Source: Rhodothermus marinus | GTDB taxonomy: Bacteria > Bacteroidota > Rhodothermia > Rhodothermales > Rhodothermaceae | Length of the DNA stretch: 64,000 nucleotides | Assembly: GCF_009936275.1 (NCBI RefSeq) | Contig: NZ_AP019797.1 | Coordinates: 1,967,890 to 2,031,889, forward strand | Reading direction: 5' to 3' | Shown here: positions 1 through 64,000 of the stretch, piece by piece | Layout: each line of letters starts with the position of its first letter | Numbering within the stretch: position 1 is the stretch's first letter | Made by a program: the position numbers and the translations under genes | The notes under the pieces: model-generated | The model's input: only the letters and a program-made list of their open reading frames with translations | The model's database searches: none | Told to the model about the DNA's origin: nothing

Positions 1-1
1 T

Positions 2-1198
2 CGCCTGGGCCTGGCCACCCCGGGCCATGTACGGGCCGTGCGCAAGCATAAGCTGGCCCCTGTCTTCGCTCAGCAGTCCATTCGCGAAATGACGCGCACC
101 GGCCGCACCCCCCAGCAGGTGCTCGACGAGGCCATGTGGGGCGTCTTCCAGGAAGGCTGGCGCCAGGGCTACGGCGCCGACGCCGACCACCTGAAGACCG
201 AAGAAGACGCCGATCGCTGCATCGAGGCCGGCTTCACCTTCTTCACGATCGACCCGAGCGCCTTCGTCGATAACGAGGTGGACACGGCCGATGCGGCCAC
301 GCTCGAAGCCAAAGTGGCCGCCCTCCCCTGGGAGTCCCTCGAAACGACGCTCGCCGATCTGCGCCGGGCCTACCTCGGCCAGCATTTCCAGGTGGGTCCC
401 TACGAACTGTCGTTCGAGGAGCGCACGCTGATGCAGGCGCTGGCCAAGTACGGCGGCGCCATCGCCCACACGGCCCGCATGTATCGCCATATTGCCAACC
501 GCATGGGCAACCGCCCCTTCGAACTGGAAATGTCCGTCGACGAAACCGAAGTGCCCACCTCCCCGGCGGAGCACTTCTTCGTGGCGCGCGAGCTACAGCG
601 GCTGGGCGTACGCTGGATCAGCCTGGCGCCCCGCTTCGTGGGGCGCCTGGAAAAGGGCGTCGATTACATCGGTGATCTGGAAGAGTTCGAGGCCCACCTG
701 AAGCTCCACGTGGCGATCGCCCGCACCCTGGGCCCCTATAAGCTGAGCCTGCATTCCGGATCCGACAAGTTTGCGCTCTATCCGCTGTTTGCCCGCCATG
801 CAGGCGAACTCTTCCACCTGAAGACGGCCGGCACTTCCTATCTGGAGGCGCTGCGGGCTGTGGCCGAGCTGGATCCGCCGCTGTTTCGGGAGATTCTGGA
901 CTTTGCCCGGGCCCGCTACGAAACCGACCGCGCCACCTACCACGTATCGGCGCTGCTGGAGCGGGTCCCGAAGGCTTCCGACGTGCCCGACGACGCCTTG
1001 CCGGCACTGCTGGAGCAGTTCGATGCCCGGCAGGTGCTGCACGTCACCTTCGGTTCGGTCCTGACGGCCACCGACGCAGACGGCCGCCCGCGCTTCCGGG
1101 ACCGACTGCTGGCAGTCCTTCAGGAAAACGAAGAGACCTACTACCGACTGCTGGAAGCGCACTTCGACCGCCACCTGGCCCCGTTCGACGCAGCTTGA
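2..1198 (+). CDS. uxaE: Tagaturonate epimerase (UxaE), 5' end outside window
   Basis: The protein matches the UxaE family, which interconverts D-tagaturonate and D-fructuronate in hexuronate catabolism, a cytoplasmic step described in Thermotoga. The reading frame is open to the left edge of the window. The residues before the first possible start (a GTG at 38) read RLGLATPGHVRAV, which looks like family sequence, so the gene is 5'-truncated by the window. The remaining 399 or so codons include the conserved stretches LHSGSDKF and HLKTAGTSYLEALR. It ends with a TGA at 1196-1198, about 100 bases before a tRNA gene. The identification rests on remembered family sequence. The substrate direction cannot be judged without the upstream genes. 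Confidence 0.8.
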   Translation, partial: RLGLATPGHVRAVRKHKLAPVFAQQSIREMTRTGRTPQQVLDEAMWGVFQEGWRQGYGADADHLKTEEDADRCIEAGFTFFTIDPSAFVDNEVDTADAATLEAKVAALPWESLETTLADLRRAYLGQHFQVGPYELSFEERTLMQALAKYGGAIAHTARMYRHIANRMGNRPFELEMSVDETEVPTSPAEHFFVARELQRLGVRWISLAPRFVGRLEKGVDYIGDLEEFEAHLKLHVAIARTLGPYKLSLHSGSDKFALYPLFARHAGELFHLKTAGTSYLEALRAVAELDPPLFREILDFARARYETDRATYHVSALLERVPKASDVPDDALPALLEQFDARQVLHVTFGSVLTATDADGRPRFRDRLLAVLQENEETYYRLLEAHFDRHLAPFDAA

Positions 1199-1255
1199 GC
1201 GGTGCAACCCGCACCTTCAATCCTTCATGAAACCCGCCCGACGGCGCGACGTTTG

Positions 1256-1287
1256 TTGCCTCTGGCAGCGCAATCGGTGTATATTTG
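1256..1287 (+). promoter_or_regulatory. Bacteroidota-type promoter of tRNA-Phe
   Basis: A TTG at 1256-1258 is followed 21 bases later by TATATTTG at 1280-1287. This is a full match to the TAnnTTTG -7 box known for the primary sigma factor of Bacteroidota. Transcription would begin a few bases before the tRNA 5' end at 1300. No start-site data are available, so this is a sequence-only prediction. Confidence 0.6.
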
Positions 1288-1299
1288 AGCGCTGCGGAT

Positions 1300-1372
1300 G
1301 GTCAGGTAGCTCAGTTGGTAGAGCACGGGACTGAAAATCCCGGTGTCGGCGGTTCGATTCCGCCCCTGACCA
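1300..1372 (+). tRNA. tRNA-Phe (anticodon GAA)
   Basis: A complete cloverleaf can be folded. The acceptor arm GGTCAGG (1300-1306) pairs with CCTGACC (1365-1371). The D-arm is GCTC/GAGC. The anticodon stem CGGGA/TCCCG has loop CTGAAAA, putting GAA at 1333-1335. The T-stem GGCGG/CCGCC has loop TTCGATT. The discriminator base is A1372. No 3' CCA is encoded, so it must be added enzymatically. A TAnnTTTG promoter lies just upstream and an intrinsic terminator just downstream, so this appears to be a single-gene transcription unit. Confidence 0.97.
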
Positions 1373-1384
1373 CTGAGGCATCAA

Positions 1385-1420
1385 AAAACCCCGCGATTCG
1401 GCTCGGAATCGCGGGGTTTT
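1385..1420 (+). terminator. Intrinsic terminator after tRNA-Phe
   Basis: A perfect 11-bp stem, CCCCGCGATTC (1389-1399) with GAATCGCGGGG (1406-1416), has a 6-base loop and is followed by TTTT. An A-run precedes the stem, so it could also act on reverse-strand transcripts. Confidence 0.9.
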
Positions 1421-1593
1421 ATTTATTAGCGTGTACGACACGGGTAAATAAACTCCGCTGCACGCCGAGTTGTGTGTTCTACAGGACCGCTACCCACCCT
1501 TTCCGCGCTTCCGGTTGCTGCTCCACCAGAAAGCCGAGAGACACACAGACACACGGGCTGCGGCTCGCTTATCATCCACGCCCCCCTTTCCCC

Positions 1594-2220
1594 TTACGGC
1601 CCCGGGGACACGTAGGGATTGTCGCGCACGAAGAAGCGCCAGAGGCGGTCGGTTCCGCGGGAAAGGCCGATTCGGGGTGAGGTGGCGACTTCGGCGTCCG
1701 ACACCGGCTTCCCGGGTGCAAAGTAAAGCGGCGGCGCTGTGAGTGGCTTTCGATGGTAACGACCGTCGATGTCGAAGGCCATGGTGAGCCGTCCCGGTCC
1801 GCCGGTCAGTTCGCAGGGCCGGCGAGCCTTCGGGCGACGCGCCCGCAGAAAGTCGAGCCCGGCAATCGGCTCCACCGCTCGGATGAGCACGGCTCCGCCC
1901 ACGCCTTCCGGCTCGGTCACCACGTTCAATAGCCAGTACATGCCGTAGTTCAGATACACGTAGGCCGTACCAGGCGGCGCAAACAGGTCGTAGGCGCGCC
2001 CTTCGGGGCGCACCTTTCCGGTGGCCGGATCGACCAACCGCCAGCCATGAAAGGCGGGATCGTCCTGGCGATAGGCTTCGGTTTCGACAATGCGTCCCAC
2101 CAGACGCACCCCGCTGGGGTGCTCATGCACCAGCCACCGCCCCAGCAGATCACGCGCCACCTCCAGCGTAGGCCGGTCGAAAAACGATGGCGGCAGGGGA
2201 ACGAGATTATTCAAATCCAT
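1594..2220 (-). CDS. DNA-3-methyladenine glycosylase (AAG/MPG family)
   Basis: This 208-residue base-excision repair enzyme removes alkylated purines such as 3-methyladenine. It has the AAG family signatures. The motif GRIVETEAY carries the catalytic glutamate and is followed by DDPAFHG. APPGTAYVYLNYGMYWLLNVV contains the base-flipping loop region. ELTGGPGRLTMAFDI is the conserved C-terminal segment. The length is normal for bacterial members. It ends about 170 bases beyond the tRNA terminator and diverges from the TPR gene, whose start is 57 bases away. Confidence 0.92.
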   Translation of the reverse strand: MDLNNLVPLPPSFFDRPTLEVARDLLGRWLVHEHPSGVRLVGRIVETEAYRQDDPAFHGWRLVDPATGKVRPEGRAYDLFAPPGTAYVYLNYGMYWLLNVVTEPEGVGGAVLIRAVEPIAGLDFLRARRPKARRPCELTGGPGRLTMAFDIDGRYHRKPLTAPPLYFAPGKPVSDAEVATSPRIGLSRGTDRLWRFFVRDNPYVSPGP

Positions 2221-2277
2221 TGACTAAACGAAGACGTTGCCCTAAACTGTAGGGGTCCTCCAGCGAAGCCAACAGGA

Positions 2278-2847
2278 ATGCGCATGCGACGGTTCACAGT
2301 TCTTCTGCTCGGCAGCGTGCTGGCGCTTGCGGTGGAAGCCCAGCCCTCGGACTGGTCCACGCTCTTCGTGCGTGCCATGCGGTTGAAGGAAGCCGGGCAG
2401 TACGCCCAGGCCATTCCGCTGGCCGAGCAGGCGCTCGCGCTGGCCCAGGCGCAGTACGGTCCCGAAAATCGGAGCGTGGGGCTGGCGCTGAACCTGCTGG
2501 GCCAGCTTTACACGGCGGAAGGAAAATACGACGAAGCGGAGGCGTTCCTGAAACGGGCGCTGGACATCTACCACAGATGGTTTGGCGCGCAGTCGCCGGA
2601 GAGCGCCGGCGTGCTGAACAACCTTGGCCGTCTGTACCTGGACCGCGGCCGGCCGGAACAGGCGGTGTCGGTACTCCAGGAGGCGCTGGCCCGCTTCGAG
2701 CAGGCCTACGGGCCCGAAAGTCACCGTCTGCGCTATACGCTGGAACTGCTCGCCGAGGCCTATCAGGCCATGAACCGCCCGGACGAAGCCCGACGCTACG
2801 CGGCGCGGGCCGCCCAGCTTCCGCCTCCGCCAAAGGCGCAGCGGTAA
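2278..2847 (+). CDS. Exported tetratricopeptide-repeat protein
   Basis: The 189-residue protein starts with a short basic, hydrophobic signal peptide that ends near VEA-QPSDW. It then has three to four tandem TPR helix pairs (ALNLLGQLYTAEGKYDEAEAF, VLNNLGRLYLDRGRPEQAV, TLELLAEAYQAMNRPDEAR). The spacing is that of the kinesin-light-chain-like TPR_10/12 type. It is probably a periplasmic protein-protein interaction module. It has no enzymatic domain and its partner is unknown. It converges on the thiolase gene, with the two stop codons almost touching (2847 and 2849). Confidence 0.8.
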   Translation: MRMRRFTVLLLGSVLALAVEAQPSDWSTLFVRAMRLKEAGQYAQAIPLAEQALALAQAQYGPENRSVGLALNLLGQLYTAEGKYDEAEAFLKRALDIYHRWFGAQSPESAGVLNNLGRLYLDRGRPEQAVSVLQEALARFEQAYGPESHRLRYTLELLAEAYQAMNRPDEARRYAARAAQLPPPPKAQR

Positions 2848-2848
2848 T

Positions 2849-4042
2849 TTACGCGAGGCGTTCCACCGCGACGGCCGTACCGCCGCCCGTACCGTGACAG
2901 ATGGCGGCCAAACCCAGTGTGCCGTTGTGCCGACGCAGCGCGTGCACGAGCGTTACGATGATCCGCGCGCCCGAGCAGCCGATCGGATGCCCCAGCGCAA
3001 TGGCGCCACCGTGCACGTTCAGCTTCTCGTAGGGCACGCCCAGCATGCGGTGAAACAGGATGCTGTTGATGGCAAAGGCCTCGTTGTTCTCGAACAGGTC
3101 GAAGTCTTCGATGCGGCGGTCCAGCCGATCCAGTAGCCGACGCACGGCCGGCACCGGCGCCTCCGGAAACCGCCACGGCTCGCCGGCCGCCCAGGCACCG
3201 CCCAGAAGTCGGGCGATGGGCCGGAGCCCGTAACGCTCGACGGCCGCCCGGCTGGCCAGCAGGAGCGCGGCCGCCCCATCGCTGATCTGGCTGCTGTTGC
3301 CGGCCGTCAGCACCCCGTCTTTCCTGAAAGCAGGCTTCAGGGCGGCCAGCGCCTCGCGCGTCGTATCGGGTCGGATGCCTTCGTCTCGATCCAGCGTTTT
3401 CGTCTCACGCCGCTCCCGGTAGGTGATCGGTACGATCTCGTCGGCAAAGTAGCAGCGCTCGGTGGCCTCGGCTGCCCGACGATGCGACATCAGCGCGATT
3501 TCGTCGAGTTCTTCGCGCGTGATACCATGTTCGGCGGCCAGGCGTTCGGTCTGCTCACCCATCGCCTCGCCACTCATGGGATCGGTCAGGCCGTCATAGA
3601 GCAATAGATCGACAAGCTGCTCCGGCGCCCCCAGCAGGAATTTGTAGCCCCAGCGCGCCCGCGCCGACAGGTAAAACCCGGCCTGCGACATCGACTCGAC
3701 GCCACCGGCCAGCAGCAGATCGGCCTCGCCAGCACGAATCATGGTGGCCGCCGTCATCACGCTGATCATGCCCGAAGAGCAGACCATGTCGACGGCCAGC
3801 CCGTCCACCTCTTTGGGGATACCGGCCTTCAGTGCGGCCTGACGCGGAATAAGCTGACCATGCCCCCCACGCAGCACGTTGCCAAAGATATAGCCGTCCA
3901 GATCTTTCCCTTCCACCCCGGCCCGCTCCAGGGCGGCCTTCATCGCATGCGCGGCCAGATCGACCGGACTGTAGTCCTTCAGCGCGCCGCCGAATTTGCC
4001 GATGGGCGTGCGTACGGCGGTAACGATATAGACGTCCTGCAT
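2849..4042 (-). CDS. Thiolase (acetyl-CoA acetyltransferase family)
   Basis: A 397-residue thiolase with the complete catalytic set: nucleophile Cys88 in VCSSGM, His352 in GHPIGCSG and Cys382 in CHGTGGG. Members either condense two acetyl-CoA or, more often in catabolic settings, cleave 3-ketoacyl-CoA. It is distinct from the paaJ thiolase at 29.2 kb. A site matching the operator found in the phenylacetate cluster lies 19 bases upstream of its start (4061-4072), suggesting a role in acyl-CoA degradation under the same control. The substrate is not decidable from sequence. Confidence 0.9.
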   Translation of the reverse strand: MQDVYIVTAVRTPIGKFGGALKDYSPVDLAAHAMKAALERAGVEGKDLDGYIFGNVLRGGHGQLIPRQAALKAGIPKEVDGLAVDMVCSSGMISVMTAATMIRAGEADLLLAGGVESMSQAGFYLSARARWGYKFLLGAPEQLVDLLLYDGLTDPMSGEAMGEQTERLAAEHGITREELDEIALMSHRRAAEATERCYFADEIVPITYRERRETKTLDRDEGIRPDTTREALAALKPAFRKDGVLTAGNSSQISDGAAALLLASRAAVERYGLRPIARLLGGAWAAGEPWRFPEAPVPAVRRLLDRLDRRIEDFDLFENNEAFAINSILFHRMLGVPYEKLNVHGGAIALGHPIGCSGARIIVTLVHALRRHNGTLGLAAICHGTGGGTAVAVERLA

Positions 4043-4060
4043 GGTGCGTTCGGATTGATT

Positions 4061-4072
4061 GGAAGCGGTTTC
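4061..4072 (-). promoter_or_regulatory. Candidate operator (paa-type palindrome) before thiolase
   Basis: GGAAGCGGTTTC, a 12-bp near-palindrome with a central CG, lies 19 bases before the thiolase ATG. A looser variant, GGAAAGCGGGTTTC, lies further upstream at 4095-4108. The same pattern occurs upstream of paaA, paaG, paaJ, the hydratase operon and hutU. Confidence 0.45.
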
Positions 4073-4220
4073 GATGTGCTCGAAACGACCCCGCCGGAAA
4101 GCGGGTTTCGCCCTGCCCGCACCTTTGCGAGAGCTTAACGAATTTTAAGGCTGCGTACAGGATTTTCGGGGCGACCGTCCTGTTGATTACAGACAGACTG
4201 TAAACCAACCTGAACTTCCC

Positions 4221-5281
4221 ATGCTTCCCGACTGGGCACCGAACCTGCACCCGCTGGTGGTGCATTTCCCCATCGCGCTGCTTTTTCTGGCCGTCGGATT
4301 CGACCTGGTCACCTGGCTGCTGCGCCGGCCGGTGGCCCTGGTCCGGATAACGGCCGTGCTTTACGCACTGGGGGCGCTTTCGGCGCTGGTGGCGTTTCTG
4401 ACCGGACGGGCAGCGGCCGACAGCCTGGACCTGCCCACGGCGGTCATTCCGGCCGTCACCGCACACGCCGACTGGGCCGAACGTACCGTCTGGTTCTTCG
4501 GCATCTTTGCCCTGATTCGACTGGCGCTGGCCTGGTGGCGCCGTCCGCTGGCCCGTGCCGCCTGGCTGCAGGGGCTGCTGCTTTTGCTGGGTGCCGGAGG
4601 CCTGTGGCTGCTGTACGAAACCGGCGAGCACGGCGCCGAGCTGGTCTATGCACACGGGCTGGGCGTGGCGCCGGTGCGTACGCTTCAGCCGAACACGACT
4701 CGCTGGCACAGGTGCTGCAACGTCAGCAGGCGGCCGCACAGTTCGAACGCCTGACCGAAGGGGGCTGGCGCTGGACGCCCGGTCCCGGAGCCGAACCGAC
4801 CCTGACCGACACGTTCACGGTGCTGGATGGCACGCTTTCGGCCATCACATGGGCGTCGGGCCCGGAAGGTCTCCGGTTGACGCTTTCCGAGACGCCGGTG
4901 CTGCTGGTCGGCCCCGGCACGCTTTCCGGTACGGAGCTGCGCGCCCGCCTGCGGCTCGACAGCCTGGCGGGAAGCGTTCGTCTGGTCTACCACGTCCAGG
5001 ATCCCCGGAACTATGACTTTCTGGAGCTTTCCCGGGACCGGGTGCGCCAGGGACGGCTCGAAGATGGCCGGGTGCGGATCTTCGACGAGACGCCGCTTGC
5101 AACGAGCGGCTGGCTCGACGTGCGGATCGTTGCCCACGGCACGCACCTCCGGGGCTACGTGAACGGCCGCCTTGTAACCCACGGACACGGCCCGGCCGCC
5201 CGCCCCGGACCGGCCGGAGTGCATCTGCAGGGACCGGGCGTGCTACTGCTTCAATCCATAACCGTCCAACCTGTCGCATGA
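4221..5281 (+). pseudogene. DUF2231 membrane domain plus LamG-like domain, split by a frameshift
   Basis: The first frame (4221-4754) encodes an N-terminal DUF2231-like membrane region with about four hydrophobic helices (LHPLVVHFPIALLFLAVGFD and onwards). It turns into unlikely sequence (TRWHRCCNVSRRPHSSNA) after about 4690. The second frame, open to 5281, then continues with AYASAEHDSLAQVLQRQQAAAQFERL and a jelly-roll domain like the 3-keto-disaccharide hydrolase/LamG group. A one-base indel near 4670-4690 would give one protein of about 353 residues. Alternatives are a sequencing error, or separate translation of the second part from a GTG at 4712. It lies 12 bases upstream of the copper ATPase gene. 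Confidence 0.6.
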
Positions 5282-5293
5282 ACGAAAAGGGCC

Positions 5294-7303
5294 ATGACTC
5301 ATCACGACGCTCATCATAACCAGCACGAGCATTCCACGCACAAACACGATCACCACGCGCATCATGCGCACATGGTGGAGGATTTCCGGCGGCGCTTCTG
5401 GATTTCCCTGGCGCTGACGGTGCCGATTCTGGCGCTTTCGCCCATGATCCAGGCTTTTCTGGGGCTGGGCGAAGCACTGCGTTTTCCGGGGGATCTGTGG
5501 GTACTCTGGGCGCTGTCGTCCGCCGTGTTCTTCTACGGAGGCTGGCCGTTCCTGAAAGGCATTGCCGAGGAGCTGCGCCAGCGCAATCCCGGCATGATGA
5601 CCCTGATCGCCATCGCCATCAGCGTGGCCTATCTCTACTCGAGCGCAGTGGTTTTCGGGCTGGCCGGAAAAATCTTTTTCTGGGAGCTGGCCACGCTGAT
5701 CGATGTGATGCTGCTGGGGCACTGGATCGAGATGCGTTCGGTACTGGGGGCATCGCGGGCGCTGGAAGAGCTGGCCCGCCTGATGCCGACCGAGGCCCAC
5801 AGAGTGATGCCGGACGGCTCAATCCAGGATGTGCCGCTTGATCAGCTTCAGCCAGGCGACCGCGTGCTGGTCCGCCCCGGCGAAAAAATTCCGGCCGACG
5901 GTGTGATCGTCGAAGGCCATACCACGGTCAACGAGGCGCTGCTCACCGGCGAATCGGCACCGGTCGAGAAAAAGGTTGGCGACACGGTGATCGGCGGCGC
6001 CATCAACGGCGAAGGGTCGCTCGTCGTGGAGGTGCAGAAAACCGGCGCCGAAAGCTACCTGTCGCAAGTCATCGAGCTGGTCCGGCAGGCGCAGGAGACA
6101 AAGTCCCGAACGCAGGACCTGGCCAACCGGACCGCCCGCTGGCTTACCGTCGTGGCACTGGGAGGCGGCGCGCTGACGCTGGCGGTCTGGACGCTGGTCA
6201 TGGGCCAGCCGTTCGACTTTGCGCTGGAGCGCATGGTGACCGTCATGGTGATCGCCTGCCCGCACGCTCTGGGATTGGCTGTGCCGCTGGTGGTGGCCGT
6301 CTCGACCGCCCTGTCCGCACAGCACGGGCTGCTGATCCGTGACCGCACGGCCTTTGAAAACGCGCGCAATCTGCAGGCGGTGATCTTCGACAAGACGGGC
6401 ACGCTCACCGAAGGACGCTTCGGTGTGACCGACACGCTGGTTTTTCAGGACGGGCTCTCTGAAGAAGAACTGCTAAAACTGGCAGCGGCCGTCGAGCAGC
6501 ATTCCGAGCACCCGATTGCCCGGGGCATCGTCGAGGCGGTGGCGCATCCCCCGGCCGCCGAGGATTTCGAAGCCATCCCGGGCAAAGGAGCCCGGGCCCG
6601 CGTCAATGGCGAGGAGGTCCGCGTGGTCAGTCCGGGCTACCTGCGCGAGCACGGACTGGAGGTGCAGGACGATCGCGTAGACCGACTGGCCGAACAGGGC
6701 AAAACGGTGGTGTTTGTCGTGCGCGACGGCCGGGTAGTCGGCGCGATTGCCCTGGCCGACGTGATCCGTCCCGAATCGAAGGAAGCCGTGCGCCAGCTCA
6801 AAGCAATGGGCCTGCAGGTGATGATGCTCACCGGCGACAACCGCCGCGTGGCCGCCTGGGTCGCTCGCGAAATCGGCCTGGACGACTATTTCGCCGAGGT
6901 ATTGCCCGACCAGAAAGCCGCCAAAGTGAAAGAAGTGCAGCAGCGCGGCCTGCGGGTGGCCATGGTAGGCGACGGTATCAACGACGCCCCGGCGCTGACG
7001 CAGGCCGATGTCGGCATTGCCATTGGCGCCGGCACCGACGTGGCCATCGAGACGGCCGACATCGTGCTTGTGCGCAACGACCCGCGCGACGTGGTGTCGA
7101 TCCTGCGCCTGAGCCGTGCTACCTATCGCAAGATGGTGCAGAATCTCTGGTGGGCGGCCGGCTACAACATCGTCGCCATCCCGCTGGCCGCCGGTGTACT
7201 CTACAAACTGGGCCTGCTATTAAGTCCGGCTGCTGGCGCCGCCCTTATGAGCCTGAGTACCGTCATCGTTGCCATCAATGCACGTTTTCTCAACATCGTA
7301 TAA
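5294..7303 (+). CDS. copB: Copper-translocating P-type ATPase, CopB type (P1B-3)
   Basis: A 669-residue inner-membrane ATPase that probably exports Cu(II) or Cu(I). The N-terminus is a histidine-rich metal-binding tail ([22 protein letters not shown]) in place of a CxxC HMA domain. The transmembrane metal site is CPH (residues 322-324), which marks the CopB subgroup, as opposed to CPC of CopA. The actuator TGES is at 218-221, the phosphorylated Asp is in DKTGTLT (D366), and the SEHP motif and the hinge GDGINDAP are intact. About eight membrane helices are expected. It follows the DUF2231 gene closely, so the two may be co-transcribed. Confidence 0.93.
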
Positions 7304-7387
7304 CCACGGACGCGCTTCGCTTCGTCTGGCTTGCAATTGCGCGGGGAGGCATTGTAGTATGCGGGGCGAACCTGAGTGTCTGAAACC

Positions 7388-9055
7388 ATGCCCCCTACTG
7401 CCACACGGGCGCGGCGGGCCCGTCAGATCGCCGAAGTGCTGCTCCGCCACGGCCTGGGCTACCTGGTCAGCATCTTCGGTCTGGAGCGGTTTGTACCGCT
7501 GCACCGGGGTCTGCTGGGCCATCCGCGCCGCCCCGAACCCTATGCCGCGCCCGAGCACCTGCGCATGGCGCTCGAAGAGCTGGGCGCCGCCTGGATCAAG
7601 CTCGGCCAGTTTCTGGCCACCCGTGCCGACCTGCTTCCCCCTTCCTACCAGCGCGAACTGGCCCGTCTGCAGGATGCCGCCGCCCCCGTCCCGGGCGCGC
7701 AAATCCAGGCCGTCATCGAGGCCGAACTGGGACGCCCGGTCTCCGAGCTGTTCGCCCGCTTCGAGCCCGAACCACTGGCCGCCGCCTCGATCGGCCAGGC
7801 CCACGCGGCCACCCTGCCCGACGGCACCGAGGTGGTCGTCAAAGTGCGACGCCCTGGGGTCGTCGAACAGGTCGAGCAGGACCTGGAGCTGCTGCTGACC
7901 CTGGCTCACACCGCCAGCCGCCACTGGGAGCTGGCCGAAACCTACGACATCGTGGGCATCGTGCAGGAATTCGCGCTGACGCTCCGGGCCGAACTGGACT
8001 ACCTGCGCGAAGGCCGCAACGCCGAGCGCTTCGCCCATAACTTCGCCGGCAACCCGGCCGTCCATATCCCTCGCGTGTTCTGGGAGTACACCACCTCGCG
8101 CGTGCTCACGCTGGAGCGCATCCGGGGCATCAAGATCGACAACCTGACCGCTCTCGACGCCGCTGGCTTCGACCGCACCGAACTGGCCGAACGCGTGGCG
8201 CGCATCCTGATGCAGATGGTCTTTGAGGACGGCTTCTTTCATGCCGATCCGCACCCCGGCAACTTTTTCGTCGAGTCTGACGGCACCATCGGATTGATCG
8301 ACTTCGGGATGGTCGGTGTCGTGGATGCTCCCACGCAGGACCGACTGGCGCAACTGCTGCTAGCGCTCGCGCAGCAGGATCCGGATCGGCTGGTGGACGC
8401 CTTTCTGGAACTGGGCGTGGCGCGGCGCTACGTGGATCGCCTGGCCCTGCGCGAGGACCTGCGCCATTTCGTGCTGTCCTACTACGACCGCCCGCTGCGT
8501 GAACTGCGCCTGGAGCCGCTGCTGAAGGAAGCGCTGGCCATCGTCCGCCGCCACCACCTGCACCTGCCCACCAACCTGGTGCTGCTGGCAAAAACCGTCA
8601 TGATGGCCGAAGGGCTGGCGGCCCGGCTGGCCCCCGACTTTCAGGTGGCCACGCTATTGCCCGGCTACGTTCGTCGCCTGCTGCTTCACCGCTACCTGCC
8701 GCTGCGGTGGATTCGGCGGTTGAGCTGGACAGGCCTTGAGGCGGCCGAATTCGGATTGGAGCTTCCTCGCCAGCTCCGACGCCTGCTGCACGCGCTGGAG
8801 CAGGGCAGCCTGCAGCTGGGCATGCGACCCGAAGGCTTCGAGCCGCTCATCGCACGACTGGAGCGACTGACCAACCGACTGGTGCTGGGTATGATCACGG
8901 CCGCCTTTATCGTGGGCCTGGCCGTGCTGATGACGGCGTTTCGCCTGCCCGGCATCGAGCCCCTGATCGGCCCCCTTTTCGGGCTGGGCTTTCTGCTGAC
9001 CGCCCTGCTGGCCGCCTACCTGATCTGGGTGATTCTGCGCTCCGGACGAATCTGA
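7388..9055 (+). CDS. UbiB/AarF (ABC1) family atypical kinase-like protein
   Basis: A 555-residue protein of the ABC1/UbiB family, whose members support quinone biosynthesis or membrane lipid homeostasis. The family motifs are present: KLGQF followed by RADLLP (KxGQ motif), AAASIGQAH (A-rich loop), VVVKVRRPGV (ATP-binding lysine), HADPHPGNF and LIDFGMVG. Two hydrophobic helices close the C-terminus (VLGMITAAFIVGLAVLMTAF and a second). The start is placed at ATG 7388, although an in-frame GTG at 7376 is possible. It converges on the outer-membrane protein gene with only 9 bases between stops. Confidence 0.88.
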   Translation: MPPTATRARRARQIAEVLLRHGLGYLVSIFGLERFVPLHRGLLGHPRRPEPYAAPEHLRMALEELGAAWIKLGQFLATRADLLPPSYQRELARLQDAAAPVPGAQIQAVIEAELGRPVSELFARFEPEPLAAASIGQAHAATLPDGTEVVVKVRRPGVVEQVEQDLELLLTLAHTASRHWELAETYDIVGIVQEFALTLRAELDYLREGRNAERFAHNFAGNPAVHIPRVFWEYTTSRVLTLERIRGIKIDNLTALDAAGFDRTELAERVARILMQMVFEDGFFHADPHPGNFFVESDGTIGLIDFGMVGVVDAPTQDRLAQLLLALAQQDPDRLVDAFLELGVARRYVDRLALREDLRHFVLSYYDRPLRELRLEPLLKEALAIVRRHHLHLPTNLVLLAKTVMMAEGLAARLAPDFQVATLLPGYVRRLLLHRYLPLRWIRRLSWTGLEAAEFGLELPRQLRRLLHALEQGSLQLGMRPEGFEPLIARLERLTNRLVLGMITAAFIVGLAVLMTAFRLPGIEPLIGPLFGLGFLLTALLAAYLIWVILRSGRI

Positions 9056-9064
9056 ATCGCACGT

Positions 9065-12000
9065 TCAGAACACGGCGCTCAGCTCCGCGCGCAGCGTGTG
9101 GCGAAAAGGCGCGGCCGTGCGCAGGCGGCCGTGGTAGCCCAGCGTCAGCTCCAGGTTGCCCGAGAGCGTCCGCTCCAGCTCGACGCCCCAGGTGGCGTTC
9201 CATCCGGGCGACAGTCCTTCGGTAAGCAGATAGGCGGCCAGGCCGCCGCCGGTCCCCTGCTGCCAGACGTGCGCCGGCTCGAAGCGCAGGCGCATCCGCT
9301 CGCGGCCCGGACGTGCCAGCTCGGCTTCGAGTGGCAGGCGAATCGTCCATAGCCGCAACGGCTGCGGCACGGTTCGGCCATGCGCCACCTCCACCGCCCC
9401 GCCCGCCCGTCCAGAACCGATCGCCCGCTCCAGGCCCAGGCGCGTCCGGTACCGGCGAAGCCGGTAGGTGCGGCCGCTCAACCCTTCGCTCGTCTGGTGG
9501 TCGCGCTGCACCTCGGCCTGCAGGTCCAGCACCCAGGGATCGGCCACCCGGTAACGGACGGCCAGATGCCCCTGCTGCATGCGTCGCGTCTCGCGTCCGG
9601 TGGCCCGTCGGGCCAGCGTGCGCACGCCGACCAGCGAGAGCGTCAGGCTGTGGTCCGGATGTCCCCGCCACAGGTAGAGGTCCTGCGTCACGCGCAGCTG
9701 ACCGTCCAGCGTGGCGGTGGTGAGCAGGTGGGCCGGATCGAGCCCCAGCAGACGGCCGAGCGCAGGATCCTGCGTGCGGTCGCGCAGCGTGACGGTCGTG
9801 CGCAGCGAAAGCGGCCGGAGCGCCTCCCAGCGATGGCCCGGCGTCAGCTCCAGTTGCAGCCGCGCTTCGACAGAGGTCGCCGCCGTAAGCGAGTCGGAAG
9901 GTACCAGCACCCGCTCGTAGACGCCTTCGTCCGGCAACGTCTCGGGCACGAATTCGTCCACCTGCGGCAGGCCGTCGCCGTTGAAATCCTCCCAGACGTA
10001 CTGCCCGAATTCGGGACCGGTGCGCACATACACCTCCTGCAGCACCGGGGCCCGCTCGCTCTGCACGCCGTAGCGCCAGTTCAGGCCCAGCAGTCGTCCC
10101 GGACTGCGGAAAAAGCCGTCCCAGTGCAGGGCCAGTGTCTGATCGAGGGGGTATCGGGCGGCAAAGCGTGGCGGCGTGCGGCGCCGCCGGTAGCCCAGTT
10201 CGGTCGTCGTGCCGAAATGCGGACCGGGCGTGTACTGCAGCCGCCCCTGGAGCGTCCAGATACGCCCGGAAGGCAGGCGCCGCCCCTGCCACACGTCGGC
10301 CTCCCGCCGCCAGGCCAGCGACACGTCGGCCTGCAGTGCCGAACGTTGCCAGACAAGACCCGGCCGCACTTCCAGATAGGCCGGCGAATCGGCGTGCAGG
10401 CTGTCGGCATGCAGCGCCTGCTGCCGGCGGTCTTCGTGCAGCGCCGCGACGTAGGGCGTCAGTCCCGCACCAAGCGGCACGGTCAGGCGACCTTCCTGAC
10501 GGAGCCACCGGCCGCGCTCTCCAGTCGTTTCGTGGCGACTGCGAATCAGCTCGCCATCGTAGCGAAGCTGCGCGGAGGTTTCGCGGCCCAGCGTCAGGCC
10601 GAGCGCCTGCCGCTCGCCCTGGAATTGCCCGGGTCGCCGCAGGCGCCCCAGTTCCAGGTCGATTGCCCCGGACCGGCCAGCCCGCCACGTCAGGTCGGCT
10701 TCGTCGGCCGTCTCCGCCACGGGCTGCACGAAGGCGCCGCTGTTTTCGGCCAGATCGCGCACGTTCAGGTTCCAGCGACGAGCGAACTCGACGGGTTGCA
10801 GGCGGTCAAACGCCGCGAAGTGGGCATCGAGGTGCTGACGCCGGAGCGAGGCGGCAAGGCGTCCGACCGGCAGCGTGAGCGAATCGATCCGGAGGAACAG
10901 TCGATAGGCGCCGGCCAGGTCGTCGGCGGCGTCCAGCGGCGAAAGGCGGTTGGCGTCGTAGCGGGAGCGGGCCCATTCGCCGCCGAGCGTCCAGCCCGGT
11001 CGCGGGTGTATGCCAGCCCGCAGTCCGACCAGGTCGTGCCGCACCGGCGTGGGCAGCAGGCGTACGGGCTCGTAGTCGCCCTGTCCGGGGCCCCGATAGA
11101 CATACACGATGCCGTTGACGGTCTGCCCGGCCCGCACGTAGCGCCCGCGTCCCGGTCCCACCCGGCTGAACGTGACGCGGTAGACCGGCGTGCCGGGCGG
11201 CGGCGCGCTCGTCAGCGCCACGTAGACCGTGTCGGTCGTGCCGTCGGGCAGCATCCGCACTTCGCGCGTGTAGAGCACGTACGGCGCTTCCGGGTCGAAG
11301 GGTACCTGTTCGGCGCCGGAGCGAACGGCCAGCCCGTCGCCGGCTTGCCGGAGCGCCAGCGAGTCGGCGCGTGTCAGGCCGAACGTCTCGCCGAAGCGCC
11401 GTCCGTCGGCTTCCCGGAGCGCGGCCACTTCCAGAAACGCCACCGGACGGCTACGCCCCAGCTCCAGATGCGCCTGCGAGGCGAGCAGCGAACGCGTACC
11501 GTTGCCCGTCGTGTACTCGAACTCCACGCTAATGCGACGCTCGGCCGTGATCAGATGGCGCGGCGTGAAGGTCAGCTCACCCGTCGCGTAATCGATCACG
11601 TAGTCGGTGCCGCGGTCGAGCAACCGACCGTCCAGGTAGACGCGTTCGCTGCCCGGCAGCACCAGCACGAACGGTTCGCCGGCCGCGCCCGTAAGCCGGT
11701 AGGGTCCCTGCACGCCCTCGACAGGCACGATCGTCTGTCGCCGGTAGATGCCCTTCGAGACGGCGCCCGAAGCCTGGATCGTCAGGCGCCGGACCGGCCC
11801 CGCGCCCGGCAGTTGCGCCGCCAGCAGCGCCCCCTGCAGCTTGCGTTGCACGCCGAAAAGCGTCTCTTCGCCCAGCTTCAGGTCGTAGTCGCCCAGTTGC
11901 ACGTGGCCGCTTCGGGTCTGCAGGCGCACGTAGATCCGATCGAATTCCCGCAGGCGTTGCGTAGTCCCTTCGGGACTGAGCGGCACGTCGGCGTCGCTGA

Positions 12001-12535
12001 GCAGCGCCTCCAGCGTCACGCCTTCGGCCACCTCGCCGCTGAGTTCAAGCTGCAGCGCCGACGCGATGGATACGTCCTGGCGGTTGCCCGTCACAATGCC
12101 GCGCGTGATGCGCCCGCGCGGCTGCAGTCCGGAAGCGAACGGCGGATCGCTTGCCGAAGTGTTCCGGCGGGGTGGATCGGCCGGGATCGCGGCGGTGGGA
12201 GGCAGCGACCGGGCCCGGTACAGCTGGTAGACGGGCGGCACATCCAGCGGAAGCGTGCGATAGGCTACCACAAGGCGATCGCCCTGCAGGCTGTCGGCCA
12301 GCACGAGCACCCCCTGCGCGGCATCCAGTCGATAGGCGGTGCTGTCGAGCGGCTGATCGTCGAGCCAGACCTGCACCGTGCGCAGCAGCATGAAGGGCCG
12401 GAGCACGAAGACCCGCGTGGTGCCCACCTGCAGCGTATCCTGCCAGGCGACCGTCCCCGGAAAAGTTTGCCCGCGAGCCGGTGCGATCGTTCCCAGCAGC
12501 AACACCCAGCCGACCAGCCCTGGCCAACGGCGCAC
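9065..12535 (-). CDS. Large outer-membrane beta-barrel protein, function unknown
   Basis: A 1156-residue exported protein with a clear signal peptide ending near PARGQ. The N-terminal third has Ig-like or barrel-plug sequence with recurrent phrases such as VEGVQGPYRLTG, GSERVYLDG and GTDYVIDYATGELTFTPRHLI. I recall similar phrases in uncharacterised Bacteroidota/Ignavibacteria proteins and in SprA-like gliding proteins. The remainder is strongly alternating, arginine-rich beta-strand sequence, and the last residue is phenylalanine (AELSAVF), as in BAM-inserted barrels. An EF-hand-like loop, DFNGDGLPQVDEF, lies in the middle third. I do not recognise a specific function. It probably spans the outer membrane. 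Confidence 0.7.
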   Translation of the reverse strand: MRRWPGLVGWVLLLGTIAPARGQTFPGTVAWQDTLQVGTTRVFVLRPFMLLRTVQVWLDDQPLDSTAYRLDAAQGVLVLADSLQGDRLVVAYRTLPLDVPPVYQLYRARSLPPTAAIPADPPRRNTSASDPPFASGLQPRGRITRGIVTGNRQDVSIASALQLELSGEVAEGVTLEALLSDADVPLSPEGTTQRLREFDRIYVRLQTRSGHVQLGDYDLKLGEETLFGVQRKLQGALLAAQLPGAGPVRRLTIQASGAVSKGIYRRQTIVPVEGVQGPYRLTGAAGEPFVLVLPGSERVYLDGRLLDRGTDYVIDYATGELTFTPRHLITAERRISVEFEYTTGNGTRSLLASQAHLELGRSRPVAFLEVAALREADGRRFGETFGLTRADSLALRQAGDGLAVRSGAEQVPFDPEAPYVLYTREVRMLPDGTTDTVYVALTSAPPPGTPVYRVTFSRVGPGRGRYVRAGQTVNGIVYVYRGPGQGDYEPVRLLPTPVRHDLVGLRAGIHPRPGWTLGGEWARSRYDANRLSPLDAADDLAGAYRLFLRIDSLTLPVGRLAASLRRQHLDAHFAAFDRLQPVEFARRWNLNVRDLAENSGAFVQPVAETADEADLTWRAGRSGAIDLELGRLRRPGQFQGERQALGLTLGRETSAQLRYDGELIRSRHETTGERGRWLRQEGRLTVPLGAGLTPYVAALHEDRRQQALHADSLHADSPAYLEVRPGLVWQRSALQADVSLAWRREADVWQGRRLPSGRIWTLQGRLQYTPGPHFGTTTELGYRRRRTPPRFAARYPLDQTLALHWDGFFRSPGRLLGLNWRYGVQSERAPVLQEVYVRTGPEFGQYVWEDFNGDGLPQVDEFVPETLPDEGVYERVLVPSDSLTAATSVEARLQLELTPGHRWEALRPLSLRTTVTLRDRTQDPALGRLLGLDPAHLLTTATLDGQLRVTQDLYLWRGHPDHSLTLSLVGVRTLARRATGRETRRMQQGHLAVRYRVADPWVLDLQAEVQRDHQTSEGLSGRTYRLRRYRTRLGLERAIGSGRAGGAVEVAHGRTVPQPLRLWTIRLPLEAELARPGRERMRLRFEPAHVWQQGTGGGLAAYLLTEGLSPGWNATWGVELERTLSGNLELTLGYHGRLRTAAPFRHTLRAELSAVF

Positions 12536-12761
12536 GGCGACTTCCGGTTCGTTCAGGAATGGTGGTTTACCCTTCTCGTAACCCTGCGCCCATGTACGCG
12601 GCGGTCGGTTCAGGCGGCTGCTTACGCGGAATATCGTAATTTACAAAGGGATCCTTCAAGCAACTCTGAAAGCCGTGCCGGTCGGCATGCATGTTGTCGG
12701 CACATCCTGTTGTCCTTCGGAAAGGCTACCTCCCTGAACCTTCAAAGCCGTATTTTCCGCG

Positions 12762-12971
12762 ATGAGGATCGATGTTGGTGAACAGGCCCTGAAGGCGGCC
12801 GAGCAGCACATTCAGGAAAACCTCCGGTTTCTCCAGGCGCACGTTCGCAGCCTGAAGGATCGCATGCGGGCGCTGCGCAAGGCCAACCTACTGACGCCGC
12901 GTCGCAAGTACAAGATCGTGGCCGAGATCCTGAGCACCACGGCCTACCTGCGTCCGGGCGCCGACAACTGA
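12762..12971 (+). CDS. Small helical protein, unknown
   Basis: A 69-residue protein that is mostly alpha-helix with charged heptad-like spacing (EQALKAAEQHIQENLRFLQ, then SLKDRMRALRKANLL), suggesting a short coiled coil. It has no signal peptide or enzyme motif. It starts 226 bases after the divergent outer-membrane gene, and its last 28 bases overlap the 3' end of the propeller gene on the other strand. Codon use resembles its neighbours. No family was recognised. Confidence 0.55.
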   Translation: MRIDVGEQALKAAEQHIQENLRFLQAHVRSLKDRMRALRKANLLTPRRKYKIVAEILSTTAYLRPGADN

Positions 12972-13816
12972 GCGCGGTAGAGTCGTTGCCGCGACAGCAG
13001 CCACCCGCGCCGGCCCTCCCATACCAGTCCCACCACGTCGAACGAAAGCTGGCCCACGGTTTCCAGGCGTCCGTCGGGCAGATAGCGCACGAGCTTGCGA
13101 TCGAGCACCATCCAGAGCGTATCGCCCTGTGCGGCCAGCGCGCGGGGTGTGCCGGGTAGCGTGGGCGTCCAGATCCGCTCGAAGGTGCCCCGCCGGTCGT
13201 AGGCAAGCACCACGCGTCGCGCCGCATCGGCGACCAGCAGCCGATCGCCGGGGCCGACCGCCAGCGCCACCGGAGCCTGCAGCGGTTCGTCGATGCCGGT
13301 GCCGCCGACCACCTGCCAGTTTCCGTCCGGTCCACGTCGCCAGAGCCGTCCCCCTGCCACATCCAGCACGAAAAGCCACCGGCCGAGCCAGCGCACGGCA
13401 ATCGGGCTGACGCCGTCCGGAAGGGCGGCAATTTCCAGGGACATGCCCTGCCGGGTGAGCCGTTGCAGGCGTCGGTTTCCGGCCTCGGCCACCCAGAACG
13501 ACAGACCGGCCCGGGCATCGACGGCTACCGGCGTGTCGAAGCGTCCCGGCGCGCCGCCCGGACCGCCCAGTTCCTCTTCGACGTGCCCCTCGGGCGTCAG
13601 CCGGACCACCACATGCCGGGCCGCGTCGGCCACGTAGAGACGTCCGGTGGGATCGACGTCCAGCGCCCGGCCTTCGACGAAGGCCGCCCGCGGCTCCAGG
13701 TGCAGCGTGTCGGGCGTCTGCGCGGCGGCCAGCGAAGCCCCGAGCAGCCAGCAGATCCACCGGCTACACCGAGCCGGCCGTCGCCAGTCGCGCCAGCCCT
13801 TTCTGCCCGATGTCAC
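12944..13816 (-). CDS. Secreted NHL-type beta-propeller protein
   Basis: A 290-residue protein with a hydrophobic export segment (WICWLLGASLAAAQ) after a basic N-terminus. It is followed by repeated NHL blades (GRALDVDPTGRLYVADAARH, PVAVDARAGLSFWVAEAGNR, PVALAVGPGDRLLVADAARR). Such propellers act as binding scaffolds in the periplasm or outside the cell. No catalytic residues are evident. The start at 13816 places its first 53 bases inside the end of purD, so it is translationally close to purD. Neither family nor ligand can be specified. Confidence 0.75.
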   Translation of the reverse strand: MTSGRKGWRDWRRPARCSRWICWLLGASLAAAQTPDTLHLEPRAAFVEGRALDVDPTGRLYVADAARHVVVRLTPEGHVEEELGGPGGAPGRFDTPVAVDARAGLSFWVAEAGNRRLQRLTRQGMSLEIAALPDGVSPIAVRWLGRWLFVLDVAGGRLWRRGPDGNWQVVGGTGIDEPLQAPVALAVGPGDRLLVADAARRVVLAYDRRGTFERIWTPTLPGTPRALAAQGDTLWMVLDRKLVRYLPDGRLETVGQLSFDVVGLVWEGRRGWLLSRQRLYRAQLSAPGRR

Positions 13817-15065
13817 GACGGAAGTATTTCCCCTCGAACTGAATGACCTCGACGCCCTCGTAGGCGCGGCGAATGGCCGCCGCCAGCGATTCGGCCACGG
13901 CTGTCACGCCCAGCACGCGACCGCCGGCCGTCACCAGCCGTCCGTCGTCCGCACGCCGCGTGCCGGCCTGGAAGACGATCACGTCCGGCAGGGCCTCGGC
14001 CGCCTCCAGCCCTTCGATCGGCAGCCCCTTCCGGTAGCTGCCCGGGTAGCCCTCGGAGGCCAGCACCACACAGGCGGCCGCACGACGGGCGGGCGGCACC
14101 GAAAAGCCAGCCACCTGACCGGACGCCACGCGATCGAATACCTCCACCCAGTCCACCTCAGCCACCGGCAGCACCACCTGCGCCTCCGGATCGCCCAGGC
14201 GACAGTTGAACTCGACCACCTTCGGCCCTTCGTCGGTGATCATCAGGCCGCAGTAGAGCACGCCCTGGTAGGGATGCCCTTCATCGGCCATGCCGGCCAG
14301 CACGGGCTCGACGATCTCGCGGGCCACTCGCTCCAGCACGGCCTCGGTCACCACCGGGGCCGGCGCGTAGGCGCCCATACCGCCCGTATTGGGGCCCGTG
14401 TCGCCCTCCCCGATGCGTTTGTGGTCCTGCGCCGGAGCCAGCAGCACGTAATCGCGGCCGTCGGTCAGCGCAAAGACGCTGGCCTCTTCGCCCTCCATGA
14501 ACTCCTCAATTACGACCTCATGGCCGGCCTTACCCAGGCCTCCTTCTTCCATCATCCAGCGCAACGTTCGGCGGGCCTCCTCCCGCGTGGCGCACACGAC
14601 GGCGCCCTTGCCGGCCGCCAGTCCGCTGGCCTTGACGACCAGCGGCTCCGGGTGCCGGTCGATGTAGGCCAGCGCCTCGTCCAGTTGCTCGGCTGCGAAC
14701 GTCCGGTAGGCGGCCGTCGGGATGCCGTGGCGCTGCATGAAGGCTTTGGCGAACGCCTTGCTTCCTTCCAGGCGAGCGGCGGCCGCCGACGGTCCCACCA
14801 CGCGCGCGCCTTCGGCACGGAGCGCGTCGGCCACCCCTTCGACCAGCGGCTGCTCCGGTCCGACCACGACCAGCTCGATGCCTTCGTCACGCACCAGCTT
14901 GCGCAGGTTCGCCGCGTCGTTGGCCGCAATCGGGACGTTTCGGCCCAGCGCAGCCGTGCCGGGGTTGCCCGGCGCAATGAACAGATCCGGACGCTGCGGG
15001 CTCTGCGCCAGCGCCCAGGTGATCGCATGCTCCCGTCCGCCACTTCCGAGCACTAAAATTCGCAT
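13764..15065 (-). CDS. purD: Phosphoribosylamine-glycine ligase (GAR synthetase)
   Basis: This 433-residue ATP-grasp enzyme joins glycine to 5-phosphoribosylamine, the second step of de novo purine synthesis. It begins MRILVLGSGGREHAI, the PurD hallmark. It also contains VVGPEQPLVEG, VVKASGLAAGKG (ATP-grasp lysine), GPNTGGMGAYAP and EFNCRLGDPEAQ (metal-binding Glu/Asn). The length is typical. It lies in a reverse-strand run mutS, carbonic-anhydrase-like, purD, propeller, with small gaps or overlaps. Confidence 0.97.
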   Translation of the reverse strand: MRILVLGSGGREHAITWALAQSPQRPDLFIAPGNPGTAALGRNVPIAANDAANLRKLVRDEGIELVVVGPEQPLVEGVADALRAEGARVVGPSAAAARLEGSKAFAKAFMQRHGIPTAAYRTFAAEQLDEALAYIDRHPEPLVVKASGLAAGKGAVVCATREEARRTLRWMMEEGGLGKAGHEVVIEEFMEGEEASVFALTDGRDYVLLAPAQDHKRIGEGDTGPNTGGMGAYAPAPVVTEAVLERVAREIVEPVLAGMADEGHPYQGVLYCGLMITDEGPKVVEFNCRLGDPEAQVVLPVAEVDWVEVFDRVASGQVAGFSVPPARRAAACVVLASEGYPGSYRKGLPIEGLEAAEALPDVIVFQAGTRRADDGRLVTAGGRVLGVTAVAESLAAAIRRAYEGVEVIQFEGKYFRRDIGQKGLARLATAGSV

Positions 15066-15107
15066 GGCTTCTTTTTTCGCGGGTTGATGGTCTGGCAGGG
15101 CCCGGCG

Positions 15108-15677
15108 CTAACCCGAGTGGCCGTCGGGGGTTTCCGATGGATCGTAGAACGGGTTGCGCTCGGGCTGCACCTCGCCACGATAGATGGCGCTGTATTCCAG
15201 GTAGTTCTGCGCGTAGCGGGCGATGCCGGCCACCTCCTCGTCGGTGAGCGTGCGCACCACACGTCCCGGCACGCCCAGCACCAGCGAGCGCGGCGGCACC
15301 TTCATGCCGGGCGGCACGAGCGCCCGCGCTCCAATGATCGTATCGCGTCCGATGACGGCGCCGTCGAGCACCACGGCGCCGATTCCAATCAGTACATTTT
15401 CCTCCACGGTACAGCCGTGCAGCACGGCGCCGTGCCCCACCGTCACGCGCGGCCCGATCAGCGTAGGGGCCGTCCCGCGCGTTACGTGGATGATCGCGCC
15501 GTCCTGGATGTTCGAGGCCTCGCCGATCCGGATCCAGTTCACGTCGGCCCGGACGACGGCGCCGTACCAGATGCTGGCGTAGGGCTCCAGCGTCACGTCG
15601 CCAATGACCACGGCGTTCGGCGCGATGAAGTTGGTGGCGTCGAATCGGGGGTAGGCGCCCAGAAAATCACGAATCAT
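15108..15677 (-). CDS. Gamma-carbonic-anhydrase-like hexapeptide protein
   Basis: A left-handed beta-helix protein of about 189 residues built from hexapeptide repeats (IAPNAVVIGDVTLEPYASIW, IGPRVTVGHGAVLHGCTV, IGIGAVVLDGAVIGRDTIIG). It has histidines in IIHVTRG and VGHGAVLHG that fit the trimeric gamma-CA/YrdA zinc site. Carbonic anhydrase activity is not assured in this subfamily. The ATG at 15677 is preferred over an in-frame TTG at 15689. It overlaps the end of mutS by 11 bases. It resembles paaY at 30.4 kb but is a separate branch. Confidence 0.85.
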   Translation of the reverse strand: MIRDFLGAYPRFDATNFIAPNAVVIGDVTLEPYASIWYGAVVRADVNWIRIGEASNIQDGAIIHVTRGTAPTLIGPRVTVGHGAVLHGCTVEENVLIGIGAVVLDGAVIGRDTIIGARALVPPGMKVPPRSLVLGVPGRVVRTLTDEEVAGIARYAQNYLEYSAIYRGEVQPERNPFYDPSETPDGHSG

Positions 15678-18363
15678 GGCGTTCCACAAGCCGCTTGAGT
15701 TCGTCGAGCAGGAGCAGGGCCTCGATGGGCGTCATGCGGTTGGGATCGATCCGGCGCAGCCGCTCTTTGAGCTCCTCGGCAACCGGATCGGGCTCGGGTT
15801 GCGCAAAGAGCGAAAGCTGGAAGGCCGACGTGTCGGCGGGAATGCGTTCGGCCCGTCGTGCCCGCACGGGACGCACGGGCTCGCCGTCGCCGGCCGGTGC
15901 TTCGACCACAAGGTGCTGCGCCTCCAGATGGCGCAGGATCTCACGGGCGCGCGCAATGACCGGCTCGGGCAATCCGGCCATGCGGGCCACCTCGATGCCG
16001 TAGGAATGGTCGGCCCCGCCCGGCACCAGTTTGTGCAGAAAGATCACCCGGCCGTCGTGCTCCTCGACCTGCACGCGGAAGTTCTTCACGCGCGGGAAGC
16101 GTTCGGCCAGTTCGTTCAGTTCGTGGTAGTGCGTGGCGAACAGCGTGCGCGCGGCCACCGAGGGCGTCTCGTGCAGGTACTCGACAAGCGCCCAGGCGAT
16201 CGACAGCCCGTCGAACGTCGAAGTACCCCGCCCCACCTCGTCGAGCAGGATCAGCGAGCGCGGCGTGGCATTGTTGAGAATGTTGGCCGTCTCGTTCATT
16301 TCGACGAGAAACGTACTCTCGCCGGCGGCCAGGTTGTCCGAAGCGCCCACACGCGTGAAGATGCGATCGACGATCCCGATGCGGGCGCGGCGGGCCGGCA
16401 CGAACGAACCGATCTGCGCCAGCAGTACGATCAGGCCGGTCTGGCGCAGCACCACGCTCTTGCCGGCCATGTTCGGTCCCGTGATGATCAGGATCTGCTG
16501 CGCGTGCGTGTCGAGGTAGATGTCGTTCGGGATGAACGGCTCGCCGGGCGGTAGCGTACGCTCGACCACCGGATGGCGGCCTTCTTCGATGAGCAGCTCG
16601 GTGCCCTCGTGCAGTTCCGGTCGCGTGTAGCCGTAACGATCGGCCACTTCGGCCAGGCTGCAGAACACATCGAGCATGGCCAGCAGCGACGCGTTGAGCT
16701 GCAGCTCGGCCGTCGCCTCGGCCACCTCCAGACGCAACCGGTTGAACAACTCGGCCTCCAGGCTGGCGATCTTCTCCTCGGCCGAGAGAATTTTTTCCTC
16801 GTACTCTTTCAGCTCCGGCGTGATGTAGCGCTCGGCATTGACCAGCGTCTGCTTGCGGATGTAATGCGGCGGGATTTTGTTGCGGTGGGCGTTGGTGACT
16901 TCGATGTAATAGCCGAACACCTTGTTGAAGCCCACCTTGAGCGACGGGATGCCCGTGCGCTCGATCTCTTTCTGCTGCAGGCGAGCGATGAAGTCCTTAC
17001 CGGAGCGGGCGATCTCGCGCAGTTCATCCAGCTCGGCGCTGAAGCCGTCGCGAATCACGCCGCCGTCGCTCAGCGAGGCTGGCGGATCGTCGACGAGCGC
17101 CTGGCGGATGCGCTCGACCACCTGCGTGCAGAGCGTGAGCTGTTCGGCCAGTCGGCGCAGCGTGTCGCAGGACACGTCGGCCAGTGCCTGCTTGATGGGC
17201 GGGATCTGTTCGAGCGTCAGTCGCAGGTGCATCAGATCGCGCGGCGTGGCGCGTCCGGTGCAGACGCGGGCGGCCAGTCGCTCCAGGTCGCCCACCTGGC
17301 GCAGTTCCTCGCGCAGGCGCTCACGGAGCCGGCGATCGCGCACAAGCGCCTCGACGGCCTCCAGGCGCTTTTCGATCTGGCGTACGTTCTTGAGCGGCCG
17401 CAGCAGCCAGCGCCGGAGCAGTCGGCCGCCCATCGGCGTGAGCGTCTCGTCGAGGATCTGCACGAGCGAGCCTTCCTGCGTGCCGTCCTGCAGCGAGGCG
17501 ACCAGCTCCAGGTTGCGCTTCGTCTGCGGATCGAGCACCATGTATTCGTCGGTGACGTAGCGCGTCAACCGACGCACGTGGGGCAGCCGACCTTTCTGCG
17601 TCTCGCCCAGGTAGTGCAGTGCCGCCCCGGCCGCCCGGAGCCCCAGCCGCAGGTCATCGACGCCAAAGCCCTTGAGCGAATGCGTCTTGAAGTGCCGGAG
17701 CAGCACTTCGTAGGCGTAGTCGAAGTTGAAGACCCAGTCCTCCTGGGGTGTGACGACAAACGAAAGGCCCCGCACGCCCTGCAGCCGGTCACGCTGGCGT
17801 TTATCGACGAGCACCTCGGCCGGCTGAATCGTCTGCAGCAGATCTTCCAGGCGATGGGCCGGCGCCTCCGTGACCGAAAACTCGCCCGTCGAGGCGTCCA
17901 GAAAGGCAAAGCCGATGCGGTCGCGCTCGCCCCGTTCGGTGCCCCAGACCACGGCGGCCAGGTAGTTGGCCCGCTTGGGATCGAGCAGGTGTTCGTGGAA
18001 CGAGACGCCCGGCGTGACGACCTCGACGACGTCGCGCTTGACGACCTTGCGGGCGAATTTGGGATCTTCGAGTTGCTCGCAGATGGCCACCCGGTAGCCG
18101 GCCCGCACCAGCTTCGGCAGGTAGTTGTCCAGTGCGTGGTGCGGAAAGCCCGCCAGCGGCACGTCGGCCGCCTGGCCGTTGGACCGCTTCGTCAGCGTGA
18201 TGCCCAGCACCCGGCTGACGATGTGCGCGTCTTCATCGAAGGTCTCATAGAAGTCCCCCATCCGAAACAACAGGATGGCGTTCGGATAGCGGGACTTGAT
18301 CTTGTAGTACTGCCGCATGAGCGGCGTCTGCCCCACCTGTTTCTCCGCTTCCCTGGAAGCCAT
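15667..18363 (-). CDS. mutS: DNA mismatch repair ATPase
   Basis: An 898-residue MutS. The N-terminal mismatch-recognition motif FYE (Phe38, Glu40) sits in MGDFYETFDEDA. Connector, lever and clamp domains follow. The C-terminal ABC-type ATPase has Walker A GPNMAGKS, Walker B LILLDEVGRGTSTFDG and the FATHYHEL motif. It recognises base mismatches and small loops and recruits MutL. It starts 188 bases from the divergent paaA gene. The length is slightly above the E. coli protein and nothing appears damaged. Confidence 0.98.
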   Translation of the reverse strand: MASREAEKQVGQTPLMRQYYKIKSRYPNAILLFRMGDFYETFDEDAHIVSRVLGITLTKRSNGQAADVPLAGFPHHALDNYLPKLVRAGYRVAICEQLEDPKFARKVVKRDVVEVVTPGVSFHEHLLDPKRANYLAAVVWGTERGERDRIGFAFLDASTGEFSVTEAPAHRLEDLLQTIQPAEVLVDKRQRDRLQGVRGLSFVVTPQEDWVFNFDYAYEVLLRHFKTHSLKGFGVDDLRLGLRAAGAALHYLGETQKGRLPHVRRLTRYVTDEYMVLDPQTKRNLELVASLQDGTQEGSLVQILDETLTPMGGRLLRRWLLRPLKNVRQIEKRLEAVEALVRDRRLRERLREELRQVGDLERLAARVCTGRATPRDLMHLRLTLEQIPPIKQALADVSCDTLRRLAEQLTLCTQVVERIRQALVDDPPASLSDGGVIRDGFSAELDELREIARSGKDFIARLQQKEIERTGIPSLKVGFNKVFGYYIEVTNAHRNKIPPHYIRKQTLVNAERYITPELKEYEEKILSAEEKIASLEAELFNRLRLEVAEATAELQLNASLLAMLDVFCSLAEVADRYGYTRPELHEGTELLIEEGRHPVVERTLPPGEPFIPNDIYLDTHAQQILIITGPNMAGKSVVLRQTGLIVLLAQIGSFVPARRARIGIVDRIFTRVGASDNLAAGESTFLVEMNETANILNNATPRSLILLDEVGRGTSTFDGLSIAWALVEYLHETPSVAARTLFATHYHELNELAERFPRVKNFRVQVEEHDGRVIFLHKLVPGGADHSYGIEVARMAGLPEPVIARAREILRHLEAQHLVVEAPAGDGEPVRPVRARRAERIPADTSAFQLSLFAQPEPDPVAEELKERLRRIDPNRMTPIEALLLLDELKRLVERHDS

Positions 18364-18511
18364 AGGATCTTCAGCCGGTTCGGTTCGGCATCCTTTATTT
18401 TGCTAAAGGTACCAACACCAGACCTCCTCATGCAACGACGCCTTCCAGGAACACTGATACCAGCCGGTCGGTTGTTTTTGAGGATTGCTTGAAACGCAGG
18501 CAATCGTTTTT

Positions 18512-18535
18512 TTAGTTTGAATCGGAAGCGTTTCC
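18512..18535 (+). promoter_or_regulatory. paaA -7-like box and candidate operator
   Basis: TTAGTTTG (18512-18519) differs by one base from the TAnnTTTG box. Four bases later comes GGAAGCGTTTCC (18524-18535), a near-perfect 12-bp palindrome with a central CG. The ATG of paaA follows at 18552. The box and operator have the same spacing as at paaG, so a repressor bound here would cover the transcription start. Confidence 0.5.
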
Positions 18536-18551
18536 AACCAGTGTTTTCACC

Positions 18552-19517
18552 ATGAAAGACGAAGCTCTCCTGGAAGCCGAATTTCAGGCGCGTATCGACG
18601 CGGGCGAAAAGATCGAACCGAAAGACTGGATGCCGGAGCGCTATCGGCGCCAGCTCATCCGCATGATGTCGCAGCACGCCCATTCGGAAATCGTGGGCAT
18701 GTTGCCCGAAGGCAACTGGATCACGCGGGCACCCACGCTGCGCCGCAAGATGGCCCTGCTGGCCAAAGTGCAGGACGAGGCCGGACACGGCCTCTACCTC
18801 TACAGCGCCACCGAAACGCTGGGGGTCGATCGCTACCAGCTCATTCGCGACCTGCTCGAAGGCCGCGCCAAGTACTCGAACATATTCAACTACCCCACGC
18901 TCACCTGGGCCGACGTGGGCGTCATCGGGTGGTTCGTCGACGGCGCGGCGATCGTCAACCAGACCATGCTGGCCAAGAGCTCCTACGGCCCCTACGCCCG
19001 CGCCATGATCCGCATCTGCAAGGAGGAAGCCTTCCACAAGCGGCAGGGCTACGAGATCTGCGTGACGCTGGCGCGGGGCACGCCCGAACAGCGCCGGATG
19101 CTCCAAGACGCCATCAACCGCTGGTGGTGGCCCACGCTGATGATGTTCGGTCCACCGGATGACCAGTCGCCCAACAGCGCCGAACTGCTGCGCTGGCAGG
19201 TCAAGCGCAAGACGAACGACGAGCTGCGCCAGCACTTCATCAACATCACCGTGCCGCAGGTGCTGGCGCTGGGCATGACGCTTCCCGATCCGGAGTTGCG
19301 CTACGACGAAAAGACGGGCAACTGGCTGATCGGGCCGATCGACTGGGACGAGTTCTGGCGGGTGATCCGCGGCCACGGTCCCTGCAACCGCGAACGCCTG
19401 CAGGCCCGCCGCAAAGCCCACGAAGAGGGCGCCTGGGTTCGCGAGGCCGTGCAGGCCTATGCCCGCAAACGTCAACAGCAAGCTGCCTCAACCGCTGCCG
19501 AAGTAAGCCATGGCTGA
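18552..19517 (+). CDS. paaA: Phenylacetyl-CoA 1,2-epoxidase catalytic subunit
   Basis: A 321-residue di-iron oxygenase subunit of the PaaABCE complex, which epoxidises the aromatic ring of phenylacetyl-CoA. It contains the ferritin-like motifs [17 protein letters not shown] and [13 protein letters not shown], whose Glu and His residues ligate iron. The C-terminus ([22 protein letters not shown]) is typical of PaaA. It is first in paaABCD, overlapping paaB by 8 bases. The promoter region carries the shared palindrome. The reductase gene paaE is not found anywhere in this window. Confidence 0.96.
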
Positions 19518-19803
19518 AATGGAAAACTGCATGCGGCTGTGGGAGGTGTTCGTGCAGCCGCGCACGGGAGCCCCCCATGAGCATGCGGGAAGCGTGCGGG
19601 CTACCCACGCCGAGATGGCCCTCCAGCACGCCCGCGACGTATATGCCCGCCGGGGTCCGGTCGTCAGCATCTGGGTGGTTCCCACCGACGCGATCTACGC
19701 TACCAGACCCGGAGATGAAGGACCGTTCTTCGATCCGGCCGATAACAAGCCCTATCGCCACCCGCTCTTTTACAAGGTACCCCACGGTGTAAAAAACATC
19801 TGA
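19510..19803 (+). CDS. paaB: Phenylacetyl-CoA epoxidase subunit B
   Basis: A 97-residue PaaB, the small bridging subunit of the epoxidase. It starts [19 protein letters not shown] and has [25 protein letters not shown], as in the family. It overlaps the end of paaA and is 9 bases from paaC, so it is co-translated in the operon. The length matches the family norm of about 95 residues. Confidence 0.95.
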
Positions 19804-19812
19804 TTCCTGTTT

Positions 19813-20595
19813 ATGAATCTCGAAACGCTCGATGCGGCGCTGCGCCCGGCGCTGTTCGAATACCTGTTGTGCCTGGGCGACGATGCGCTGATTCTGGGCC
19901 ATCGACTCTCGGAGTGGTGCGGCCACGGCCCGTACCTCGAAGAAGACATTGCGCTGGCCAACCTGGCGCTCGACTGTCTGGGTCATGCCGAGGCGCTGCT
20001 GACGCTGGCCGGCGAGGTCGAAGGCAAAGGCCGCACGGCCGACGATCTGGCCTTTCTCCGGGATGCGTACGACTTCCGCAACGTGCAGATGGTCGAGCTG
20101 CCCCGGGGCGACTTTGCCTTCACGATCACGCGCCAGTTTCTGTTTGCCGCCTATGCCTGTCTGCTCTACGAAGCGCTGCAGCAGAGCGCCTTCGAACCAC
20201 TGGCCGGCATCGCGGCCAAAGCGCTCAAAGAAATGCGCTACCACCTGCGCCACAGCAGCGAATGGATGCGCTGCCTGGGCGACGGCACCGAGGAAAGCCA
20301 TCGGCGCGCGCAGACGGCTCTTGACGAGCTGTGGATGTACACGGGCGAGCTGTTCGAGGTGGACAACACGCTCCGCACGCTCATCGAAGCCCGCGTTGCG
20401 CCTGATATGGCCGCCCTGCAACTGAAGTGGCGGGAGCAGGTCGAAGCCGTCCTCCGCGAAGCTACCCTGACCGTTCCGGAGGATCCGCCCTACATGGCGA
20501 CAGGCGGGCGACGCGGCCATCATACGGAGCATCTGGGCCACCTGCTGGCCGAGATGCAGTTCCTGCAGCGGGCCTACCCGGGCGCTCAGTGGTAG
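19813..20595 (+). CDS. paaC: Phenylacetyl-CoA epoxidase structural subunit
   Basis: A 260-residue ferritin-fold subunit that pairs with PaaA and stabilises it. Diagnostic segments are DDALILGHRLSEWCGHGP, EDIALANLALDCLGHAE and EMRYHLRHSSEWMRCLGDGT. It sits between paaB (9-base gap) and paaD (22-base gap) on the same strand. Its iron site is usually non-functional in the family. Confidence 0.95.
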   Translation: MNLETLDAALRPALFEYLLCLGDDALILGHRLSEWCGHGPYLEEDIALANLALDCLGHAEALLTLAGEVEGKGRTADDLAFLRDAYDFRNVQMVELPRGDFAFTITRQFLFAAYACLLYEALQQSAFEPLAGIAAKALKEMRYHLRHSSEWMRCLGDGTEESHRRAQTALDELWMYTGELFEVDNTLRTLIEARVAPDMAALQLKWREQVEAVLREATLTVPEDPPYMATGGRRGHHTEHLGHLLAEMQFLQRAYPGAQW

Positions 20596-20617
20596 TCATC
20601 CAACCAACCTGTCGACC

Positions 20618-21118
20618 ATGACCCCTGCTGAAATCCTCGAAGCGCTGACCGAAGTCCGGGATCCGGAGATTCCGGTCCTGAACATCGTGGAGATGGGCAT
20701 CGTGCGCGACGTGCGCCTTGAAGGCGAGACGGTGCACGTCGACATCACCCCGACCTACACCGGCTGCCCGGCCATGCGCACCATCGAAGCGGCCATCGTA
20801 CAGACGCTTCGGGGTCGGGGATTTCAGCAGGTGGTCGTGCACAAGGTGTTTCGGGAGCCCTGGACCACAGACTGGATGACCGACGAGGCCCGCGAAAAGC
20901 TTCGGGCCTACGGTATCGCTCCGCCACCGCCTCGTGCGGACGAAGCGCCCGATCTGATCCCGCTCCCCTTCTCCGTAGCGCGTGGCCCCGCCGTCCCCTG
21001 CCCTTTCTGCGGCTCCGAGCAGACGCGCCAGACCAGCGCCTTCGGATCGACCGCCTGCAAAGCCCTCTTCTTCTGCGAAGCCTGCCGCCAGTCCTTCGAA
21101 TACTTCAAGGCGATCTGA
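20618..21118 (+). CDS. paaD: Phenylacetate catabolism Fe-S maturation protein
   Basis: A 166-residue protein with an N-terminal MIP18/DUF59 domain (EVRDPEIPVLNIVEMGIV, TPTYTGCPAM). The C-terminal zinc-ribbon-like tail has CPFCGSEQTRQTSAFGSTACKALFFCEAC, reported here in parts: CPFC near residue 127 and CEAC near 157. PaaD is thought to help assemble or deliver the metal or Fe-S centres of the epoxidase. It is the last gene of the forward paaABCD run. The next genes are a reverse-strand toxin/antitoxin pair, which sits where paaE is found in many clusters. Confidence 0.93.
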   Translation: MTPAEILEALTEVRDPEIPVLNIVEMGIVRDVRLEGETVHVDITPTYTGCPAMRTIEAAIVQTLRGRGFQQVVVHKVFREPWTTDWMTDEAREKLRAYGIAPPPPRADEAPDLIPLPFSVARGPAVPCPFCGSEQTRQTSAFGSTACKALFFCEACRQSFEYFKAI

Positions 21119-21146
21119 TCGTTTTTGCCTTCAAAGCTGTAACGAC

Positions 21147-21536
21147 TTAGCGAGAAATCGGTACGAGGTGCTCCTGAAGCCATGTAGCCAGCGCCTCTCG
21201 GCTCAACTCCCCGGAAGCCACTTTCATCACAACATCCTCTTGCTCATCAATATCAGCACGAATTTCAAAGCCATTGAGCACCAGAAATACTTCCATGGCC
21301 GCATGCCCGATACGCTTGTTTCCATCCAGAAAAGGATGATTCCGAATAAGCGCGTAACCAAGGGCCGCGGCTTTTCCAGCAAGCGATGGGTAAAGCTCTT
21401 GTCCCTCAAAAGTCAGGCGAGGTTGGGCCAGTGCCGACTCCAGGGCATTTAAATCGCGAATCCCCTCTTTCCCTCCCGACTGCGCCATGATCTGATGATA
21501 CAGCTCAAGAACCTCAGGAAGCGTCAGATAGCGCAT
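21147..21536 (-). CDS. doc: Doc-type toxin (Fic/Doc kinase family)
   Basis: A 129-residue Fic-fold protein with the Doc motif HPFLDGNKR (His67 to Arg75), the variant that phosphorylates EF-Tu in P1 Doc and does not AMPylate. The motif is intact, so the toxin may be active. It is the second gene of a two-gene unit, 5 bases after the antitoxin stop, which is the usual order. It converges on paaD. Chromosomal Doc modules are mobile between strains. Confidence 0.92.
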
Positions 21537-21541
21537 AAATT

Positions 21542-21745
21542 TCAGCGCTGGGCCAACCGCCGATACAATTCGGCGTTCTTCTCCAGTACACGTGCCATCG
21601 CCCTCTCGAAGGATTCGTCAGGAAGAGCCAGCCAGTCTTCGAGACTTTTCTGCAGCAAGGTCTCAGGCGTAAGCTGGTAGCGCCGGGCCTTTTCCTCCAA
21701 CTGTGCAAACACTGCGTCCGAGAGCGTAATGGTGAGTCGAACCAT
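21542..21745 (-). CDS. Ribbon-helix-helix-like antitoxin of the Doc module
   Basis: A 67-residue protein whose N-terminus ([34 protein letters not shown] in outline) has the strand-helix-helix pattern of CopG/Arc DNA-binding antitoxins. The C-terminal tail ([22 protein letters not shown]) is helical and would wrap the toxin. It directly precedes doc on the same strand. Such antitoxins neutralise the toxin and repress their own operon. The classification rests on pattern and context. Confidence 0.75.
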
Positions 21746-21843
21746 TTATCCCTCTTTGATGCCTCTCACTTAAAGCAGGATTTTTCTTAGCAGTTGCCAT
21801 GCGAAAAGTTTCTAACTGGCACCGAAAGCAAACCGAAAGCAAT

Positions 21844-23535
21844 TTACTTAATCCGATACCCGCCTTCTTCGTTCGCGAAGATCCAGGCCACGACCTCACC
21901 GATCTCGATCGTGTCGTGCAGGTAAGTGGTGCGGGTAATCGAGGCGGTGCCCTGCGTGTGCAGGTACGGCTTGGCGGCCATCATGCGCTCGAAGCGTTCC
22001 TGCCAGCGACGCATGTTCACCGGCCGGAGGTCCACCCAGCCCTTGCGCGCCCATCGGTCGATGTCTTTCGGCGTGACCGGCACCTCGTCGTAAATGCTTT
22101 CGGGAATGTTGATGAACGGTCCCCGGATGAGTTGCTGGCCGTCCGGTGCCAGAATGGGCACGCCGATCGAGATGATCTGATTGCGAAGCGTCGCGTCCGT
22201 CTCCAGGTAGCGATAGAGCGTGTCGGCCACTTCTTCGGCGGGCGTCTGACAGACGGCCTTCAGCGTCTTAAAGTTGAGCCGGAGCAGGTGCGCTTCGTAG
22301 AGCAGCTTGGAGAGTTCGGGTGGTCCGAGCTGTCCGAGCGCCACGCTGTGGCCGTTGGATTCCCGTTCGAGCTGGCGCAACCGCCGGAGTGCCGTATGTC
22401 GCAACACGCCGGCCCGATAGCTCGGCACCATCACGTTGCTGTCGATGCCCGCGATGATGTCGTGCCCGGTGTTGCTCCCCTTGATCTCCAGCACCACCTG
22501 TTCGGCGATCTCCTCGGGCGTGAGGAATTCCATCTGCCCGATGTGCGTGATCGTTTCGAACTCACCGCGGGCGAAGAAGCCGTTCTCGCCGGTATCGACC
22601 CCGGCCATCACCAGCTCGCCCTGCTTGCGGTAACGGCACTCGTCTTCTCGCAGCACCAGGCGATCCTGCAGCGGCTCCCGGCGGCCCTCGTAGACGAACT
22701 GCGGACGCCCGCGCCGACGCACCGGCTGCAGCGCCACGCGCCGGTAGCCGATCATGGCGGCCGGCTTCACCTCCTTGACCAGCGGCCCGCCGGGCGTGCG
22801 CGCCATCAGGAATAGCAGGCCCGTATGCGCAAAGGCCATGGCCGTCTTCATCATGAGCGGCACGCTGGGCCGGTCCTCGCTGTGCGTGTAGGGGATGTTC
22901 AGCCCCATGCCACCGGTGCCCGTCGTGCCGATCTTCACGTAGACGCGCGTGCCCACCTCGCACATGGCCCGATGCAGAAGGCGGATGTGCCGGATGAGCT
23001 GAAGCGCCGCCTGCGAAATGAGCAGCGTCTCGACGTCGGTGGTCAACGTCTCACGAACCGACGGATCGTCGGGCGTCTGCTGTAGCTGCTGCAAAGCCTC
23101 ATGCGTCTTGAGGCTCAACGGTTCGACTTCCTGGTAGCTGAGCGCGGTAGCCGTGTTGATGCAGTCCACGATCACGTCGGGCCGATGCGTGCGGATCATC
23201 CGCACGAGCACCGAGCGTTCGTAGGCGGCGTCGATGTCGCCGAACAGGTCCTCGTAGAGCACCTCGCGATAGGCCGGATTGCCGAGCAACTGCTCACGCG
23301 ACAGCTCCCGGAATTCTTCCCGCACGAACACGTTGCCCCACTCGCCCACAAATTCCACTTCCGGAAACTCCTGCCGCACTTCCGAGAGCAGTTCCTCGAC
23401 CTCCTCGCGAAAGAGACTGGCCACCACCACCTTGCGGGGATGAAGCTGACGGCTCACCTCGCGCACGATCTGGGAGCCGACCAGCCCGGCTCCGCCCAGC
23501 ACAAGAAAACTTTCGTCACGCACCATGATGGTCAT
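21844..23535 (-). CDS. Rossmann-fold NAD(P)-binding protein, SDR-like, unknown substrate
   Basis: A 563-residue protein. The N-terminal dinucleotide-binding motif GGAGLVGS (14-21) follows a short beta strand, and VIVDCINTATALSYQEVEP resembles the NNAG region of extended SDRs. A C-terminal region of about 300 residues (QVVLEIKGSNTGHDIIAGIDSN and so on) is unfamiliar. It is last in a reverse operon with enoyl-CoA hydratase and fused E1, 15 bases after E1. The operon carries the phenylacetate-type operator, so a role in acyl or keto-acid metabolism is likely. No reaction is assigned. Confidence 0.6.
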   Translation of the reverse strand: MTIMVRDESFLVLGGAGLVGSQIVREVSRQLHPRKVVVASLFREEVEELLSEVRQEFPEVEFVGEWGNVFVREEFRELSREQLLGNPAYREVLYEDLFGDIDAAYERSVLVRMIRTHRPDVIVDCINTATALSYQEVEPLSLKTHEALQQLQQTPDDPSVRETLTTDVETLLISQAALQLIRHIRLLHRAMCEVGTRVYVKIGTTGTGGMGLNIPYTHSEDRPSVPLMMKTAMAFAHTGLLFLMARTPGGPLVKEVKPAAMIGYRRVALQPVRRRGRPQFVYEGRREPLQDRLVLREDECRYRKQGELVMAGVDTGENGFFARGEFETITHIGQMEFLTPEEIAEQVVLEIKGSNTGHDIIAGIDSNVMVPSYRAGVLRHTALRRLRQLERESNGHSVALGQLGPPELSKLLYEAHLLRLNFKTLKAVCQTPAEEVADTLYRYLETDATLRNQIISIGVPILAPDGQQLIRGPFINIPESIYDEVPVTPKDIDRWARKGWVDLRPVNMRRWQERFERMMAAKPYLHTQGTASITRTTYLHDTIEIGEVVAWIFANEEGGYRIK

Positions 23536-23550
23536 TCGTTTGTTTACGGC

Positions 23551-25683
23551 TCAAAAAGTGACCAGCGCCTGCATGGCCTCGGCAATCTGCGACACCCCCG
23601 GCACGGTGGCATCGAGCAGCTGGGGGTTGTAGGGAATCGGAATGTCCGGGACGGCCACCCGCTCGACGGGCGCATCCAGGTAGGTGAAGGCGTCGCGGGC
23701 CAGCACGGCGGCAATCTCCGCGCCGAAGCCGGCCGTGAGCGTGTCTTCGTGCACGATCAGGCACCGATTGGTCTTCTGGACCGAATGCAGCACGGCCGCC
23801 CGGTCCCAGGGCCGCAGCGTGCGCAGGTCGATGATCTCGGCGTCGATGCCCGTTTCCCGAGCCGCTTCTTCGCAGCGATGCACCATGGCGCCCCAGGTGA
23901 CCACGGTGAGCGCCTCGCCGGAACGGACGATCCGGGCACGTCCGAACGGCAACACGAAGTCGTCGCCGGGATAGGGACGCCGGGCGGCCGGATGGTCCAG
24001 CAGCAGCCGGTGCTCGAAGAAGATGGTGGGATCGAGCGCCCGCATGGCGGCCCGGAGCAGCCCGACGGCGTCCTCGGCATTCGACGGATAGGCCACCTGC
24101 CAGCCGATTGCGTGTACCCAGCGCACTTCGTCGGAAACGCTGTGCCAGGGATCGCCCACGCGGGCAAGCCCGCCGGGCATGCGCACCACGATCGGTGCGG
24201 CAAAGCGGTTGGCCGTGCGCCAGCGGATCGTACCGCAGTTGTTGAGCTGCTCGGTGGCCGGATCGGCGTATTTCCGAAACTGAATCTCGGCCACCGGCAT
24301 CAACCCGGCCAGCGCCATGCCGACGGCCCGTCCGACAATGCCCTCCTCGGACAGGCTGGTGTCGAACACGCGCGCTTCGCCGAACTCCTCCTGCAGTCCG
24401 AGCGTGGCCGTGTGCACGCCCCCTTTTTTGCCCACGTCTTCGCCGAAGACCACCACGCGCGGATTGGTGCGCAGCTCGTGGGCCAGCGTCCGACGAATCG
24501 CCTCCACCATGTTGATGCGCGGCGGCTCCGGCCGGGGTCGGTCGGTGCCCTGCGGAAGCACCACACCTTCCGGGGCCATACCGCCGGCCTGCTGAAGCTC
24601 CGGCGTGCCGTCGGGTCCCACCTCGGCGAAGACGTAGCGGGTCACCCGGGACGGATCCGGGTCCGGACGAGCAAGCGCCGCCTCCAGGGCTGCCTCCACC
24701 TCGCGGGCCACCTCCACCTCCAGCTCGGCCCACGCCTCGGGCGACAGCAGCGAAGGCACCAGAAACGCCCGGAGTGCCGGGAGGGGATCATGTGCCCGTT
24801 CGGCCTCCAGCACCTCCGGCGGCTTGTAGGCCTGGTTGTCGTGGCCGGAGTGGCCCGAAAGCCGGGGCATTGTCAGGCGCAACAGCACTGGTCCGTCGCC
24901 GCCCCGCACACGGCGCACCGCTTCGTGCAGCAGCCGGGCGGCCTCCTCCGGCTGCGTGCCGTCGCCGTCAAGCACCTGCAGGCTCTCGAACGCCGCCAGA
25001 TTTTTCGCGATGTTGCCGCCCGGCGTCTGCAGTTCGCGCGGGACCGAAATGGCGTAGCCGTTGTCCTCGATGTAGAAGAGCACGGGAAGTCGGAGCGTCG
25101 TGGCGATGTTCAGCGCGGCCCAGAAGCCGTTGGTCGCCACCGAGCCCTCGCCGCCGTGCACCACGGCCAGCGCGCCCCGGTAGGCGTCCTCCTGAAGCAC
25201 GTCGCGCCGGTAGCAGATGGCCTGCGCCCAGCCGACGCCCGGCGTGTACTGCGAGCCCACGTCGCCCGCCATGGGCAACACGGTGGGACCATTGCGGCCG
25301 GGAAGGTTGCAGACCACCCCCACGTCGCGGCCGTCGCTGTAGGCGCCCGCCTTGCCCAGCGAGGCGGCCAGCGCTTCTTCGGGCGAGACGCCCAGCGCCA
25401 GCATCAGCGGCCGCGAGCGGTAGTAGGTGCTGACGCCGTCCTTCGGGTGCGTCAGGAGCTGCCCGAGCAGGACCTGCGCCAGCTCGTGCCCCTTCGCCGA
25501 AAACTGATACCGCACCCTGCGCTCGGGCAGCAGACGCGTCTCCTCCAGTTCATCGAGATAGCGTGAGGTCAGCACCAGACGGGCCACGCGCAGCCAGTCG
25601 AAGGTCGCCTCCGGCGCAGCGGCCGGTGAACTCCTGCGCGTTTTGCGCCGGGTGGTCGCAGTGCGGTTTTTCCCTCGCATCAC
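23551..25683 (-). CDS. 2-oxoacid dehydrogenase E1, alpha and beta subunits fused
   Basis: A 710-residue thiamine-diphosphate enzyme carrying both halves of a branched-chain/pyruvate-type E1. The alpha part (about 25-330) has the ThDP motif starting GGEGSVATNGF and ending EDNGYAIS. The beta part (about 375-710) starts INMVEAIRRTLAHEL and has VFGEDVGKKGG and VGMALAGLMPVAEIQF. An unusual basic N-terminal tail (GKNRTATTRRKTRRSS) precedes it. It sits 3 bases after the hydratase gene in the same operon. E2 and E3 genes are not nearby. The keto-acid substrate is unknown; branched-chain or aromatic keto acids are plausible. Confidence 0.85.
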   Translation of the reverse strand: MMRGKNRTATTRRKTRRSSPAAAPEATFDWLRVARLVLTSRYLDELEETRLLPERRVRYQFSAKGHELAQVLLGQLLTHPKDGVSTYYRSRPLMLALGVSPEEALAASLGKAGAYSDGRDVGVVCNLPGRNGPTVLPMAGDVGSQYTPGVGWAQAICYRRDVLQEDAYRGALAVVHGGEGSVATNGFWAALNIATTLRLPVLFYIEDNGYAISVPRELQTPGGNIAKNLAAFESLQVLDGDGTQPEEAARLLHEAVRRVRGGDGPVLLRLTMPRLSGHSGHDNQAYKPPEVLEAERAHDPLPALRAFLVPSLLSPEAWAELEVEVAREVEAALEAALARPDPDPSRVTRYVFAEVGPDGTPELQQAGGMAPEGVVLPQGTDRPRPEPPRINMVEAIRRTLAHELRTNPRVVVFGEDVGKKGGVHTATLGLQEEFGEARVFDTSLSEEGIVGRAVGMALAGLMPVAEIQFRKYADPATEQLNNCGTIRWRTANRFAAPIVVRMPGGLARVGDPWHSVSDEVRWVHAIGWQVAYPSNAEDAVGLLRAAMRALDPTIFFEHRLLLDHPAARRPYPGDDFVLPFGRARIVRSGEALTVVTWGAMVHRCEEAARETGIDAEIIDLRTLRPWDRAAVLHSVQKTNRCLIVHEDTLTAGFGAEIAAVLARDAFTYLDAPVERVAVPDIPIPYNPQLLDATVPGVSQIAEAMQALVTF

Positions 25684-25686
25684 ATC

Positions 25687-26466
25687 TCAGGATTTACGGG
25701 CACGCCGACGCTCCAGGAAGGCGGTCATGCGCCGGTACTTCTCTTCATCCTCGAAGAGGACGGCCTGCATGAGCGTCTCCAGGGTCAGCGCGGCGTCGGT
25801 GCTCATCTCGGCGGTGGCGTTCAGCGCCATCTTGGCGAAGCGCACGGCCAGCGGACTTGCCTCGGCGATCTCCGCGGCCAGCGCCCGTGCTTTTGCCAGC
25901 ACCTCGTCGTCCGGCACCACGTAGTTGACCAGGCCAATCGCGAGTGCTTCCGAAGCATCGAGGATACGTCCGGTAAAAATCAGCTCGCGCGCCTTGCCCA
26001 TGCCCACCAGACGCGGCAGCCGGTAGGTGGCCCCGGCGCCCGGAATGATGCCCAGCCGGACTTCGGGCTGACCGAAGCGGGCGCTCTCGCCGGCCACACG
26101 CAGATCACAGGCCATGGCCAGCTCGCACCCGCCGCCCAGCGCCCACCCCCGCACGGCCGCAATGGTCGGTACCGGAAACTGCTCGATCTCCCGAAACAGG
26201 CTGTTGTTGATGCGCTGCAGCGCTTCGGCCCGTCCGCGCTCCCGGAGTTCGGCAATGTCGGCTCCGCTGACGAACGCCTGTCCGCCGGCTCCGGTGAAGA
26301 TCAACGCGCGCACATCGTCCCGGCCGGCCAGTTGCTCGAGCAACCGGCGCACCTCCCGCACCATCTCCAGGTTGAGCGCATTACGCACCTCCGGGCGGTT
26401 GAAGGTGCAGCATACGATGCCCCGGTCGTCCTCTTCGACCAGCAGCGTGGCAAACGAATCGGTCAT
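25687..26466 (-). CDS. Enoyl-CoA hydratase (probable PaaF role)
   Basis: A 259-residue crotonase-fold protein with oxyanion-hole segments (GAGGQAFVSGADIAEL and GWALGGGCELAMACDLRVA) and both catalytic glutamates (the GGCE glutamate and PEVRLGIIPGAGATYRLPR). This is the normal hydratase pattern. The ATG at 26466 is chosen because GGAG lies 6 bases before it; in-frame ATGs at 26472 and 26478 are alternatives. In the phenylacetate pathway PaaF hydrates 2,3-dehydroadipyl-CoA, and no other hydratase of this kind is seen in the cluster. It heads the operon with fused E1 and the Rossmann protein. Confidence 0.85.
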   Translation of the reverse strand: MTDSFATLLVEEDDRGIVCCTFNRPEVRNALNLEMVREVRRLLEQLAGRDDVRALIFTGAGGQAFVSGADIAELRERGRAEALQRINNSLFREIEQFPVPTIAAVRGWALGGGCELAMACDLRVAGESARFGQPEVRLGIIPGAGATYRLPRLVGMGKARELIFTGRILDASEALAIGLVNYVVPDDEVLAKARALAAEIAEASPLAVRFAKMALNATAEMSTDAALTLETLMQAVLFEDEEKYRRMTAFLERRRARKS

Positions 26467-26479
26467 AGGCATCTCCATC

Positions 26480-26522
26480 TGGAAGCGCTTCTATTATACC
26501 AAACCGCCGGGACCTTCTTCAA
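26480..26522 (-). promoter_or_regulatory. Promoter and operator of the hydratase-E1 operon
   Basis: On the reverse strand, TTGAAG (26517-26522) and TATAAT (26493-26498) are separated by 18 bases, an almost canonical -35/-10 pair. Immediately downstream lies AGAAGCGCTTCC (26481-26492), containing the perfect 10-bp palindrome GAAGCGCTTC. The start codon is at 26466. A repressor here would block initiation. Confidence 0.6.
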
Positions 26523-26609
26523 GCCAATCCGAGAGGCCGGGCAATTTTCGAACGGCATTCGTACACGCACGAACCCCGGAGGGACTTTCCGTTCTGGGTG
26601 GCCTTTTCA

Positions 26610-26633
26610 TAAGTTTGCTTCGGAACCGCTTTC
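26610..26633 (+). promoter_or_regulatory. paaG -7 box and candidate operator
   Basis: TAAGTTTG (26610-26617) fully matches the TAnnTTTG consensus. It is followed after four bases by GGAACCGCTTTC (26622-26633). The paaG ATG is at 26649. No TTG is evident in the -33 position, which may mean activation or weak basal expression. Confidence 0.5.
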
Positions 26634-26648
26634 AAACCGAATGCTGCC

Positions 26649-27440
26649 ATGAACTACCAGTTCATTCGCTACGAAGTCACGGATGGCGTTGCCACGCTGA
26701 CGCTGAACCGGCCGGATGTGCTCAACAGCTTCCACCGGCCCATGGCCGATGAAACGATCGATGCGCTCCGGCGGGCCGCCGACGATCCGGCCGTCCGCGC
26801 CGTCGTGCTGACAGGCGCCGGCCGGGCCTTCTGCGCGGGACAGGACCTGCAGGCCGTGCTGCCCCGCGAAGGTGAGCCGGCGCCGGACCTCGGCGAAATC
26901 GTCCGCGCCCAGTACAACCCGATCGTCCGGCTCATCCGCCACACCGAGAAACCGTTTGTGGCCGCCGTCAACGGCGCGGCCGCCGGGGCCGGTGCCAACA
27001 TTGCGCTGGCCTGCGACTTCGTGGTGGCCGCCGAAAACGCCGCCTTTATTCAGGCGTTTGCGCGCATCGGACTGATTCCCGACAGCGGCGGCACCTTTCT
27101 GCTGCCCCGTCTGGTCGGGCTGGCCCGGGCCACGGCCCTGATGATGCTGGCCGAAAAGCTTCCGGCCACCGAGGCGCACACCATGGGACTCATCTACCGG
27201 GTATGTCCGGCCGACCGCCTGATGGACGAGGCGATGACGCTGGCGCGTCGCCTGGCTGCAATGCCCACCCGGGCGCTGGGCATGATCAAACGGGCGCTGA
27301 ACCGCACCTTCACGAATGATCTGGATGCCCAGCTCGAACTGGAAGCCGAGCTGCAGGCCGAAGCCGGCCGCACCCACGACTATCAGGAAGGCGTGGCCGC
27401 CTTTCTGGAAAAGCGCACTCCGGTCTTTCAGGGACGATAA
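26649..27440 (+). CDS. paaG: Ring-1,2-epoxyphenylacetyl-CoA isomerase
   Basis: A 263-residue crotonase-fold enzyme matching PaaG. It isomerises the unstable epoxide to oxepin-CoA and also shifts a double bond later in the pathway. It has GRAFCAGQDL (oxyanion hole) and ARIGLIPDSGGTFLLPRLVG, where the Asp of PDSGG replaces the second Glu of hydratases, as in PaaG and other isomerases. It is the first of the forward genes paaGHIJYZ and is separated from paaH by 3 bases. Confidence 0.93.
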   Translation: MNYQFIRYEVTDGVATLTLNRPDVLNSFHRPMADETIDALRRAADDPAVRAVVLTGAGRAFCAGQDLQAVLPREGEPAPDLGEIVRAQYNPIVRLIRHTEKPFVAAVNGAAAGAGANIALACDFVVAAENAAFIQAFARIGLIPDSGGTFLLPRLVGLARATALMMLAEKLPATEAHTMGLIYRVCPADRLMDEAMTLARRLAAMPTRALGMIKRALNRTFTNDLDAQLELEAELQAEAGRTHDYQEGVAAFLEKRTPVFQGR

Positions 27441-27443
27441 GCC

Positions 27444-28640
27444 ATGACGCAACCGCTCACCACCGCCACGCCAATCGGCGTCGTCGGTGCCGGCACCATG
27501 GGACGCGGCATTGCTCAGGTGGCCGCCACCGTTGGCCACCCGGTCCTGCTTCACGACAGCAATCCCCGGGCACTCGAAGACGCCCGCGCCTACCTGACGC
27601 GCATTCTGGGACGGCTCGTGGAGAAAGGCAAACTGCCCCCCGGGCGGGATGCCGAAATCCTGGGCCGTATTTCGTTCATACGCGACGAACTGCAGCCGCT
27701 GGCCTCCTGCGGGCTGATCATCGAAGCCATTATCGAGGAGCTGGCGGCGAAACAGACCCTTTTTGCGCAACTGGAGCGCCTGGTGGCGCCCGAAGCCATC
27801 CTGGCCACCAACACCTCGTCGCTCTCGGTGACGGCCATTGCCGCCGCCTGTGAGCGTCCGGAGCGCGTGCTCGGGTTGCACTTTTTCAACCCGGCGCCGC
27901 TGATGCCACTCGTCGAAGTGGTGCCCGGGGTGGCCACCGCCGCCGAAGTGGTCGCGCAGGCCCGCGCCCTGATGGAGACCTGGGGCAAATCGCCGGTCGT
28001 CGCCCGCGACACGCCGGGCTTCATTGTCAACCGGGTGGCGCGTCCGTTCTACGGCGAGGCGCTGCGCATCCTGGAGGAAGGGATCGCCGACGTGCCCACC
28101 ATCGACTGGGCCATGCGCACGATCGGCGGCTTCCGGATGGGGCCCTTCGAACTGATGGACCTGATCGGGAACGACATCAACTTCCGGGTGACCGAAACGC
28201 TCTGGAAAGCCTTCTTCTACGAACCGCGCTACCGGCCCTCGTTTACGCAACAGCGCATGGTCGAGGCGGGACGACTGGGCCGCAAAACCGGTCTCGGCTT
28301 CTACGACTACCGGGAAGGCGCCACCAACCCGGAGCCCACCACCGATCCGGCACTCGGCGAGCGCATCTTCCGGCGCATTCTGTCCATGTTGATCAACGAA
28401 GCCGTCGATGCCGTCTTCTGGCGCGTGGCCTCGCCGGCCGACATTGACCGGGCCATGCAACTGGGCGTAAACTATCCGAAGGGCCTGCTGCACTGGGCCG
28501 ACGAACTGGGCCTGGAGACCGTGCTGGGCTGGATGGAAGCACTCTACGATACCTATCGGGAAGATCGCTACCGCCCCAGCCCGCTCTTTCGCCAGATGAT
28601 CGAACGAGGGGCCCGTTTTTTTGAAGAAGCCTCCTCCTGA
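27444..28640 (+). CDS. paaH: 3-hydroxyadipyl-CoA dehydrogenase
   Basis: A 398-residue 3-hydroxyacyl-CoA dehydrogenase. The NAD-binding motif is GVVGAGTMGRGIAQV. The catalytic-domain signature is FNPAPLMPLVEVV with the active His-Glu pair, followed by DTPGFIVNRVARPFYGEALR. A second C-terminal 3HCDH segment (ILSMLINEAVDAVFWRVASP) makes it longer than the 280-residue single-domain form. It oxidises 3-hydroxyadipyl-CoA to 3-oxoadipyl-CoA in this context. It lies between paaG and paaI. Confidence 0.93.
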   Translation: MTQPLTTATPIGVVGAGTMGRGIAQVAATVGHPVLLHDSNPRALEDARAYLTRILGRLVEKGKLPPGRDAEILGRISFIRDELQPLASCGLIIEAIIEELAAKQTLFAQLERLVAPEAILATNTSSLSVTAIAAACERPERVLGLHFFNPAPLMPLVEVVPGVATAAEVVAQARALMETWGKSPVVARDTPGFIVNRVARPFYGEALRILEEGIADVPTIDWAMRTIGGFRMGPFELMDLIGNDINFRVTETLWKAFFYEPRYRPSFTQQRMVEAGRLGRKTGLGFYDYREGATNPEPTTDPALGERIFRRILSMLINEAVDAVFWRVASPADIDRAMQLGVNYPKGLLHWADELGLETVLGWMEALYDTYREDRYRPSPLFRQMIERGARFFEEASS

Positions 28641-28667
28641 CGTAATCGAACCAAACGTAAGCGCCGT

Positions 28668-29108
28668 ATGCCTGCCGAAACTCACGACGAAACCACCACG
28701 CAACGCGCCCGCCAGATTGTGGATCAGATGATGGCGCACGATGCCTTCAGCCAGTGGCTGGGCATCGAAGTGCTGGAGGTTGCGCCGGGCCGGGCCGTCG
28801 TGCGCATGACCGTGCGTCCGGAAATGCTCAACGGCTTTGCCGTGGCGCATGGCGGGATCGCTTTCGCCCTGGCCGACAGTGCGCTGGCCTTCGCCTCGAA
28901 CACCTGCGGCCTGGTGACCATGACGCTGGAAAGCTCGATCTTTTTTGCCACGCCCGTTCGCGCCGGTGACGTGCTCACGGCCACGGCCGAGGAGGTGTCG
29001 GCCGGCAACCGCGTGGCGCTCTACGACGTGGTGGTCACGCGCGCCGACGGCACCCGCGTGGCCTTCGTGCGCGGCACCGTCTACCGCACGAAACAGGCCC
29101 ACGCCTGA
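28668..29108 (+). CDS. paaI: Phenylacetyl-CoA-type thioesterase
   Basis: A 146-residue hotdog-fold thioesterase of the PaaI family. It has the motif NGFAVAHGGIAFALADSALAFASN, in which HGG and the following Asp are catalytic. PaaI hydrolyses stalled CoA esters so that free CoA is not depleted by dead-end intermediates. The first 30 residues are helical (ETHDETTTQRARQIVDQM), as is usual for the family. It lies 27 bases after paaH and 51 bases before paaJ. Confidence 0.93.
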   Translation: MPAETHDETTTQRARQIVDQMMAHDAFSQWLGIEVLEVAPGRAVVRMTVRPEMLNGFAVAHGGIAFALADSALAFASNTCGLVTMTLESSIFFATPVRAGDVLTATAEEVSAGNRVALYDVVVTRADGTRVAFVRGTVYRTKQAHA

Positions 29109-29119
29109 TCCGTTTCTTC

Positions 29120-29131
29120 GGAAGCGCTTTC
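29120..29131 (+). promoter_or_regulatory. Candidate operator before paaJ
   Basis: GGAAGCGCTTTC, the best fit to the shared 12-bp palindrome, lies in the 51-base gap between paaI and paaJ, 28 bases before the paaJ ATG at 29160. No clear -7 box precedes it. It may control an internal promoter or act as a secondary site. Confidence 0.45.
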
Positions 29132-29159
29132 TATTCCATCGAAAAACCTCCCCTGTTGT

Positions 29160-30368
29160 ATGCGGGACGCCTATATCATCGACGGCGTGCGGACGCCCAT
29201 CGGCCGCCTGGGCGGCGCCCTGGCCACCGTCCGGGCCGACGACCTGGCCGCCCACGTGCTGCGCGCCCTGCTGGATCGCCACCCCGAACTCGACCCGGCC
29301 GCCATCGACGACGTGTACATGGGCTGCGCCAACCAGGCCGGTGAAGACAACCGCAACGTGGCCCGCATGGCACTGCTGCTGGCCGACCTGCCCCCCAGTG
29401 TGCCGGGGGTCACGATCAACCGACTCTGCGCCTCCGGCATGAGCGCCGTGGTGGAAGCCGCCCGCGCCATCCGGGCAGGCGACGGCGACCTCTACCTGGC
29501 CGGCGGCATCGAACACATGACGCGCGCGCCCTTCGTGCTCTCCAAAGCCAGCCGCCCCTTCGGGCGCGACGTCGAACTCTACGACACGAGCCTGGGCTGG
29601 CGCTTCGTCCATCCGAAAATGGAAGCCCGCTACGGCGCCGAGCCCATGGGCTGCACCGCCGAAAACCTCGTGGAACGGTACGGCATCGCCCGTGAGGATC
29701 AGGATCTGTTCGCCTACCGCTCCCACAAAAAGGCGGCCGCTGCCCGCGAGCAAGGGCGCTTCGCGCTGGAGATCGTACCCGTCGAAGCCCCCCAGCCCAA
29801 AGGCCCGCCCCGGCTGGTAAAAGACGACGAGCACATTCGCCCGGACACCACGCTCGAAGCGCTCGCCAAGCTACCGCCCGTCTTCCGCAAAGGGGGCACC
29901 GTGACGGCAGGCAATTCCTCCGGCCTCAACGACGGCGCCTGCGCGCTGCTGCTGGCCTCGGAAGAGGCCGTCCGCCGCTTCAACCTGAAGCCGAAGGCCC
30001 GCATCGTTAGCGCGGCCGTCGTCGGTGTGGAGCCGCGCATCATGGGCATTGGACCGGTCGAAGCCGCCCGCCGCGCCCTCCGACAGGCCGGCCTGAGTTT
30101 AGACGATCTGGATGTCATCGAACTCAACGAAGCCTTTGCCGCCCAGGTGCTGGCCTGCACGCGGCAATGGGGTCTGGCCGACGACGACCCGCGCCTGAAT
30201 CCCAACGGCGGCGCCATTGCACTTGGCCACCCGCTGGGCATGTCGGGCGCCCGACTGATCCTGACGGCCACCGTCGAGCTGGAGCAACGACAGGCCCGCT
30301 ACGCGCTCTGTACGCTCTGCGTGGGCGTCGGACAGGGGATGGCGACCGTGATCGAACGCATTGCTTAA
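29160..30368 (+). CDS. paaJ: 3-oxoadipyl-CoA thiolase
   Basis: A 402-residue thiolase with nucleophile Cys in NRLCASGMSAV, His in GHPLGMSGARL and the second Cys in TLCVGVGQGMA. The start MRDAYIIDGVRTPIGRLGGAL and the segment LGWRFVHPKMEARYGAEPMG are characteristic of PaaJ/PcaF. It cleaves 3-oxoadipyl-CoA to succinyl-CoA and acetyl-CoA, and in the phenylacetate pathway also 3-oxo-5,6-dehydrosuberyl-CoA. It is flanked by paaI and paaY. Confidence 0.96.
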   Translation: MRDAYIIDGVRTPIGRLGGALATVRADDLAAHVLRALLDRHPELDPAAIDDVYMGCANQAGEDNRNVARMALLLADLPPSVPGVTINRLCASGMSAVVEAARAIRAGDGDLYLAGGIEHMTRAPFVLSKASRPFGRDVELYDTSLGWRFVHPKMEARYGAEPMGCTAENLVERYGIAREDQDLFAYRSHKKAAAAREQGRFALEIVPVEAPQPKGPPRLVKDDEHIRPDTTLEALAKLPPVFRKGGTVTAGNSSGLNDGACALLLASEEAVRRFNLKPKARIVSAAVVGVEPRIMGIGPVEAARRALRQAGLSLDDLDVIELNEAFAAQVLACTRQWGLADDDPRLNPNGGAIALGHPLGMSGARLILTATVELEQRQARYALCTLCVGVGQGMATVIERIA

Positions 30369-30380
30369 CCAAAAACTGCC

Positions 30381-30995
30381 ATGGCCAACATCTTCGAATT
30401 TGAAGGCTTTCGCCCCGTCATCCACGAAAGTGCCTTCATTCATCCCAACGCGACGGTGATCGGCAACGTCATCATCGGCCGCAACGTGTACGTGGCCGCC
30501 GGTGCCGTCATCCGGGGCGACTGGGGCGAGATCATTATCGAGGACGGCTGCAACGTGCAGGAAAACTGCGTCATCCACATGTTTCCCGGCGTGACCGTCC
30601 ACCTGGAAGAATCCGCGCACATCGGCCACGGCGCCATCATCCACGGCGCCCGGATCGGCCGCAATGCGCTGGTGGGCATGAATGCTGTCGTCATGGACCA
30701 TGCCGTGGTAGGCGCGGGGAGCATCGTGGGGGCGCTGACGCTGGTACCGGAGCGCATGGAAATCCCCGAGCGCAAGATCGCCGTGGGCGTTCCGGCCCGC
30801 ATCGTGGGCGACGTGAGCGACGAGCGCCTGGCCTGGAAGACGGCCGGCACCCGGCTCTATCAGCAGCTTCCGGAGCAATTGCGCCGGAGCCTGCGGCCCT
30901 GCGAGCCCCTGCGTGAAGTGCCGCCCGACCGCCCGAAAATGGAAGCCATCTACAAGACGTTTCGCGAAACGCTGGCCGAACAGCAAGCGCGCTGA
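30381..30995 (+). CDS. paaY: Phenylacetate-pathway hexapeptide protein PaaY
   Basis: A 204-residue left-handed beta-helix protein of the gamma-carbonic-anhydrase superfamily. It has the zinc-binding pattern IHMFPG, HIGHGAIIHGA and the start FEGFRPVIHESAFIHPNATVIG typical of PaaY. Family members act as thioesterases on dead-end CoA adducts of the phenylacetate pathway. It is 12 bases after paaJ. The C-terminal tail (RPKMEAIYKTFRETLAEQ) is helical and matches PaaY rather than YrdA. Confidence 0.93.
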   Translation: MANIFEFEGFRPVIHESAFIHPNATVIGNVIIGRNVYVAAGAVIRGDWGEIIIEDGCNVQENCVIHMFPGVTVHLEESAHIGHGAIIHGARIGRNALVGMNAVVMDHAVVGAGSIVGALTLVPERMEIPERKIAVGVPARIVGDVSDERLAWKTAGTRLYQQLPEQLRRSLRPCEPLREVPPDRPKMEAIYKTFRETLAEQQAR

Positions 30996-31030
30996 AACGC
31001 CTCCCTCAGAACCAACCCGCAAGAAATGCC

Positions 31031-33103
31031 ATGGAAACGACCGTCTATCTCGGCAAGGTGCAGAGCTTTGCACAGGGACGCTGGCACACGCCTTCGGGCG
31101 AAGGCCGCCCTGTGTACCATGCGGTCACCGGCGAACCCATCGCCGAGATCTCCAGCGAAGGGCTGGACTTCAAAGGCATGCTGGACTACGCCCGCACCGT
31201 GGGCGGCCCCGGGCTCCGCCAGATGACCTTCCACGAACGCGCCCGCATGCTCAAGGCACTAGCCCTCTATCTCAACGAACACAGGGCCGAGCTGTACGAA
31301 CTGTCGCGGGCTACCGGCGCCACGAAGCAGGACGCCTGGCTCGACATCGACGGCGGCATCGGAACGTTTTTCGTCTATGCCAGCAAAGGCCGTCGCGAGC
31401 TGCCCGACGAACGCTTCCTGCTCGAAGGCGAACCCGAACGCATCTCGCGCGGTGGGACTTTTCTGGGCCACCATCTGCTCGTGCCGCTCGAAGGTGTGGC
31501 CGTCCACATCAACGCCTTCAACTTCCCCTGCTGGGGCATGCTGGAAAAACTGGCCCCCACGTTCCTGGCCGGCATGCCCGCCATCGTCAAGCCGGCTTCG
31601 GTTACGGCCTACGTGGCCGAGCGGGTCGTCCGCCTCATGCTCGAATCGGGGATCCTGCCCGAAGGTGCCCTCCAGCTCATCTGCGGCGGCGTGGGCGACC
31701 TGTTCGAGCACCTGACCGGCCAGGACGTCGTGACCTTTACGGGATCGGCCGAAACCGGTCTGCGGCTGAAGTCGCACCCCACCATCCTGCGCGAAGCGGT
31801 GCGCTTCAACATGGAGGCCGACTCGCTCAACTTCTCCATGCTCGGCCCTGACGTCACGCCCGACATGCCGGAGTTCGAGCTGTTCATCAACGAGGTGGTC
31901 CGGGAAATGACGATCAAGACGGGCCAGCGATGCACGGCGATTCGCCGCACGCTGGTACCGGCCGACCGGGTCGATGCCGTGCTCGAAGCGCTCATCAGCC
32001 GCCTGCGCGAAGTGGTGGTGGGCGACCCGGCCAACGAGCGCGTCCAGATGGGACCGCTCGTGAGCCGCGATCAGGTGGCCGAGGTGCAGGCGCGCCTGCA
32101 GGAGCTGGCCACGGCCGGTGAGATCGTCTGCGGCCGCGACGGCTTTACCGTGGTGGATGCCGATCCCGAACGCGGCGCCTTCTTCCCGCCGACGCTGCTT
32201 TACTGCGCCCACCCCTTCGAGCATACGGCCCCGCACGAAGTGGAGGCCTTCGGGCCGGTCAACACGGTCATGCCCTACGGAGACCTGGACGAAGCCATCC
32301 GGCTGGCCCGCATGGGACGCGGAAGCCTGGTCGGCTCGCTGGTGACGGCCGATCCGGACGTGGCCCGCACGGTCGTGTTCGGCACGGCACCTTACCACGG
32401 CCGCCTGCTGATCCTCAACCGGGAATGCGCAAAAGAAAACACCGGCCACGGCTCGCCGCTGCCCCATCTGATACACGGTGGACCCGGCCGCGCGGGCGGC
32501 GGCGAAGAGATGGGCGGCATCCGCGGCCTCTATCGCTACATGCAGCGCACCGCAATCCAGGGCTCGCCCGACATGCTGACGGCCATCGGCAACCAGTGGA
32601 TGCCCGGCGCTTCGCGACCGGAGGCCGACGTACACCCCTTCCGCAAGTACTTCGATGAGCTGCGCATCGGCGAAACCTACACGACCGCCCGACGCACCGT
32701 CACCGAGGCCGACATCGTCAACTTTGCGGGCGTCAGCGGCGACTTCTTCTATGCGCACATGGACGAACTGGCCGCACGCGAAAGTGACGTCTTCCAGGGA
32801 CGCGTGGCGCACGGCTACTTCGTGCTCTCGGCCGCGGCCGGCCTGTTCGTCGATCCGCGTCCGGGTCCGGTGCTGGCCAACTACGGCCTGGAAAACCTGC
32901 GCTTCACGAAGCCGGTCCGCCCGGGCGATACGATCCAGGCCCGGCTGACGGTAAAGCAGAAAATCCCGCGCGAAGCCCGCGAAGGCGAGCGACCCAGTGG
33001 CGTCGTCCGCTGGCACGTGGATGTGACAAACCAGGACGACGAGCTGGTCGCCACCTACGACATCCTGACGCTGGTGGCCCGCCGCCCCGAGCCGGAAGCC
33101 TGA
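31031..33103 (+). CDS. paaZ: Bifunctional oxepin-CoA hydrolase / semialdehyde dehydrogenase
   Basis: A 690-residue fusion that opens the oxepin ring and oxidises the resulting aldehyde. Residues about 1-530 form an aldehyde dehydrogenase ([28 protein letters not shown], and the catalytic Cys in [11 protein letters not shown]). Residues about 545-690 form a MaoC-like hotdog hydratase ([39 protein letters not shown] in outline, with the Asp/His pair). Both active sites look intact. It ends the paaGHIJYZ run and is followed by a strong terminator. Confidence 0.96.
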
Positions 33104-33111
33104 GAGGTCAT

Positions 33112-33159
33112 CCCCCGCCATGCGCGGCTACAGGGCCCGCATGGCGGGGGTAAATTTTT
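33112..33159 (+). terminator. Intrinsic terminator after paaZ
   Basis: A perfect 13-bp stem, CCCCCGCCATGCG (33112-33124) and CGCATGGCGGGGG (33138-33150), has a 13-base loop and is followed by TAAATTTTT. It closes the paa operon 8 bases after the paaZ stop. Confidence 0.88.
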
Positions 33160-33243
33160 CGGATCTGGACGGTTGCGTAACAAGATCCGTTTGAACCCGG
33201 AGGGATTCGCGTCGTAAATTTCTGTGGAAGCTCTTCCGACGCG

Positions 33244-33798
33244 ATGACGGACCTCCTTTTTGAAGACCTGCAGATGCTCCGGCATCTTCGCCGGCGGGCG
33301 GCATGGACGGTGGTCGTTGCCGCGGTCGGCTTCGTGGGCGGTCTGGTGCTGCTGAGCGCGTTCAGTCGTCATCGCATCGCGGATCTCTCCGTGGCCGGAC
33401 TTCTCTGCCTGGTGTGGGGTAGCCTGACGGCCTGGGCAGCGCTGCGGCTCTATCGCCTCCAGCATCAGGTCTGGCGTCTGCGGCTTTCCGAAACCGGAAT
33501 GACCGGGTACGACTATGGTCGCCATGCCTGGACGATCGACTGGGTGCATGTCGATCGTCTGAACCTGACCGACGAAGGGCTGCGTGTGGAAACGTTCGAC
33601 GGTCGGCACCTGCTCGTCCCGAACTGGCACGCCGATTTTTCCGCACTCGGCCATGCGCTGCTCGACTACGCGGAGCATCTCGGCTGCCCCCTTTACCTGA
33701 ATGGCCGACCTTTTGAATCCGTCGATCTGCGCACGCTGCTGCCCCTGCCGCCCGAAGTGGCCGTGCCGACCGACTCGCCGCGCCAGCCCTCCCGTTAA
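33244..33798 (+). CDS. Two-helix membrane protein with PH-like cytoplasmic domain
   Basis: A 184-residue protein with two adjacent membrane helices near residues 20-70 (TVVVAAVGFVGGLVLLSAF and a helix ending in AWAALRLY). A beta-rich soluble part follows (WRLRLSETGMTGYDYGRHAWTIDWVHVDRL), which looks like a bacterial PH/YcxB-type domain. No family is claimed with certainty. Upstream there is a possible -7 box, TAAATTTC (33215-33222), and a near-palindrome, GGAAGCTCTTCC (33226-33237), loosely like the paa operator but without the central CG. Confidence 0.65.
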   Translation: MTDLLFEDLQMLRHLRRRAAWTVVVAAVGFVGGLVLLSAFSRHRIADLSVAGLLCLVWGSLTAWAALRLYRLQHQVWRLRLSETGMTGYDYGRHAWTIDWVHVDRLNLTDEGLRVETFDGRHLLVPNWHADFSALGHALLDYAEHLGCPLYLNGRPFESVDLRTLLPLPPEVAVPTDSPRQPSR

Positions 33799-33875
33799 AC
33801 GGCAACGAAAAGCGCCTTCGAGGGGAAACGCCGGGTTGTTCAGGGCGTAGGGACCTCTCGATCCTCAATTCCGCG

Positions 33876-34295
33876 ATGTATCCGGCCATGCGGCTTCTTC
33901 GACTCGGCGGCGGACTGCTCTGCACCGGCCTGGGCTTTCTGGGCATCGTGCTGCCTGTGCTGCCGGCCACGCCGTTCTTTCTGCTGGCCGCCTACTTTTT
34001 TGCCCGGAGCAGCCCGCGCCTCGAGCAATGGCTGCTGGATCTGCCCCGGATTGGCCCCTCGATCCGCGCCTATCGCGCCGGTCTCGGCATCCCTCGCCGC
34101 ACCAAGTGGTGGGCGACGGCAATCATCGTCGTTTCGATTCTGCTGAGCGCCTGGCGCCTGCCCGTGCCGGCCGCCCGGGTGCTGGTGATCGCGCTCGGCG
34201 CCATCGGCATCTGGTACATCCACCGACGCGTCCCCACCCGCGAAGACGTGCTGGCCCGACGCGATCCGAACGATCTACCCGACCTGCCCGGCTAA
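33876..34295 (+). CDS. DUF454 (YbaN-like) inner-membrane protein
   Basis: A 139-residue protein with the DUF454 signature: LGFLGIVLPVLPATPFFLLAAYFFARSSPR in outline, then WLLDLPRIGPSIRAYRAG. Two further hydrophobic segments follow (WWATAIIVVSILLSAWRL, VLVIALGAIGIWYI). The family's function is unknown. An alternative start is the ATG at 33888. It follows the previous membrane gene by 78 bases and overlaps the convergent deacetylase stop by 4 bases. Confidence 0.85.
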   Translation: MYPAMRLLRLGGGLLCTGLGFLGIVLPVLPATPFFLLAAYFFARSSPRLEQWLLDLPRIGPSIRAYRAGLGIPRRTKWWATAIIVVSILLSAWRLPVPAARVLVIALGAIGIWYIHRRVPTREDVLARRDPNDLPDLPG

Positions 34296-35728
34296 CGCCA
34301 ATTTTTGATCGCCGATTGCAGATCGGCGATGAAGGCGCCCTTTGCGCTGGCCTGCTGCAGCGTCCGCTCGAAGTGGGCACCCCAGCCGGGAAAGTCGCGC
34401 TCGTCCCAGAGCGTGTTGTGCCAGAGCGCCACGCACACGCCTCCATAGCGTCGACAGGCTTCGAGCAGCGTCTCGGTTGCACGGAGCGCTTCGTCCGCTC
34501 CCAGCTCGCGCCGCACGAACAGCACCGACTCCATGACGGCCAGTGGCATTTCCCAGAGTGGCAGCGGCGCGTTGGCCGCTACGTCGAAGAGCTGAAACGG
34601 CAGGCAGGTGCCCCGCCGGAATCCTTCGTGATCGGACCAGCCCAGCGTGCTGTCGATCCGGAAGCCGGCCGTGGCCAGGATCCGCGGCGTCGTCGGTTCG
34701 ATCCAGCGGAGATAGTGCGTGCGCACCGACAGCGGCGGACGGTCCAGCAGGGCCGCCAGACGATCGCGCTCGCGCCTCAGGTGTCCGAGATGCAGGGCGG
34801 CGTGGTAGCTTGGATGCAGACCGACTTCCATTCCGGCCGCCTGCAGTGCTTCGATCCACCGGCGCGCGGTTCGCCCGAGCGGATAGCCCACGTCATGGGC
34901 GCTCGTGGCCCCGGCTTTGAAGAAAAAAGTGCCTGTTCCGAGTGGCTGGAGTTGCGCGACAATGCGCCGAAAAGCCCGACGAAACGGATCCGGGCGCCCG
35001 AGCATTTCGCCGGTCACCCCGAGCAGCCGCTTCAGGCGGGCGCCCGGCGATTGGCGCGAAAGGTTTCGGAACGGGTACAGAAAAAACTCCCGATACAGGA
35101 TGCCCGGCCGCCACTTGCGGAGGTAGTCGATGTCGATCGTCGGGCAGAGCGCCCAGGGCTGTCCGTGCCAGCGACGCGGCCGCACCGGCACCCCTCGCTG
35201 CCCCAGCATCCGGGCCAGTGCCGCGCGGGTGGCCTCGACGGGCGGTTGCGTGGCGATGCCCAGTCTGGCCTGCAGCGAATCGGCAAAGCGTGCGCGGCCG
35301 TGCTCGTCGCGCGCCCGGTTCGTGTGTTCCTGCCAGCCTGCCAGCCAGAAAAAAACGGAAGCGACCGGGTCGTCGGCCGAGCCGTCCGGGTGCCCGAACA
35401 GCGCCGGCCAGCACTCCGTGCCGTTCCACCGCCAGCGGACGCGCGCGGCCGCATAGGGCACGCCGGCGGCGAAATAAGCCGGTATCGTCTCATGAAGCGG
35501 GAGCGCCAGCACACCGTCTGGCCATCCCTTGGCAACCGGCCCGTAGTAGATGCCCGTGCCCAGCGCCTTCAGCGATGGACGATCGACCCAGCGCGGCGCC
35601 CAGCCCAGCGGCAGCAGCAGCATCCGGAGCGCATAGGCCGCCTTCGGGAGCCAGTCCGCCGGCCCTTCCACACAGCAGGGCAGGTAGCCGAGCGTCGGAG
35701 CAGGATCGAAGGGCGCGGGACCGGCCAT
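34292..35728 (-). CDS. Polysaccharide deacetylase-like protein
   Basis: A 478-residue protein. Its C-terminal half carries NodB-type features: a metal-binding TIDIDY near residue 195 and GLHPSYHA, resembling the HSxxH motif. The N-terminal half (GPVAKGWPDGVLALPLHETI, VRWRWNGTECWPALFGHPDG) matches the extra domain of large Bacteroidota deacetylase-like proteins involved in surface polysaccharide. No signal peptide is evident. The catalytic base arrangement is not certain, so activity is inferred only. Confidence 0.72.
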   Translation of the reverse strand: MAGPAPFDPAPTLGYLPCCVEGPADWLPKAAYALRMLLLPLGWAPRWVDRPSLKALGTGIYYGPVAKGWPDGVLALPLHETIPAYFAAGVPYAAARVRWRWNGTECWPALFGHPDGSADDPVASVFFWLAGWQEHTNRARDEHGRARFADSLQARLGIATQPPVEATRAALARMLGQRGVPVRPRRWHGQPWALCPTIDIDYLRKWRPGILYREFFLYPFRNLSRQSPGARLKRLLGVTGEMLGRPDPFRRAFRRIVAQLQPLGTGTFFFKAGATSAHDVGYPLGRTARRWIEALQAAGMEVGLHPSYHAALHLGHLRRERDRLAALLDRPPLSVRTHYLRWIEPTTPRILATAGFRIDSTLGWSDHEGFRRGTCLPFQLFDVAANAPLPLWEMPLAVMESVLFVRRELGADEALRATETLLEACRRYGGVCVALWHNTLWDERDFPGWGAHFERTLQQASAKGAFIADLQSAIKNWR

Positions 35729-35741
35729 ACGGGACGTGCGC

Positions 35742-38603
<2,862 letters not shown>

Positions 38604-38781
38604 GGGCTGCGTTTCCTCGCGCTGATGGCCATTGTTCAAGCCGAAAGGAAACGCTGCATCCTCCGCCGAAGTGCCCGTCGGTCTCACCGCTCCTTACAAC
38701 CTTCCCTTATATGGGATCGCTGATTTACTGGTGCATGAGGGGCCACACCCCATGTGACGGACGTGATCCGACGGGTATGAT

Positions 38782-38808
38782 CGGGCGGACACAGTGGTCC
38801 GTCCCTAC
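38782..38808 (-). repeat. REP-like palindromic element, copy A
   Basis: Read on the reverse strand, this 27-base element begins GTAGGGACGGACC and forms an imperfect 8-bp hairpin with a 6-base loop. It matches copy B at 22 of 27 positions. One of the differences is a compensatory base-pair swap in the stem. The arrangement (two inverted copies 25 bases apart in an intergenic space) resembles a BIME. Confidence 0.7.
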
Positions 38809-38833
38809 GGGATGGGGAAAACGTCAGGGATCT

Positions 38834-38860
38834 GCAGGGGCGCACCGCTGTGTGCGCCCG
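38834..38860 (+). repeat. REP-like palindromic element, copy B
   Basis: This 27-base element begins GCAGGGGCGCACC and contains a perfect 8-bp stem GGGCGCAC/GTGCGCCC (38838-38845 with 38852-38859) and loop CGCTGT. It is the inverted partner of copy A. It might also act as a transcription end for the propeller gene, but it lacks a U-tract. Confidence 0.7.
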
Positions 38861-38927
38861 TGCTTTCTCACATGCACCATGATTTTCCAGAAATCGTATC
38901 ACAGCCACCGTTGAGCTTTTATCCCGC

Positions 38928-39917
38928 TCAACGTTGTCTCAGGCGAAGCACAGTGACAAGCGTGTCATCCAGCACATATACGTGATTTCCTGCTAACAGC
39001 GCTCCAAGAGGAGCGTTGGCTACTTCTATCGAGTGCAGGTATTGCCCTTCTGGCAGGAGATAGGTATCGATGAAAAGCCGCCGAACGGGTTGCTTGTACG
39101 CCGTATGGACACGGAGTTGGTTCTTTTCGACAAAGATGTCTCGGTTCAGCGTGTCAGAATCAGGTGCGATATAAAGCCGTCCTTCCGAACGATCTTCAAC
39201 ACGTGGCGCCGGCAAAGGCCGCTCGTCGAGCAATGGGAATCGGCCCCGAAGCGTTCCAGTCGTATCAAAGATGAACGCATATCCTGCCATCAGCGGCACA
39301 AAAACAAAGGCGGTGTCGCCCAGACTGGCAAGCTGACCGGACATCCCGATCTTCTTCGCATACTGCCGGTCGGTCACGATTCCGAAACGACGGTAAAAAC
39401 GACCGGAGGTGTCGTATTGTGCGAACAGCTCCTCGAAGGGCCCTAATCCGAGTACAACAAGGTAGGGTCCAACCTGCACAATCCGCAAAGGATGTATCTC
39501 CGGTACCTGAACCTCCCCAAGATACCGTCCCGTCGCTACATCAAAATGCAAAATGCGCCGCTGACGAACATCGGCAATCCAGAGATTGTTTTCGTGGATC
39601 GAGAAATCTACGATCGATTGCAATTCACCCGGTCCCTGGCCTCGCGCACCCCCGTAACGTTTCATGAACTTCCCGTTCGAATCGAATTTTTTGATGGACA
39701 GGTCACCTTGATCGGCCACGTACAGCGCATGGTCATACATCTTGAAAAGCAGGGCATCATAGAGAACCACATCACCGCCGTGGCCGATCCAGCCGATCGT
39801 ATCCTGTGCTACAGCGATAAGAGAACGGGCAGCCTCGTGCCGTGCTGGCCGCACCCACCACAGCACGAGGCCGGCCAGAACGACCAGCAGTAACCCGGCA
39901 AAAATTCTTTTGCGCAT
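38928..39917 (-). CDS. Membrane-anchored six-bladed beta-propeller protein
   Basis: A protein of about 329 residues with a basic N-terminus and one hydrophobic segment (IFAGLLLVVLAGLVLWWV) that is a signal anchor. The blades include DHALYVADQGDLSIKKFDSNGKFMKRYGG in outline and the GxGPGEL motif (GARGQGPGELQSI). This motif is typical of the 6-bladed beta-propeller family (PF17170-like) common in Bacteroidota. A start at 39923 is also possible. It follows the nucleotidyltransferase gene by 16-22 bases. GC content is lower than in its neighbours, which may indicate later acquisition. The ligand is unknown. Confidence 0.78.
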   Translation of the reverse strand: MRKRIFAGLLLVVLAGLVLWWVRPARHEAARSLIAVAQDTIGWIGHGGDVVLYDALLFKMYDHALYVADQGDLSIKKFDSNGKFMKRYGGARGQGPGELQSIVDFSIHENNLWIADVRQRRILHFDVATGRYLGEVQVPEIHPLRIVQVGPYLVVLGLGPFEELFAQYDTSGRFYRRFGIVTDRQYAKKIGMSGQLASLGDTAFVFVPLMAGYAFIFDTTGTLRGRFPLLDERPLPAPRVEDRSEGRLYIAPDSDTLNRDIFVEKNQLRVHTAYKQPVRRLFIDTYLLPEGQYLHSIEVANAPLGALLAGNHVYVLDDTLVTVLRLRQR

Positions 39918-39939
39918 ACACAAACCGCTTATGCAAGTG

Positions 39940-40323
39940 CTACTGCGCGCCCATCCGCAGCCCCCGTTGCAGCAGGATCATGGCGTCTTCGTAGGCGCGG
40001 GCGACGTACACGACGAAGTCGAGTGTGCGCTCGCGGTCGCGGCACCAGACTTCCCGGCCCGAGATCGCCTCGAACTGCAGGAACGGATGGGCCTCGTTGA
40101 GCACCACCAGATCGATGGCGTCCACGCCGGTAGCTTCCTGCAGACAGGCCCGCAGCTCGGCCAGTGCATCCCAGGCATAGGGATCCTCCACCAGCACGCC
40201 GATGTCCAGGTCGCCGCCCGGCCGCACCGTCCCCTCCCGGGCCGAGCCGAACACCCACCCGGCCAGCACGTCCGGATCGCGGGCCAGAACCCGTCCGATC
40301 GCCTCGAAATCAACCGCCGGCAT
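39940..40323 (-). CDS. MNT-type minimal nucleotidyltransferase
   Basis: A 127-residue protein with the nucleotidyltransferase-fold motif GSAREGTVRPGGDLDIGVLV (26-45), that is, GSx..G...DxD. This is the MntA/DUF86-partner group, which often acts as the antitoxin in HEPN/MNT modules by AMPylating the HEPN toxin. No HEPN gene is adjacent: the downstream neighbour is a beta-propeller and the upstream side is a terminator. It could be an orphan antitoxin or a free-standing transferase. Confidence 0.8.
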   Translation of the reverse strand: MPAVDFEAIGRVLARDPDVLAGWVFGSAREGTVRPGGDLDIGVLVEDPYAWDALAELRACLQEATGVDAIDLVVLNEAHPFLQFEAISGREVWCRDRERTLDFVVYVARAYEDAMILLQRGLRMGAQ

Positions 40324-40381
40324 GGCTTTTCGGACGCTGCAATACCTGCTTTACCCCGTGTATAGAAGGCTGTTTCAAAAC

Positions 40382-40418
40382 AAAACGGGGCGAGCCCGGA
40401 AGCCCGCCCCGCCGTTTT
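40382..40418 (-). terminator. Terminator of the ba3 oxidase operon
   Basis: A GC-rich stem with small internal mismatches runs from AAAACGGGGCG to CGCCCCGCCGTTTT around a short loop. A-rich and T-rich flanks on both sides allow bidirectional use. It lies 16 bases past the subunit I stop. Confidence 0.75.
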
Positions 40419-40433
40419 CAAGTCCGGGTCAAC

Positions 40434-42119
40434 TCAGAAAATCCGGAAGCCCGGCGAAACGTAATTGGGTGGCAGGTAGCTCAGGAAGAACGGTCCGTAG
40501 GCGATCACGATCAGGATGATCGCCACGATCACCCAGAAGCCGATCCGGTCCAGGCGGGTTGCCCAGCCGTTTTTGGCCGGCTCGATGAGCGTTTCAGACC
40601 AGGGAATGTCCTTCGGCGCCTCGCCGGCCCTGCCCTTCCAGACGGTCATGGCAATCACCACGAAGAACAGCGCGATGCCCACGAACATGAGCGTGCCGCC
40701 CACGCCAGTCAGGATGCGGCCCACGAGCCAGTCGGGATCCATGTAGGGCGCCTGCGCAAGGAACGTCCGACGCGGCATGCCCTCCAGACCGGCCGAGATC
40801 ATCCCACGCGCAAAGATCAGCAGGCCGATCGTGTAAATCCAGTTCGAAGCCAAGGCCACCTTGCGTCCCCAGAGCTTGCGGCCCGTCAGGTAGGGCACCA
40901 TCCAGTAGGCCACGCCCATGAACGTCATGGCGACGGCGCTTCCGACCGTCATGTGGAAGTGCCCGGGCACCCAGGTCGTGTTGTGAACGACCTGGTTCAT
41001 CGTGAACGAGGCGTTGATCAGGCCCGTGATGCCGCCGAAGACGAACGTGATCATGGCCAGCAACTGGGCCGAGAGCGACGGATCGCCCCAGGGGAGCTTC
41101 GGAATCCAGCCCAGCAGGCCCCGGCCGCCGTGCGCCCGGCCGCCCATTTCCAGCGAGGCCATCACGCTGAAGGCCGTGATCAGGCTCGGGAAGAACACGC
41201 CGAAGGTCAGGATGGCGTGGACGAACTTGAACCCTTCGTGGATGCCGGGGTCCGTGTACTGGTGGTGAAAGCCCGTCGGGATCGACAGCAGCAGGAAGAG
41301 AATGAACACCAGCCGCGTGAGCGAATCGCTGACCACCTTACCGCCCGCCTGGCGCGGCACCAGTGCATACCACGACACGTAGGCCGGCAGCAGCCAGGCG
41401 TACACGATGGCGTGGCCGGTGAACCAGAAGAGCGTACGCGTCAGCAGCGGATCGGTCCGCTCTACCCAGCCGAACGACCAGGGAATCAGGAAAAACAGAA
41501 ACTCAACGGCAATGGGAAGCGAGGCCAGAAACCACATCACGTAGGAGACGATCGAGATGTGGGCAAGCAGCGGCATGCGCACACCTGGATTTTCCCGCTT
41601 CCAGCCCCGCCAGGTCAGCAGCATGTTCAGCAGGGCCAGCCAGGTGCTGATCACGACGAAAACCAGCCCCACGTAATAGGTCCAGTGCGCCTGCAGCGGC
41701 GCGTACGAGGTGTAAAGCACGCTGGCCTTGTTCGTGACCACCGCGTAGATCACGAGCAGGTTGCCCAGCACCAGCGTGCCGAAGCTGGCCCAGAGCAGCC
41801 GTTCGTCCAGGCGACGCGAGAGCGCCCGCGCCACCATGAGCGGCAGAAAGGCGTTTGCAAAAGAGAACGTGAAGATGATGGCGTTGGCCACGCCGTGGGC
41901 CGTCAGGCCCTGGTAGTAGCTGCGCAGGGCCGGAAAGAAACTCAGAATGTTGATGCCCGCGTACGAGAGGGCCTGAGCCAGTCCGTGAAAGATGCCGGCC
42001 GTCAGCGCCGCATAGCCCACGTACAGCGTCCAGCGCAGCAGGCGGCGCTGCGTTTCGGGCAGCGTAAACGGGGTCGGATCGGCCACGACCGGCGTCGAGG
42101 CTGCAATGTGCTCTGCCAT
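40434..42119 (-). CDS. cbaA: ba3-type cytochrome c oxidase subunit I
   Basis: A 561-residue haem-copper oxidase of the B family, with about 13 membrane helices. The low-spin haem ligand is His in QGLTAHGVANAI. The cross-linked CuB His-Tyr pair is in GHAIVYAWLLP. The CuB histidines are in GFHHQY, and the high-spin and low-spin haem ligands are in VPGHFHMTVGSAV. The A-family D-channel glutamate motif is absent, as expected for ba3 enzymes such as that of Thermus. It reduces O2 in the inner membrane and pumps protons. It is last in a four-gene operon with subunit II and two small proteins. Confidence 0.93.
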   Translation of the reverse strand: MAEHIAASTPVVADPTPFTLPETQRRLLRWTLYVGYAALTAGIFHGLAQALSYAGINILSFFPALRSYYQGLTAHGVANAIIFTFSFANAFLPLMVARALSRRLDERLLWASFGTLVLGNLLVIYAVVTNKASVLYTSYAPLQAHWTYYVGLVFVVISTWLALLNMLLTWRGWKRENPGVRMPLLAHISIVSYVMWFLASLPIAVEFLFFLIPWSFGWVERTDPLLTRTLFWFTGHAIVYAWLLPAYVSWYALVPRQAGGKVVSDSLTRLVFILFLLLSIPTGFHHQYTDPGIHEGFKFVHAILTFGVFFPSLITAFSVMASLEMGGRAHGGRGLLGWIPKLPWGDPSLSAQLLAMITFVFGGITGLINASFTMNQVVHNTTWVPGHFHMTVGSAVAMTFMGVAYWMVPYLTGRKLWGRKVALASNWIYTIGLLIFARGMISAGLEGMPRRTFLAQAPYMDPDWLVGRILTGVGGTLMFVGIALFFVVIAMTVWKGRAGEAPKDIPWSETLIEPAKNGWATRLDRIGFWVIVAIILIVIAYGPFFLSYLPPNYVSPGFRIF

Positions 42120-42122
42120 GGC

Positions 42123-42590
42123 TTATTCCACAATGATTTTTCCGTACATGTTGTGATGCCCGGCGCCACAGTATTCGTGGCAGATGATCAGGTACTCGCC
42201 CGGCTTGCGGAACCGGTAGGTCAGGCGCGAGATCTGGCCGGGGATGAGCATCATGTTGACGCGCGTGCCCTCGATGTGAAAGCCGTGAATCACATCGAAG
42301 GTCGTCGCGATGAAGTTCAGCTCGGCCCCGACCGGCACGCGGATCTCGGTAGGATGAAAGCGCCAGGCCTGACCGATAATGACCACATCGTACTGGTTGG
42401 GTCCGGTCTGGTGAACCCCCGGATTGTCGAAGGGCGGCGTCGTGAAAACCTTGCCGGGCTCGATCTCGCCGGCGCGTCCGGGCAGGTGAATGCCCATGGC
42501 CACCGTGGCATAGACGAGCGCGGCCATACACAGCACCAGCAGCACGCCGCCCAGCGCCATAAAGGCCCGTTCGTAGGTGTGTACTTTCAT
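42123..42590 (-). CDS. cbaB: ba3-type oxidase subunit II (CuA)
   Basis: A 155-residue protein with one N-terminal membrane helix (GGVLLVLCMAALVYATVAMG) and a cupredoxin domain facing the periplasm. The CuA ligands are complete: His in VIHGFHIEG, then CHEYCGAGHHNM (two Cys, Glu carbonyl, His, Met). It accepts electrons from cytochrome c or a HiPIP-type donor. Its stop is 3 bases from the start of subunit I. There is no fused cytochrome c domain, which separates it from the caa3 type. Confidence 0.94.
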   Translation of the reverse strand: MKVHTYERAFMALGGVLLVLCMAALVYATVAMGIHLPGRAGEIEPGKVFTTPPFDNPGVHQTGPNQYDVVIIGQAWRFHPTEIRVPVGAELNFIATTFDVIHGFHIEGTRVNMMLIPGQISRLTYRFRKPGEYLIICHEYCGAGHHNMYGKIIVE

Positions 42591-42594
42591 AGCC

Positions 42595-42738
42595 TCACCG
42601 GTTTAGCAGCAGATAGTAGACGATCACCCAGAAACCCACGACCATTGCCAGAAAGATCATGGTCAGAAAGAGCGTGCCCCGCACATCAGGCTCTTCCGGC
42701 GGTGCAGTCTGACTCCCTTTGGGTTGCTGTTCGGCCAT
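42595..42738 (-). CDS. Small single-helix subunit of ba3 oxidase
   Basis: A 47-residue protein with a hydrophilic N-terminus (AEQQPKGSQTAPPEEPDVRG) and one membrane helix (FLTMIFLAMVVGFWVIVYYLLL). The size and position match the subunit IIa of ba3 oxidases. It is 4 bases from subunit II. The ATG at 42738, preceded by GGGAG, is preferred over a longer frame from 42828. Confidence 0.75.
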   Translation of the reverse strand: MAEQQPKGSQTAPPEEPDVRGTLFLTMIFLAMVVGFWVIVYYLLLNR

Positions 42739-42769
42739 AGCTCCCGTCCCATTTTGTTGTTGATTGGAT

Positions 42770-43000
42770 TCAGCTCCCTGCCTCCATCCAGCGCTGCGTC
42801 TGCCGTCCCAACCACCGCAGCCAGACAACGAAGACCACCAGCAACGGCAGCGAGATCAGCAGGCGCGTCGGATTCACATGGAGCGCCAGCAACTGGTTGA
42901 GCGTCTCCCACAGATAGGCCACCACGGGCACCCCCAGCAACACGACCAGCCCCATCCGCACCATCATGCCCCCTACAGAGGGTTTTGAAATCTCTGTCAT
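42770..43000 (-). CDS. Two-helix membrane protein of the oxidase operon
   Basis: A 76-residue protein with two predicted membrane helices (RMGLVVLLGVPVVAYLWETL and RLLISLPLLVVFVVWLRWLG) and a basic C-terminus. It is the first gene of the oxidase operon. The ATG at 43000 is chosen because everything upstream in this frame is non-membrane, low-quality sequence. The function is unknown; an assembly or accessory subunit is plausible. Its stop is 31 bases before the IIa start. Confidence 0.65.
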   Translation of the reverse strand: MTEISKPSVGGMMVRMGLVVLLGVPVVAYLWETLNQLLALHVNPTRLLISLPLLVVFVVWLRWLGRQTQRWMEAGS

Positions 43001-43253
43001 AACAACTACATGGTTTGTTTTATTTCCTAATAGAAGGGCTTTAAATCCGAAAAAGCAAGCCTCCCTTTGTAAAGAAATTGCGACGCGCTGTTTATTTCGA
43101 CGCGAACAATGAAAAGATTTTACACCATGTGCATAAAATGCGCACCCCTGCTGTATAAACGCCCTTAACGGCCTCCTTCTGAGGCTGGCATGGGCTTTGA
43201 CGTACAACTTTCCTGTAATCACACCCCAAAACCAAACCGGTAAAAGAAGTCCT

Positions 43254-44564
43254 ATGTGGTGGAAAAAAAGCATTGCATTGTTTTCGGCATTGTTGCTGGT
43301 GCTGGCGCTGAGCGGATGCGATGGCGATAGTGGCACGGCTACCGTACGCGTGCAGGGACGCGTCACGGACAATCAGGGGTATGGCGGTGCTCAGGAGGCG
43401 TCCAAGCAGGCCGCTCCGGCCCCACAGGCAGCTGTGGAAGGGGCCGTCGTCACGGCCGCGCGCGTTCAGGGCAACGGTAGCCTGCAGCCCCTGGATGGGC
43501 AGGTACAGACCGATGCTTCCGGGAATTTCACGCTGGACGTGGCCGCCCAGACCGGCGACGTGCTGATGCTCCGCGCTGAAAAGGACAACTTCCGTTCGGC
43601 GGTGCTCGTGACAGTCAATGTCGCCGGCGGCGGCACGGTTCGCGCCATGCCGATGACGGCCGAGTCGAAGGCGGAAGCGGAGGTGTATGTGGCCGTGCGT
43701 GAACAGGACGACAATGCGCGCGAAGACGCAGAGGATGCGACGCCGGCGCAGGTGTCGGTCTACGTGACGGCCGATCTGGCGGCTCAGCTTCAGGCCGGCG
43801 GCATCACGGCTGCCCAGGTGGCCGCTGCGATGCAGCAGGCGGCGCGCGCCGAAGCGGCATTCGTCAACCGGACGGGTGCTTCCCTGGAGGCCCTGGCGCA
43901 GGCACGGCAGCGCCAGCAGGCCGCCTGGCTCAACCTGCAGCAGGCACTCTATGCGGCGGGCAGCGCTCAGGCTGAAGCCGAGGCAATGACCGCGTTTGAG
44001 CAGGCTTTTGTGGAGGCCTATGCGGAAGCGGGGATCTCGGCCGAAGCCCGGGCCAAACTGCTGCAGACGGCGCGCCTGGCCGTTACGCACCTGGCGGCCA
44101 GCGGCAATGCCACCGCTCGGTTTGCCCTGCGTAAGCAGGCCGAAATCCTGAGCGCCCTGGCTACCTCGGCCGCCATCGAAGCCGCTTTTGAGGCCGAAGG
44201 GGCCACGCAGGCACGTATGGATTCGCTACGGCAGGCGCGCATGCAATGGCTGGCTTCGCTGCGGGCTGCCGCTTCCACCAGTGCCATCGAGCAGGCCCGC
44301 GCACAGTACAGCAGCGTGGTCGAAGCAGCCCTGGCCGCCTCGCTGGGTATCAGCACAGAAGCGCTGGCCAACGTGAAAGCGTCGCTCCAGACCGCTGTTA
44401 ACGCACTACAGATGGCTCTTTCCATCGCCGGCTCAGCAACAGCAGTCGCCGAAGCCTCCGTTGCCTTCTACAGCAGTGCTGAAGGCACGATCAACAGCTC
44501 GCTGCAGGGCAACGCCCGCGCCGGACTGGCAGCAACGGTTCTGACGCTGCTCAGTGTCAACTGA
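43254..44564 (+). CDS. Alanine-rich helical lipoprotein
   Basis: A 436-residue protein with a lipobox (LLVLALSGC) after a short signal. An Ig-like or carboxypeptidase-regulatory-like beta domain follows (VRVQGRVTDNQGYGG and VEGAVVTAARVQGNGS and ASGNFTLDVAAQTGDVLML). The rest, about 310 residues, is rich in Ala, Gln and Glu and almost certainly alpha-helical (AAQVAAAMQQAARAEAAF). The ATG at 43254 gives the normal lipoprotein start; an upstream in-frame codon at 43197 does not. It is probably anchored to the outer membrane. No family was recognised. A strong terminator follows. Confidence 0.75.
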   Translation: MWWKKSIALFSALLLVLALSGCDGDSGTATVRVQGRVTDNQGYGGAQEASKQAAPAPQAAVEGAVVTAARVQGNGSLQPLDGQVQTDASGNFTLDVAAQTGDVLMLRAEKDNFRSAVLVTVNVAGGGTVRAMPMTAESKAEAEVYVAVREQDDNAREDAEDATPAQVSVYVTADLAAQLQAGGITAAQVAAAMQQAARAEAAFVNRTGASLEALAQARQRQQAAWLNLQQALYAAGSAQAEAEAMTAFEQAFVEAYAEAGISAEARAKLLQTARLAVTHLAASGNATARFALRKQAEILSALATSAAIEAAFEAEGATQARMDSLRQARMQWLASLRAAASTSAIEQARAQYSSVVEAALAASLGISTEALANVKASLQTAVNALQMALSIAGSATAVAEASVAFYSSAEGTINSSLQGNARAGLAATVLTLLSVN

Positions 44565-44587
44565 GCCGACGCGCAGCGACGCTACCC

Positions 44588-44624
44588 AAAAGGGGCCGGC
44601 CAAGGAAGGCCGGCCCCTTTTTCT
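44588..44624 (+). terminator. Bidirectional intrinsic terminator
   Basis: A perfect 11-bp stem AGGGGCCGGCC/GGCCGGCCCCT (44591-44601 with 44608-44618) has a 6-base loop, an A-run before it and a T-run after it. It ends the lipoprotein transcript and can also serve metG from the other side. Confidence 0.92.
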
Positions 44625-44649
44625 ATTCTCTGGTCTGCATGCCGCTTTT

Positions 44650-46749
44650 TCACCGCACCACGGCGCCGGGCTCGCTCTCGGCCGTGACGGGCACCAGGCG
44701 GCCCTCTCGATCCTCGGCCATGAGCAGCATGCCCTGGCTCTCGAGCCCCATCATCTTGCGGGGTTTCAGGTTGGCCACCACCACCACACGTCGCCCCTCC
44801 AGGTCTTCGGGCGCCATCTGCTCGGCCACCCCGGCCAGAATCTGGCGCTTTTCAAAGCCCAGGTCCACTTCCAGTCGCAGCAGCTTTTTAGATTTTGGCA
44901 CGCGCTCGGCTTTTTCGACGCGTCCTACCCGAAGGTCCAGGCGCTCGAAGTCGTCGTAGACGATCTCCGGCTTGAGCGGCGCGTACGGCGGCCCGTCGGT
45001 CTTTGCGGCCGCCTGCTGCGCCCGCGCTTCCAGACGGGCAATCTGCCGTTCGATCACTTCATCCTCGATCTTGGTAAACAGAATCTCCGGCCGACCGATT
45101 TCGTGGCCTTCGGGCAGAAGCGGCCGGGCGGCGTCGTCCCAGCCCAGCGCCCCCTCCCCATCCGGCGTGCTGGGCCGCACACCTTCCAGCCGGAGCATTT
45201 CGCGCAGCCGCGCAGCGGCAAACGGCAACACCGGCTCCATCAGAATGCCGAGCGCTGCGCAGATCTGCAGCGAGACGTGGATCGTGTTGGCGCAGGCCTG
45301 CGGATCGGTCTTGCGCGTGTGCCAGGGTTCGGTATCGTTGAAGTACTTGTTGCCCAGCCGGGCCAGGTTCATCGTCTCCTGCACGGCTTCCCGGAAGCGG
45401 AACTGCTCGTAGGCCGAGCCGATGCGCTCCGGGAAGGTGGCCAGCTCCCGGAGCACCTCCTCGTCCACCGATCGCGGATTGCGCAGCGGCGGCACCCGCC
45501 CTTCGGCAAACCGCTGCGCGAAGGTCAGCGTGCGGTGCACGAAGTTGCCCAGGATGTCGGCCAGCTCCGCATTGACGCGCTGCTGAAACTCCTTCCAGCT
45601 GAAGTCCGCGTCGCGCGTCTCCGGCAGCATGGTTGCCAGCGCATAGCGGAGCAGGTCCGGCGGAAACTCCTCCAGGTATTCGTGGAGCCAGACGGCCCAG
45701 CCGCGGCTGGTCGAGAGCTTGCGCCCTTCCAGGTTCAGAAACTCGTTGGCCGGCACGTTGTCGGGCAGCACGAATTCGCCATGCGCCATGAGCATGGCGG
45801 GAAACATCAGGCAGTGAAAGACGATGTTGTCTTTCCCGATGAAATGAATCAGCCGCGTGCGCTCGTCCTGCCAGTAGCGCCGCCAGGCTTCGGGGTCGCC
45901 TTTCTGCTGCGCCCACTCGCGCGTGGCCGAGATGTAGCCGATGGGTGCGTCGAACCAGACGTAGAGCACCTTGCCTTCGGCCGGGACGCCATGCCGACGG
46001 GCCACGTCTTCGGGTACCGGCACGCCCCAGGGGATGTCGCGCGTGACGGCCCGGTCGCGCAGCCCCTGCTGGAGCCAGCTCCGCACCTGTCCCAGCACGT
46101 TCGGCTTCCACTCCGGATGCGTGGCGATCCAGACCTCGAGCTTCGGCTGAAAGTCGCCCAGCGGCAGGTACCAGTGCGTGGTCTCCCGCAGCTCGGGCGT
46201 GGCGTTCGAGAGCACGCTGCGTGGGTTGATCAGGTCGGTCGGGCTCAGCGACGAACCGCAGCGCTCGCACTGATCGCCGTAGGCGTCTTCGTAGCCACAG
46301 ATCGGACAGGTGCCACGCACGAACCGGTCGGCCAGAAAGATGCCGGCCTCCGGGTCGTAGAGCTGCTTTTCGGTTTTCAGTTTGAAAACGCCTTTTTCGT
46401 CCAGCCGCCGGAAGAAGTCCTGGCTCGTTTCGAAATGCACGGGCGAAGTCGTGCGCCCGTAGTAATCGAAGCTCATCCCGAAGCGGGCGAAGCTGTCGCG
46501 GATCATCGGGTGATAGCGATCCACGATGGCCTGGGGAGTGGTGCCCTCTTCGAGCGCCCGCATCAGGATGGCCACGCCCAGTTCGTCCGATCCGCAGATG
46601 AACAGCACGTCGCGGCCCTTGAGGCGCTGGTAGCGGCAGTACAGATCGGCCGGCAGGTAGGCCCCGGCCAGATGGCCGATGTGAATGGGACCGTTCGCAT
46701 AAGGCAGGGCCGCCGTTACCAGAATGCGGTCGAATCGGGTTTCGTCCAT
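44650..46749 (-). CDS. metG: Methionyl-tRNA synthetase with C-terminal tRNA-binding domain
   Basis: A 699-residue class I synthetase. It has HIGH (PIHIGHLAG), the zinc-knuckle cysteines CPICGYEDAYGDQCERCG, and the Bacteroidota form of KMSKS (GRKLSTSRGWAVW). The C-terminal EMAP-II-like domain (YDDFERLDLRVGRVEKAERV, then AGVAEQMAPEDLEGRRVVVVANLKPRKMMG in outline) binds tRNA and dimerises. The usual DEHG of the CGSDEHG segment reads DELG here. The ATG at 46749 fits the family start (MDETRFDRILVTAALPYANG). Confidence 0.96.
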   Translation of the reverse strand: MDETRFDRILVTAALPYANGPIHIGHLAGAYLPADLYCRYQRLKGRDVLFICGSDELGVAILMRALEEGTTPQAIVDRYHPMIRDSFARFGMSFDYYGRTTSPVHFETSQDFFRRLDEKGVFKLKTEKQLYDPEAGIFLADRFVRGTCPICGYEDAYGDQCERCGSSLSPTDLINPRSVLSNATPELRETTHWYLPLGDFQPKLEVWIATHPEWKPNVLGQVRSWLQQGLRDRAVTRDIPWGVPVPEDVARRHGVPAEGKVLYVWFDAPIGYISATREWAQQKGDPEAWRRYWQDERTRLIHFIGKDNIVFHCLMFPAMLMAHGEFVLPDNVPANEFLNLEGRKLSTSRGWAVWLHEYLEEFPPDLLRYALATMLPETRDADFSWKEFQQRVNAELADILGNFVHRTLTFAQRFAEGRVPPLRNPRSVDEEVLRELATFPERIGSAYEQFRFREAVQETMNLARLGNKYFNDTEPWHTRKTDPQACANTIHVSLQICAALGILMEPVLPFAAARLREMLRLEGVRPSTPDGEGALGWDDAARPLLPEGHEIGRPEILFTKIEDEVIERQIARLEARAQQAAAKTDGPPYAPLKPEIVYDDFERLDLRVGRVEKAERVPKSKKLLRLEVDLGFEKRQILAGVAEQMAPEDLEGRRVVVVANLKPRKMMGLESQGMLLMAEDREGRLVPVTAESEPGAVVR

Positions 46750-46888
46750 ACGAAGTTTCGTTTTTTGAGAAAATCGCCGAATTCCGAAATCTACCGTAGC
46801 GTAGCGCTTCAAACTTTAAGAAATTTGCACTGCACGCGCGGCGTGCAAACAGTGCGTAGCGAAACGCCCCAATCAGCCTTTCGGTTCG

Positions 46889-47497
46889 ATGGCTGCCACG
46901 CCGACTTTTATGCCCCGCACGGCTTCCCGTCGCCGCACTACCGGCGAAACCGATGTCGAGGTCTCGCTCACGCTCGACGGTACCGGCCGCTCCGACTGCC
47001 AGACCGGCGTCGGGTTTCTGGACCACATGCTGACGCTGTGGGCGCACCACGGCGGCTTCGACCTTGCCGTCCGCTGCCAGGGCGATCTGCACGTGGACGA
47101 GCACCACTCGGTTGAGGACGTGGCGATCACGCTGGGCCAGACCTTTGCCGAAGCGCTGGGCGACAAGGCCTACATTGCCCGCTACGGTCACGCCTACGTG
47201 CCGATGGACGAGACGCTGGCCCGGGCCGTCGTGGACCTTTCCGGCCGCTTTTACTTTGTGTTTGCGGCCGACTTCGATCGGCCCACGGTCGGTGATCTGG
47301 CCACTGAGCTGGTCTCGCACTTCTGGTATTCCTTTGCGGAACAGGTGCGCTGTAACCTCCATATTCAGGTGCTCTACGGCCAGAACACGCACCATAAGAT
47401 CGAAGCCATTTTCAAAGCCGTTGCGCGCGCACTGCGCGAGGCCGTGCGGCGCGACGTGCAATTCGGTTCGGTACGCTCAACCAAAGGGGTCCTATGA
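46889..47497 (+). CDS. hisB: Imidazoleglycerol-phosphate dehydratase
   Basis: A 202-residue monofunctional HisB that dehydrates imidazoleglycerol phosphate in histidine synthesis. It has the metal-binding motifs FLDHMLTLWAHHGGFDL, DEHHSVEDVAI and the C-terminal GQNTHHKIEAIFKA. It lacks the HAD phosphatase half found in E. coli. It is first in hisB-proC-hisH-hisA-hisF and its stop overlaps the proC start (ATGA). A segment with overlapping inverted repeats lies upstream (46824-46855). Confidence 0.97.
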   Translation: MAATPTFMPRTASRRRTTGETDVEVSLTLDGTGRSDCQTGVGFLDHMLTLWAHHGGFDLAVRCQGDLHVDEHHSVEDVAITLGQTFAEALGDKAYIARYGHAYVPMDETLARAVVDLSGRFYFVFAADFDRPTVGDLATELVSHFWYSFAEQVRCNLHIQVLYGQNTHHKIEAIFKAVARALREAVRRDVQFGSVRSTKGVL

Positions 47498-48339
47498 GCA
47501 CAGCCCTGCAACTGGCCAATCAGACGATTGCCATCATCGGCGCCGGCAACATCGGCCGTGCTTTGATCGGCGGCCTGCTGCGCGGCCACGAACTGGCTCC
47601 CGAGCAGATCCGCGCCACGCGGCGCAATCCGGCTGCCCTCGAAGCGCTGCAGGAGGAATTTCCGGGCATCCAGACCACCACGAACAACCTGCTGGCCGTG
47701 CGCGACGCAACGCTGGTGGTGCTGGCCGTCAAGCCGCAGAACGCCCGGGAAGTGATCGAGGAAATCCGGGCGCACGTGCAGCCCGAAGCGCTGATCCTCT
47801 CGGTGCTGGCGGGCCTGACGACGGCCACCATTGAGCGGCTTTTCGGGCGGCCGCTGCCGATCGTGCGGGCCATGCCCAACACGCCCGCGCTCGTCGATGA
47901 AGGCGCCACGGCGCTGGCGGCCGGCGCCCATGCCCGGCCCGAACACCTGGAGCTCTGCCGCCAGATTTTCGAGGCGGTCGGCAAGGTCGAGATCGTGCCC
48001 GAGTACCTGATGGACGCCGTCACGGGCCTTTCCGGAAGCGGTCCGGCCTACGTGTTCATGTTCATCGAAGCGCTGACCGACGCGGGCGTCAAGCAGGGCC
48101 TGCCTCGCCCGGTCGCCTTCCGGCTGGCGGCACAGACCGTCTACGGCGCGGCCAAGCTCGTGCTGGAAACCGGTCGCCACCCGGCCATCCTGCGCGACGA
48201 GGTCACCACGCCGGGCGGTACGGCCATTGCGGCCGTGGCCGAACTCGAAGCGCATGGCCTGCGCACCATGCTGATCAACGCCGTCGCCACGGCCACGCGC
48301 CGCTCCCAGGAGCTGAGCCAGCTCAACAACCACGACTGA
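47494..48339 (+). CDS. proC: Pyrroline-5-carboxylate reductase
   Basis: A 281-residue NAD(P)H enzyme making proline from pyrroline-5-carboxylate. It has the Rossmann motif IIGAGNIGRALIGGLL, VLAVKPQN, and the family signature segment (MDAVTGLSGSGPAYVFMFIEAL in outline, followed by PGGTAIAAV). It is translationally coupled to hisB by a 4-base overlap and is 8 bases from hisH. A proline gene inside a histidine operon is unusual. Confidence 0.97.
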   Translation: MSTALQLANQTIAIIGAGNIGRALIGGLLRGHELAPEQIRATRRNPAALEALQEEFPGIQTTTNNLLAVRDATLVVLAVKPQNAREVIEEIRAHVQPEALILSVLAGLTTATIERLFGRPLPIVRAMPNTPALVDEGATALAAGAHARPEHLELCRQIFEAVGKVEIVPEYLMDAVTGLSGSGPAYVFMFIEALTDAGVKQGLPRPVAFRLAAQTVYGAAKLVLETGRHPAILRDEVTTPGGTAIAAVAELEAHGLRTMLINAVATATRRSQELSQLNNHD

Positions 48340-48347
48340 GCGGCCGC

Positions 48348-48974
48348 ATGGTCACAATCATCGACTACGGGATCGGCAACCTGCGCTCGCTGGAGAAAGC
48401 CTTCCAGGCGGTCGGCGCCGAGGTACTGCGCACCGATCGCCCCGACGACCTGCTGCAGGCCGAGCGCCTGGTGCTGCCAGGCGTCGGAGCCTTCGGAGCC
48501 TGCATGGCGGAATTGCGCCGCCGCGGGCTGATCGCGCCGATCCACGAAGCCGTCCGCCAGGGCATTCCGCTGCTGGGTGTCTGCGCCGGCCTGCAGTTGC
48601 TTTTCGAGGAAAGCGAAGAGCATGGCCGCCACGAAGGGCTGGGGCTGCTGCCGGGCCGCGTCGTGCGCTTTCCCGAGACCACGGCAGACGGCCGGCGGCT
48701 GAAAGTCCCCCACATGGGCTGGAATACGATCGCCCATCACCGTCCTTCTCCCCTGCTCGAAGGGATCCCCGACGGCGCCTACTTCTACTTCGTGCACTCC
48801 TACCACGCCGTGGCCGAAAACCCCGACGACGTGCTGGCCGTCACCACCTACGGCGATGTGACCTTCCCGGCCATCGTCGGGCGCGACCGCGTCTTCGGCG
48901 TGCAGTTTCACCCCGAAAAGAGCCAGCAGCACGGCCTCCGGATCCTGAAGAATTTTTTGGATCTATCTGCATGA
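48348..48974 (+). CDS. hisH: Imidazole glycerol phosphate synthase, glutaminase subunit
   Basis: A 208-residue class I glutamine amidotransferase that supplies ammonia to HisF. The catalytic Cys is in GVCAGLQLLF and the His-Glu pair is in FGVQFHPEKS; the oxyanion strand is LPGVGAFG. The start MVTIIDYGIGNLRSLEKAF is typical. It forms a heterodimer with HisF, encoded 850 bases downstream with hisA between. Confidence 0.97.
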   Translation: MVTIIDYGIGNLRSLEKAFQAVGAEVLRTDRPDDLLQAERLVLPGVGAFGACMAELRRRGLIAPIHEAVRQGIPLLGVCAGLQLLFEESEEHGRHEGLGLLPGRVVRFPETTADGRRLKVPHMGWNTIAHHRPSPLLEGIPDGAYFYFVHSYHAVAENPDDVLAVTTYGDVTFPAIVGRDRVFGVQFHPEKSQQHGLRILKNFLDLSA

Positions 48975-49022
48975 ACGGGCTTTAGACCTGATAGATCACA
49001 TACCTGATTGTTTTCAGAAGCA

Positions 49023-49823
49023 ATGCTACTGGTCATTCCGGCCATCGACATTCGCGGCGGGCGTTGCGTGCGGCTCTATCAGGGGTCGTACGAGCGGGAG
49101 ACGGTCTATTTCGACGATCCGGTCAAGATGGCCTGCCTGTGGCGGGTGCAGAACGCCCGGGTGCTCCACGTCGTGGATCTCGACGCGGCGCGCGGTCAGG
49201 GCCATAACCGCGAGGTGATCGGCGCCATCTGCCGCACGGTGGACATCCCGATCCAGGTGGGCGGCGGTGTTCGGACGCTCGAAGACATCGAGGCCCTGCT
49301 GCAGGTCGGCGTCTACCGGGTGGTGCTGGGCACGGTAGCCGTCCGCGAGCCGGAGCTGGTCTCGGAGGCCATCGCCCGCTACGGCTGCAGCCGCGTCGTG
49401 GTAGGCATCGACGCACGCGACGGCGAGGTGCGCGTGCAGGGCTGGACCGAGGGCACAGGCGTCGATGCCGTCGAACTGGCGCTCGACATGGAACGGCGCG
49501 GCGTGCGCCGCTTCGTCTACACGGACATCAGCCGCGACGGTACGCTCGAAGGGCCCAACGTCGAGATGTACCGCACGCTGGGCCTGCACCTGAAAAAAGC
49601 ACGCATTACGGCCTCGGGCGGCGTTAGCGGTTACCGTGACCTGATGCGGCTGCAGGAGCTGGAGCCCTACCGGGTCGACTCGGTCATAATCGGCCGGGCG
49701 CTCTACGAAAACCGATTCCCCTGCCAGCAGTTCTGGTGCTGGCACGACAAGGAGAACGTGGACCTGACCCGCTTTTCGACGGCTCCCCTGAAACGCGAAA
49801 TCAAACTACCCACCGCCGAATAG
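49023..49823 (+). CDS. hisA: ProFAR isomerase
   Basis: A 266-residue (beta/alpha)8 enzyme of histidine synthesis. The start [20 protein letters not shown] contains the first catalytic Asp, and [19 protein letters not shown] and [18 protein letters not shown] contain the second. The ATG at 49023 is preferred over an in-frame TTG at 49008. About 25 extra residues follow the usual end ([16 protein letters not shown]), longer than most HisA. It is one base from hisF. Confidence 0.96.
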
Positions 49824-49824
49824 C

Positions 49825-50616
49825 ATGCCGCTGGCCCGTCGCATTATTCCCTGCCTGGATGTTGACCGCGGGCGCGTGGTCAAAGGGGTAAATTTTGTCG
49901 ATCTGGTCGATGCCGGTGATCCGGTCGAGCAGGCCCGCTTCTACGATCAGGCCGGCGCCGACGAGCTGGTCTTTCTGGACATCACGGCCACGCACGAAGG
50001 TCGCGCCATCATGCACGAGGTGGTGCGACGCACGGCCGACCAGGTCTTCATCCCGTTGACGGTGGGAGGTGGCCTGCGCACGCTCGAAGACATACGGGCC
50101 ATGCTGCAGGCCGGTGCCGACAAGGTATCGATCAACTCGGCCGCGATTCGCAATCCGGAGCTGATCACGGCCGGGGCCGAGGCGTTCGGAAGCCAGTGCA
50201 TCGTGGTGGCCATCGACGCCCGACGTGTGTCGGACGATCCGCCCCGCTGGGAGGTCTACACGCACGGCGGCCGCCGTCCTACCGGTATCGACGCCGTCGA
50301 GTGGGCCCAGGAGGCCGAGGCGCGCGGCGCCGGCGAGCTGCTGGTGACTTCGATGGACCGGGACGGTACGAAGGACGGGTACGATCTGGAGCTGCTGCGG
50401 GCCATCAGTTCGCGCGTTTCGATTCCGGTCATCGCCTCCGGGGGCGCCGGCACGCTGGAGCACCTGCGCCAGGCGTTCGTCGAGGGCCAGGCCGACGCCG
50501 TGCTGGCCGCGTCGATCTTTCACTTCCGCATCTACACGATCCAGGAGGCCAAGGCCTACCTGCACCGCGCCGGAATCCCCGTACGCCTGACCGATCCTGT
50601 CGATGTCGTCGCCTGA
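49825..50616 (+). CDS. hisF: Imidazole glycerol phosphate synthase, cyclase subunit
   Basis: A 263-residue (beta/alpha)8 cyclase that uses ammonia from HisH to form IGP and AICAR. It has [20 protein letters not shown] with the catalytic Asp, [15 protein letters not shown], and [20 protein letters not shown] with the second Asp. The length is typical. Its last 14 bases overlap a small membrane-protein gene. Confidence 0.97.
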
Positions 50617-50929
50617 AGTTCGCCGGACTGTCTGGCTGCTGCGCGGCGCCGCGCTGGTGTTCGGCGTGCTGGGGCTGAGCATTGCGCTCTGGCTGGCTGA
50701 CAAAGCCGTGCGCTACCCGCACATCCTGGCGCGCCAGGGTAGTGCCGAAGCGCCCCTCTGGATTCCCATGCTCGTGTTCGTGTTGGTCTGCATGGGCGCC
50801 AGCATTTTTCTGTTTCTGCGGGCAGCCGCCCGCGTGGCACGTGGCGAGGACCTCTACGCCCGACGCCACCGTCGTCATCCGTCCGAGCGCCCCGCCAGCG
50901 AGCGAAACAGCGCGGCCAGCACCTCGTAG
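50603..50929 (+). CDS. Small two-helix membrane protein
   Basis: A 108-residue protein with two membrane segments ([20 protein letters not shown] and [20 protein letters not shown]) and a basic, serine-rich C-terminus. It overlaps hisF by 14 bases, indicating translational coupling, and its last 55 bases overlap the convergent molybdenum-carrier-like gene. No family was recognised. It may simply travel with the his operon. Confidence 0.65.
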
Positions 50930-51369
50930 GCCCGGCGGTAGATGCCCGGCGCCTGACTTTCGCGCGGGCCGGCCACGTTGAGCACGCGAATGTTTTCGGT
51001 CTCCAGCCAGCGACGAATTTCACGCACCAGCTCCTCGACGGGACGATCCAGCGTCAGTACCAGACAGGGCTTCCCCATGCGACGCGCGGCCAGTTCGGTC
51101 TGCGCCGTGCCACCCCGAAGCGGACCGCCCGGATGCAGGATGAGCGTGCCGTCGCTATCACGGACGTTCCAGGTGGTGCGGACAATGGGATCCGATGAGG
51201 GCGTCTCCTGGAGCGGATAGTCTTCGGGAATCGGTCCATCCTCGGCCCACCGGCCCTTCGGACACCAGCCGCCGATGGGAACCCCGGCCGCCCGCGCGGC
51301 GTCGAGCGCCGCACGATCCACCCCGGTCTGCCCACCGGAAACGACACGTTCGAGCTGCCAGCTTTCCAT
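50875..51369 (-). CDS. Putative molybdenum carrier / SLOG-like nucleotide-binding protein
   Basis: A 164-residue Rossmann-like protein beginning with VVSGGQTGVDRAALDAARAAGVPIGGWCPKGR in outline, the signature of the molybdenum-carrier (PF12694-like) group. It also has RTTWNVRDSDGTLILHPG and GGTAQTELAARRMGKPCLV, the family's second nucleotide-binding stretch. The actual ligand is unproven for most members. Its start codon overlaps that of thpR on the other strand (shared CATG at 51367-51370). Confidence 0.8.
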   Translation of the reverse strand: MESWQLERVVSGGQTGVDRAALDAARAAGVPIGGWCPKGRWAEDGPIPEDYPLQETPSSDPIVRTTWNVRDSDGTLILHPGGPLRGGTAQTELAARRMGKPCLVLTLDRPVEELVREIRRWLETENIRVLNVAGPRESQAPGIYRRAYEVLAALFRSLAGRSDG

Positions 51370-51907
51370 GTTGCGTCTGTTTGTTGCACTGGACCTGCCG
51401 GAAGATCATCGCCGCCGGCTCTATGCCCTGCGCGATCCCTCCTGGAAGGCACGCTGGGCCACGCCGGACCAGTTTCACCTGACGTTGCGCTTTCTGGGTC
51501 CCGTCGAGGAAGACCTGCTACCCGAGCTCACGCGGACGCTGGCCAAAATCGAAGCCCCGGCCTTCGAACTGGCGCCCCGGGGCCTGATGGTCCTGCCCTC
51601 CCTGACCCGTCCGCGCGTGCTGGCGGCGGCCGTCGATCCGGTGCCGGAACTGCACGCGCTGCAGGCCGAAATCGAACGGCGCGTGGTCGATCTGGGTTTT
51701 ACCCCGGAGGACCGGCCGTTCCGGCCGCACATCACGCTGGCCCGGCTGAAGCAGGTTCCGACCGCCGCCGTACGGTCGTTCCTGCAGCGACATCGCGACT
51801 TTGCGCTGACGCCGTTTCCGGTGCGGGCCTTTCATCTGTACGAAAGCCATCTGCATCCTGATGGGGCACGCTATGAAATTCTCCACCGTTTTCCGCTTCA
51901 GCCTTAA
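51368..51907 (+). CDS. thpR: RNA 2',3'-cyclic phosphodiesterase (2'-5' RNA ligase family)
   Basis: A 179-residue 2H phosphoesterase with the two HxTx motifs, HLTL near residue 38 and HITL near 124. It starts MLRLFVALDLPEDHRRRLYAL, as is typical for ThpR. It hydrolyses 2',3'-cyclic phosphates and can ligate tRNA half-molecules in vitro. The start is the ATG at 51368. A longer frame upstream is antisense to the divergent gene and is not supported. It overlaps lolA by 35 bases. Confidence 0.94.
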   Translation: MLRLFVALDLPEDHRRRLYALRDPSWKARWATPDQFHLTLRFLGPVEEDLLPELTRTLAKIEAPAFELAPRGLMVLPSLTRPRVLAAAVDPVPELHALQAEIERRVVDLGFTPEDRPFRPHITLARLKQVPTAAVRSFLQRHRDFALTPFPVRAFHLYESHLHPDGARYEILHRFPLQP

Positions 51908-52535
51908 CCACCTGCTGCTTCTGGGGCTCTGTTGCAGCTGCTGGACGGCGGCCGCGGCACAGGATGCCGCCCGCCAGCTCATGGAGCGGCTGCGTGCGCG
52001 GTACCAGCAGATCGACGCGCTGCAGGCGTCGTTCGTGCAGATCCTGCAGACGCCCTATGCCGAGCGACCCGACACGCTGCGCGGGCGGCTCTGGCTGCAG
52101 GGCGACCGCTACCGCGTCGAGACCCCGCGCCAGACGATCGTCACCGACGGCCGCACCACCTGGGTCTACCTGCCCGACACACGCCAGGTACTCATCAACG
52201 ACTACGTGCCCGACGAGACCGGCTTTTCGCTCAACGAATTTCTGCTCCACTACAGCGATCGCTACGAGGTGCTTGGCGGAGAGGCCGTTACCTATCAGAA
52301 CACGGCGTATCACCGATTGCGCCTGCGTCCGCTCCGACCGGAAGCGCCGTTTCAGGAGGTGGTGCTCTGGGTGCGCGACCGGGACCTGCTCGTTACCCGC
52401 GTGGACGTGCGCGACGTGAACGACACGCGCATGACGTTCCTGCTGTCCGATCTGGTGCTGAACCCTGCGCTCTCGCCCGAACTGTTCACGTTTCGCCCGC
52501 CGGAAGGGGTCGAAGTAGTGGACCTGCGCCAGTGA
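51873..52535 (+). CDS. lolA: Outer-membrane lipoprotein carrier LolA-like protein
   Basis: A 220-residue periplasmic protein. A signal peptide (LLLLGLCCSCWTAAAAQ) precedes the LolA fold, marked by LQASFVQILQTPYAERPDTLRGRLWL in outline, VTDGRTTWVYLPDTRQVLINDY and the C-terminal FTFRPPEGVEVVDL. It ferries lipoproteins from the inner to the outer membrane. The window encodes at least two lipoproteins. A start at 51861 is also possible. It overlaps thpR and is 3 bases from the flippase-like gene. Confidence 0.92.
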   Translation: MKFSTVFRFSLNHLLLLGLCCSCWTAAAAQDAARQLMERLRARYQQIDALQASFVQILQTPYAERPDTLRGRLWLQGDRYRVETPRQTIVTDGRTTWVYLPDTRQVLINDYVPDETGFSLNEFLLHYSDRYEVLGGEAVTYQNTAYHRLRLRPLRPEAPFQEVVLWVRDRDLLVTRVDVRDVNDTRMTFLLSDLVLNPALSPELFTFRPPEGVEVVDLRQ

Positions 52536-52538
52536 TTC

Positions 52539-53609
52539 ATGGCCCGAACCGAAAAGCTTCGCCCGCTGCTTTTCCGTCTCGGAAGTTTTGCGCTGGGCCT
52601 CGGTCTGCTCTATCTGGCCCTGCGCGGCGCCGATCTCCGGGTGATCTGGGAGGATCTGAAGCAGGCCGACTATCGCTGGCTGGCCCCTCTTGTGGTGCTG
52701 ACGCTGCTGAGCCACCTGATCCGGGCCTGGCGCTGGCGGCTGCTGCTGGAAGCCCTGCCCGATGCAAACGGCCGGCGCCGTCTCACCATCGCCCGCGCTT
52801 TTCAGGCGCTCATGATCGGCTACATGGTCAACTATGCGGCCCCCCGGCTGGGCGAGCTGGCCCGAGCGGCCAGCCTGAGCCGTACCACCGGACTGCGCCT
52901 CAGCAGCGTGCTGGGCACGGTGGTGGCCGAGCGCCTGCTGGATCTGCTGGTGCTCGTGCTGGCCCTGCTCAGCGTGCTGGTCATGCTACTGGATCGGTGG
53001 GCGGAACTGCATCGCCTTTTCGTGGCGCCCTGGTTTCAGAGCGGATCCCTGCAGCTTCTGGCGGTAGGTGCCCTGCTTGTGCTGCTGCTTCTCGGGCTCG
53101 GTGTCTATCTGGGACGTCGGACGCCCCTGCTCCGGCGCATCGGTCGGCGACTACGTGGACCGCTTGCCGCATTCAAACACGGACTGTTCACCGTGCATCG
53201 CACGCATCGGCCGGTGGCTCTGACGCTCAGCACGCTGCTGATGTGGGCCTGTTACTGGGGCATGGCCTATCTACCGCTGGTCATGCTCCACCTGAGCCGG
53301 CCCTGCGGGCTGGGACCGGCCGAGGCCTGGATCCTGCTGGTGCTGGGCGCCGTAGGCGTGGCCCTTCCATCGCCCGGCGGACTGGGCTCCTACCACTATA
53401 TCACGGTGCAGGTTATGGTTCACCTGCTGACAGTCCCTCAGGCGGCGGCCGCCACCTATGCCGTGCTGACGCACGGTGCCCAGATGGTGCTCTACACGCT
53501 GATCGGCTTTGTCTGTCTGGTGCTGCAGGGTGGTCACTGGCGGCCGCCGGACGACACCGGTTTAGAAGCGCTTCCAGCCACATTTCGAACCCCTTCCACG
53601 TCCCCCTGA
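52539..53609 (+). CDS. Lysylphosphatidylglycerol synthase TM-like (UPF0104) membrane protein
   Basis: A 356-residue polytopic membrane protein with about eight helices. It matches the lysyl-PG synthase transmembrane/UPF0104 family: LGLLYLALRGADLRVIWEDL at the N-terminus, the signature GYMVNYAAPRLGELARAASLSR, and LPSPGGLGSYHYITVQVM near the C-terminus. Members may flip lipids or isoprenoid-linked glycans. No catalytic LPG-synthase domain is attached. It is co-oriented and nearly contiguous with lolA. Confidence 0.88.
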   Translation: MARTEKLRPLLFRLGSFALGLGLLYLALRGADLRVIWEDLKQADYRWLAPLVVLTLLSHLIRAWRWRLLLEALPDANGRRRLTIARAFQALMIGYMVNYAAPRLGELARAASLSRTTGLRLSSVLGTVVAERLLDLLVLVLALLSVLVMLLDRWAELHRLFVAPWFQSGSLQLLAVGALLVLLLLGLGVYLGRRTPLLRRIGRRLRGPLAAFKHGLFTVHRTHRPVALTLSTLLMWACYWGMAYLPLVMLHLSRPCGLGPAEAWILLVLGAVGVALPSPGGLGSYHYITVQVMVHLLTVPQAAAATYAVLTHGAQMVLYTLIGFVCLVLQGGHWRPPDDTGLEALPATFRTPSTSP

Positions 53610-53760
53610 ACAACGGATCAGTAGCGCTTCCTTTCCATTGATTTCAAGAAATCGACCGTTCACCCAGTTGCTTCTGCGAAGCGCTACGGATTCATGTAGA
53701 CTTCCTACCAGTCGCGCAGCCACACGTACCCGGGTTCTTTCACAATCAGCAGCCGGACCT

Positions 53761-54012
53761 ATGGAAGCCCTTGTCAAACACCGCAACCCGCTGGCCGATC
53801 TGATCAGCGACGAGGTGTACCAGTTGCTGGTCGAGCACAATCTGCTGGATGCCAAGAGCGTCCGCGACTATCAGATCCGCAAACGCTTTCGGCAATTACG
53901 CGCTCAGAACGTGCCCGCCTACGACGCCATCGAGCGGATCCAGGAGGAGTACCCCTACCTGCAATTCGATACGATTCGGAAGATCGTCTATCGGGGTAAC
54001 GGTACGCGCTAA
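53761..54012 (+). CDS. Small conserved-looking protein, unknown
   Basis: An 83-residue, highly charged, mostly helical protein (DEVYQLLVEHNLLDAKSVRD, RKRFRQLRAQNVPAYDAIER). The C-terminus resembles a small helical DNA- or RNA-binding module, but no family is recognised. The ATG at 53761 is preferred because the upstream part of the frame is Arg/Ser-rich non-protein-like sequence. The 150-base upstream region contains an inverted pair of GTAGCGCTTC (53621-53630 and 53678-53687). Its end overlaps rlmB by 4 bases. Confidence 0.7.
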   Translation: MEALVKHRNPLADLISDEVYQLLVEHNLLDAKSVRDYQIRKRFRQLRAQNVPAYDAIERIQEEYPYLQFDTIRKIVYRGNGTR

Positions 54013-54767
54013 GGGCGCGTGCGGGTGGCCGCAAACAGCAGAATGCCGGCGGCCACCGAGACGTTGAGCGATTCGACGGGGCCGCGCAGCGGGATCGAGA
54101 CGAGCAGATCGCACGCCCGGGCCACACCGGAGCGTAGCCCGCGTCCTTCGTTGCCCAGCACAAGCACCAGCGGCCGGTGCCAGTCCATCTCCCACACAGA
54201 AACGTCGCCGGAGGGACTGGCGCCGGCCACCCAGAATCCGTGCGCTTTGAGCGTCTCCAGCGCCCGGGCCAGGTTCGTTACATGGGCGATGGGCACGCGC
54301 AGGGCTGCACCGGCGCTGGCTTTGAGGGCGGCAGCGTTCAGCGGGGCCATGTGATGCCTCGGCACCAGCACCCCGGCCACGCCGGCCGCCGCAGCCGTCC
54401 GCAAAATAGCGCCGTAATTGTGCGGGTCTTCGATCTGGTCCAGCGCCACCAGCAGCGGCTGGCGTTCCTGAACGGCTTCAGGTGAAGGGGCTACCGCTTC
54501 CAGCAACTCTTCCAGCGTTCGGTAGTGCACCGGTGCCACGAAGGCTACCACGCCCTGGTGCACGGCCCCTGCGGCCAGCCGGTCCAGTCGGGCTTTCGGA
54601 ACGACCTGTACGGGAACGCCGTGCGCCCGTGCCGCCCGCCGGATGGCCTCGATCGCCGGCCCGCCGACTCCCTCCTGGAGCAGCACCTTCTCCACGCGGG
54701 TTTCCTCCTGCTCCAGCGCCTCCCGCACCGGATTGCGTCCCACCAGCCGATCGATCGCTTCACTCAT
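54009..54767 (-). CDS. rlmB: 23S rRNA (guanosine-2'-O)-methyltransferase (TrmH/SpoU family)
   Basis: A 252-residue SPOUT methyltransferase. The N-terminal L30e-like RNA-binding domain starts VGRNPVREALEQ. The catalytic domain has the three SpoU motifs: LDQIEDPHNYGAILRTAAAAGV, LVLGNEGRGLRSGV and IPLRGPVESLNVSVAAGI. It methylates the ribose of G2251 in E. coli numbering; another rRNA or tRNA target is possible. Its start overlaps the decarboxylase stop by 4 bases. Confidence 0.92.
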   Translation of the reverse strand: MSEAIDRLVGRNPVREALEQEETRVEKVLLQEGVGGPAIEAIRRAARAHGVPVQVVPKARLDRLAAGAVHQGVVAFVAPVHYRTLEELLEAVAPSPEAVQERQPLLVALDQIEDPHNYGAILRTAAAAGVAGVLVPRHHMAPLNAAALKASAGAALRVPIAHVTNLARALETLKAHGFWVAGASPSGDVSVWEMDWHRPLVLVLGNEGRGLRSGVARACDLLVSIPLRGPVESLNVSVAAGILLFAATRTRP

Positions 54768-56191
54768 ACCGCTGTCGAAGTCTGAATACGACGGGCTAGA
54801 TGCTCGAGTCGCTCGTGCAGATGGGGCACGTACGTTTCATGATCCGGCTTCATCAGCACGCTTCGTAGCACGCGGACTTCCGGCCGGTCTGCCTGCAACG
54901 TCGGCCAGCGATGCCGAAGCGCCTCGGTGCGCAGCCGCAGCACACTGAGAAACACCGGATCTTCCTGATTCTCCATGGCCTCCTGAAAAAGCCGCTGACT
55001 GGCCGCGTCCACGGCCGAGGCCGTGGAAGTCAATGGCACGGGATAGAACGTCAGGATGTCCAGCTCGGGCCGTTGCACCAATCGGAGTACCTCCGAGGTC
55101 TCCAGCAACGCGGCCCAGCGGCGGGCGGCCCGCAGACAGGCAGCCAGGATCGGCCCCAGTCCGCGATCGGCCGCCAGCGGCAACACCTGCAGCGTGAGCC
55201 AGAGCGCCCCGGCGGCCGCTCCTGCCCGCGAGCACTCCAGGCTGATCTCGCCCAGATGCAGTGCGTCGGACGTGAAATAGGTGTAGGGCGAATCGTGCCG
55301 GTAGAACCGGCCTACCGAAGGATCCCGGAAGAGAATGGCCCCGCAGCCGTACGGCTGCAGGCCGTGCTTGTGCGGGTCGATCGCCACCGAGTCGCAGTCG
55401 GCTATGGCCCTCAGGTGGCGCCGGGTGTCCGGGGCCAGCTCCGGCGCGTCGGCATGGGCCAGCAGCGCAAAAAAGCCTCCGTAGGCGGCATCGACGTGCA
55501 CCCGACAGCCATACCGACGACAGAGCGGCAGTGCGTCGGCGATCGGATCGACCACGCCACGCCCCGTCGTGCCGGCCGTCAGCACGACGGTTCCGATGCG
55601 CCCAGTGCGCAGCACCGCTTCAAGCGCCTCGAGGTCCATGCGCCCTTCGGCATCGGTGGGTACCTCCACGGCCTCGAGTTGCAGGACGCCGCTCATGCGG
55701 CCGTGGGTGTAGTGCGCTTCCCGTGAAAACGCCACGCCCCGGTCCGGATGCAGGCAGCGCGCCACCCAGAGCGCCTCCAGGTTGGCCATGGTGCCCCCGC
55801 CGGTCAGGTGGCCGAGCGTGGTCTCGGGCAGGTGCAGCATGACGGCCAGCGCCCGCACCACTTCTTTTTCCATTTCCCCGGTGGGCGGCCCGCCGTCCAG
55901 CGCATGGTTGTTCGGGTTGATGAGCTGGGCCGCCAGATAGCCGATCACGGCAACCGGATGGGGCGGTTTGAGCATCTGCCCGGCATAGCGAGGATGGAAG
56001 AAGGGATAGTTTCCCCGCAGGCGCTCCAGGTAGCGGCTCAGCGCCGCCTCCAGTTCGTGCGGGTCAACCTGCAGAGACGGATGCGGCGGGTAAGGCCCCC
56101 AGGACGCTTCCCAGTCCCGAATGGCATCGACCACGCGCGCAAGCCAAGGCTTCAGGTCCATCTCAGGCGTCAGGTTTCCGGTGTGCGCCAT
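54764..56191 (-). CDS. PLP-dependent group II decarboxylase-like protein
   Basis: A 475-residue fold-type I enzyme with the PLP lysine in DCDSVAIDPHKHGLQPYG, the Asp in VHVDAAYGGF and GHLTGGGTMANLEALWVAR. The sequence groups with aromatic-L-amino-acid/glutamate/diaminobutyrate decarboxylases. The substrate cannot be told from sequence here. It overlaps the downstream rlmB (4 bases) and the upstream DUF3592 gene (22 bases), so the three form one tight unit. Cytoplasmic. Confidence 0.85.
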   Translation of the reverse strand: MAHTGNLTPEMDLKPWLARVVDAIRDWEASWGPYPPHPSLQVDPHELEAALSRYLERLRGNYPFFHPRYAGQMLKPPHPVAVIGYLAAQLINPNNHALDGGPPTGEMEKEVVRALAVMLHLPETTLGHLTGGGTMANLEALWVARCLHPDRGVAFSREAHYTHGRMSGVLQLEAVEVPTDAEGRMDLEALEAVLRTGRIGTVVLTAGTTGRGVVDPIADALPLCRRYGCRVHVDAAYGGFFALLAHADAPELAPDTRRHLRAIADCDSVAIDPHKHGLQPYGCGAILFRDPSVGRFYRHDSPYTYFTSDALHLGEISLECSRAGAAAGALWLTLQVLPLAADRGLGPILAACLRAARRWAALLETSEVLRLVQRPELDILTFYPVPLTSTASAVDAASQRLFQEAMENQEDPVFLSVLRLRTEALRHRWPTLQADRPEVRVLRSVLMKPDHETYVPHLHERLEHLARRIQTSTAV

Positions 56192-56655
56192 GCCGGGTCA
56201 CCCTGCCGGCGCAGCAGTCGGTTCCACCAGGCCACGCCGACGGCAAAAAGCACCCCGCCCAGCAGACTCATGACGGCCTGAATCAGGGCCATGCGCCACT
56301 GGGCCCGGGCCAGTTCCACGATGACCACGTCCTCCGGGTTTTCCGGCCGGACCCGCACCTCGACCGAGTCGCGTCCGCGCAGCAATGGCGCCAGCGTGTG
56401 CGGCAGGCTCAACCGGTTGCGTTCCAGCACCCGTCCGTCCGGCAACCGAATGCGCAGGTTTACATAATCGTACGTCACGTCCACCCGCTGCGAGATCTCC
56501 AGCTCGGTGATTTCGGCCATGGCCGAAATGCCCTCCTGCCAGGTGCGGAGCATCCGGTAGGCCGACCAGCCCAGGTACAGCCCCAGCGCGAACAACAGGC
56601 CGGGTGCCAACCAGAGCACCCGGGCGATCCACAACGAAAGCGACGGTTTCCGCAA
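56170..56655 (-). CDS. DUF3592-like membrane protein
   Basis: A 161-residue protein with two membrane helices (VLWLAPGLLFALGLYLGWSA and AVMSLLGGVLFAVGVAWW) flanking an extracytoplasmic beta domain (EITELEISQRVDVTYDYVNLRI in outline, then VEVRVRPENPEDVVI). This is the layout of DUF3592 proteins, which have no known function. It is the first gene of the unit with the decarboxylase and rlmB. Confidence 0.75.
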   Translation of the reverse strand: MRKPSLSLWIARVLWLAPGLLFALGLYLGWSAYRMLRTWQEGISAMAEITELEISQRVDVTYDYVNLRIRLPDGRVLERNRLSLPHTLAPLLRGRDSVEVRVRPENPEDVVIVELARAQWRMALIQAVMSLLGGVLFAVGVAWWNRLLRRQGDPAWRTPET

Positions 56656-56747
56656 GGCGATTTCTCTCGTTTAGACATCCAGGCGTGGAAAACCAAACGT
56701 CCGGGTGACGTTCCGGTTTTGCGCCTTGCGGATTCTTTGCAGGCCCG

Positions 56748-57248
56748 CTATGCCATGAACAGATACGGCTTCCAGGCGTCGTCGATCGTCCCGACAAACT
56801 CCCGGATGAACATGATGTGGCTGGGACGGAACGGCCGGCTCCGCAGCTTCATGCCGGCCTCCTCGGGCGTGCGGTTTCCTTTCCGATTATTACAGCGCGT
56901 ACAGGCCGTAACCAGGTTCTCCCAGGTGTCCCGACCACCCCGCGAGCGCGGGATGATGTGGTCGACGGTCAGGTTTTCCCGGCTGCCGCAGTACTGGCAC
57001 CGGTAGCCATCCCGGCGCAGAATGTTACGTCGGTTCAACATGATGTGCTTGTAGGGCACCCGGACGTACCACTTGAGGCGCACCACGCTGGGCCAGGGAA
57101 GCTGCACGCTGGGCGAGCGCACAAAGCGACCGGGACGTGCCGCCACCACTTCGGCCTTGCGCAGCAGCACCAGTACGACGGCGCGCTCTACACTGCAGAC
57201 GGTCAGCGCGCTGTAATCCTGGTTCAAGACCAGTACCTGCCCTTTCAT
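56748..57248 (-). CDS. HNH endonuclease-family protein
   Basis: A 166-residue protein. The HNH/zinc-finger core is CQYCGSRENLTVDHIIPRSR in outline, with the catalytic His in DHIIPRSRGG, then CTRCNNRKGNRTPEEAGM. The N-terminal region (VLVLNQDYSALTVCSVERAV) matches a widespread chromosomal HNH subfamily in Bacteroidota and others. A role in DNA or RNA processing is assumed but not known. The start at 57248 (MKGQVLVLNQDY) is preferred over 57275. It is not flanked by mobile-element genes. Confidence 0.88.
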   Translation of the reverse strand: MKGQVLVLNQDYSALTVCSVERAVVLVLLRKAEVVAARPGRFVRSPSVQLPWPSVVRLKWYVRVPYKHIMLNRRNILRRDGYRCQYCGSRENLTVDHIIPRSRGGRDTWENLVTACTRCNNRKGNRTPEEAGMKLRSRPFRPSHIMFIREFVGTIDDAWKPYLFMA

Positions 57249-57520
57249 GGCACCCACCCACGGACTGAGATGCACCGAACGACCCGAACCGTCACGGTGT
57301 GCCCGCAGGCGCGTGCCGTATGCCGTGGCCCTATGTGCGTGTTGCGATACGGGAAGGCTTTTCCAGGGTTGCCATAACGGAATTACACGCCCCGGACACC
57401 CCGGGATCCGGCAGAAATTTACAACAAAAACACCGAACTACCAAGCGCAATAACAAACCTTTAACCTGGCCTCATCAGAAACGTGCTGTACACGTTCCCC
57501 CATTGCTTTCGTTCCCGGGC

Positions 57521-57793
57521 CTATTCCTGGCACTGTACCAGCCCTTCTCGCACCAACTCATCCAGAAAGGCCCGCACCTGGCGTTCGGCCTCCTCCTGCG
57601 TCACCTCGTAGTGGTCCAGCAACGCCGCCACCAGCTCTTCGATCGTCCGGCGACCGGCTTCCAGCTGCTCCCAGATGAATACACCCGTCGCGTTCAGCGT
57701 GTAGTACGATTTGGTCTCCAGGTGCAGCAGCACCCCTTCGCCTTCGTCGAACCGCGTAAAGTTCACGCGCGGATCCGGCTCGTAGCGTGCCAT
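57521..57793 (-). CDS. PqqD-like RiPP recognition protein (lasso B1 type)
   Basis: A 90-residue PqqD-family protein with the winged-helix recognition pattern: FTRFDEGEGVLLHLETKSYYTLNATGVFIWEQL in outline, then TIEELVAALLDHYEV. Stand-alone PqqD proteins bind RiPP leader peptides and deliver them to the processing enzymes. It is the last gene of a reverse cassette with HprK-like, B2-like and nucleotidyltransferase genes, 3 bases after the HprK-like stop. No precursor peptide gene is evident in the 272 bases downstream. Confidence 0.88.
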   Translation of the reverse strand: MARYEPDPRVNFTRFDEGEGVLLHLETKSYYTLNATGVFIWEQLEAGRRTIEELVAALLDHYEVTQEEAERQVRAFLDELVREGLVQCQE

Positions 57794-57796
57794 GCC

Positions 57797-58780
57797 TTAC
57801 GCGCTGGTCTGGTGAACCGATACCGATGATTCCGGGAGGGCGGCCGCCAGCATTTGCTCCAGCCGCCCGGGCCGATCGAGCAGGTCCGGACCGGCCTCCA
57901 GCAGGTAAGCCGGTGCCTGGCGGACCAACCGCCCCATCACGTCAAGCAAACGGCGTTCCGCGGGATCATCCGCGCGCCCGAGCAGCAGACTGGCCTGCAC
58001 CAGTCGCCCGAAGGCCTCGCTGCGCCGAAGCGGCACCAGCCGACTTTCCGGAATATCGGCACGTTCTGGAAAAATCAACAGCACCGGACGACACCGCGGC
58101 TGAAACCGCCCGGGATGCAGCCGGTCCATCCGCACGCGCAACTTCGCCGGATCGGTGGGTTGCCGATCCGGGCAGGCAGCTACCTCGGGAAAATAGCGTG
58201 CACTCTCCGGATCGAGCCCGAAATCCTCCCGAAAGGAAACCGCCACGATGTCCTCCCCGCTTCGATGCACCAGTACGGCGTCGTCGGTCAGATAGGACCA
58301 CCCGCGCCGGACCAGACTGTAGGCCAGTGTCGATTTGCCCGAATCGCTCCGCCCCACCAGCAGCACGCCGCTGTCGCGCCAGACCAGCCCGGCCGCATGC
58401 AGGCCGAACCAACCTTTCTCGCGCAATAACAGACTCACGGCCAGCACCAGCCCGAAGGCAAACTCGGGCCGCGTCTCGGCACCGGAGGGCACGTAGCCGT
58501 CCAGTTCCGTACCCTGCCCCCTGAATGCCACCGGACCGTACCGGAGCCACCAGCCCGACGCCCCCGCCAGCAACCGGCAGGAAGCCGTCTCGAATACGAC
58601 GGGCCAGGCCGGATCGTCACGGGTCGCCGGAAAAAGCCGAAGCGTCCAGTCCGGGGTGGCGTTCTGCCGTCCAGGCCTGAAGCGATGGTAGCGGAGCACC
58701 CGATCGGCCTGCTGTTGCAGTGCGGGTCGCTCACTTTCCAGCAGCAGCACGAATCGCTCGAAGCTGTAACTCGTCTTCAT
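57797..58780 (-). CDS. HPr kinase-like P-loop protein of the RiPP cassette
   Basis: A 327-residue protein with the HPr kinase fold. The motif LHAAGLVWRDSGVLLVGRSDSGKSTLAYSLV in outline has Walker A GRSDSGKS at 143-150, and YLTDDAVLVH carries the second motif. In lasso-peptide clusters such as paeninodin, relatives phosphorylate a serine on the precursor. The ATG at 58780 overlaps the B2 stop by 4 bases, showing coupling. Classical HPr or PTS genes are not nearby, so a carbon-control role is unlikely. Confidence 0.85.
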   Translation of the reverse strand: MKTSYSFERFVLLLESERPALQQQADRVLRYHRFRPGRQNATPDWTLRLFPATRDDPAWPVVFETASCRLLAGASGWWLRYGPVAFRGQGTELDGYVPSGAETRPEFAFGLVLAVSLLLREKGWFGLHAAGLVWRDSGVLLVGRSDSGKSTLAYSLVRRGWSYLTDDAVLVHRSGEDIVAVSFREDFGLDPESARYFPEVAACPDRQPTDPAKLRVRMDRLHPGRFQPRCRPVLLIFPERADIPESRLVPLRRSEAFGRLVQASLLLGRADDPAERRLLDVMGRLVRQAPAYLLEAGPDLLDRPGRLEQMLAAALPESSVSVHQTSA

Positions 58781-59319
58781 GCGCGGTGCCCGTCGGGTGG
58801 GTGCGTGTAGGTAATGGCAAATTGTTGCCGCGGATCGACGGCTTCGGCCACCGGCCGTCCTTCCCATTCCACCCAGGCGTGCCCCCGCAACTGGCCGTTT
58901 TCGCGCGTTACCCCGAAGCGAATGCACACAGGCTTACCGGCCCGCCGGTAGAAATGATACAGCAGCAACGCCTGCTTCATGCAGAAGTCGCGCCCGTAAA
59001 GCCGTCGGAGCACCGCCAGCGTCAGACGCTCGACGCGCCGGAGCTCATCTTCTCCAAGGGGCGCATCCTCCGGACCGGGTTCAAACAGCGCCAGCAGGGC
59101 CGGCAGCGGAAGTCGTCGTTGATTTCGTTCGACCCGGACGATCAGCCGGAAGATCTGTCGGAGCCACCGCAGATCGCCCCGTTGCCATTTGCGCCAGATG
59201 CGATGCCGCCAGCTCAGTCGGAGCAACCGTCGGAGCGAGGGCGGCTGCACCATGTCAGGCGTGGCGGGAGCCTGTCGCACGCGCCCCTGATTTTGCAGGT
59301 TGCGCAAACGGGTCAGCAT
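58777..59319 (-). CDS. Lasso-type B2 transglutaminase-fold leader protease
   Basis: A 180-residue protein of the McjB-C-terminal/transglutaminase-like family. The catalytic triad candidates are Cys113 in GRDFCMKQALLLYHFYRRAG, His147 in GHAWVEWEG and Asp162 in EAVDPRQQF. In lasso biosynthesis this enzyme (B2) removes the leader peptide. The first 60 residues are basic and helical. It lies between the nucleotidyltransferase gene (7-base gap) and the HprK-like gene. No macrocyclase is seen. Confidence 0.88.
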   Translation of the reverse strand: MLTRLRNLQNQGRVRQAPATPDMVQPPSLRRLLRLSWRHRIWRKWQRGDLRWLRQIFRLIVRVERNQRRLPLPALLALFEPGPEDAPLGEDELRRVERLTLAVLRRLYGRDFCMKQALLLYHFYRRAGKPVCIRFGVTRENGQLRGHAWVEWEGRPVAEAVDPRQQFAITYTHPPDGHRA

Positions 59320-59326
59320 ACGTCCC

Positions 59327-60394
59327 TCAATGTTGAATGCCCAGCAGCGGGCGCGTCGTGTAAAAAAGCGTCGTCAGCAGCAGGTAGCGCAGCCGCGCGG
59401 CCGGATGCTCCCGGCACTGCACATGGAAAGCAAAGCGTTGCCAGAAAGATCGCCAGGCGTCCGAACGCCCGATGCCGTCCAGAACGTGCCGGGCCAGTCG
59501 TTCCACGCGCCGGTCCTGCCGGACGATCCGAAGCGCCTCCGCCGGCAATGCAACGCCCAGCCCCTCGTGCACCAGCCACAACCCCAGCCGTACCATACGC
59601 CGGCATTGCCATTGCCGGGCTATCTGCCAGACGCGCTCCCAGTCTAACTCCGGAAAGTGCCGCAACAACCCGGCCACGTCGCACATCCATTTCAGGCTGC
59701 GCCACTGATGTTTGGCGCTGTGCAGGCAGAGCAGCGGCAGCAACGCTTCGACCGGAAGCGTCCGCACCGTCTGTCCGCCCAGGTCGATGTGCCGCGCTTC
59801 CGCCAGCAATGCCCGGATATCCGGCTGGGGCGCAAAGCGCCAGGGAGCCACCCCCGTGTGCAGATCGACCATCAGCAGGCGGTCCGGCGTCCGGTACGGA
59901 TGCTCGCGCTGCAGCCGCAGATACACCCGGCGTACCATCCCCCGATGCGGCACGTCCCGATGGTACCCCAGTTCGAACACCACGGCCTCGGCCCGGTCGA
60001 AGTCAGGCTCGGCCACCAGCAGATCGATGTCGGATGCCGGACGCAATGCCGGATCGCCGTAGGCCATCCGTCCCAGCACGACCCCTTTGTAGAACAGGAC
60101 GGGCACGCCCGTCGCTTCGAACGCCCGGTGCAGCCGCTGCACCTCCCGGACCTGCAGGCCGGCCTGCGCCACCGCCGCCAGGTAATGCGGCCGCAGGGCC
60201 GCCAGCAGCGCCTCGGGAACCTTCGCCGGGGAAGCCGCCTTCAGCGCCCGGTACAGCAGCGGTCCCACGCCCTGCTGCACGGCCAGCCGGGCCACTTCGG
60301 CCGGATCCGCCGGACCCGCCGGCGCGGGCATCGGCGTGCCCTGCCAGTAGGCCCGCAGGCAGGCCTGAAGATAGCGCTGTGCAGCGTTGCTCAT
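59327..60394 (-). CDS. RiPP-associated nucleotidyltransferase (PF14907-like)
   Basis: A 355-residue nucleotidyltransferase-fold protein. The motif PVLFYKGVVLGRMAYGDPALRPASDIDLLV in outline has the metal-binding Asp122 and Asp124, and the HTGVAPWRFAPQPD and LCLHSAKHQWRSLKWMCDVA segments are typical. Relatives recur next to lasso B2 and HprK genes, but their chemistry is unknown; nucleotidylation of a peptide or small molecule is a guess. It is the first gene of the cassette, 111 bases from the divergent tsaC. Confidence 0.82.
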   Translation of the reverse strand: MSNAAQRYLQACLRAYWQGTPMPAPAGPADPAEVARLAVQQGVGPLLYRALKAASPAKVPEALLAALRPHYLAAVAQAGLQVREVQRLHRAFEATGVPVLFYKGVVLGRMAYGDPALRPASDIDLLVAEPDFDRAEAVVFELGYHRDVPHRGMVRRVYLRLQREHPYRTPDRLLMVDLHTGVAPWRFAPQPDIRALLAEARHIDLGGQTVRTLPVEALLPLLCLHSAKHQWRSLKWMCDVAGLLRHFPELDWERVWQIARQWQCRRMVRLGLWLVHEGLGVALPAEALRIVRQDRRVERLARHVLDGIGRSDAWRSFWQRFAFHVQCREHPAARLRYLLLTTLFYTTRPLLGIQH

Positions 60395-60505
60395 GACCGA
60401 ACGGTGCCGATGCAGCAGGATAGAAGCGTGCCGTTATAAAAACGCGAAAACAACCGCCGACCGAGATCCGCTTTTGGCGCAAGCCGCCCCCGACGATTGA
60501 CGCGT

Positions 60506-61459
60506 ATGGCTTCCAGAGAAACCCTGCTGACGACCGACGTGCACGAGGCGGCCGCCCTGATTCGCCGGGGCGAGCTGGTGGCCTTCCCCACCGAGACGGT
60601 CTACGGGCTCGGGGCCGATGCGTTCAATCCGGAGGCCGTCCGGAAAATTTTCGAAGCCAAAGGCCGACCGCTCGACAACCCGCTCATCGTGCACATTGCC
60701 CATCTCGATCAGCTTGCGCGCCTGGTACGCGACGTGCCGGAAGCCGCCCGGCGCTTCATGGAACGGTTCTTTCCCGGCCCCTTGACGCTGGTGCTACCGC
60801 GCCACCCGGACGTGCCCGACGAGGTGACGGCCGGGTTGCCCACGGTGGGCGTGCGCATGCCCCGCCACCCGGTAGCGCGGGCGTTCCTGGAGGCCTGTGG
60901 CACGCCGGTGGCCGCTCCGTCGGCCAACCGCTCCGGCCGCCCCAGCCCGACCCGCTGGGAGGCCGTCTATGCCGACCTGAACGGCCGCATCGCCTGCATT
61001 CTGCAGGGTGACCGGAGCGACATGGGACTGGAATCGACCGTGGTGGACTGTACCGGACCCGAGCCGGTGGTACTGCGGGCCGGTGCCGTACCGCTGGAGG
61101 CGCTCCGCGAAGTGGTGCCCGAAACGCGCCTGGTGGGCAATGAAATGTCACTCAAAGCGCGCAGCCCGGGCACGCGCTACCGCCACTATGCCCCGCAGGC
61201 CCGTGTGGTGCTGGTCGATCACCCGGACGAAGCCGTTCCCGATCCGCGCCATGCCTACATCGGCCTGACCCCGCCCGCCCACCCTGAAGCGTTCGGCGCC
61301 TGCTGCATCTGCCCGGACGTGGAAACGTATGCCTACGAACTGTTCGATTTCTTCCGCCGCTGCGACGCGCAGGGCTGCACGCGCATCTACGCCCAGCGTG
61401 TACCCCGAACCGGACTCGGCCTGGCCCTCATGGATCGCCTCGAACGCGCCGCCTCCTGA
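60506..61459 (+). CDS. tsaC: Threonylcarbamoyl-AMP synthase (Sua5 type)
   Basis: A 317-residue protein with an N-terminal YrdC domain (GELVAFPTETVYGLGADAFN, GPLTLVLPRH, PVAAPSANRSGRPSPTRWEA) and the extra C-terminal Sua5 domain joined by RSPGTRYRHYAPQA. It makes threonylcarbamoyl-AMP for the t6A modification of ANN-decoding tRNAs. The ATG at 60506 is preferred to an in-frame TTG at 60497. It diverges from the RiPP cassette. Confidence 0.95.
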   Translation: MASRETLLTTDVHEAAALIRRGELVAFPTETVYGLGADAFNPEAVRKIFEAKGRPLDNPLIVHIAHLDQLARLVRDVPEAARRFMERFFPGPLTLVLPRHPDVPDEVTAGLPTVGVRMPRHPVARAFLEACGTPVAAPSANRSGRPSPTRWEAVYADLNGRIACILQGDRSDMGLESTVVDCTGPEPVVLRAGAVPLEALREVVPETRLVGNEMSLKARSPGTRYRHYAPQARVVLVDHPDEAVPDPRHAYIGLTPPAHPEAFGACCICPDVETYAYELFDFFRRCDAQGCTRIYAQRVPRTGLGLALMDRLERAAS

Positions 61460-61556
61460 AATCTCCTCGAAACATACACCTTGCCCGACCCTTTCAAGCC
61501 CTTGCGAACAATTTTTGTTGCTCGCTCTTCGAAACGGCTTTCTTTCCGATACGATC

Positions 61557-61919
61557 ATGCGGCGATTGTTACAGACATGCAGCTTACTTCTGCTGTGGGG
61601 CTTGCTATCCTTCGCAGGGAGCCCGGTTTACGGACAGACGACGCCCCCGTCGCCTACCTACCAGCTCGTACCAGCTGCTCCCAATCCATTTCAGACGCGC
61701 ACCTCGTTTACATTGACCGTAAGCGCCACGCAACCCGTACGTATCGAATTGTTCAACCTGCTGGGGCAACGGGTCCGTCTCCTCTATGAGGGCGTACTTT
61801 CCGCTAATACACCCTACGTGTTTCAGATCGAAGCCGGTGATCTTCCCGGTGGACTCTACCTGTATCGCATTCAGGGCGCCACGTTCAGCGTTACACGCCG
61901 TCTGATGCTCATACGATAA
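61557..61919 (+). CDS. Mini-protein: signal peptide plus T9SS sorting domain
   Basis: A 120-residue secreted protein. A signal peptide of about 26 residues (LLQTCSLLLLWGLLSFAGSP) and a short Pro-rich linker are followed by a complete type A C-terminal sorting domain: PAAPNPFQTRTSFTLTV, VRIELFNLLGQRVRLLYEG and GGLYLYRIQGATFSVTRRLMLIR. It has no separate cargo domain. T9SS substrates are exported across the outer membrane and anchored or released. An upstream GAAACGGCTTTC (61531-61542) loosely resembles the paa operator. Confidence 0.85.
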   Translation: MRRLLQTCSLLLLWGLLSFAGSPVYGQTTPPSPTYQLVPAAPNPFQTRTSFTLTVSATQPVRIELFNLLGQRVRLLYEGVLSANTPYVFQIEAGDLPGGLYLYRIQGATFSVTRRLMLIR

Positions 61920-61920
61920 G

Positions 61921-62460
61921 CTATGGCGTCTGAATCATCAGATCGCCATACGAGACCAGATCGTTGCCCCGGTAGATGAAAAGCCGGTGCAGCCCCTGTA
62001 GGCGGGCCAGATTGCGGTCGGGGGTCAGGATGAGGGGGTCGAAGATGAACACGTAGGTGCCGGGCTGCGAGAGCGAAGGGTGCTCGTCCAGCAGCCGCAT
62101 GCGGCCTTCCACGTCCTCGGCCCAGATGCTCAGCGAGCCGCTCAGCGACGAAAAGACGTGAAACGGCACGCGCACTTCACCGCTTCCTGTGTACGGGTTC
62201 GGATAGGCCGGATCGAAGCGTAGATACCCCCGGAAGGCCGGTGCCACCCGCCAGTCGTCCGGGTCTTCCGAGAGCACCTGGCCGTTTTCGTCGGTGCGCG
62301 TGAAGCCTTCCGGCGGCCGAAACGCCGCGCTCAGAAAATCTTCCTGCTGGCGGTTGTCGCATCCCGTCAAAATCAGAAGAAGCAGCAGCGCGGCTTGCAC
62401 CAGACGGCCGGCCGTCGTAGCATAGGGGCGTCGATCCTGCGGGCAAGTCGTCGAAGGCAT
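61921..62460 (-). CDS. Lipoprotein, unknown
   Basis: A 179-residue protein with a lipobox (LLLLLILTGC) at about residue 34. It then has a beta-sandwich-like region (YLRFDPAYPNPYTGSGEVRVPFHVF in outline, then SLSIWAEDVEGRMRLLDEHP and FIFDPLILTPDRNL). This resembles the FlgD-like/T9SS-associated folds of Bacteroidota, in which PNP motifs are frequent. The start codon overlaps that of the divergent ABC ATPase (CATG at 62458-62461). It converges on the mini-protein gene with stops one base apart. Confidence 0.72.
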   Translation of the reverse strand: MPSTTCPQDRRPYATTAGRLVQAALLLLLILTGCDNRQQEDFLSAAFRPPEGFTRTDENGQVLSEDPDDWRVAPAFRGYLRFDPAYPNPYTGSGEVRVPFHVFSSLSGSLSIWAEDVEGRMRLLDEHPSLSQPGTYVFIFDPLILTPDRNLARLQGLHRLFIYRGNDLVSYGDLMIQTP

Positions 62461-63247
62461 GGTTGCGGCCAATGGATTGCGGGTAGCGCTAGGTGGACGT
62501 ACGATTCTGGACGGGCTCACCTTCGAGATCCCGGCCGGTTCCTTCGTAGGCCTGCTGGGACCGAACGGCAGCGGCAAAACCACGCTGATCCGCACGATCA
62601 GTGGCGTCCTTCCCTACACGGGACACCTGTCGCTGCGGGGACGGCCGCTGCGAAGCTGGCCGCGCCGGGCACTGGCCCGCCAGGTGGCCGTCGTGCGACA
62701 GGCCCCCACGCTGGCGTTCGACTTCACCGTCGAGGACATCGTGCTGCTGGGCCGCGCCCCACACAAGGGCTGGCTCGAGCCGTTCACGGCGGCCGACCGC
62801 GCCCGCGTGCGCGAAGCGCTGGCCGCCGTCGACCTGGCCGACGCCGCCCATCGGCTGATCCACACGCTCAGCGGCGGCGAGCAGCAGCGCGTCTTTCTGG
62901 CCCAGGCACTGGCCCAGGAGGCCGACCTGCTGCTGCTCGACGAGCCCACGGCCCACCTCGACGTGCACTACCAGTTCGAATTCCTCGACCGCGTGCGCGG
63001 TCTGGTGGCCGAAGGCCGTACGGTCGTGGCCGTCTTTCACGACCTGTCGCTGGCCGCCCGCTACGCCGATCGCCTGCTCGTGCTGCATCGGGGCCGCCTC
63101 GTGGCCGACGGTCCCCCGGCCGAAGTGCTCGCCGAAGCGCTCATCGCCCGCGTCTTCCGCATGGCCGCCCGTATCCACTACCTGCCCGACGGCCTGCCCT
63201 GCATTCAGTACCTCCACCCGATCACCGAAAACGCAACGTCCGCATGA
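62459..63247 (+). CDS. ABC transporter ATPase, cobalamin/iron-siderophore type
   Basis: A 262-residue ATPase of the BtuD/FecE/HmuV group. Walker A is GPNGSGKTT, the signature is LSGGEQQRVFLAQALAQ, Walker B is LLLLDEPTAHLD and the switch His is in VVAVFHDLSLAARY. It would pair with a FecCD-type permease and a periplasmic binding protein, neither of which is in the window. Its stop overlaps the PduO gene by 4 bases, which favours cobalamin uptake over iron. Confidence 0.88.
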   Translation: MVAANGLRVALGGRTILDGLTFEIPAGSFVGLLGPNGSGKTTLIRTISGVLPYTGHLSLRGRPLRSWPRRALARQVAVVRQAPTLAFDFTVEDIVLLGRAPHKGWLEPFTAADRARVREALAAVDLADAAHRLIHTLSGGEQQRVFLAQALAQEADLLLLDEPTAHLDVHYQFEFLDRVRGLVAEGRTVVAVFHDLSLAARYADRLLVLHRGRLVADGPPAEVLAEALIARVFRMAARIHYLPDGLPCIQYLHPITENATSA

Positions 63248-63801
63248 AGATTTACACCCGCACCGGCGACGACGGCACGACCGGACTCTTCGGCGGGGGA
63301 CGCGTGCCCAAATCCCACCCGCGCATTGCCGCCTACGGGACGGTGGACGAGCTGAACTCCTGGCTCGGACTGGTGCGCGCGCACCTGCTGCCCGAAGAAA
63401 ACGAACTCGACGCCCTGCTCCAGCGCCTGCAGGGCATGCTCTTCGACACCGGCGCCGACCTGGCCACTCCGCTCGACAGCCGCGCCCGCACCGTCCGCAT
63501 CGAACCCCGTCACGTGGAAGCGCTCGAACAGGAAATCGACCGGCTCGAAGCACAACTGCCCCCGCTGAAGACGTTCATCCTGCCGGGCGGTGCGCCGGCT
63601 GCGGCCATGCTGCACGTGGCCCGCACGGTCTGCCGCCGGGCCGAGCGGCACGTCGTCAAAGCCATGCAGCAGGAGACGCTCAATCCCGAGGTGCTGCGCT
63701 TTCTGAACCGTCTCTCCGACCTGCTTTTCGTGCTGGCTCGATGGCTCAACCACCGGCGGCACGTGGCCGAAACGCCCTGGCTGCCGGAAAAACGCACCTG
63801 A
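63244..63801 (+). CDS. ATP:cob(I)alamin adenosyltransferase (PduO type)
   Basis: A 185-residue enzyme forming adenosylcobalamin. It starts KIYTRTGDDGTTGLFGGGRV with the ATP-binding TRTGDDG. It also has YGTVDELNSWLG, FILPGGAPAAAMLHVARTVCRRAER in outline, and LNRLSDLLFVLARWLN. These are the full PduO signatures. It is translationally coupled to the ABC ATPase, so together they form a cobalamin uptake and activation pair. Confidence 0.95.
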   Translation: MKIYTRTGDDGTTGLFGGGRVPKSHPRIAAYGTVDELNSWLGLVRAHLLPEENELDALLQRLQGMLFDTGADLATPLDSRARTVRIEPRHVEALEQEIDRLEAQLPPLKTFILPGGAPAAAMLHVARTVCRRAERHVVKAMQQETLNPEVLRFLNRLSDLLFVLARWLNHRRHVAETPWLPEKRT

Positions 63802-63844
63802 CGCCGAACTTTTATCCGGCACGTTGCTTTGTTAAATTGACCCC

Positions 63845-63856
63845 GGAAGCGCTTTT
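63845..63856 (+). promoter_or_regulatory. Candidate operator before hutU
   Basis: GGAAGCGCTTTT matches the shared palindrome at 11 of 12 positions. It is preceded by TTAAATTG (63832-63839), a weak -7-like box five bases upstream. The hutU ATG is at 63877. Confidence 0.45.
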
Positions 63857-63876
63857 GATCAAGACACCCGGTCGCC

Positions 63877-64000
63877 ATGGAGACGACGCCGATCACCGTT
63901 CGCGCCCCGCGCGGCACCACGTTGCACTGCAAGGGCTGGCATCAGGAGGCCGCCCTCCGCATGCTGATGAACAATCTGGACCCGGAAGTCGCCGAGAAAC
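63877..64000 (+). CDS. hutU: Urocanate hydratase, N-terminal fragment (runs off window)
   Basis: The first 41 codons read [20 protein letters not shown], then [20 protein letters not shown]. This is the conserved beginning of urocanase, the second enzyme of histidine degradation, which converts urocanate to imidazolonepropionate. The ATG at 63877 is the natural start. The remaining part, about 500 residues, lies outside the window. The gene starts 75 bases after pduO with its own candidate promoter and operator, so it is probably a separate unit. Confidence 0.9.

Follow-up and report, generated by a model that had tools for sequence, protein, structure and literature searches.

The window, a stretch of 64,000 nucleotides of the Rhodothermus marinus genome, carries six twelve-base palindromes situated shortly upstream of catabolic genes, which are described here as predicted operators and their predicted targets. 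On the reverse strand, GAAACCGCTTCC (gene strand; 4061..4072) is located 18 bases 5' of the start of an acetyl-CoA C-acetyltransferase gene (PhaA-type thiolase, 2849..4042), the product of which scored 731.1 bits with NF042967 (cut-off 740) and 447.4 bits with TIGR01930 (cut-off 240.55). On the forward strand, GGAAGCGTTTCC (18524..18535) lies 16 bases 5' of paaA, coding for phenylacetyl-CoA epoxidase subunit A (18552..19517; TIGR02156, 525.7 bits, cut-off 280). The reverse-strand site at 26481..26492, reading GGAAGCGCTTCT on the forward and AGAAGCGCTTCC on the gene strand, heads a unit of an enoyl-CoA hydratase gene (25687..26478) followed on the same strand by a 2-oxoacid dehydrogenase E1 gene (23551-25683); with three possible ATGs, its distance to the start is 2 to 14 bases. 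Three further forward-strand sites are GGAACCGCTTTC (26622..26633), 15 bases 5' of paaG (26649..27440; TIGR02280, 345.5 bits, cut-off 345.15), GGAAGCGCTTTC (29120..29131), 28 bases 5' of the paaJ/3-oxoadipyl-CoA thiolase gene (29160..30368; TIGR02430, 638.3 bits, cut-off 597), and GGAAGCGCTTTT (63845..63856), which follows a TTAAATTG box 20 bases 5' of the urocanate hydratase gene hutU (63877..64000, running past the window end; TIGR01228, 965.1 bits, cut-off 375).

All six sites were found where the original prediction had placed them, each within 35 bases of a start codon, as claimed. Four fitted the proposed pattern in full, and the hydratase (on either strand) and hutU sites were each one base off. 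The TAnnTTTG-like box anticipated at paaA and paaG was located exactly four bases ahead of the site in both promoters, the paaG box TAAGTTTG matching throughout and the paaA box TTAGTTTG at five of the six fixed letters, while the hydratase site indeed adjoins TATAAT. Scanning both strands of the window with GGAASCGBTTYC and at most one mismatch returned 15 matches, whereas 100 dinucleotide shuffles gave a mean of 4.25 and a maximum of 14, none reaching 15; additional one-mismatch sites were situated at 33226-33237 (centre CT) and, within an ORF, at 53564-53575.

Genome-wide, RRAANCGNTTYY occurred at 77 places, compared with 36 for the reversed pattern. An operator should not be equally frequent anywhere in the genome, and GGAAGCGCTTYY was not: 17 of its 22 places were outside genes and five inside, and 13 of the 17 had a called start codon no more than 60 bases away. 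This non-genic excess corresponds to p = 2e-16 at a coding share of 0.933 (the 93% of the window assigned by the ORF caller, applied to the genome scan) and to 3e-12 if 12% of the genome is non-coding. An excess of the box-to-site arrangement was also present in this genome; in the relatives G017 and G009 no clear excess was seen. Genes behind GGAAGCGCTTYY sites include those of acyl-CoA dehydrogenase, electron-transferring flavoprotein (ETF), acyl-CoA ligase, glutamate dehydrogenase (GDH) and hutU, and near-consensus sites precede pyruvate phosphate dikinase (PPDK) and fructose-1,6-bisphosphatase (FBPase). The target set, some of its sites being near-consensus, comprises ETF-beta, acyl-CoA dehydrogenase, two acyl-CoA ligases, acyl-CoA carboxyltransferase, 2-oxoacid dehydrogenase E1, GDH, PPDK, FBPase, class I FBP aldolase, a threonine-type ammonia-lyase and the window genes. 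The regulon is therefore much larger than the window, and its initial description as catabolic, right in itself, was too narrow, as gluconeogenesis and GDH also belong to it.

The same promoters retained the sites in relatives, as had been expected of true operators. In the stretches of six related genomes, the site was kept in all four orthologous promoters reached for paaJ, in four of four for the hydratase (a fifth match, in G026, was a paralogue and left out), in the single one reached for hutU, in two of four for paaG, and in all five with readable upstream sequence for paaA; in G014 the paaA upstream was cut in the stretch, and the site was seen in a separate paaA scan. The comparison covered the promoters within the stretches reached, outside of which the thiolase orthologues lie. 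The 12 bases were kept in orthologous promoters while their flanks differed. Across the class, sites were present ahead of PEP carboxykinase (PEPCK), bisphosphatase, GDH and paaA in distant members. In G017 and G009, 15 of all 16 places were outside ORFs, and the genes behind the sites included GDH, ATP-PEPCK, FBPase, acyl-CoA and 3-hydroxyacyl-CoA dehydrogenases, alanine dehydrogenase and fumarase. Perfect palindromes in G048, G023 and G115 were rejected as a conserved target, being within ORFs.

The palindromic form and central CG had suggested a LacI-family regulator, and this guess was supported: the sites are even palindromes with a central CG, a form described for LacI-family operators in PMC4052901, and many operons of several pathways stand under one motif kept in relatives, as in global LacI regulons. 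No matching regulator gene is in the window, in line with the original prediction. The search for regulators addressed LacI-family genes (PF00356, cut-off 27 bits), of which nine were found in the genome. The best candidate among them, with the recognition helix VAISTVSR, is encoded 227 kb to the left of the window (G000:C1:1739845-1740888). Its helix-turn-helix domain scored 75.6 bits with PF00356 (1739884-1740021), and behind this domain and the hinge follows a periplasmic-binding-protein-like effector domain, with near full-length matches to CelR, PurR and CcpA chains. The structure model had a mean pLDDT of 89.2; in fold comparison with solved structures CcpA entries led with PurR entries close, and therefore no effector was read from them. 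Autoregulation failed as a route to the regulator, since no full operator was found 5' of the candidate gene itself in this genome, and in 4 of 80 related loci one was present within 350 bases 5' of it. The candidate gene is linked to FBPase at 1.2 kb in G084 and at 11-12 kb in eight genomes of family f4, in seven of which the FBPase site was absent.

Site and protein are gained and lost together. RRAANCGNTTYY was present upstream of FBPase in 45 of 67 cases with the candidate present, in 1 of 11 where it was not found and in none of four where its helix was changed (1 of 15 for the latter two pooled; Fisher p = 2e-5, which overstates independence, as there are about five loss lineages). For paaA the corresponding figures were 25/32 with the candidate and 1/9 where it was not found, and the reversed control pattern was absent from all 82 FBPase and all 45 paaA upstreams. 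The single exception in both lists, G099, is an assembly of 260 contigs (96% complete), and its five congeners have the protein. G005 possesses two LacI-family genes, the candidate and one of type B, and eight motif matches against one for the control, whereas its congener G056, with type B alone, has none. Candidate-bearing promoters without the full site amounted to 22 of 67 for FBPase and 7 of 32 for paaA; the near-miss AAAAGCGCTTAC was seen in G005 and G027. G019 has the candidate and neither the FBPase nor the paaA site, and family f7 kept the candidate with VAISTVSR (three read), yet has few sites (none in G039; three of five loci outside ORFs in G028).

The reversed pattern alone was discarded as too weak a control, because GC-rich genomes without the candidate exceed it via coding sites (19 vs 7 in G061 and 14 vs 3 in G097); the position inside or outside genes was therefore used. 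Where no candidate was found or its helix had changed, the sites examined were almost all within genes: in 11 genomes of family f16, 22 of 23 places were within ORFs, three genomes having none, and among 31 places in G004, G061 and G097, 14 of the 15 loci examined were within an ORF (by longest-ORF call, some weakly coding) and one had no ORF call. In G065, with helix SISTVSR, one of two loci was outside ORFs.

The recognition helix was read in 57 of 103 genomes with the candidate protein. In genus g34, with helices STATVSR or SVATVSR, paaA sites read AACCGGTT in place of AAGCGCTT in three of four genomes, and none of 70 sites read AACCGGTT in genomes that have the protein and in which no helix change was seen. 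The switch concerns one promoter in three related genomes, and GGAACCGGTTTC sites were also located ahead of glycan-type genes in the R. marinus genome (2211379, 2246464). From this co-variation and the co-occurrence above, we infer that the candidate protein may bind the sites.

Altogether, we consider it probable that the palindromes serve as operators for a single LacI-family repressor found throughout the class. Its predicted effect is to silence the breakdown of fats, aromatics and amino acids, together with gluconeogenesis, when sugar is present. The candidate repressor would be bound at its operators while sugar is available, and, many sites being on or just after a likely -7 box, a bound dimer would there stand in the way of transcription initiation. 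Repressing sugar-sparing genes is sensible only if the protein is bound at high sugar flux, and therefore a glycolytic metabolite is probably the co-repressor, according to the logic of CcpA and PurR and opposite to that of LacI and Cra.

Alternatively, candidate and operators may be paired as proposed and follow the logic of Cra, the free protein binding at sugar scarcity, being released by a sugar phosphate and acting as activator at some promoters. The Cra site is similar in form to these palindromes, Cra also governs gluconeogenesis genes, and PckR is described as an activator of pckA. We regard this as unlikely, since the location of the 13 start-proximal GGAAGCGCTTYY places, some right after a -7-like box, is one for blocking rather than activating, and since PEPCK (0.34), GDH (0.33), FBP aldolase (0.15) and FBPase (0.56) fall with xylan in Roseithermus sacchariphilus, which fits repression on sugar, though not specifically; the relative's transcriptome agrees only loosely with the proposed repression.

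The operators might also be real and bound by another protein, namely regulator B (L081, helix SIATVSR), which is the second LacI protein present across the class, the product of one of the LacI genes L083 (1.4 kb left of the window) and L079, or a non-LacI regulator. The genome offers several LacI-family genes, that of L079 is preceded by GGAAACGTTTCC adjoining TATAAT, and, the search having covered the LacI family, a different type of regulator that disappeared from these lineages as well could also fit. Against this, candidate helix and paaA site change together, and G005 has the motif with the candidate and B only, hence no L083 or L079 type. B itself was rejected, as it is present in G056 and G072, both with no sites, and its own gene is preceded by GTAAGCGCTTAC; L083 was rejected for its helix SKVSVSKAL, the missing site 5' of its own gene and its absence from G005. 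Such a substitution appears improbable. That the motif is a functionless by-product of codon usage or dinucleotide bias, for which the excess over the reversed control in G061 and G097 might speak (coding in 9 of 9 sites examined of 23 places), is highly implausible and already contradicted by its non-genic location in this genome, by the kept 12 bases amid differing flanks and by the empty reversed control.

Returning to a repressor bound on sugar, we read the candidate as a catabolite-control repressor that would be CcpA-like in action and is neither CcpA nor Cra. It scored 181.5 bits against a ccpA equivalog cut-off of 442.35 and 75.6 bits against a Cra cut-off of 385. CcpA, activated by HPr-Ser46-P, belongs to another lineage, the Firmicutes; the targets predicted for the candidate serve gluconeogenesis and the breakdown of aromatics, fats and amino acids. 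With enterobacterial Cra/FruR it shares the LacI family and the predicted control of gluconeogenesis, as well as a similar form of site; Cra activates gluconeogenic genes, however, while operators at gene starts suggest repression by the candidate. PaaR and PaaX, which are of the TetR or GntR type, act locally as repressors of paa genes and have phenylacetyl-CoA as inducer, whereas here paa is one target within a global set. PckR, GapR, GluR and CceR of Alphaproteobacteria and AraQ/MalR1 of Bifidobacteria are likewise of the LacI type and regulate central carbon metabolism globally, the first three having been found by comparative genomics (PMC4052901, PMC5507952, PMC6882875); unlike for the candidate, genes of glycolysis and of the Entner-Doudoroff pathway feature prominently in the target sets described there. 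The survey PMC4052901 covers seven phyla, and its main text does not contain 'Rhodotherm'. The literature listings searched yielded no description of a global carbon regulator in Rhodothermus, Salinibacter or Balneola, and among the matches listed for the 12-base motif strings the titles were unrelated except PMC5110547 (GalR). Those listed for Balneola regulons included PMC7739468 and PMC8565304 (LexA).

The fullest form of the proposal seems to us about evenly balanced: that one LacI-family protein, orthologous to neither CcpA nor Cra, would be the Rhodothermia-wide carbon catabolite repressor of phenylacetate, fatty-acid, histidine and amino-acid breakdown and of gluconeogenesis, acting via a sugar-metabolite co-repressor, with helix and operators rewritten together in one genus (VAISTVSR/AAGCGCTT to STATVSR/AACCGGTT). 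In Roseithermus, carbon-metabolism genes fall on xylan addition for a reason its authors call unclear (PMC7409140), and the candidate regulon offers a possible one. A named candidate, its site and a list of its predicted targets open catabolite control in this group to direct testing, and the way in which helix and operator differ from genus to genus may serve as a natural experiment on the DNA specificity of the LacI family.

All six 12-bp palindromes predicted before the thiolase, paaA, hydratase-E1, paaG, paaJ and hutU genes were found at their window positions, 2 to 28 bases from the start codons; the printed pattern matched the hydratase site nearly but not exactly, with one mismatch on either strand. 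Allowing one mismatch gave 15 matches over the two strands of the window; the expected number was 4.25, and none of 100 shuffles yielded as many as 15. The window spans G000:C1:1967890-2031889, and its source genome (G000) is a single contig of 3,430,829 bases, in which RRAANCGNTTYY occurred at 77 places versus 36 for the pattern read backwards (reversed control), and the stronger form GGAAGCGCTTYY at 22 (23 hits, one perfect palindrome being hit twice) versus 7. Scanned genome-wide, as the original prediction had suggested, the motif was mostly non-genic: 17 of the 22 GGAAGCGCTTYY places lay outside genes; a called start codon was no more than 60 bases away from 13 of these and no more than 100 from 16. 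The other five lay inside genes, at 344888 (where a called gene begins), 1199459, 2021453, 2705585 and 3263081. Genes were our own ORF calls, with one shadow ORF over paaG-paaJ removed by hand. The chance of at least 17 places outside genes was 2e-16 at the coding share of the window (0.933) and 3e-12 at 12% non-coding. Separately, a near-palindrome with a CT centre, GGAAGCTCTTCC, was noted at window positions 33226-33237, 6 bases before the ORF 33244-33798.

Genes downstream of start-proximal sites in G000, identified with NCBIfam and Pfam, included those for fat and acyl-CoA metabolism (acyl-CoA dehydrogenase, ETF-beta, two acyl-CoA ligases, acyl-CoA carboxyltransferase, thiolase, enoyl-CoA hydratase), aromatics (paaA, paaG, paaJ), amino acids (hutU, glutamate dehydrogenase, threonine-type ammonia-lyase, 2-oxoacid dehydrogenase E1 and, with its site 110 bases away, a methionine-gamma-lyase relative) and the gluconeogenic direction (pyruvate phosphate dikinase, fructose-1,6-bisphosphatase, class I FBP aldolase). 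Several targets carried near-consensus sites (GAAAACGCTTTC, AAAAGCGCTTCT, GGAATCGCTTTC, AAAAGCGCTTTC). Other sites have no evident link to this theme; they stand upstream of genes for an unnamed protein, PAS proteins, a beta-propeller protein, murB, a symporter and a molybdenum-hydroxylase-type subunit. Ahead of the aldolase gene, a run of three palindromes resembles the site, one of them having 13-base spacing (about 1970-2026 of locus L062, G000:C1:2631051-2631107).

Promoters of the window itself were compared with those of G008 and of five more genomes from the same genus as G000. The site was retained in 4 of 4 paaJ orthologues reached, 4 of 4 hydratase promoters (a paralogous hit in G026 being left out), the one hutU promoter reached and all 5 readable paaA promoters; at paaG it was kept in 2 of 4 and had decayed in G014 and G099. 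Rows labelled thiolase in relatives were paaJ paralogues and were excluded. At the hydratase promoter, TATAAT followed by A[AG]AAGCGCTT[CT]C was preserved while the flanks differed. Across the 117 genomes of class Rhodothermia compared, paaA was found in 45, and GGAAGCGCTTYY occurred at least once in 113, a count including chance matches within genes. Two genomes from a different order, G017 and G009 (the regions inspected had GC 0.38-0.46), had 16 places, all of which were examined; 15 lay outside ORFs of at least 80 codons, the sixteenth (L108) being within a doubtful 102-codon ORF. These sites preceded genes for GDH, ATP-PEP carboxykinase, bisphosphatase, acyl-CoA dehydrogenase, 3-hydroxyacyl-CoA dehydrogenase, alanine dehydrogenase, fumarase and a pyruvate-formate-lyase relative; bisphosphatase, GDH, acyl-CoA dehydrogenase and paaA were targets common to both orders. 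A GGAAGCGCTTCT site also lay about 340 bases before an ORF that, by eye, resembles dnaA (L114, G009:C1:1879178).

The search for a regulator was directed at the LacI family (PF00356 cut-off), of which G000 has nine genes. Two types recurred across 24 chosen relatives, one with the helix VAISTVSR (the candidate, L077, 1739845-1740888) and one with SIATVSR (type B, L081). The candidate shares 97% identity with a protein of Rhodothermus sp. S012_61, its nearest named relative, and 19 VAISTVSR proteins, picked by that helix, mostly showed 42-59% identity to the first sequence of their alignment. G005 contained the motif (8 hits, control 1) and LacI genes of the candidate type and B only; its congener G056 had B as the only type and no motif hits. 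The VAISTVSR type or an orthologue (E < 1e-120) was present in 103 of the 117 genomes and was not found in G001, G004, G056, G061, G068, G078, G079, G082, G089, G096, G097, G099, G101 and G115. Of the 57 genomes (out of the 103) whose helix was read, 51 had VAISTVSR; the helix was changed to STATVSR (G023, G048, G072) or SVATVSR (G098) in genus g34 and to SISTVSR in G065 and G083.

Presence of the site followed that of the protein. The bisphosphatase gene was found in 85 of 117 genomes and 82 upstream regions were scored, partial or contig-edge hits in G020, G041 and G071 being left out; for this gene and paaA the last 30 upstream bases were omitted. The bisphosphatase site occurred in 45 of 67 genomes with the candidate, 1 of 11 without it and 0 of 4 with a changed helix (Fisher p = 2e-5; reversed control, 0 of 82), and the paaA site in 25 of 32, 1 of 9 and 3 of 4, respectively (p = 0.005 with the last two groups pooled), these counts being of kin genomes within families and not of independent events. 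The sole exception in both lists was G099, of the same genus, 96% complete in 260 contigs. Eleven f16 genomes in which the candidate was not found or its helix was changed had 23 places in all, 22 within ORFs and one outside (G068, L327), three genomes having none. Family f7 has the candidate and few sites, and in G019, which also has it, neither a paaA nor a bisphosphatase site was found. The candidate gene (C177:16863, +) and bisphosphatase (14640-15656, -) are 1.2 kb apart in G084 and 11-12 kb apart in G016, G022, G032, G045, G047, G059, G067 and G081, eight non-independent genomes of one family; seven of them lacked a full site before bisphosphatase, and G045 had AGAAACGGTTTT 245 bases away.

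Three paaA sites were found in genomes with a changed helix: GAAACCGGTTTC in G048 and G072, directly after TATATGTTC, and GGAACCGGTTTC in G098, all three enclosing AACCGGTT; no paaA site was found in G023. For 70 paaA and bisphosphatase sites of candidate genomes in which no helix change was seen, the eight inner positions read AAGCGCTT in 52, AAGCGGTT in 10, AACCGCTT in 5, AAGCGTTT in 2, AAACGGTT in 1 and AACCGGTT in none. The g34 congeners without the candidate (G068, G078, G096) kept the same promoter region, by eye, and the palindrome was gone. This co-variation, at one promoter in three related genomes, is the pattern expected if the candidate reads the inner base pair. In G000, GGAACCGGTTTC sites before an inositol-dehydrogenase-like gene (G000:C1:2211379, L006) and a SusC-like gene (2246464, L007) suggest a second LacI regulon with the AACCGGTT core.

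Known global LacI regulators of carbon metabolism include CcpA, FruR/Cra, GluR, GapR and PckR (PMC4052901), CceR (PMC5507952) and AraQ/MalR1 (PMC6882875). The candidate falls under the model cut-offs for CcpA, Cra, PurR and RbsR, and among the open-licence PMC papers listed, judged mostly from their listing entries, none was seen to deal with the motif or with a global carbon regulator in the class. Before the LacI-family gene of L053/L079 (G000:C1:1635721-1636816), GGAAACGTTTCC adjoins TATAAT and a second palindrome, GAAAACGTTTTT, follows 30 bases on, so that this gene is probably autoregulated via a different site type; GTAAGCGCTTAC precedes the gene of B (G000:C1:284359-285414), the second LacI type found across the class. 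The divergent L083 (G000:C1:1965440-1966501; helix SKVSVSKAL), 1.4 kb left of the window, has no such palindrome in 250 bases upstream. In relatives, sites of the motif type lie 75-227 bases before other LacI-family genes (L167, L174, L175, L176, L179, L184), which are perhaps regulators under the same control.

A TAnnTTTG-like box (5 of 6 letters) ended 0-6 bases before 7 of 24 chosen start-proximal G000 sites, versus none of 24 when the region examined was moved 20 bases upstream and 1 of 24 downstream; at 12 G017/G009 sites there was no clear excess (2, versus 0 upstream and 2 downstream). Given this promoter geometry, G000 sites would often fall near the start point of transcription, and the simplest reading is that a protein at the site represses the target genes. 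According to PMC7409140, adding xylan lowered PEPCK (0.34), GDH (0.33), FBP aldolase (0.15), bisphosphatase (0.56), fumarase (0.39) and 3-hydroxyacyl-CoA dehydrogenase (0.51) in Roseithermus sacchariphilus strain RA. Against this, threonine dehydratase rose (2.04), neither an enoyl-CoA hydratase nor an acyl-CoA carboxylase beta subunit changed, the majority of listed TCA genes also fell, and the bisphosphatase of G030 has no site upstream. The authors called the cause of the fall unclear. The xylan data fit the proposed control and are non-discriminating.

The structure model of the candidate has a normal LacI-family fold (mean pLDDT 89.2), and differs from PurR and CelR by an insertion, TEKHAG, before a GF pair; K229 and H230, invariant in 19 of 19 aligned proteins, might, as a guess, help to bind a phosphate. 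Sugar-sparing genes would need repressing while sugar is present, so the candidate would be expected to bind together with a co-repressor derived from sugar, a conclusion reached by logic and not from data.
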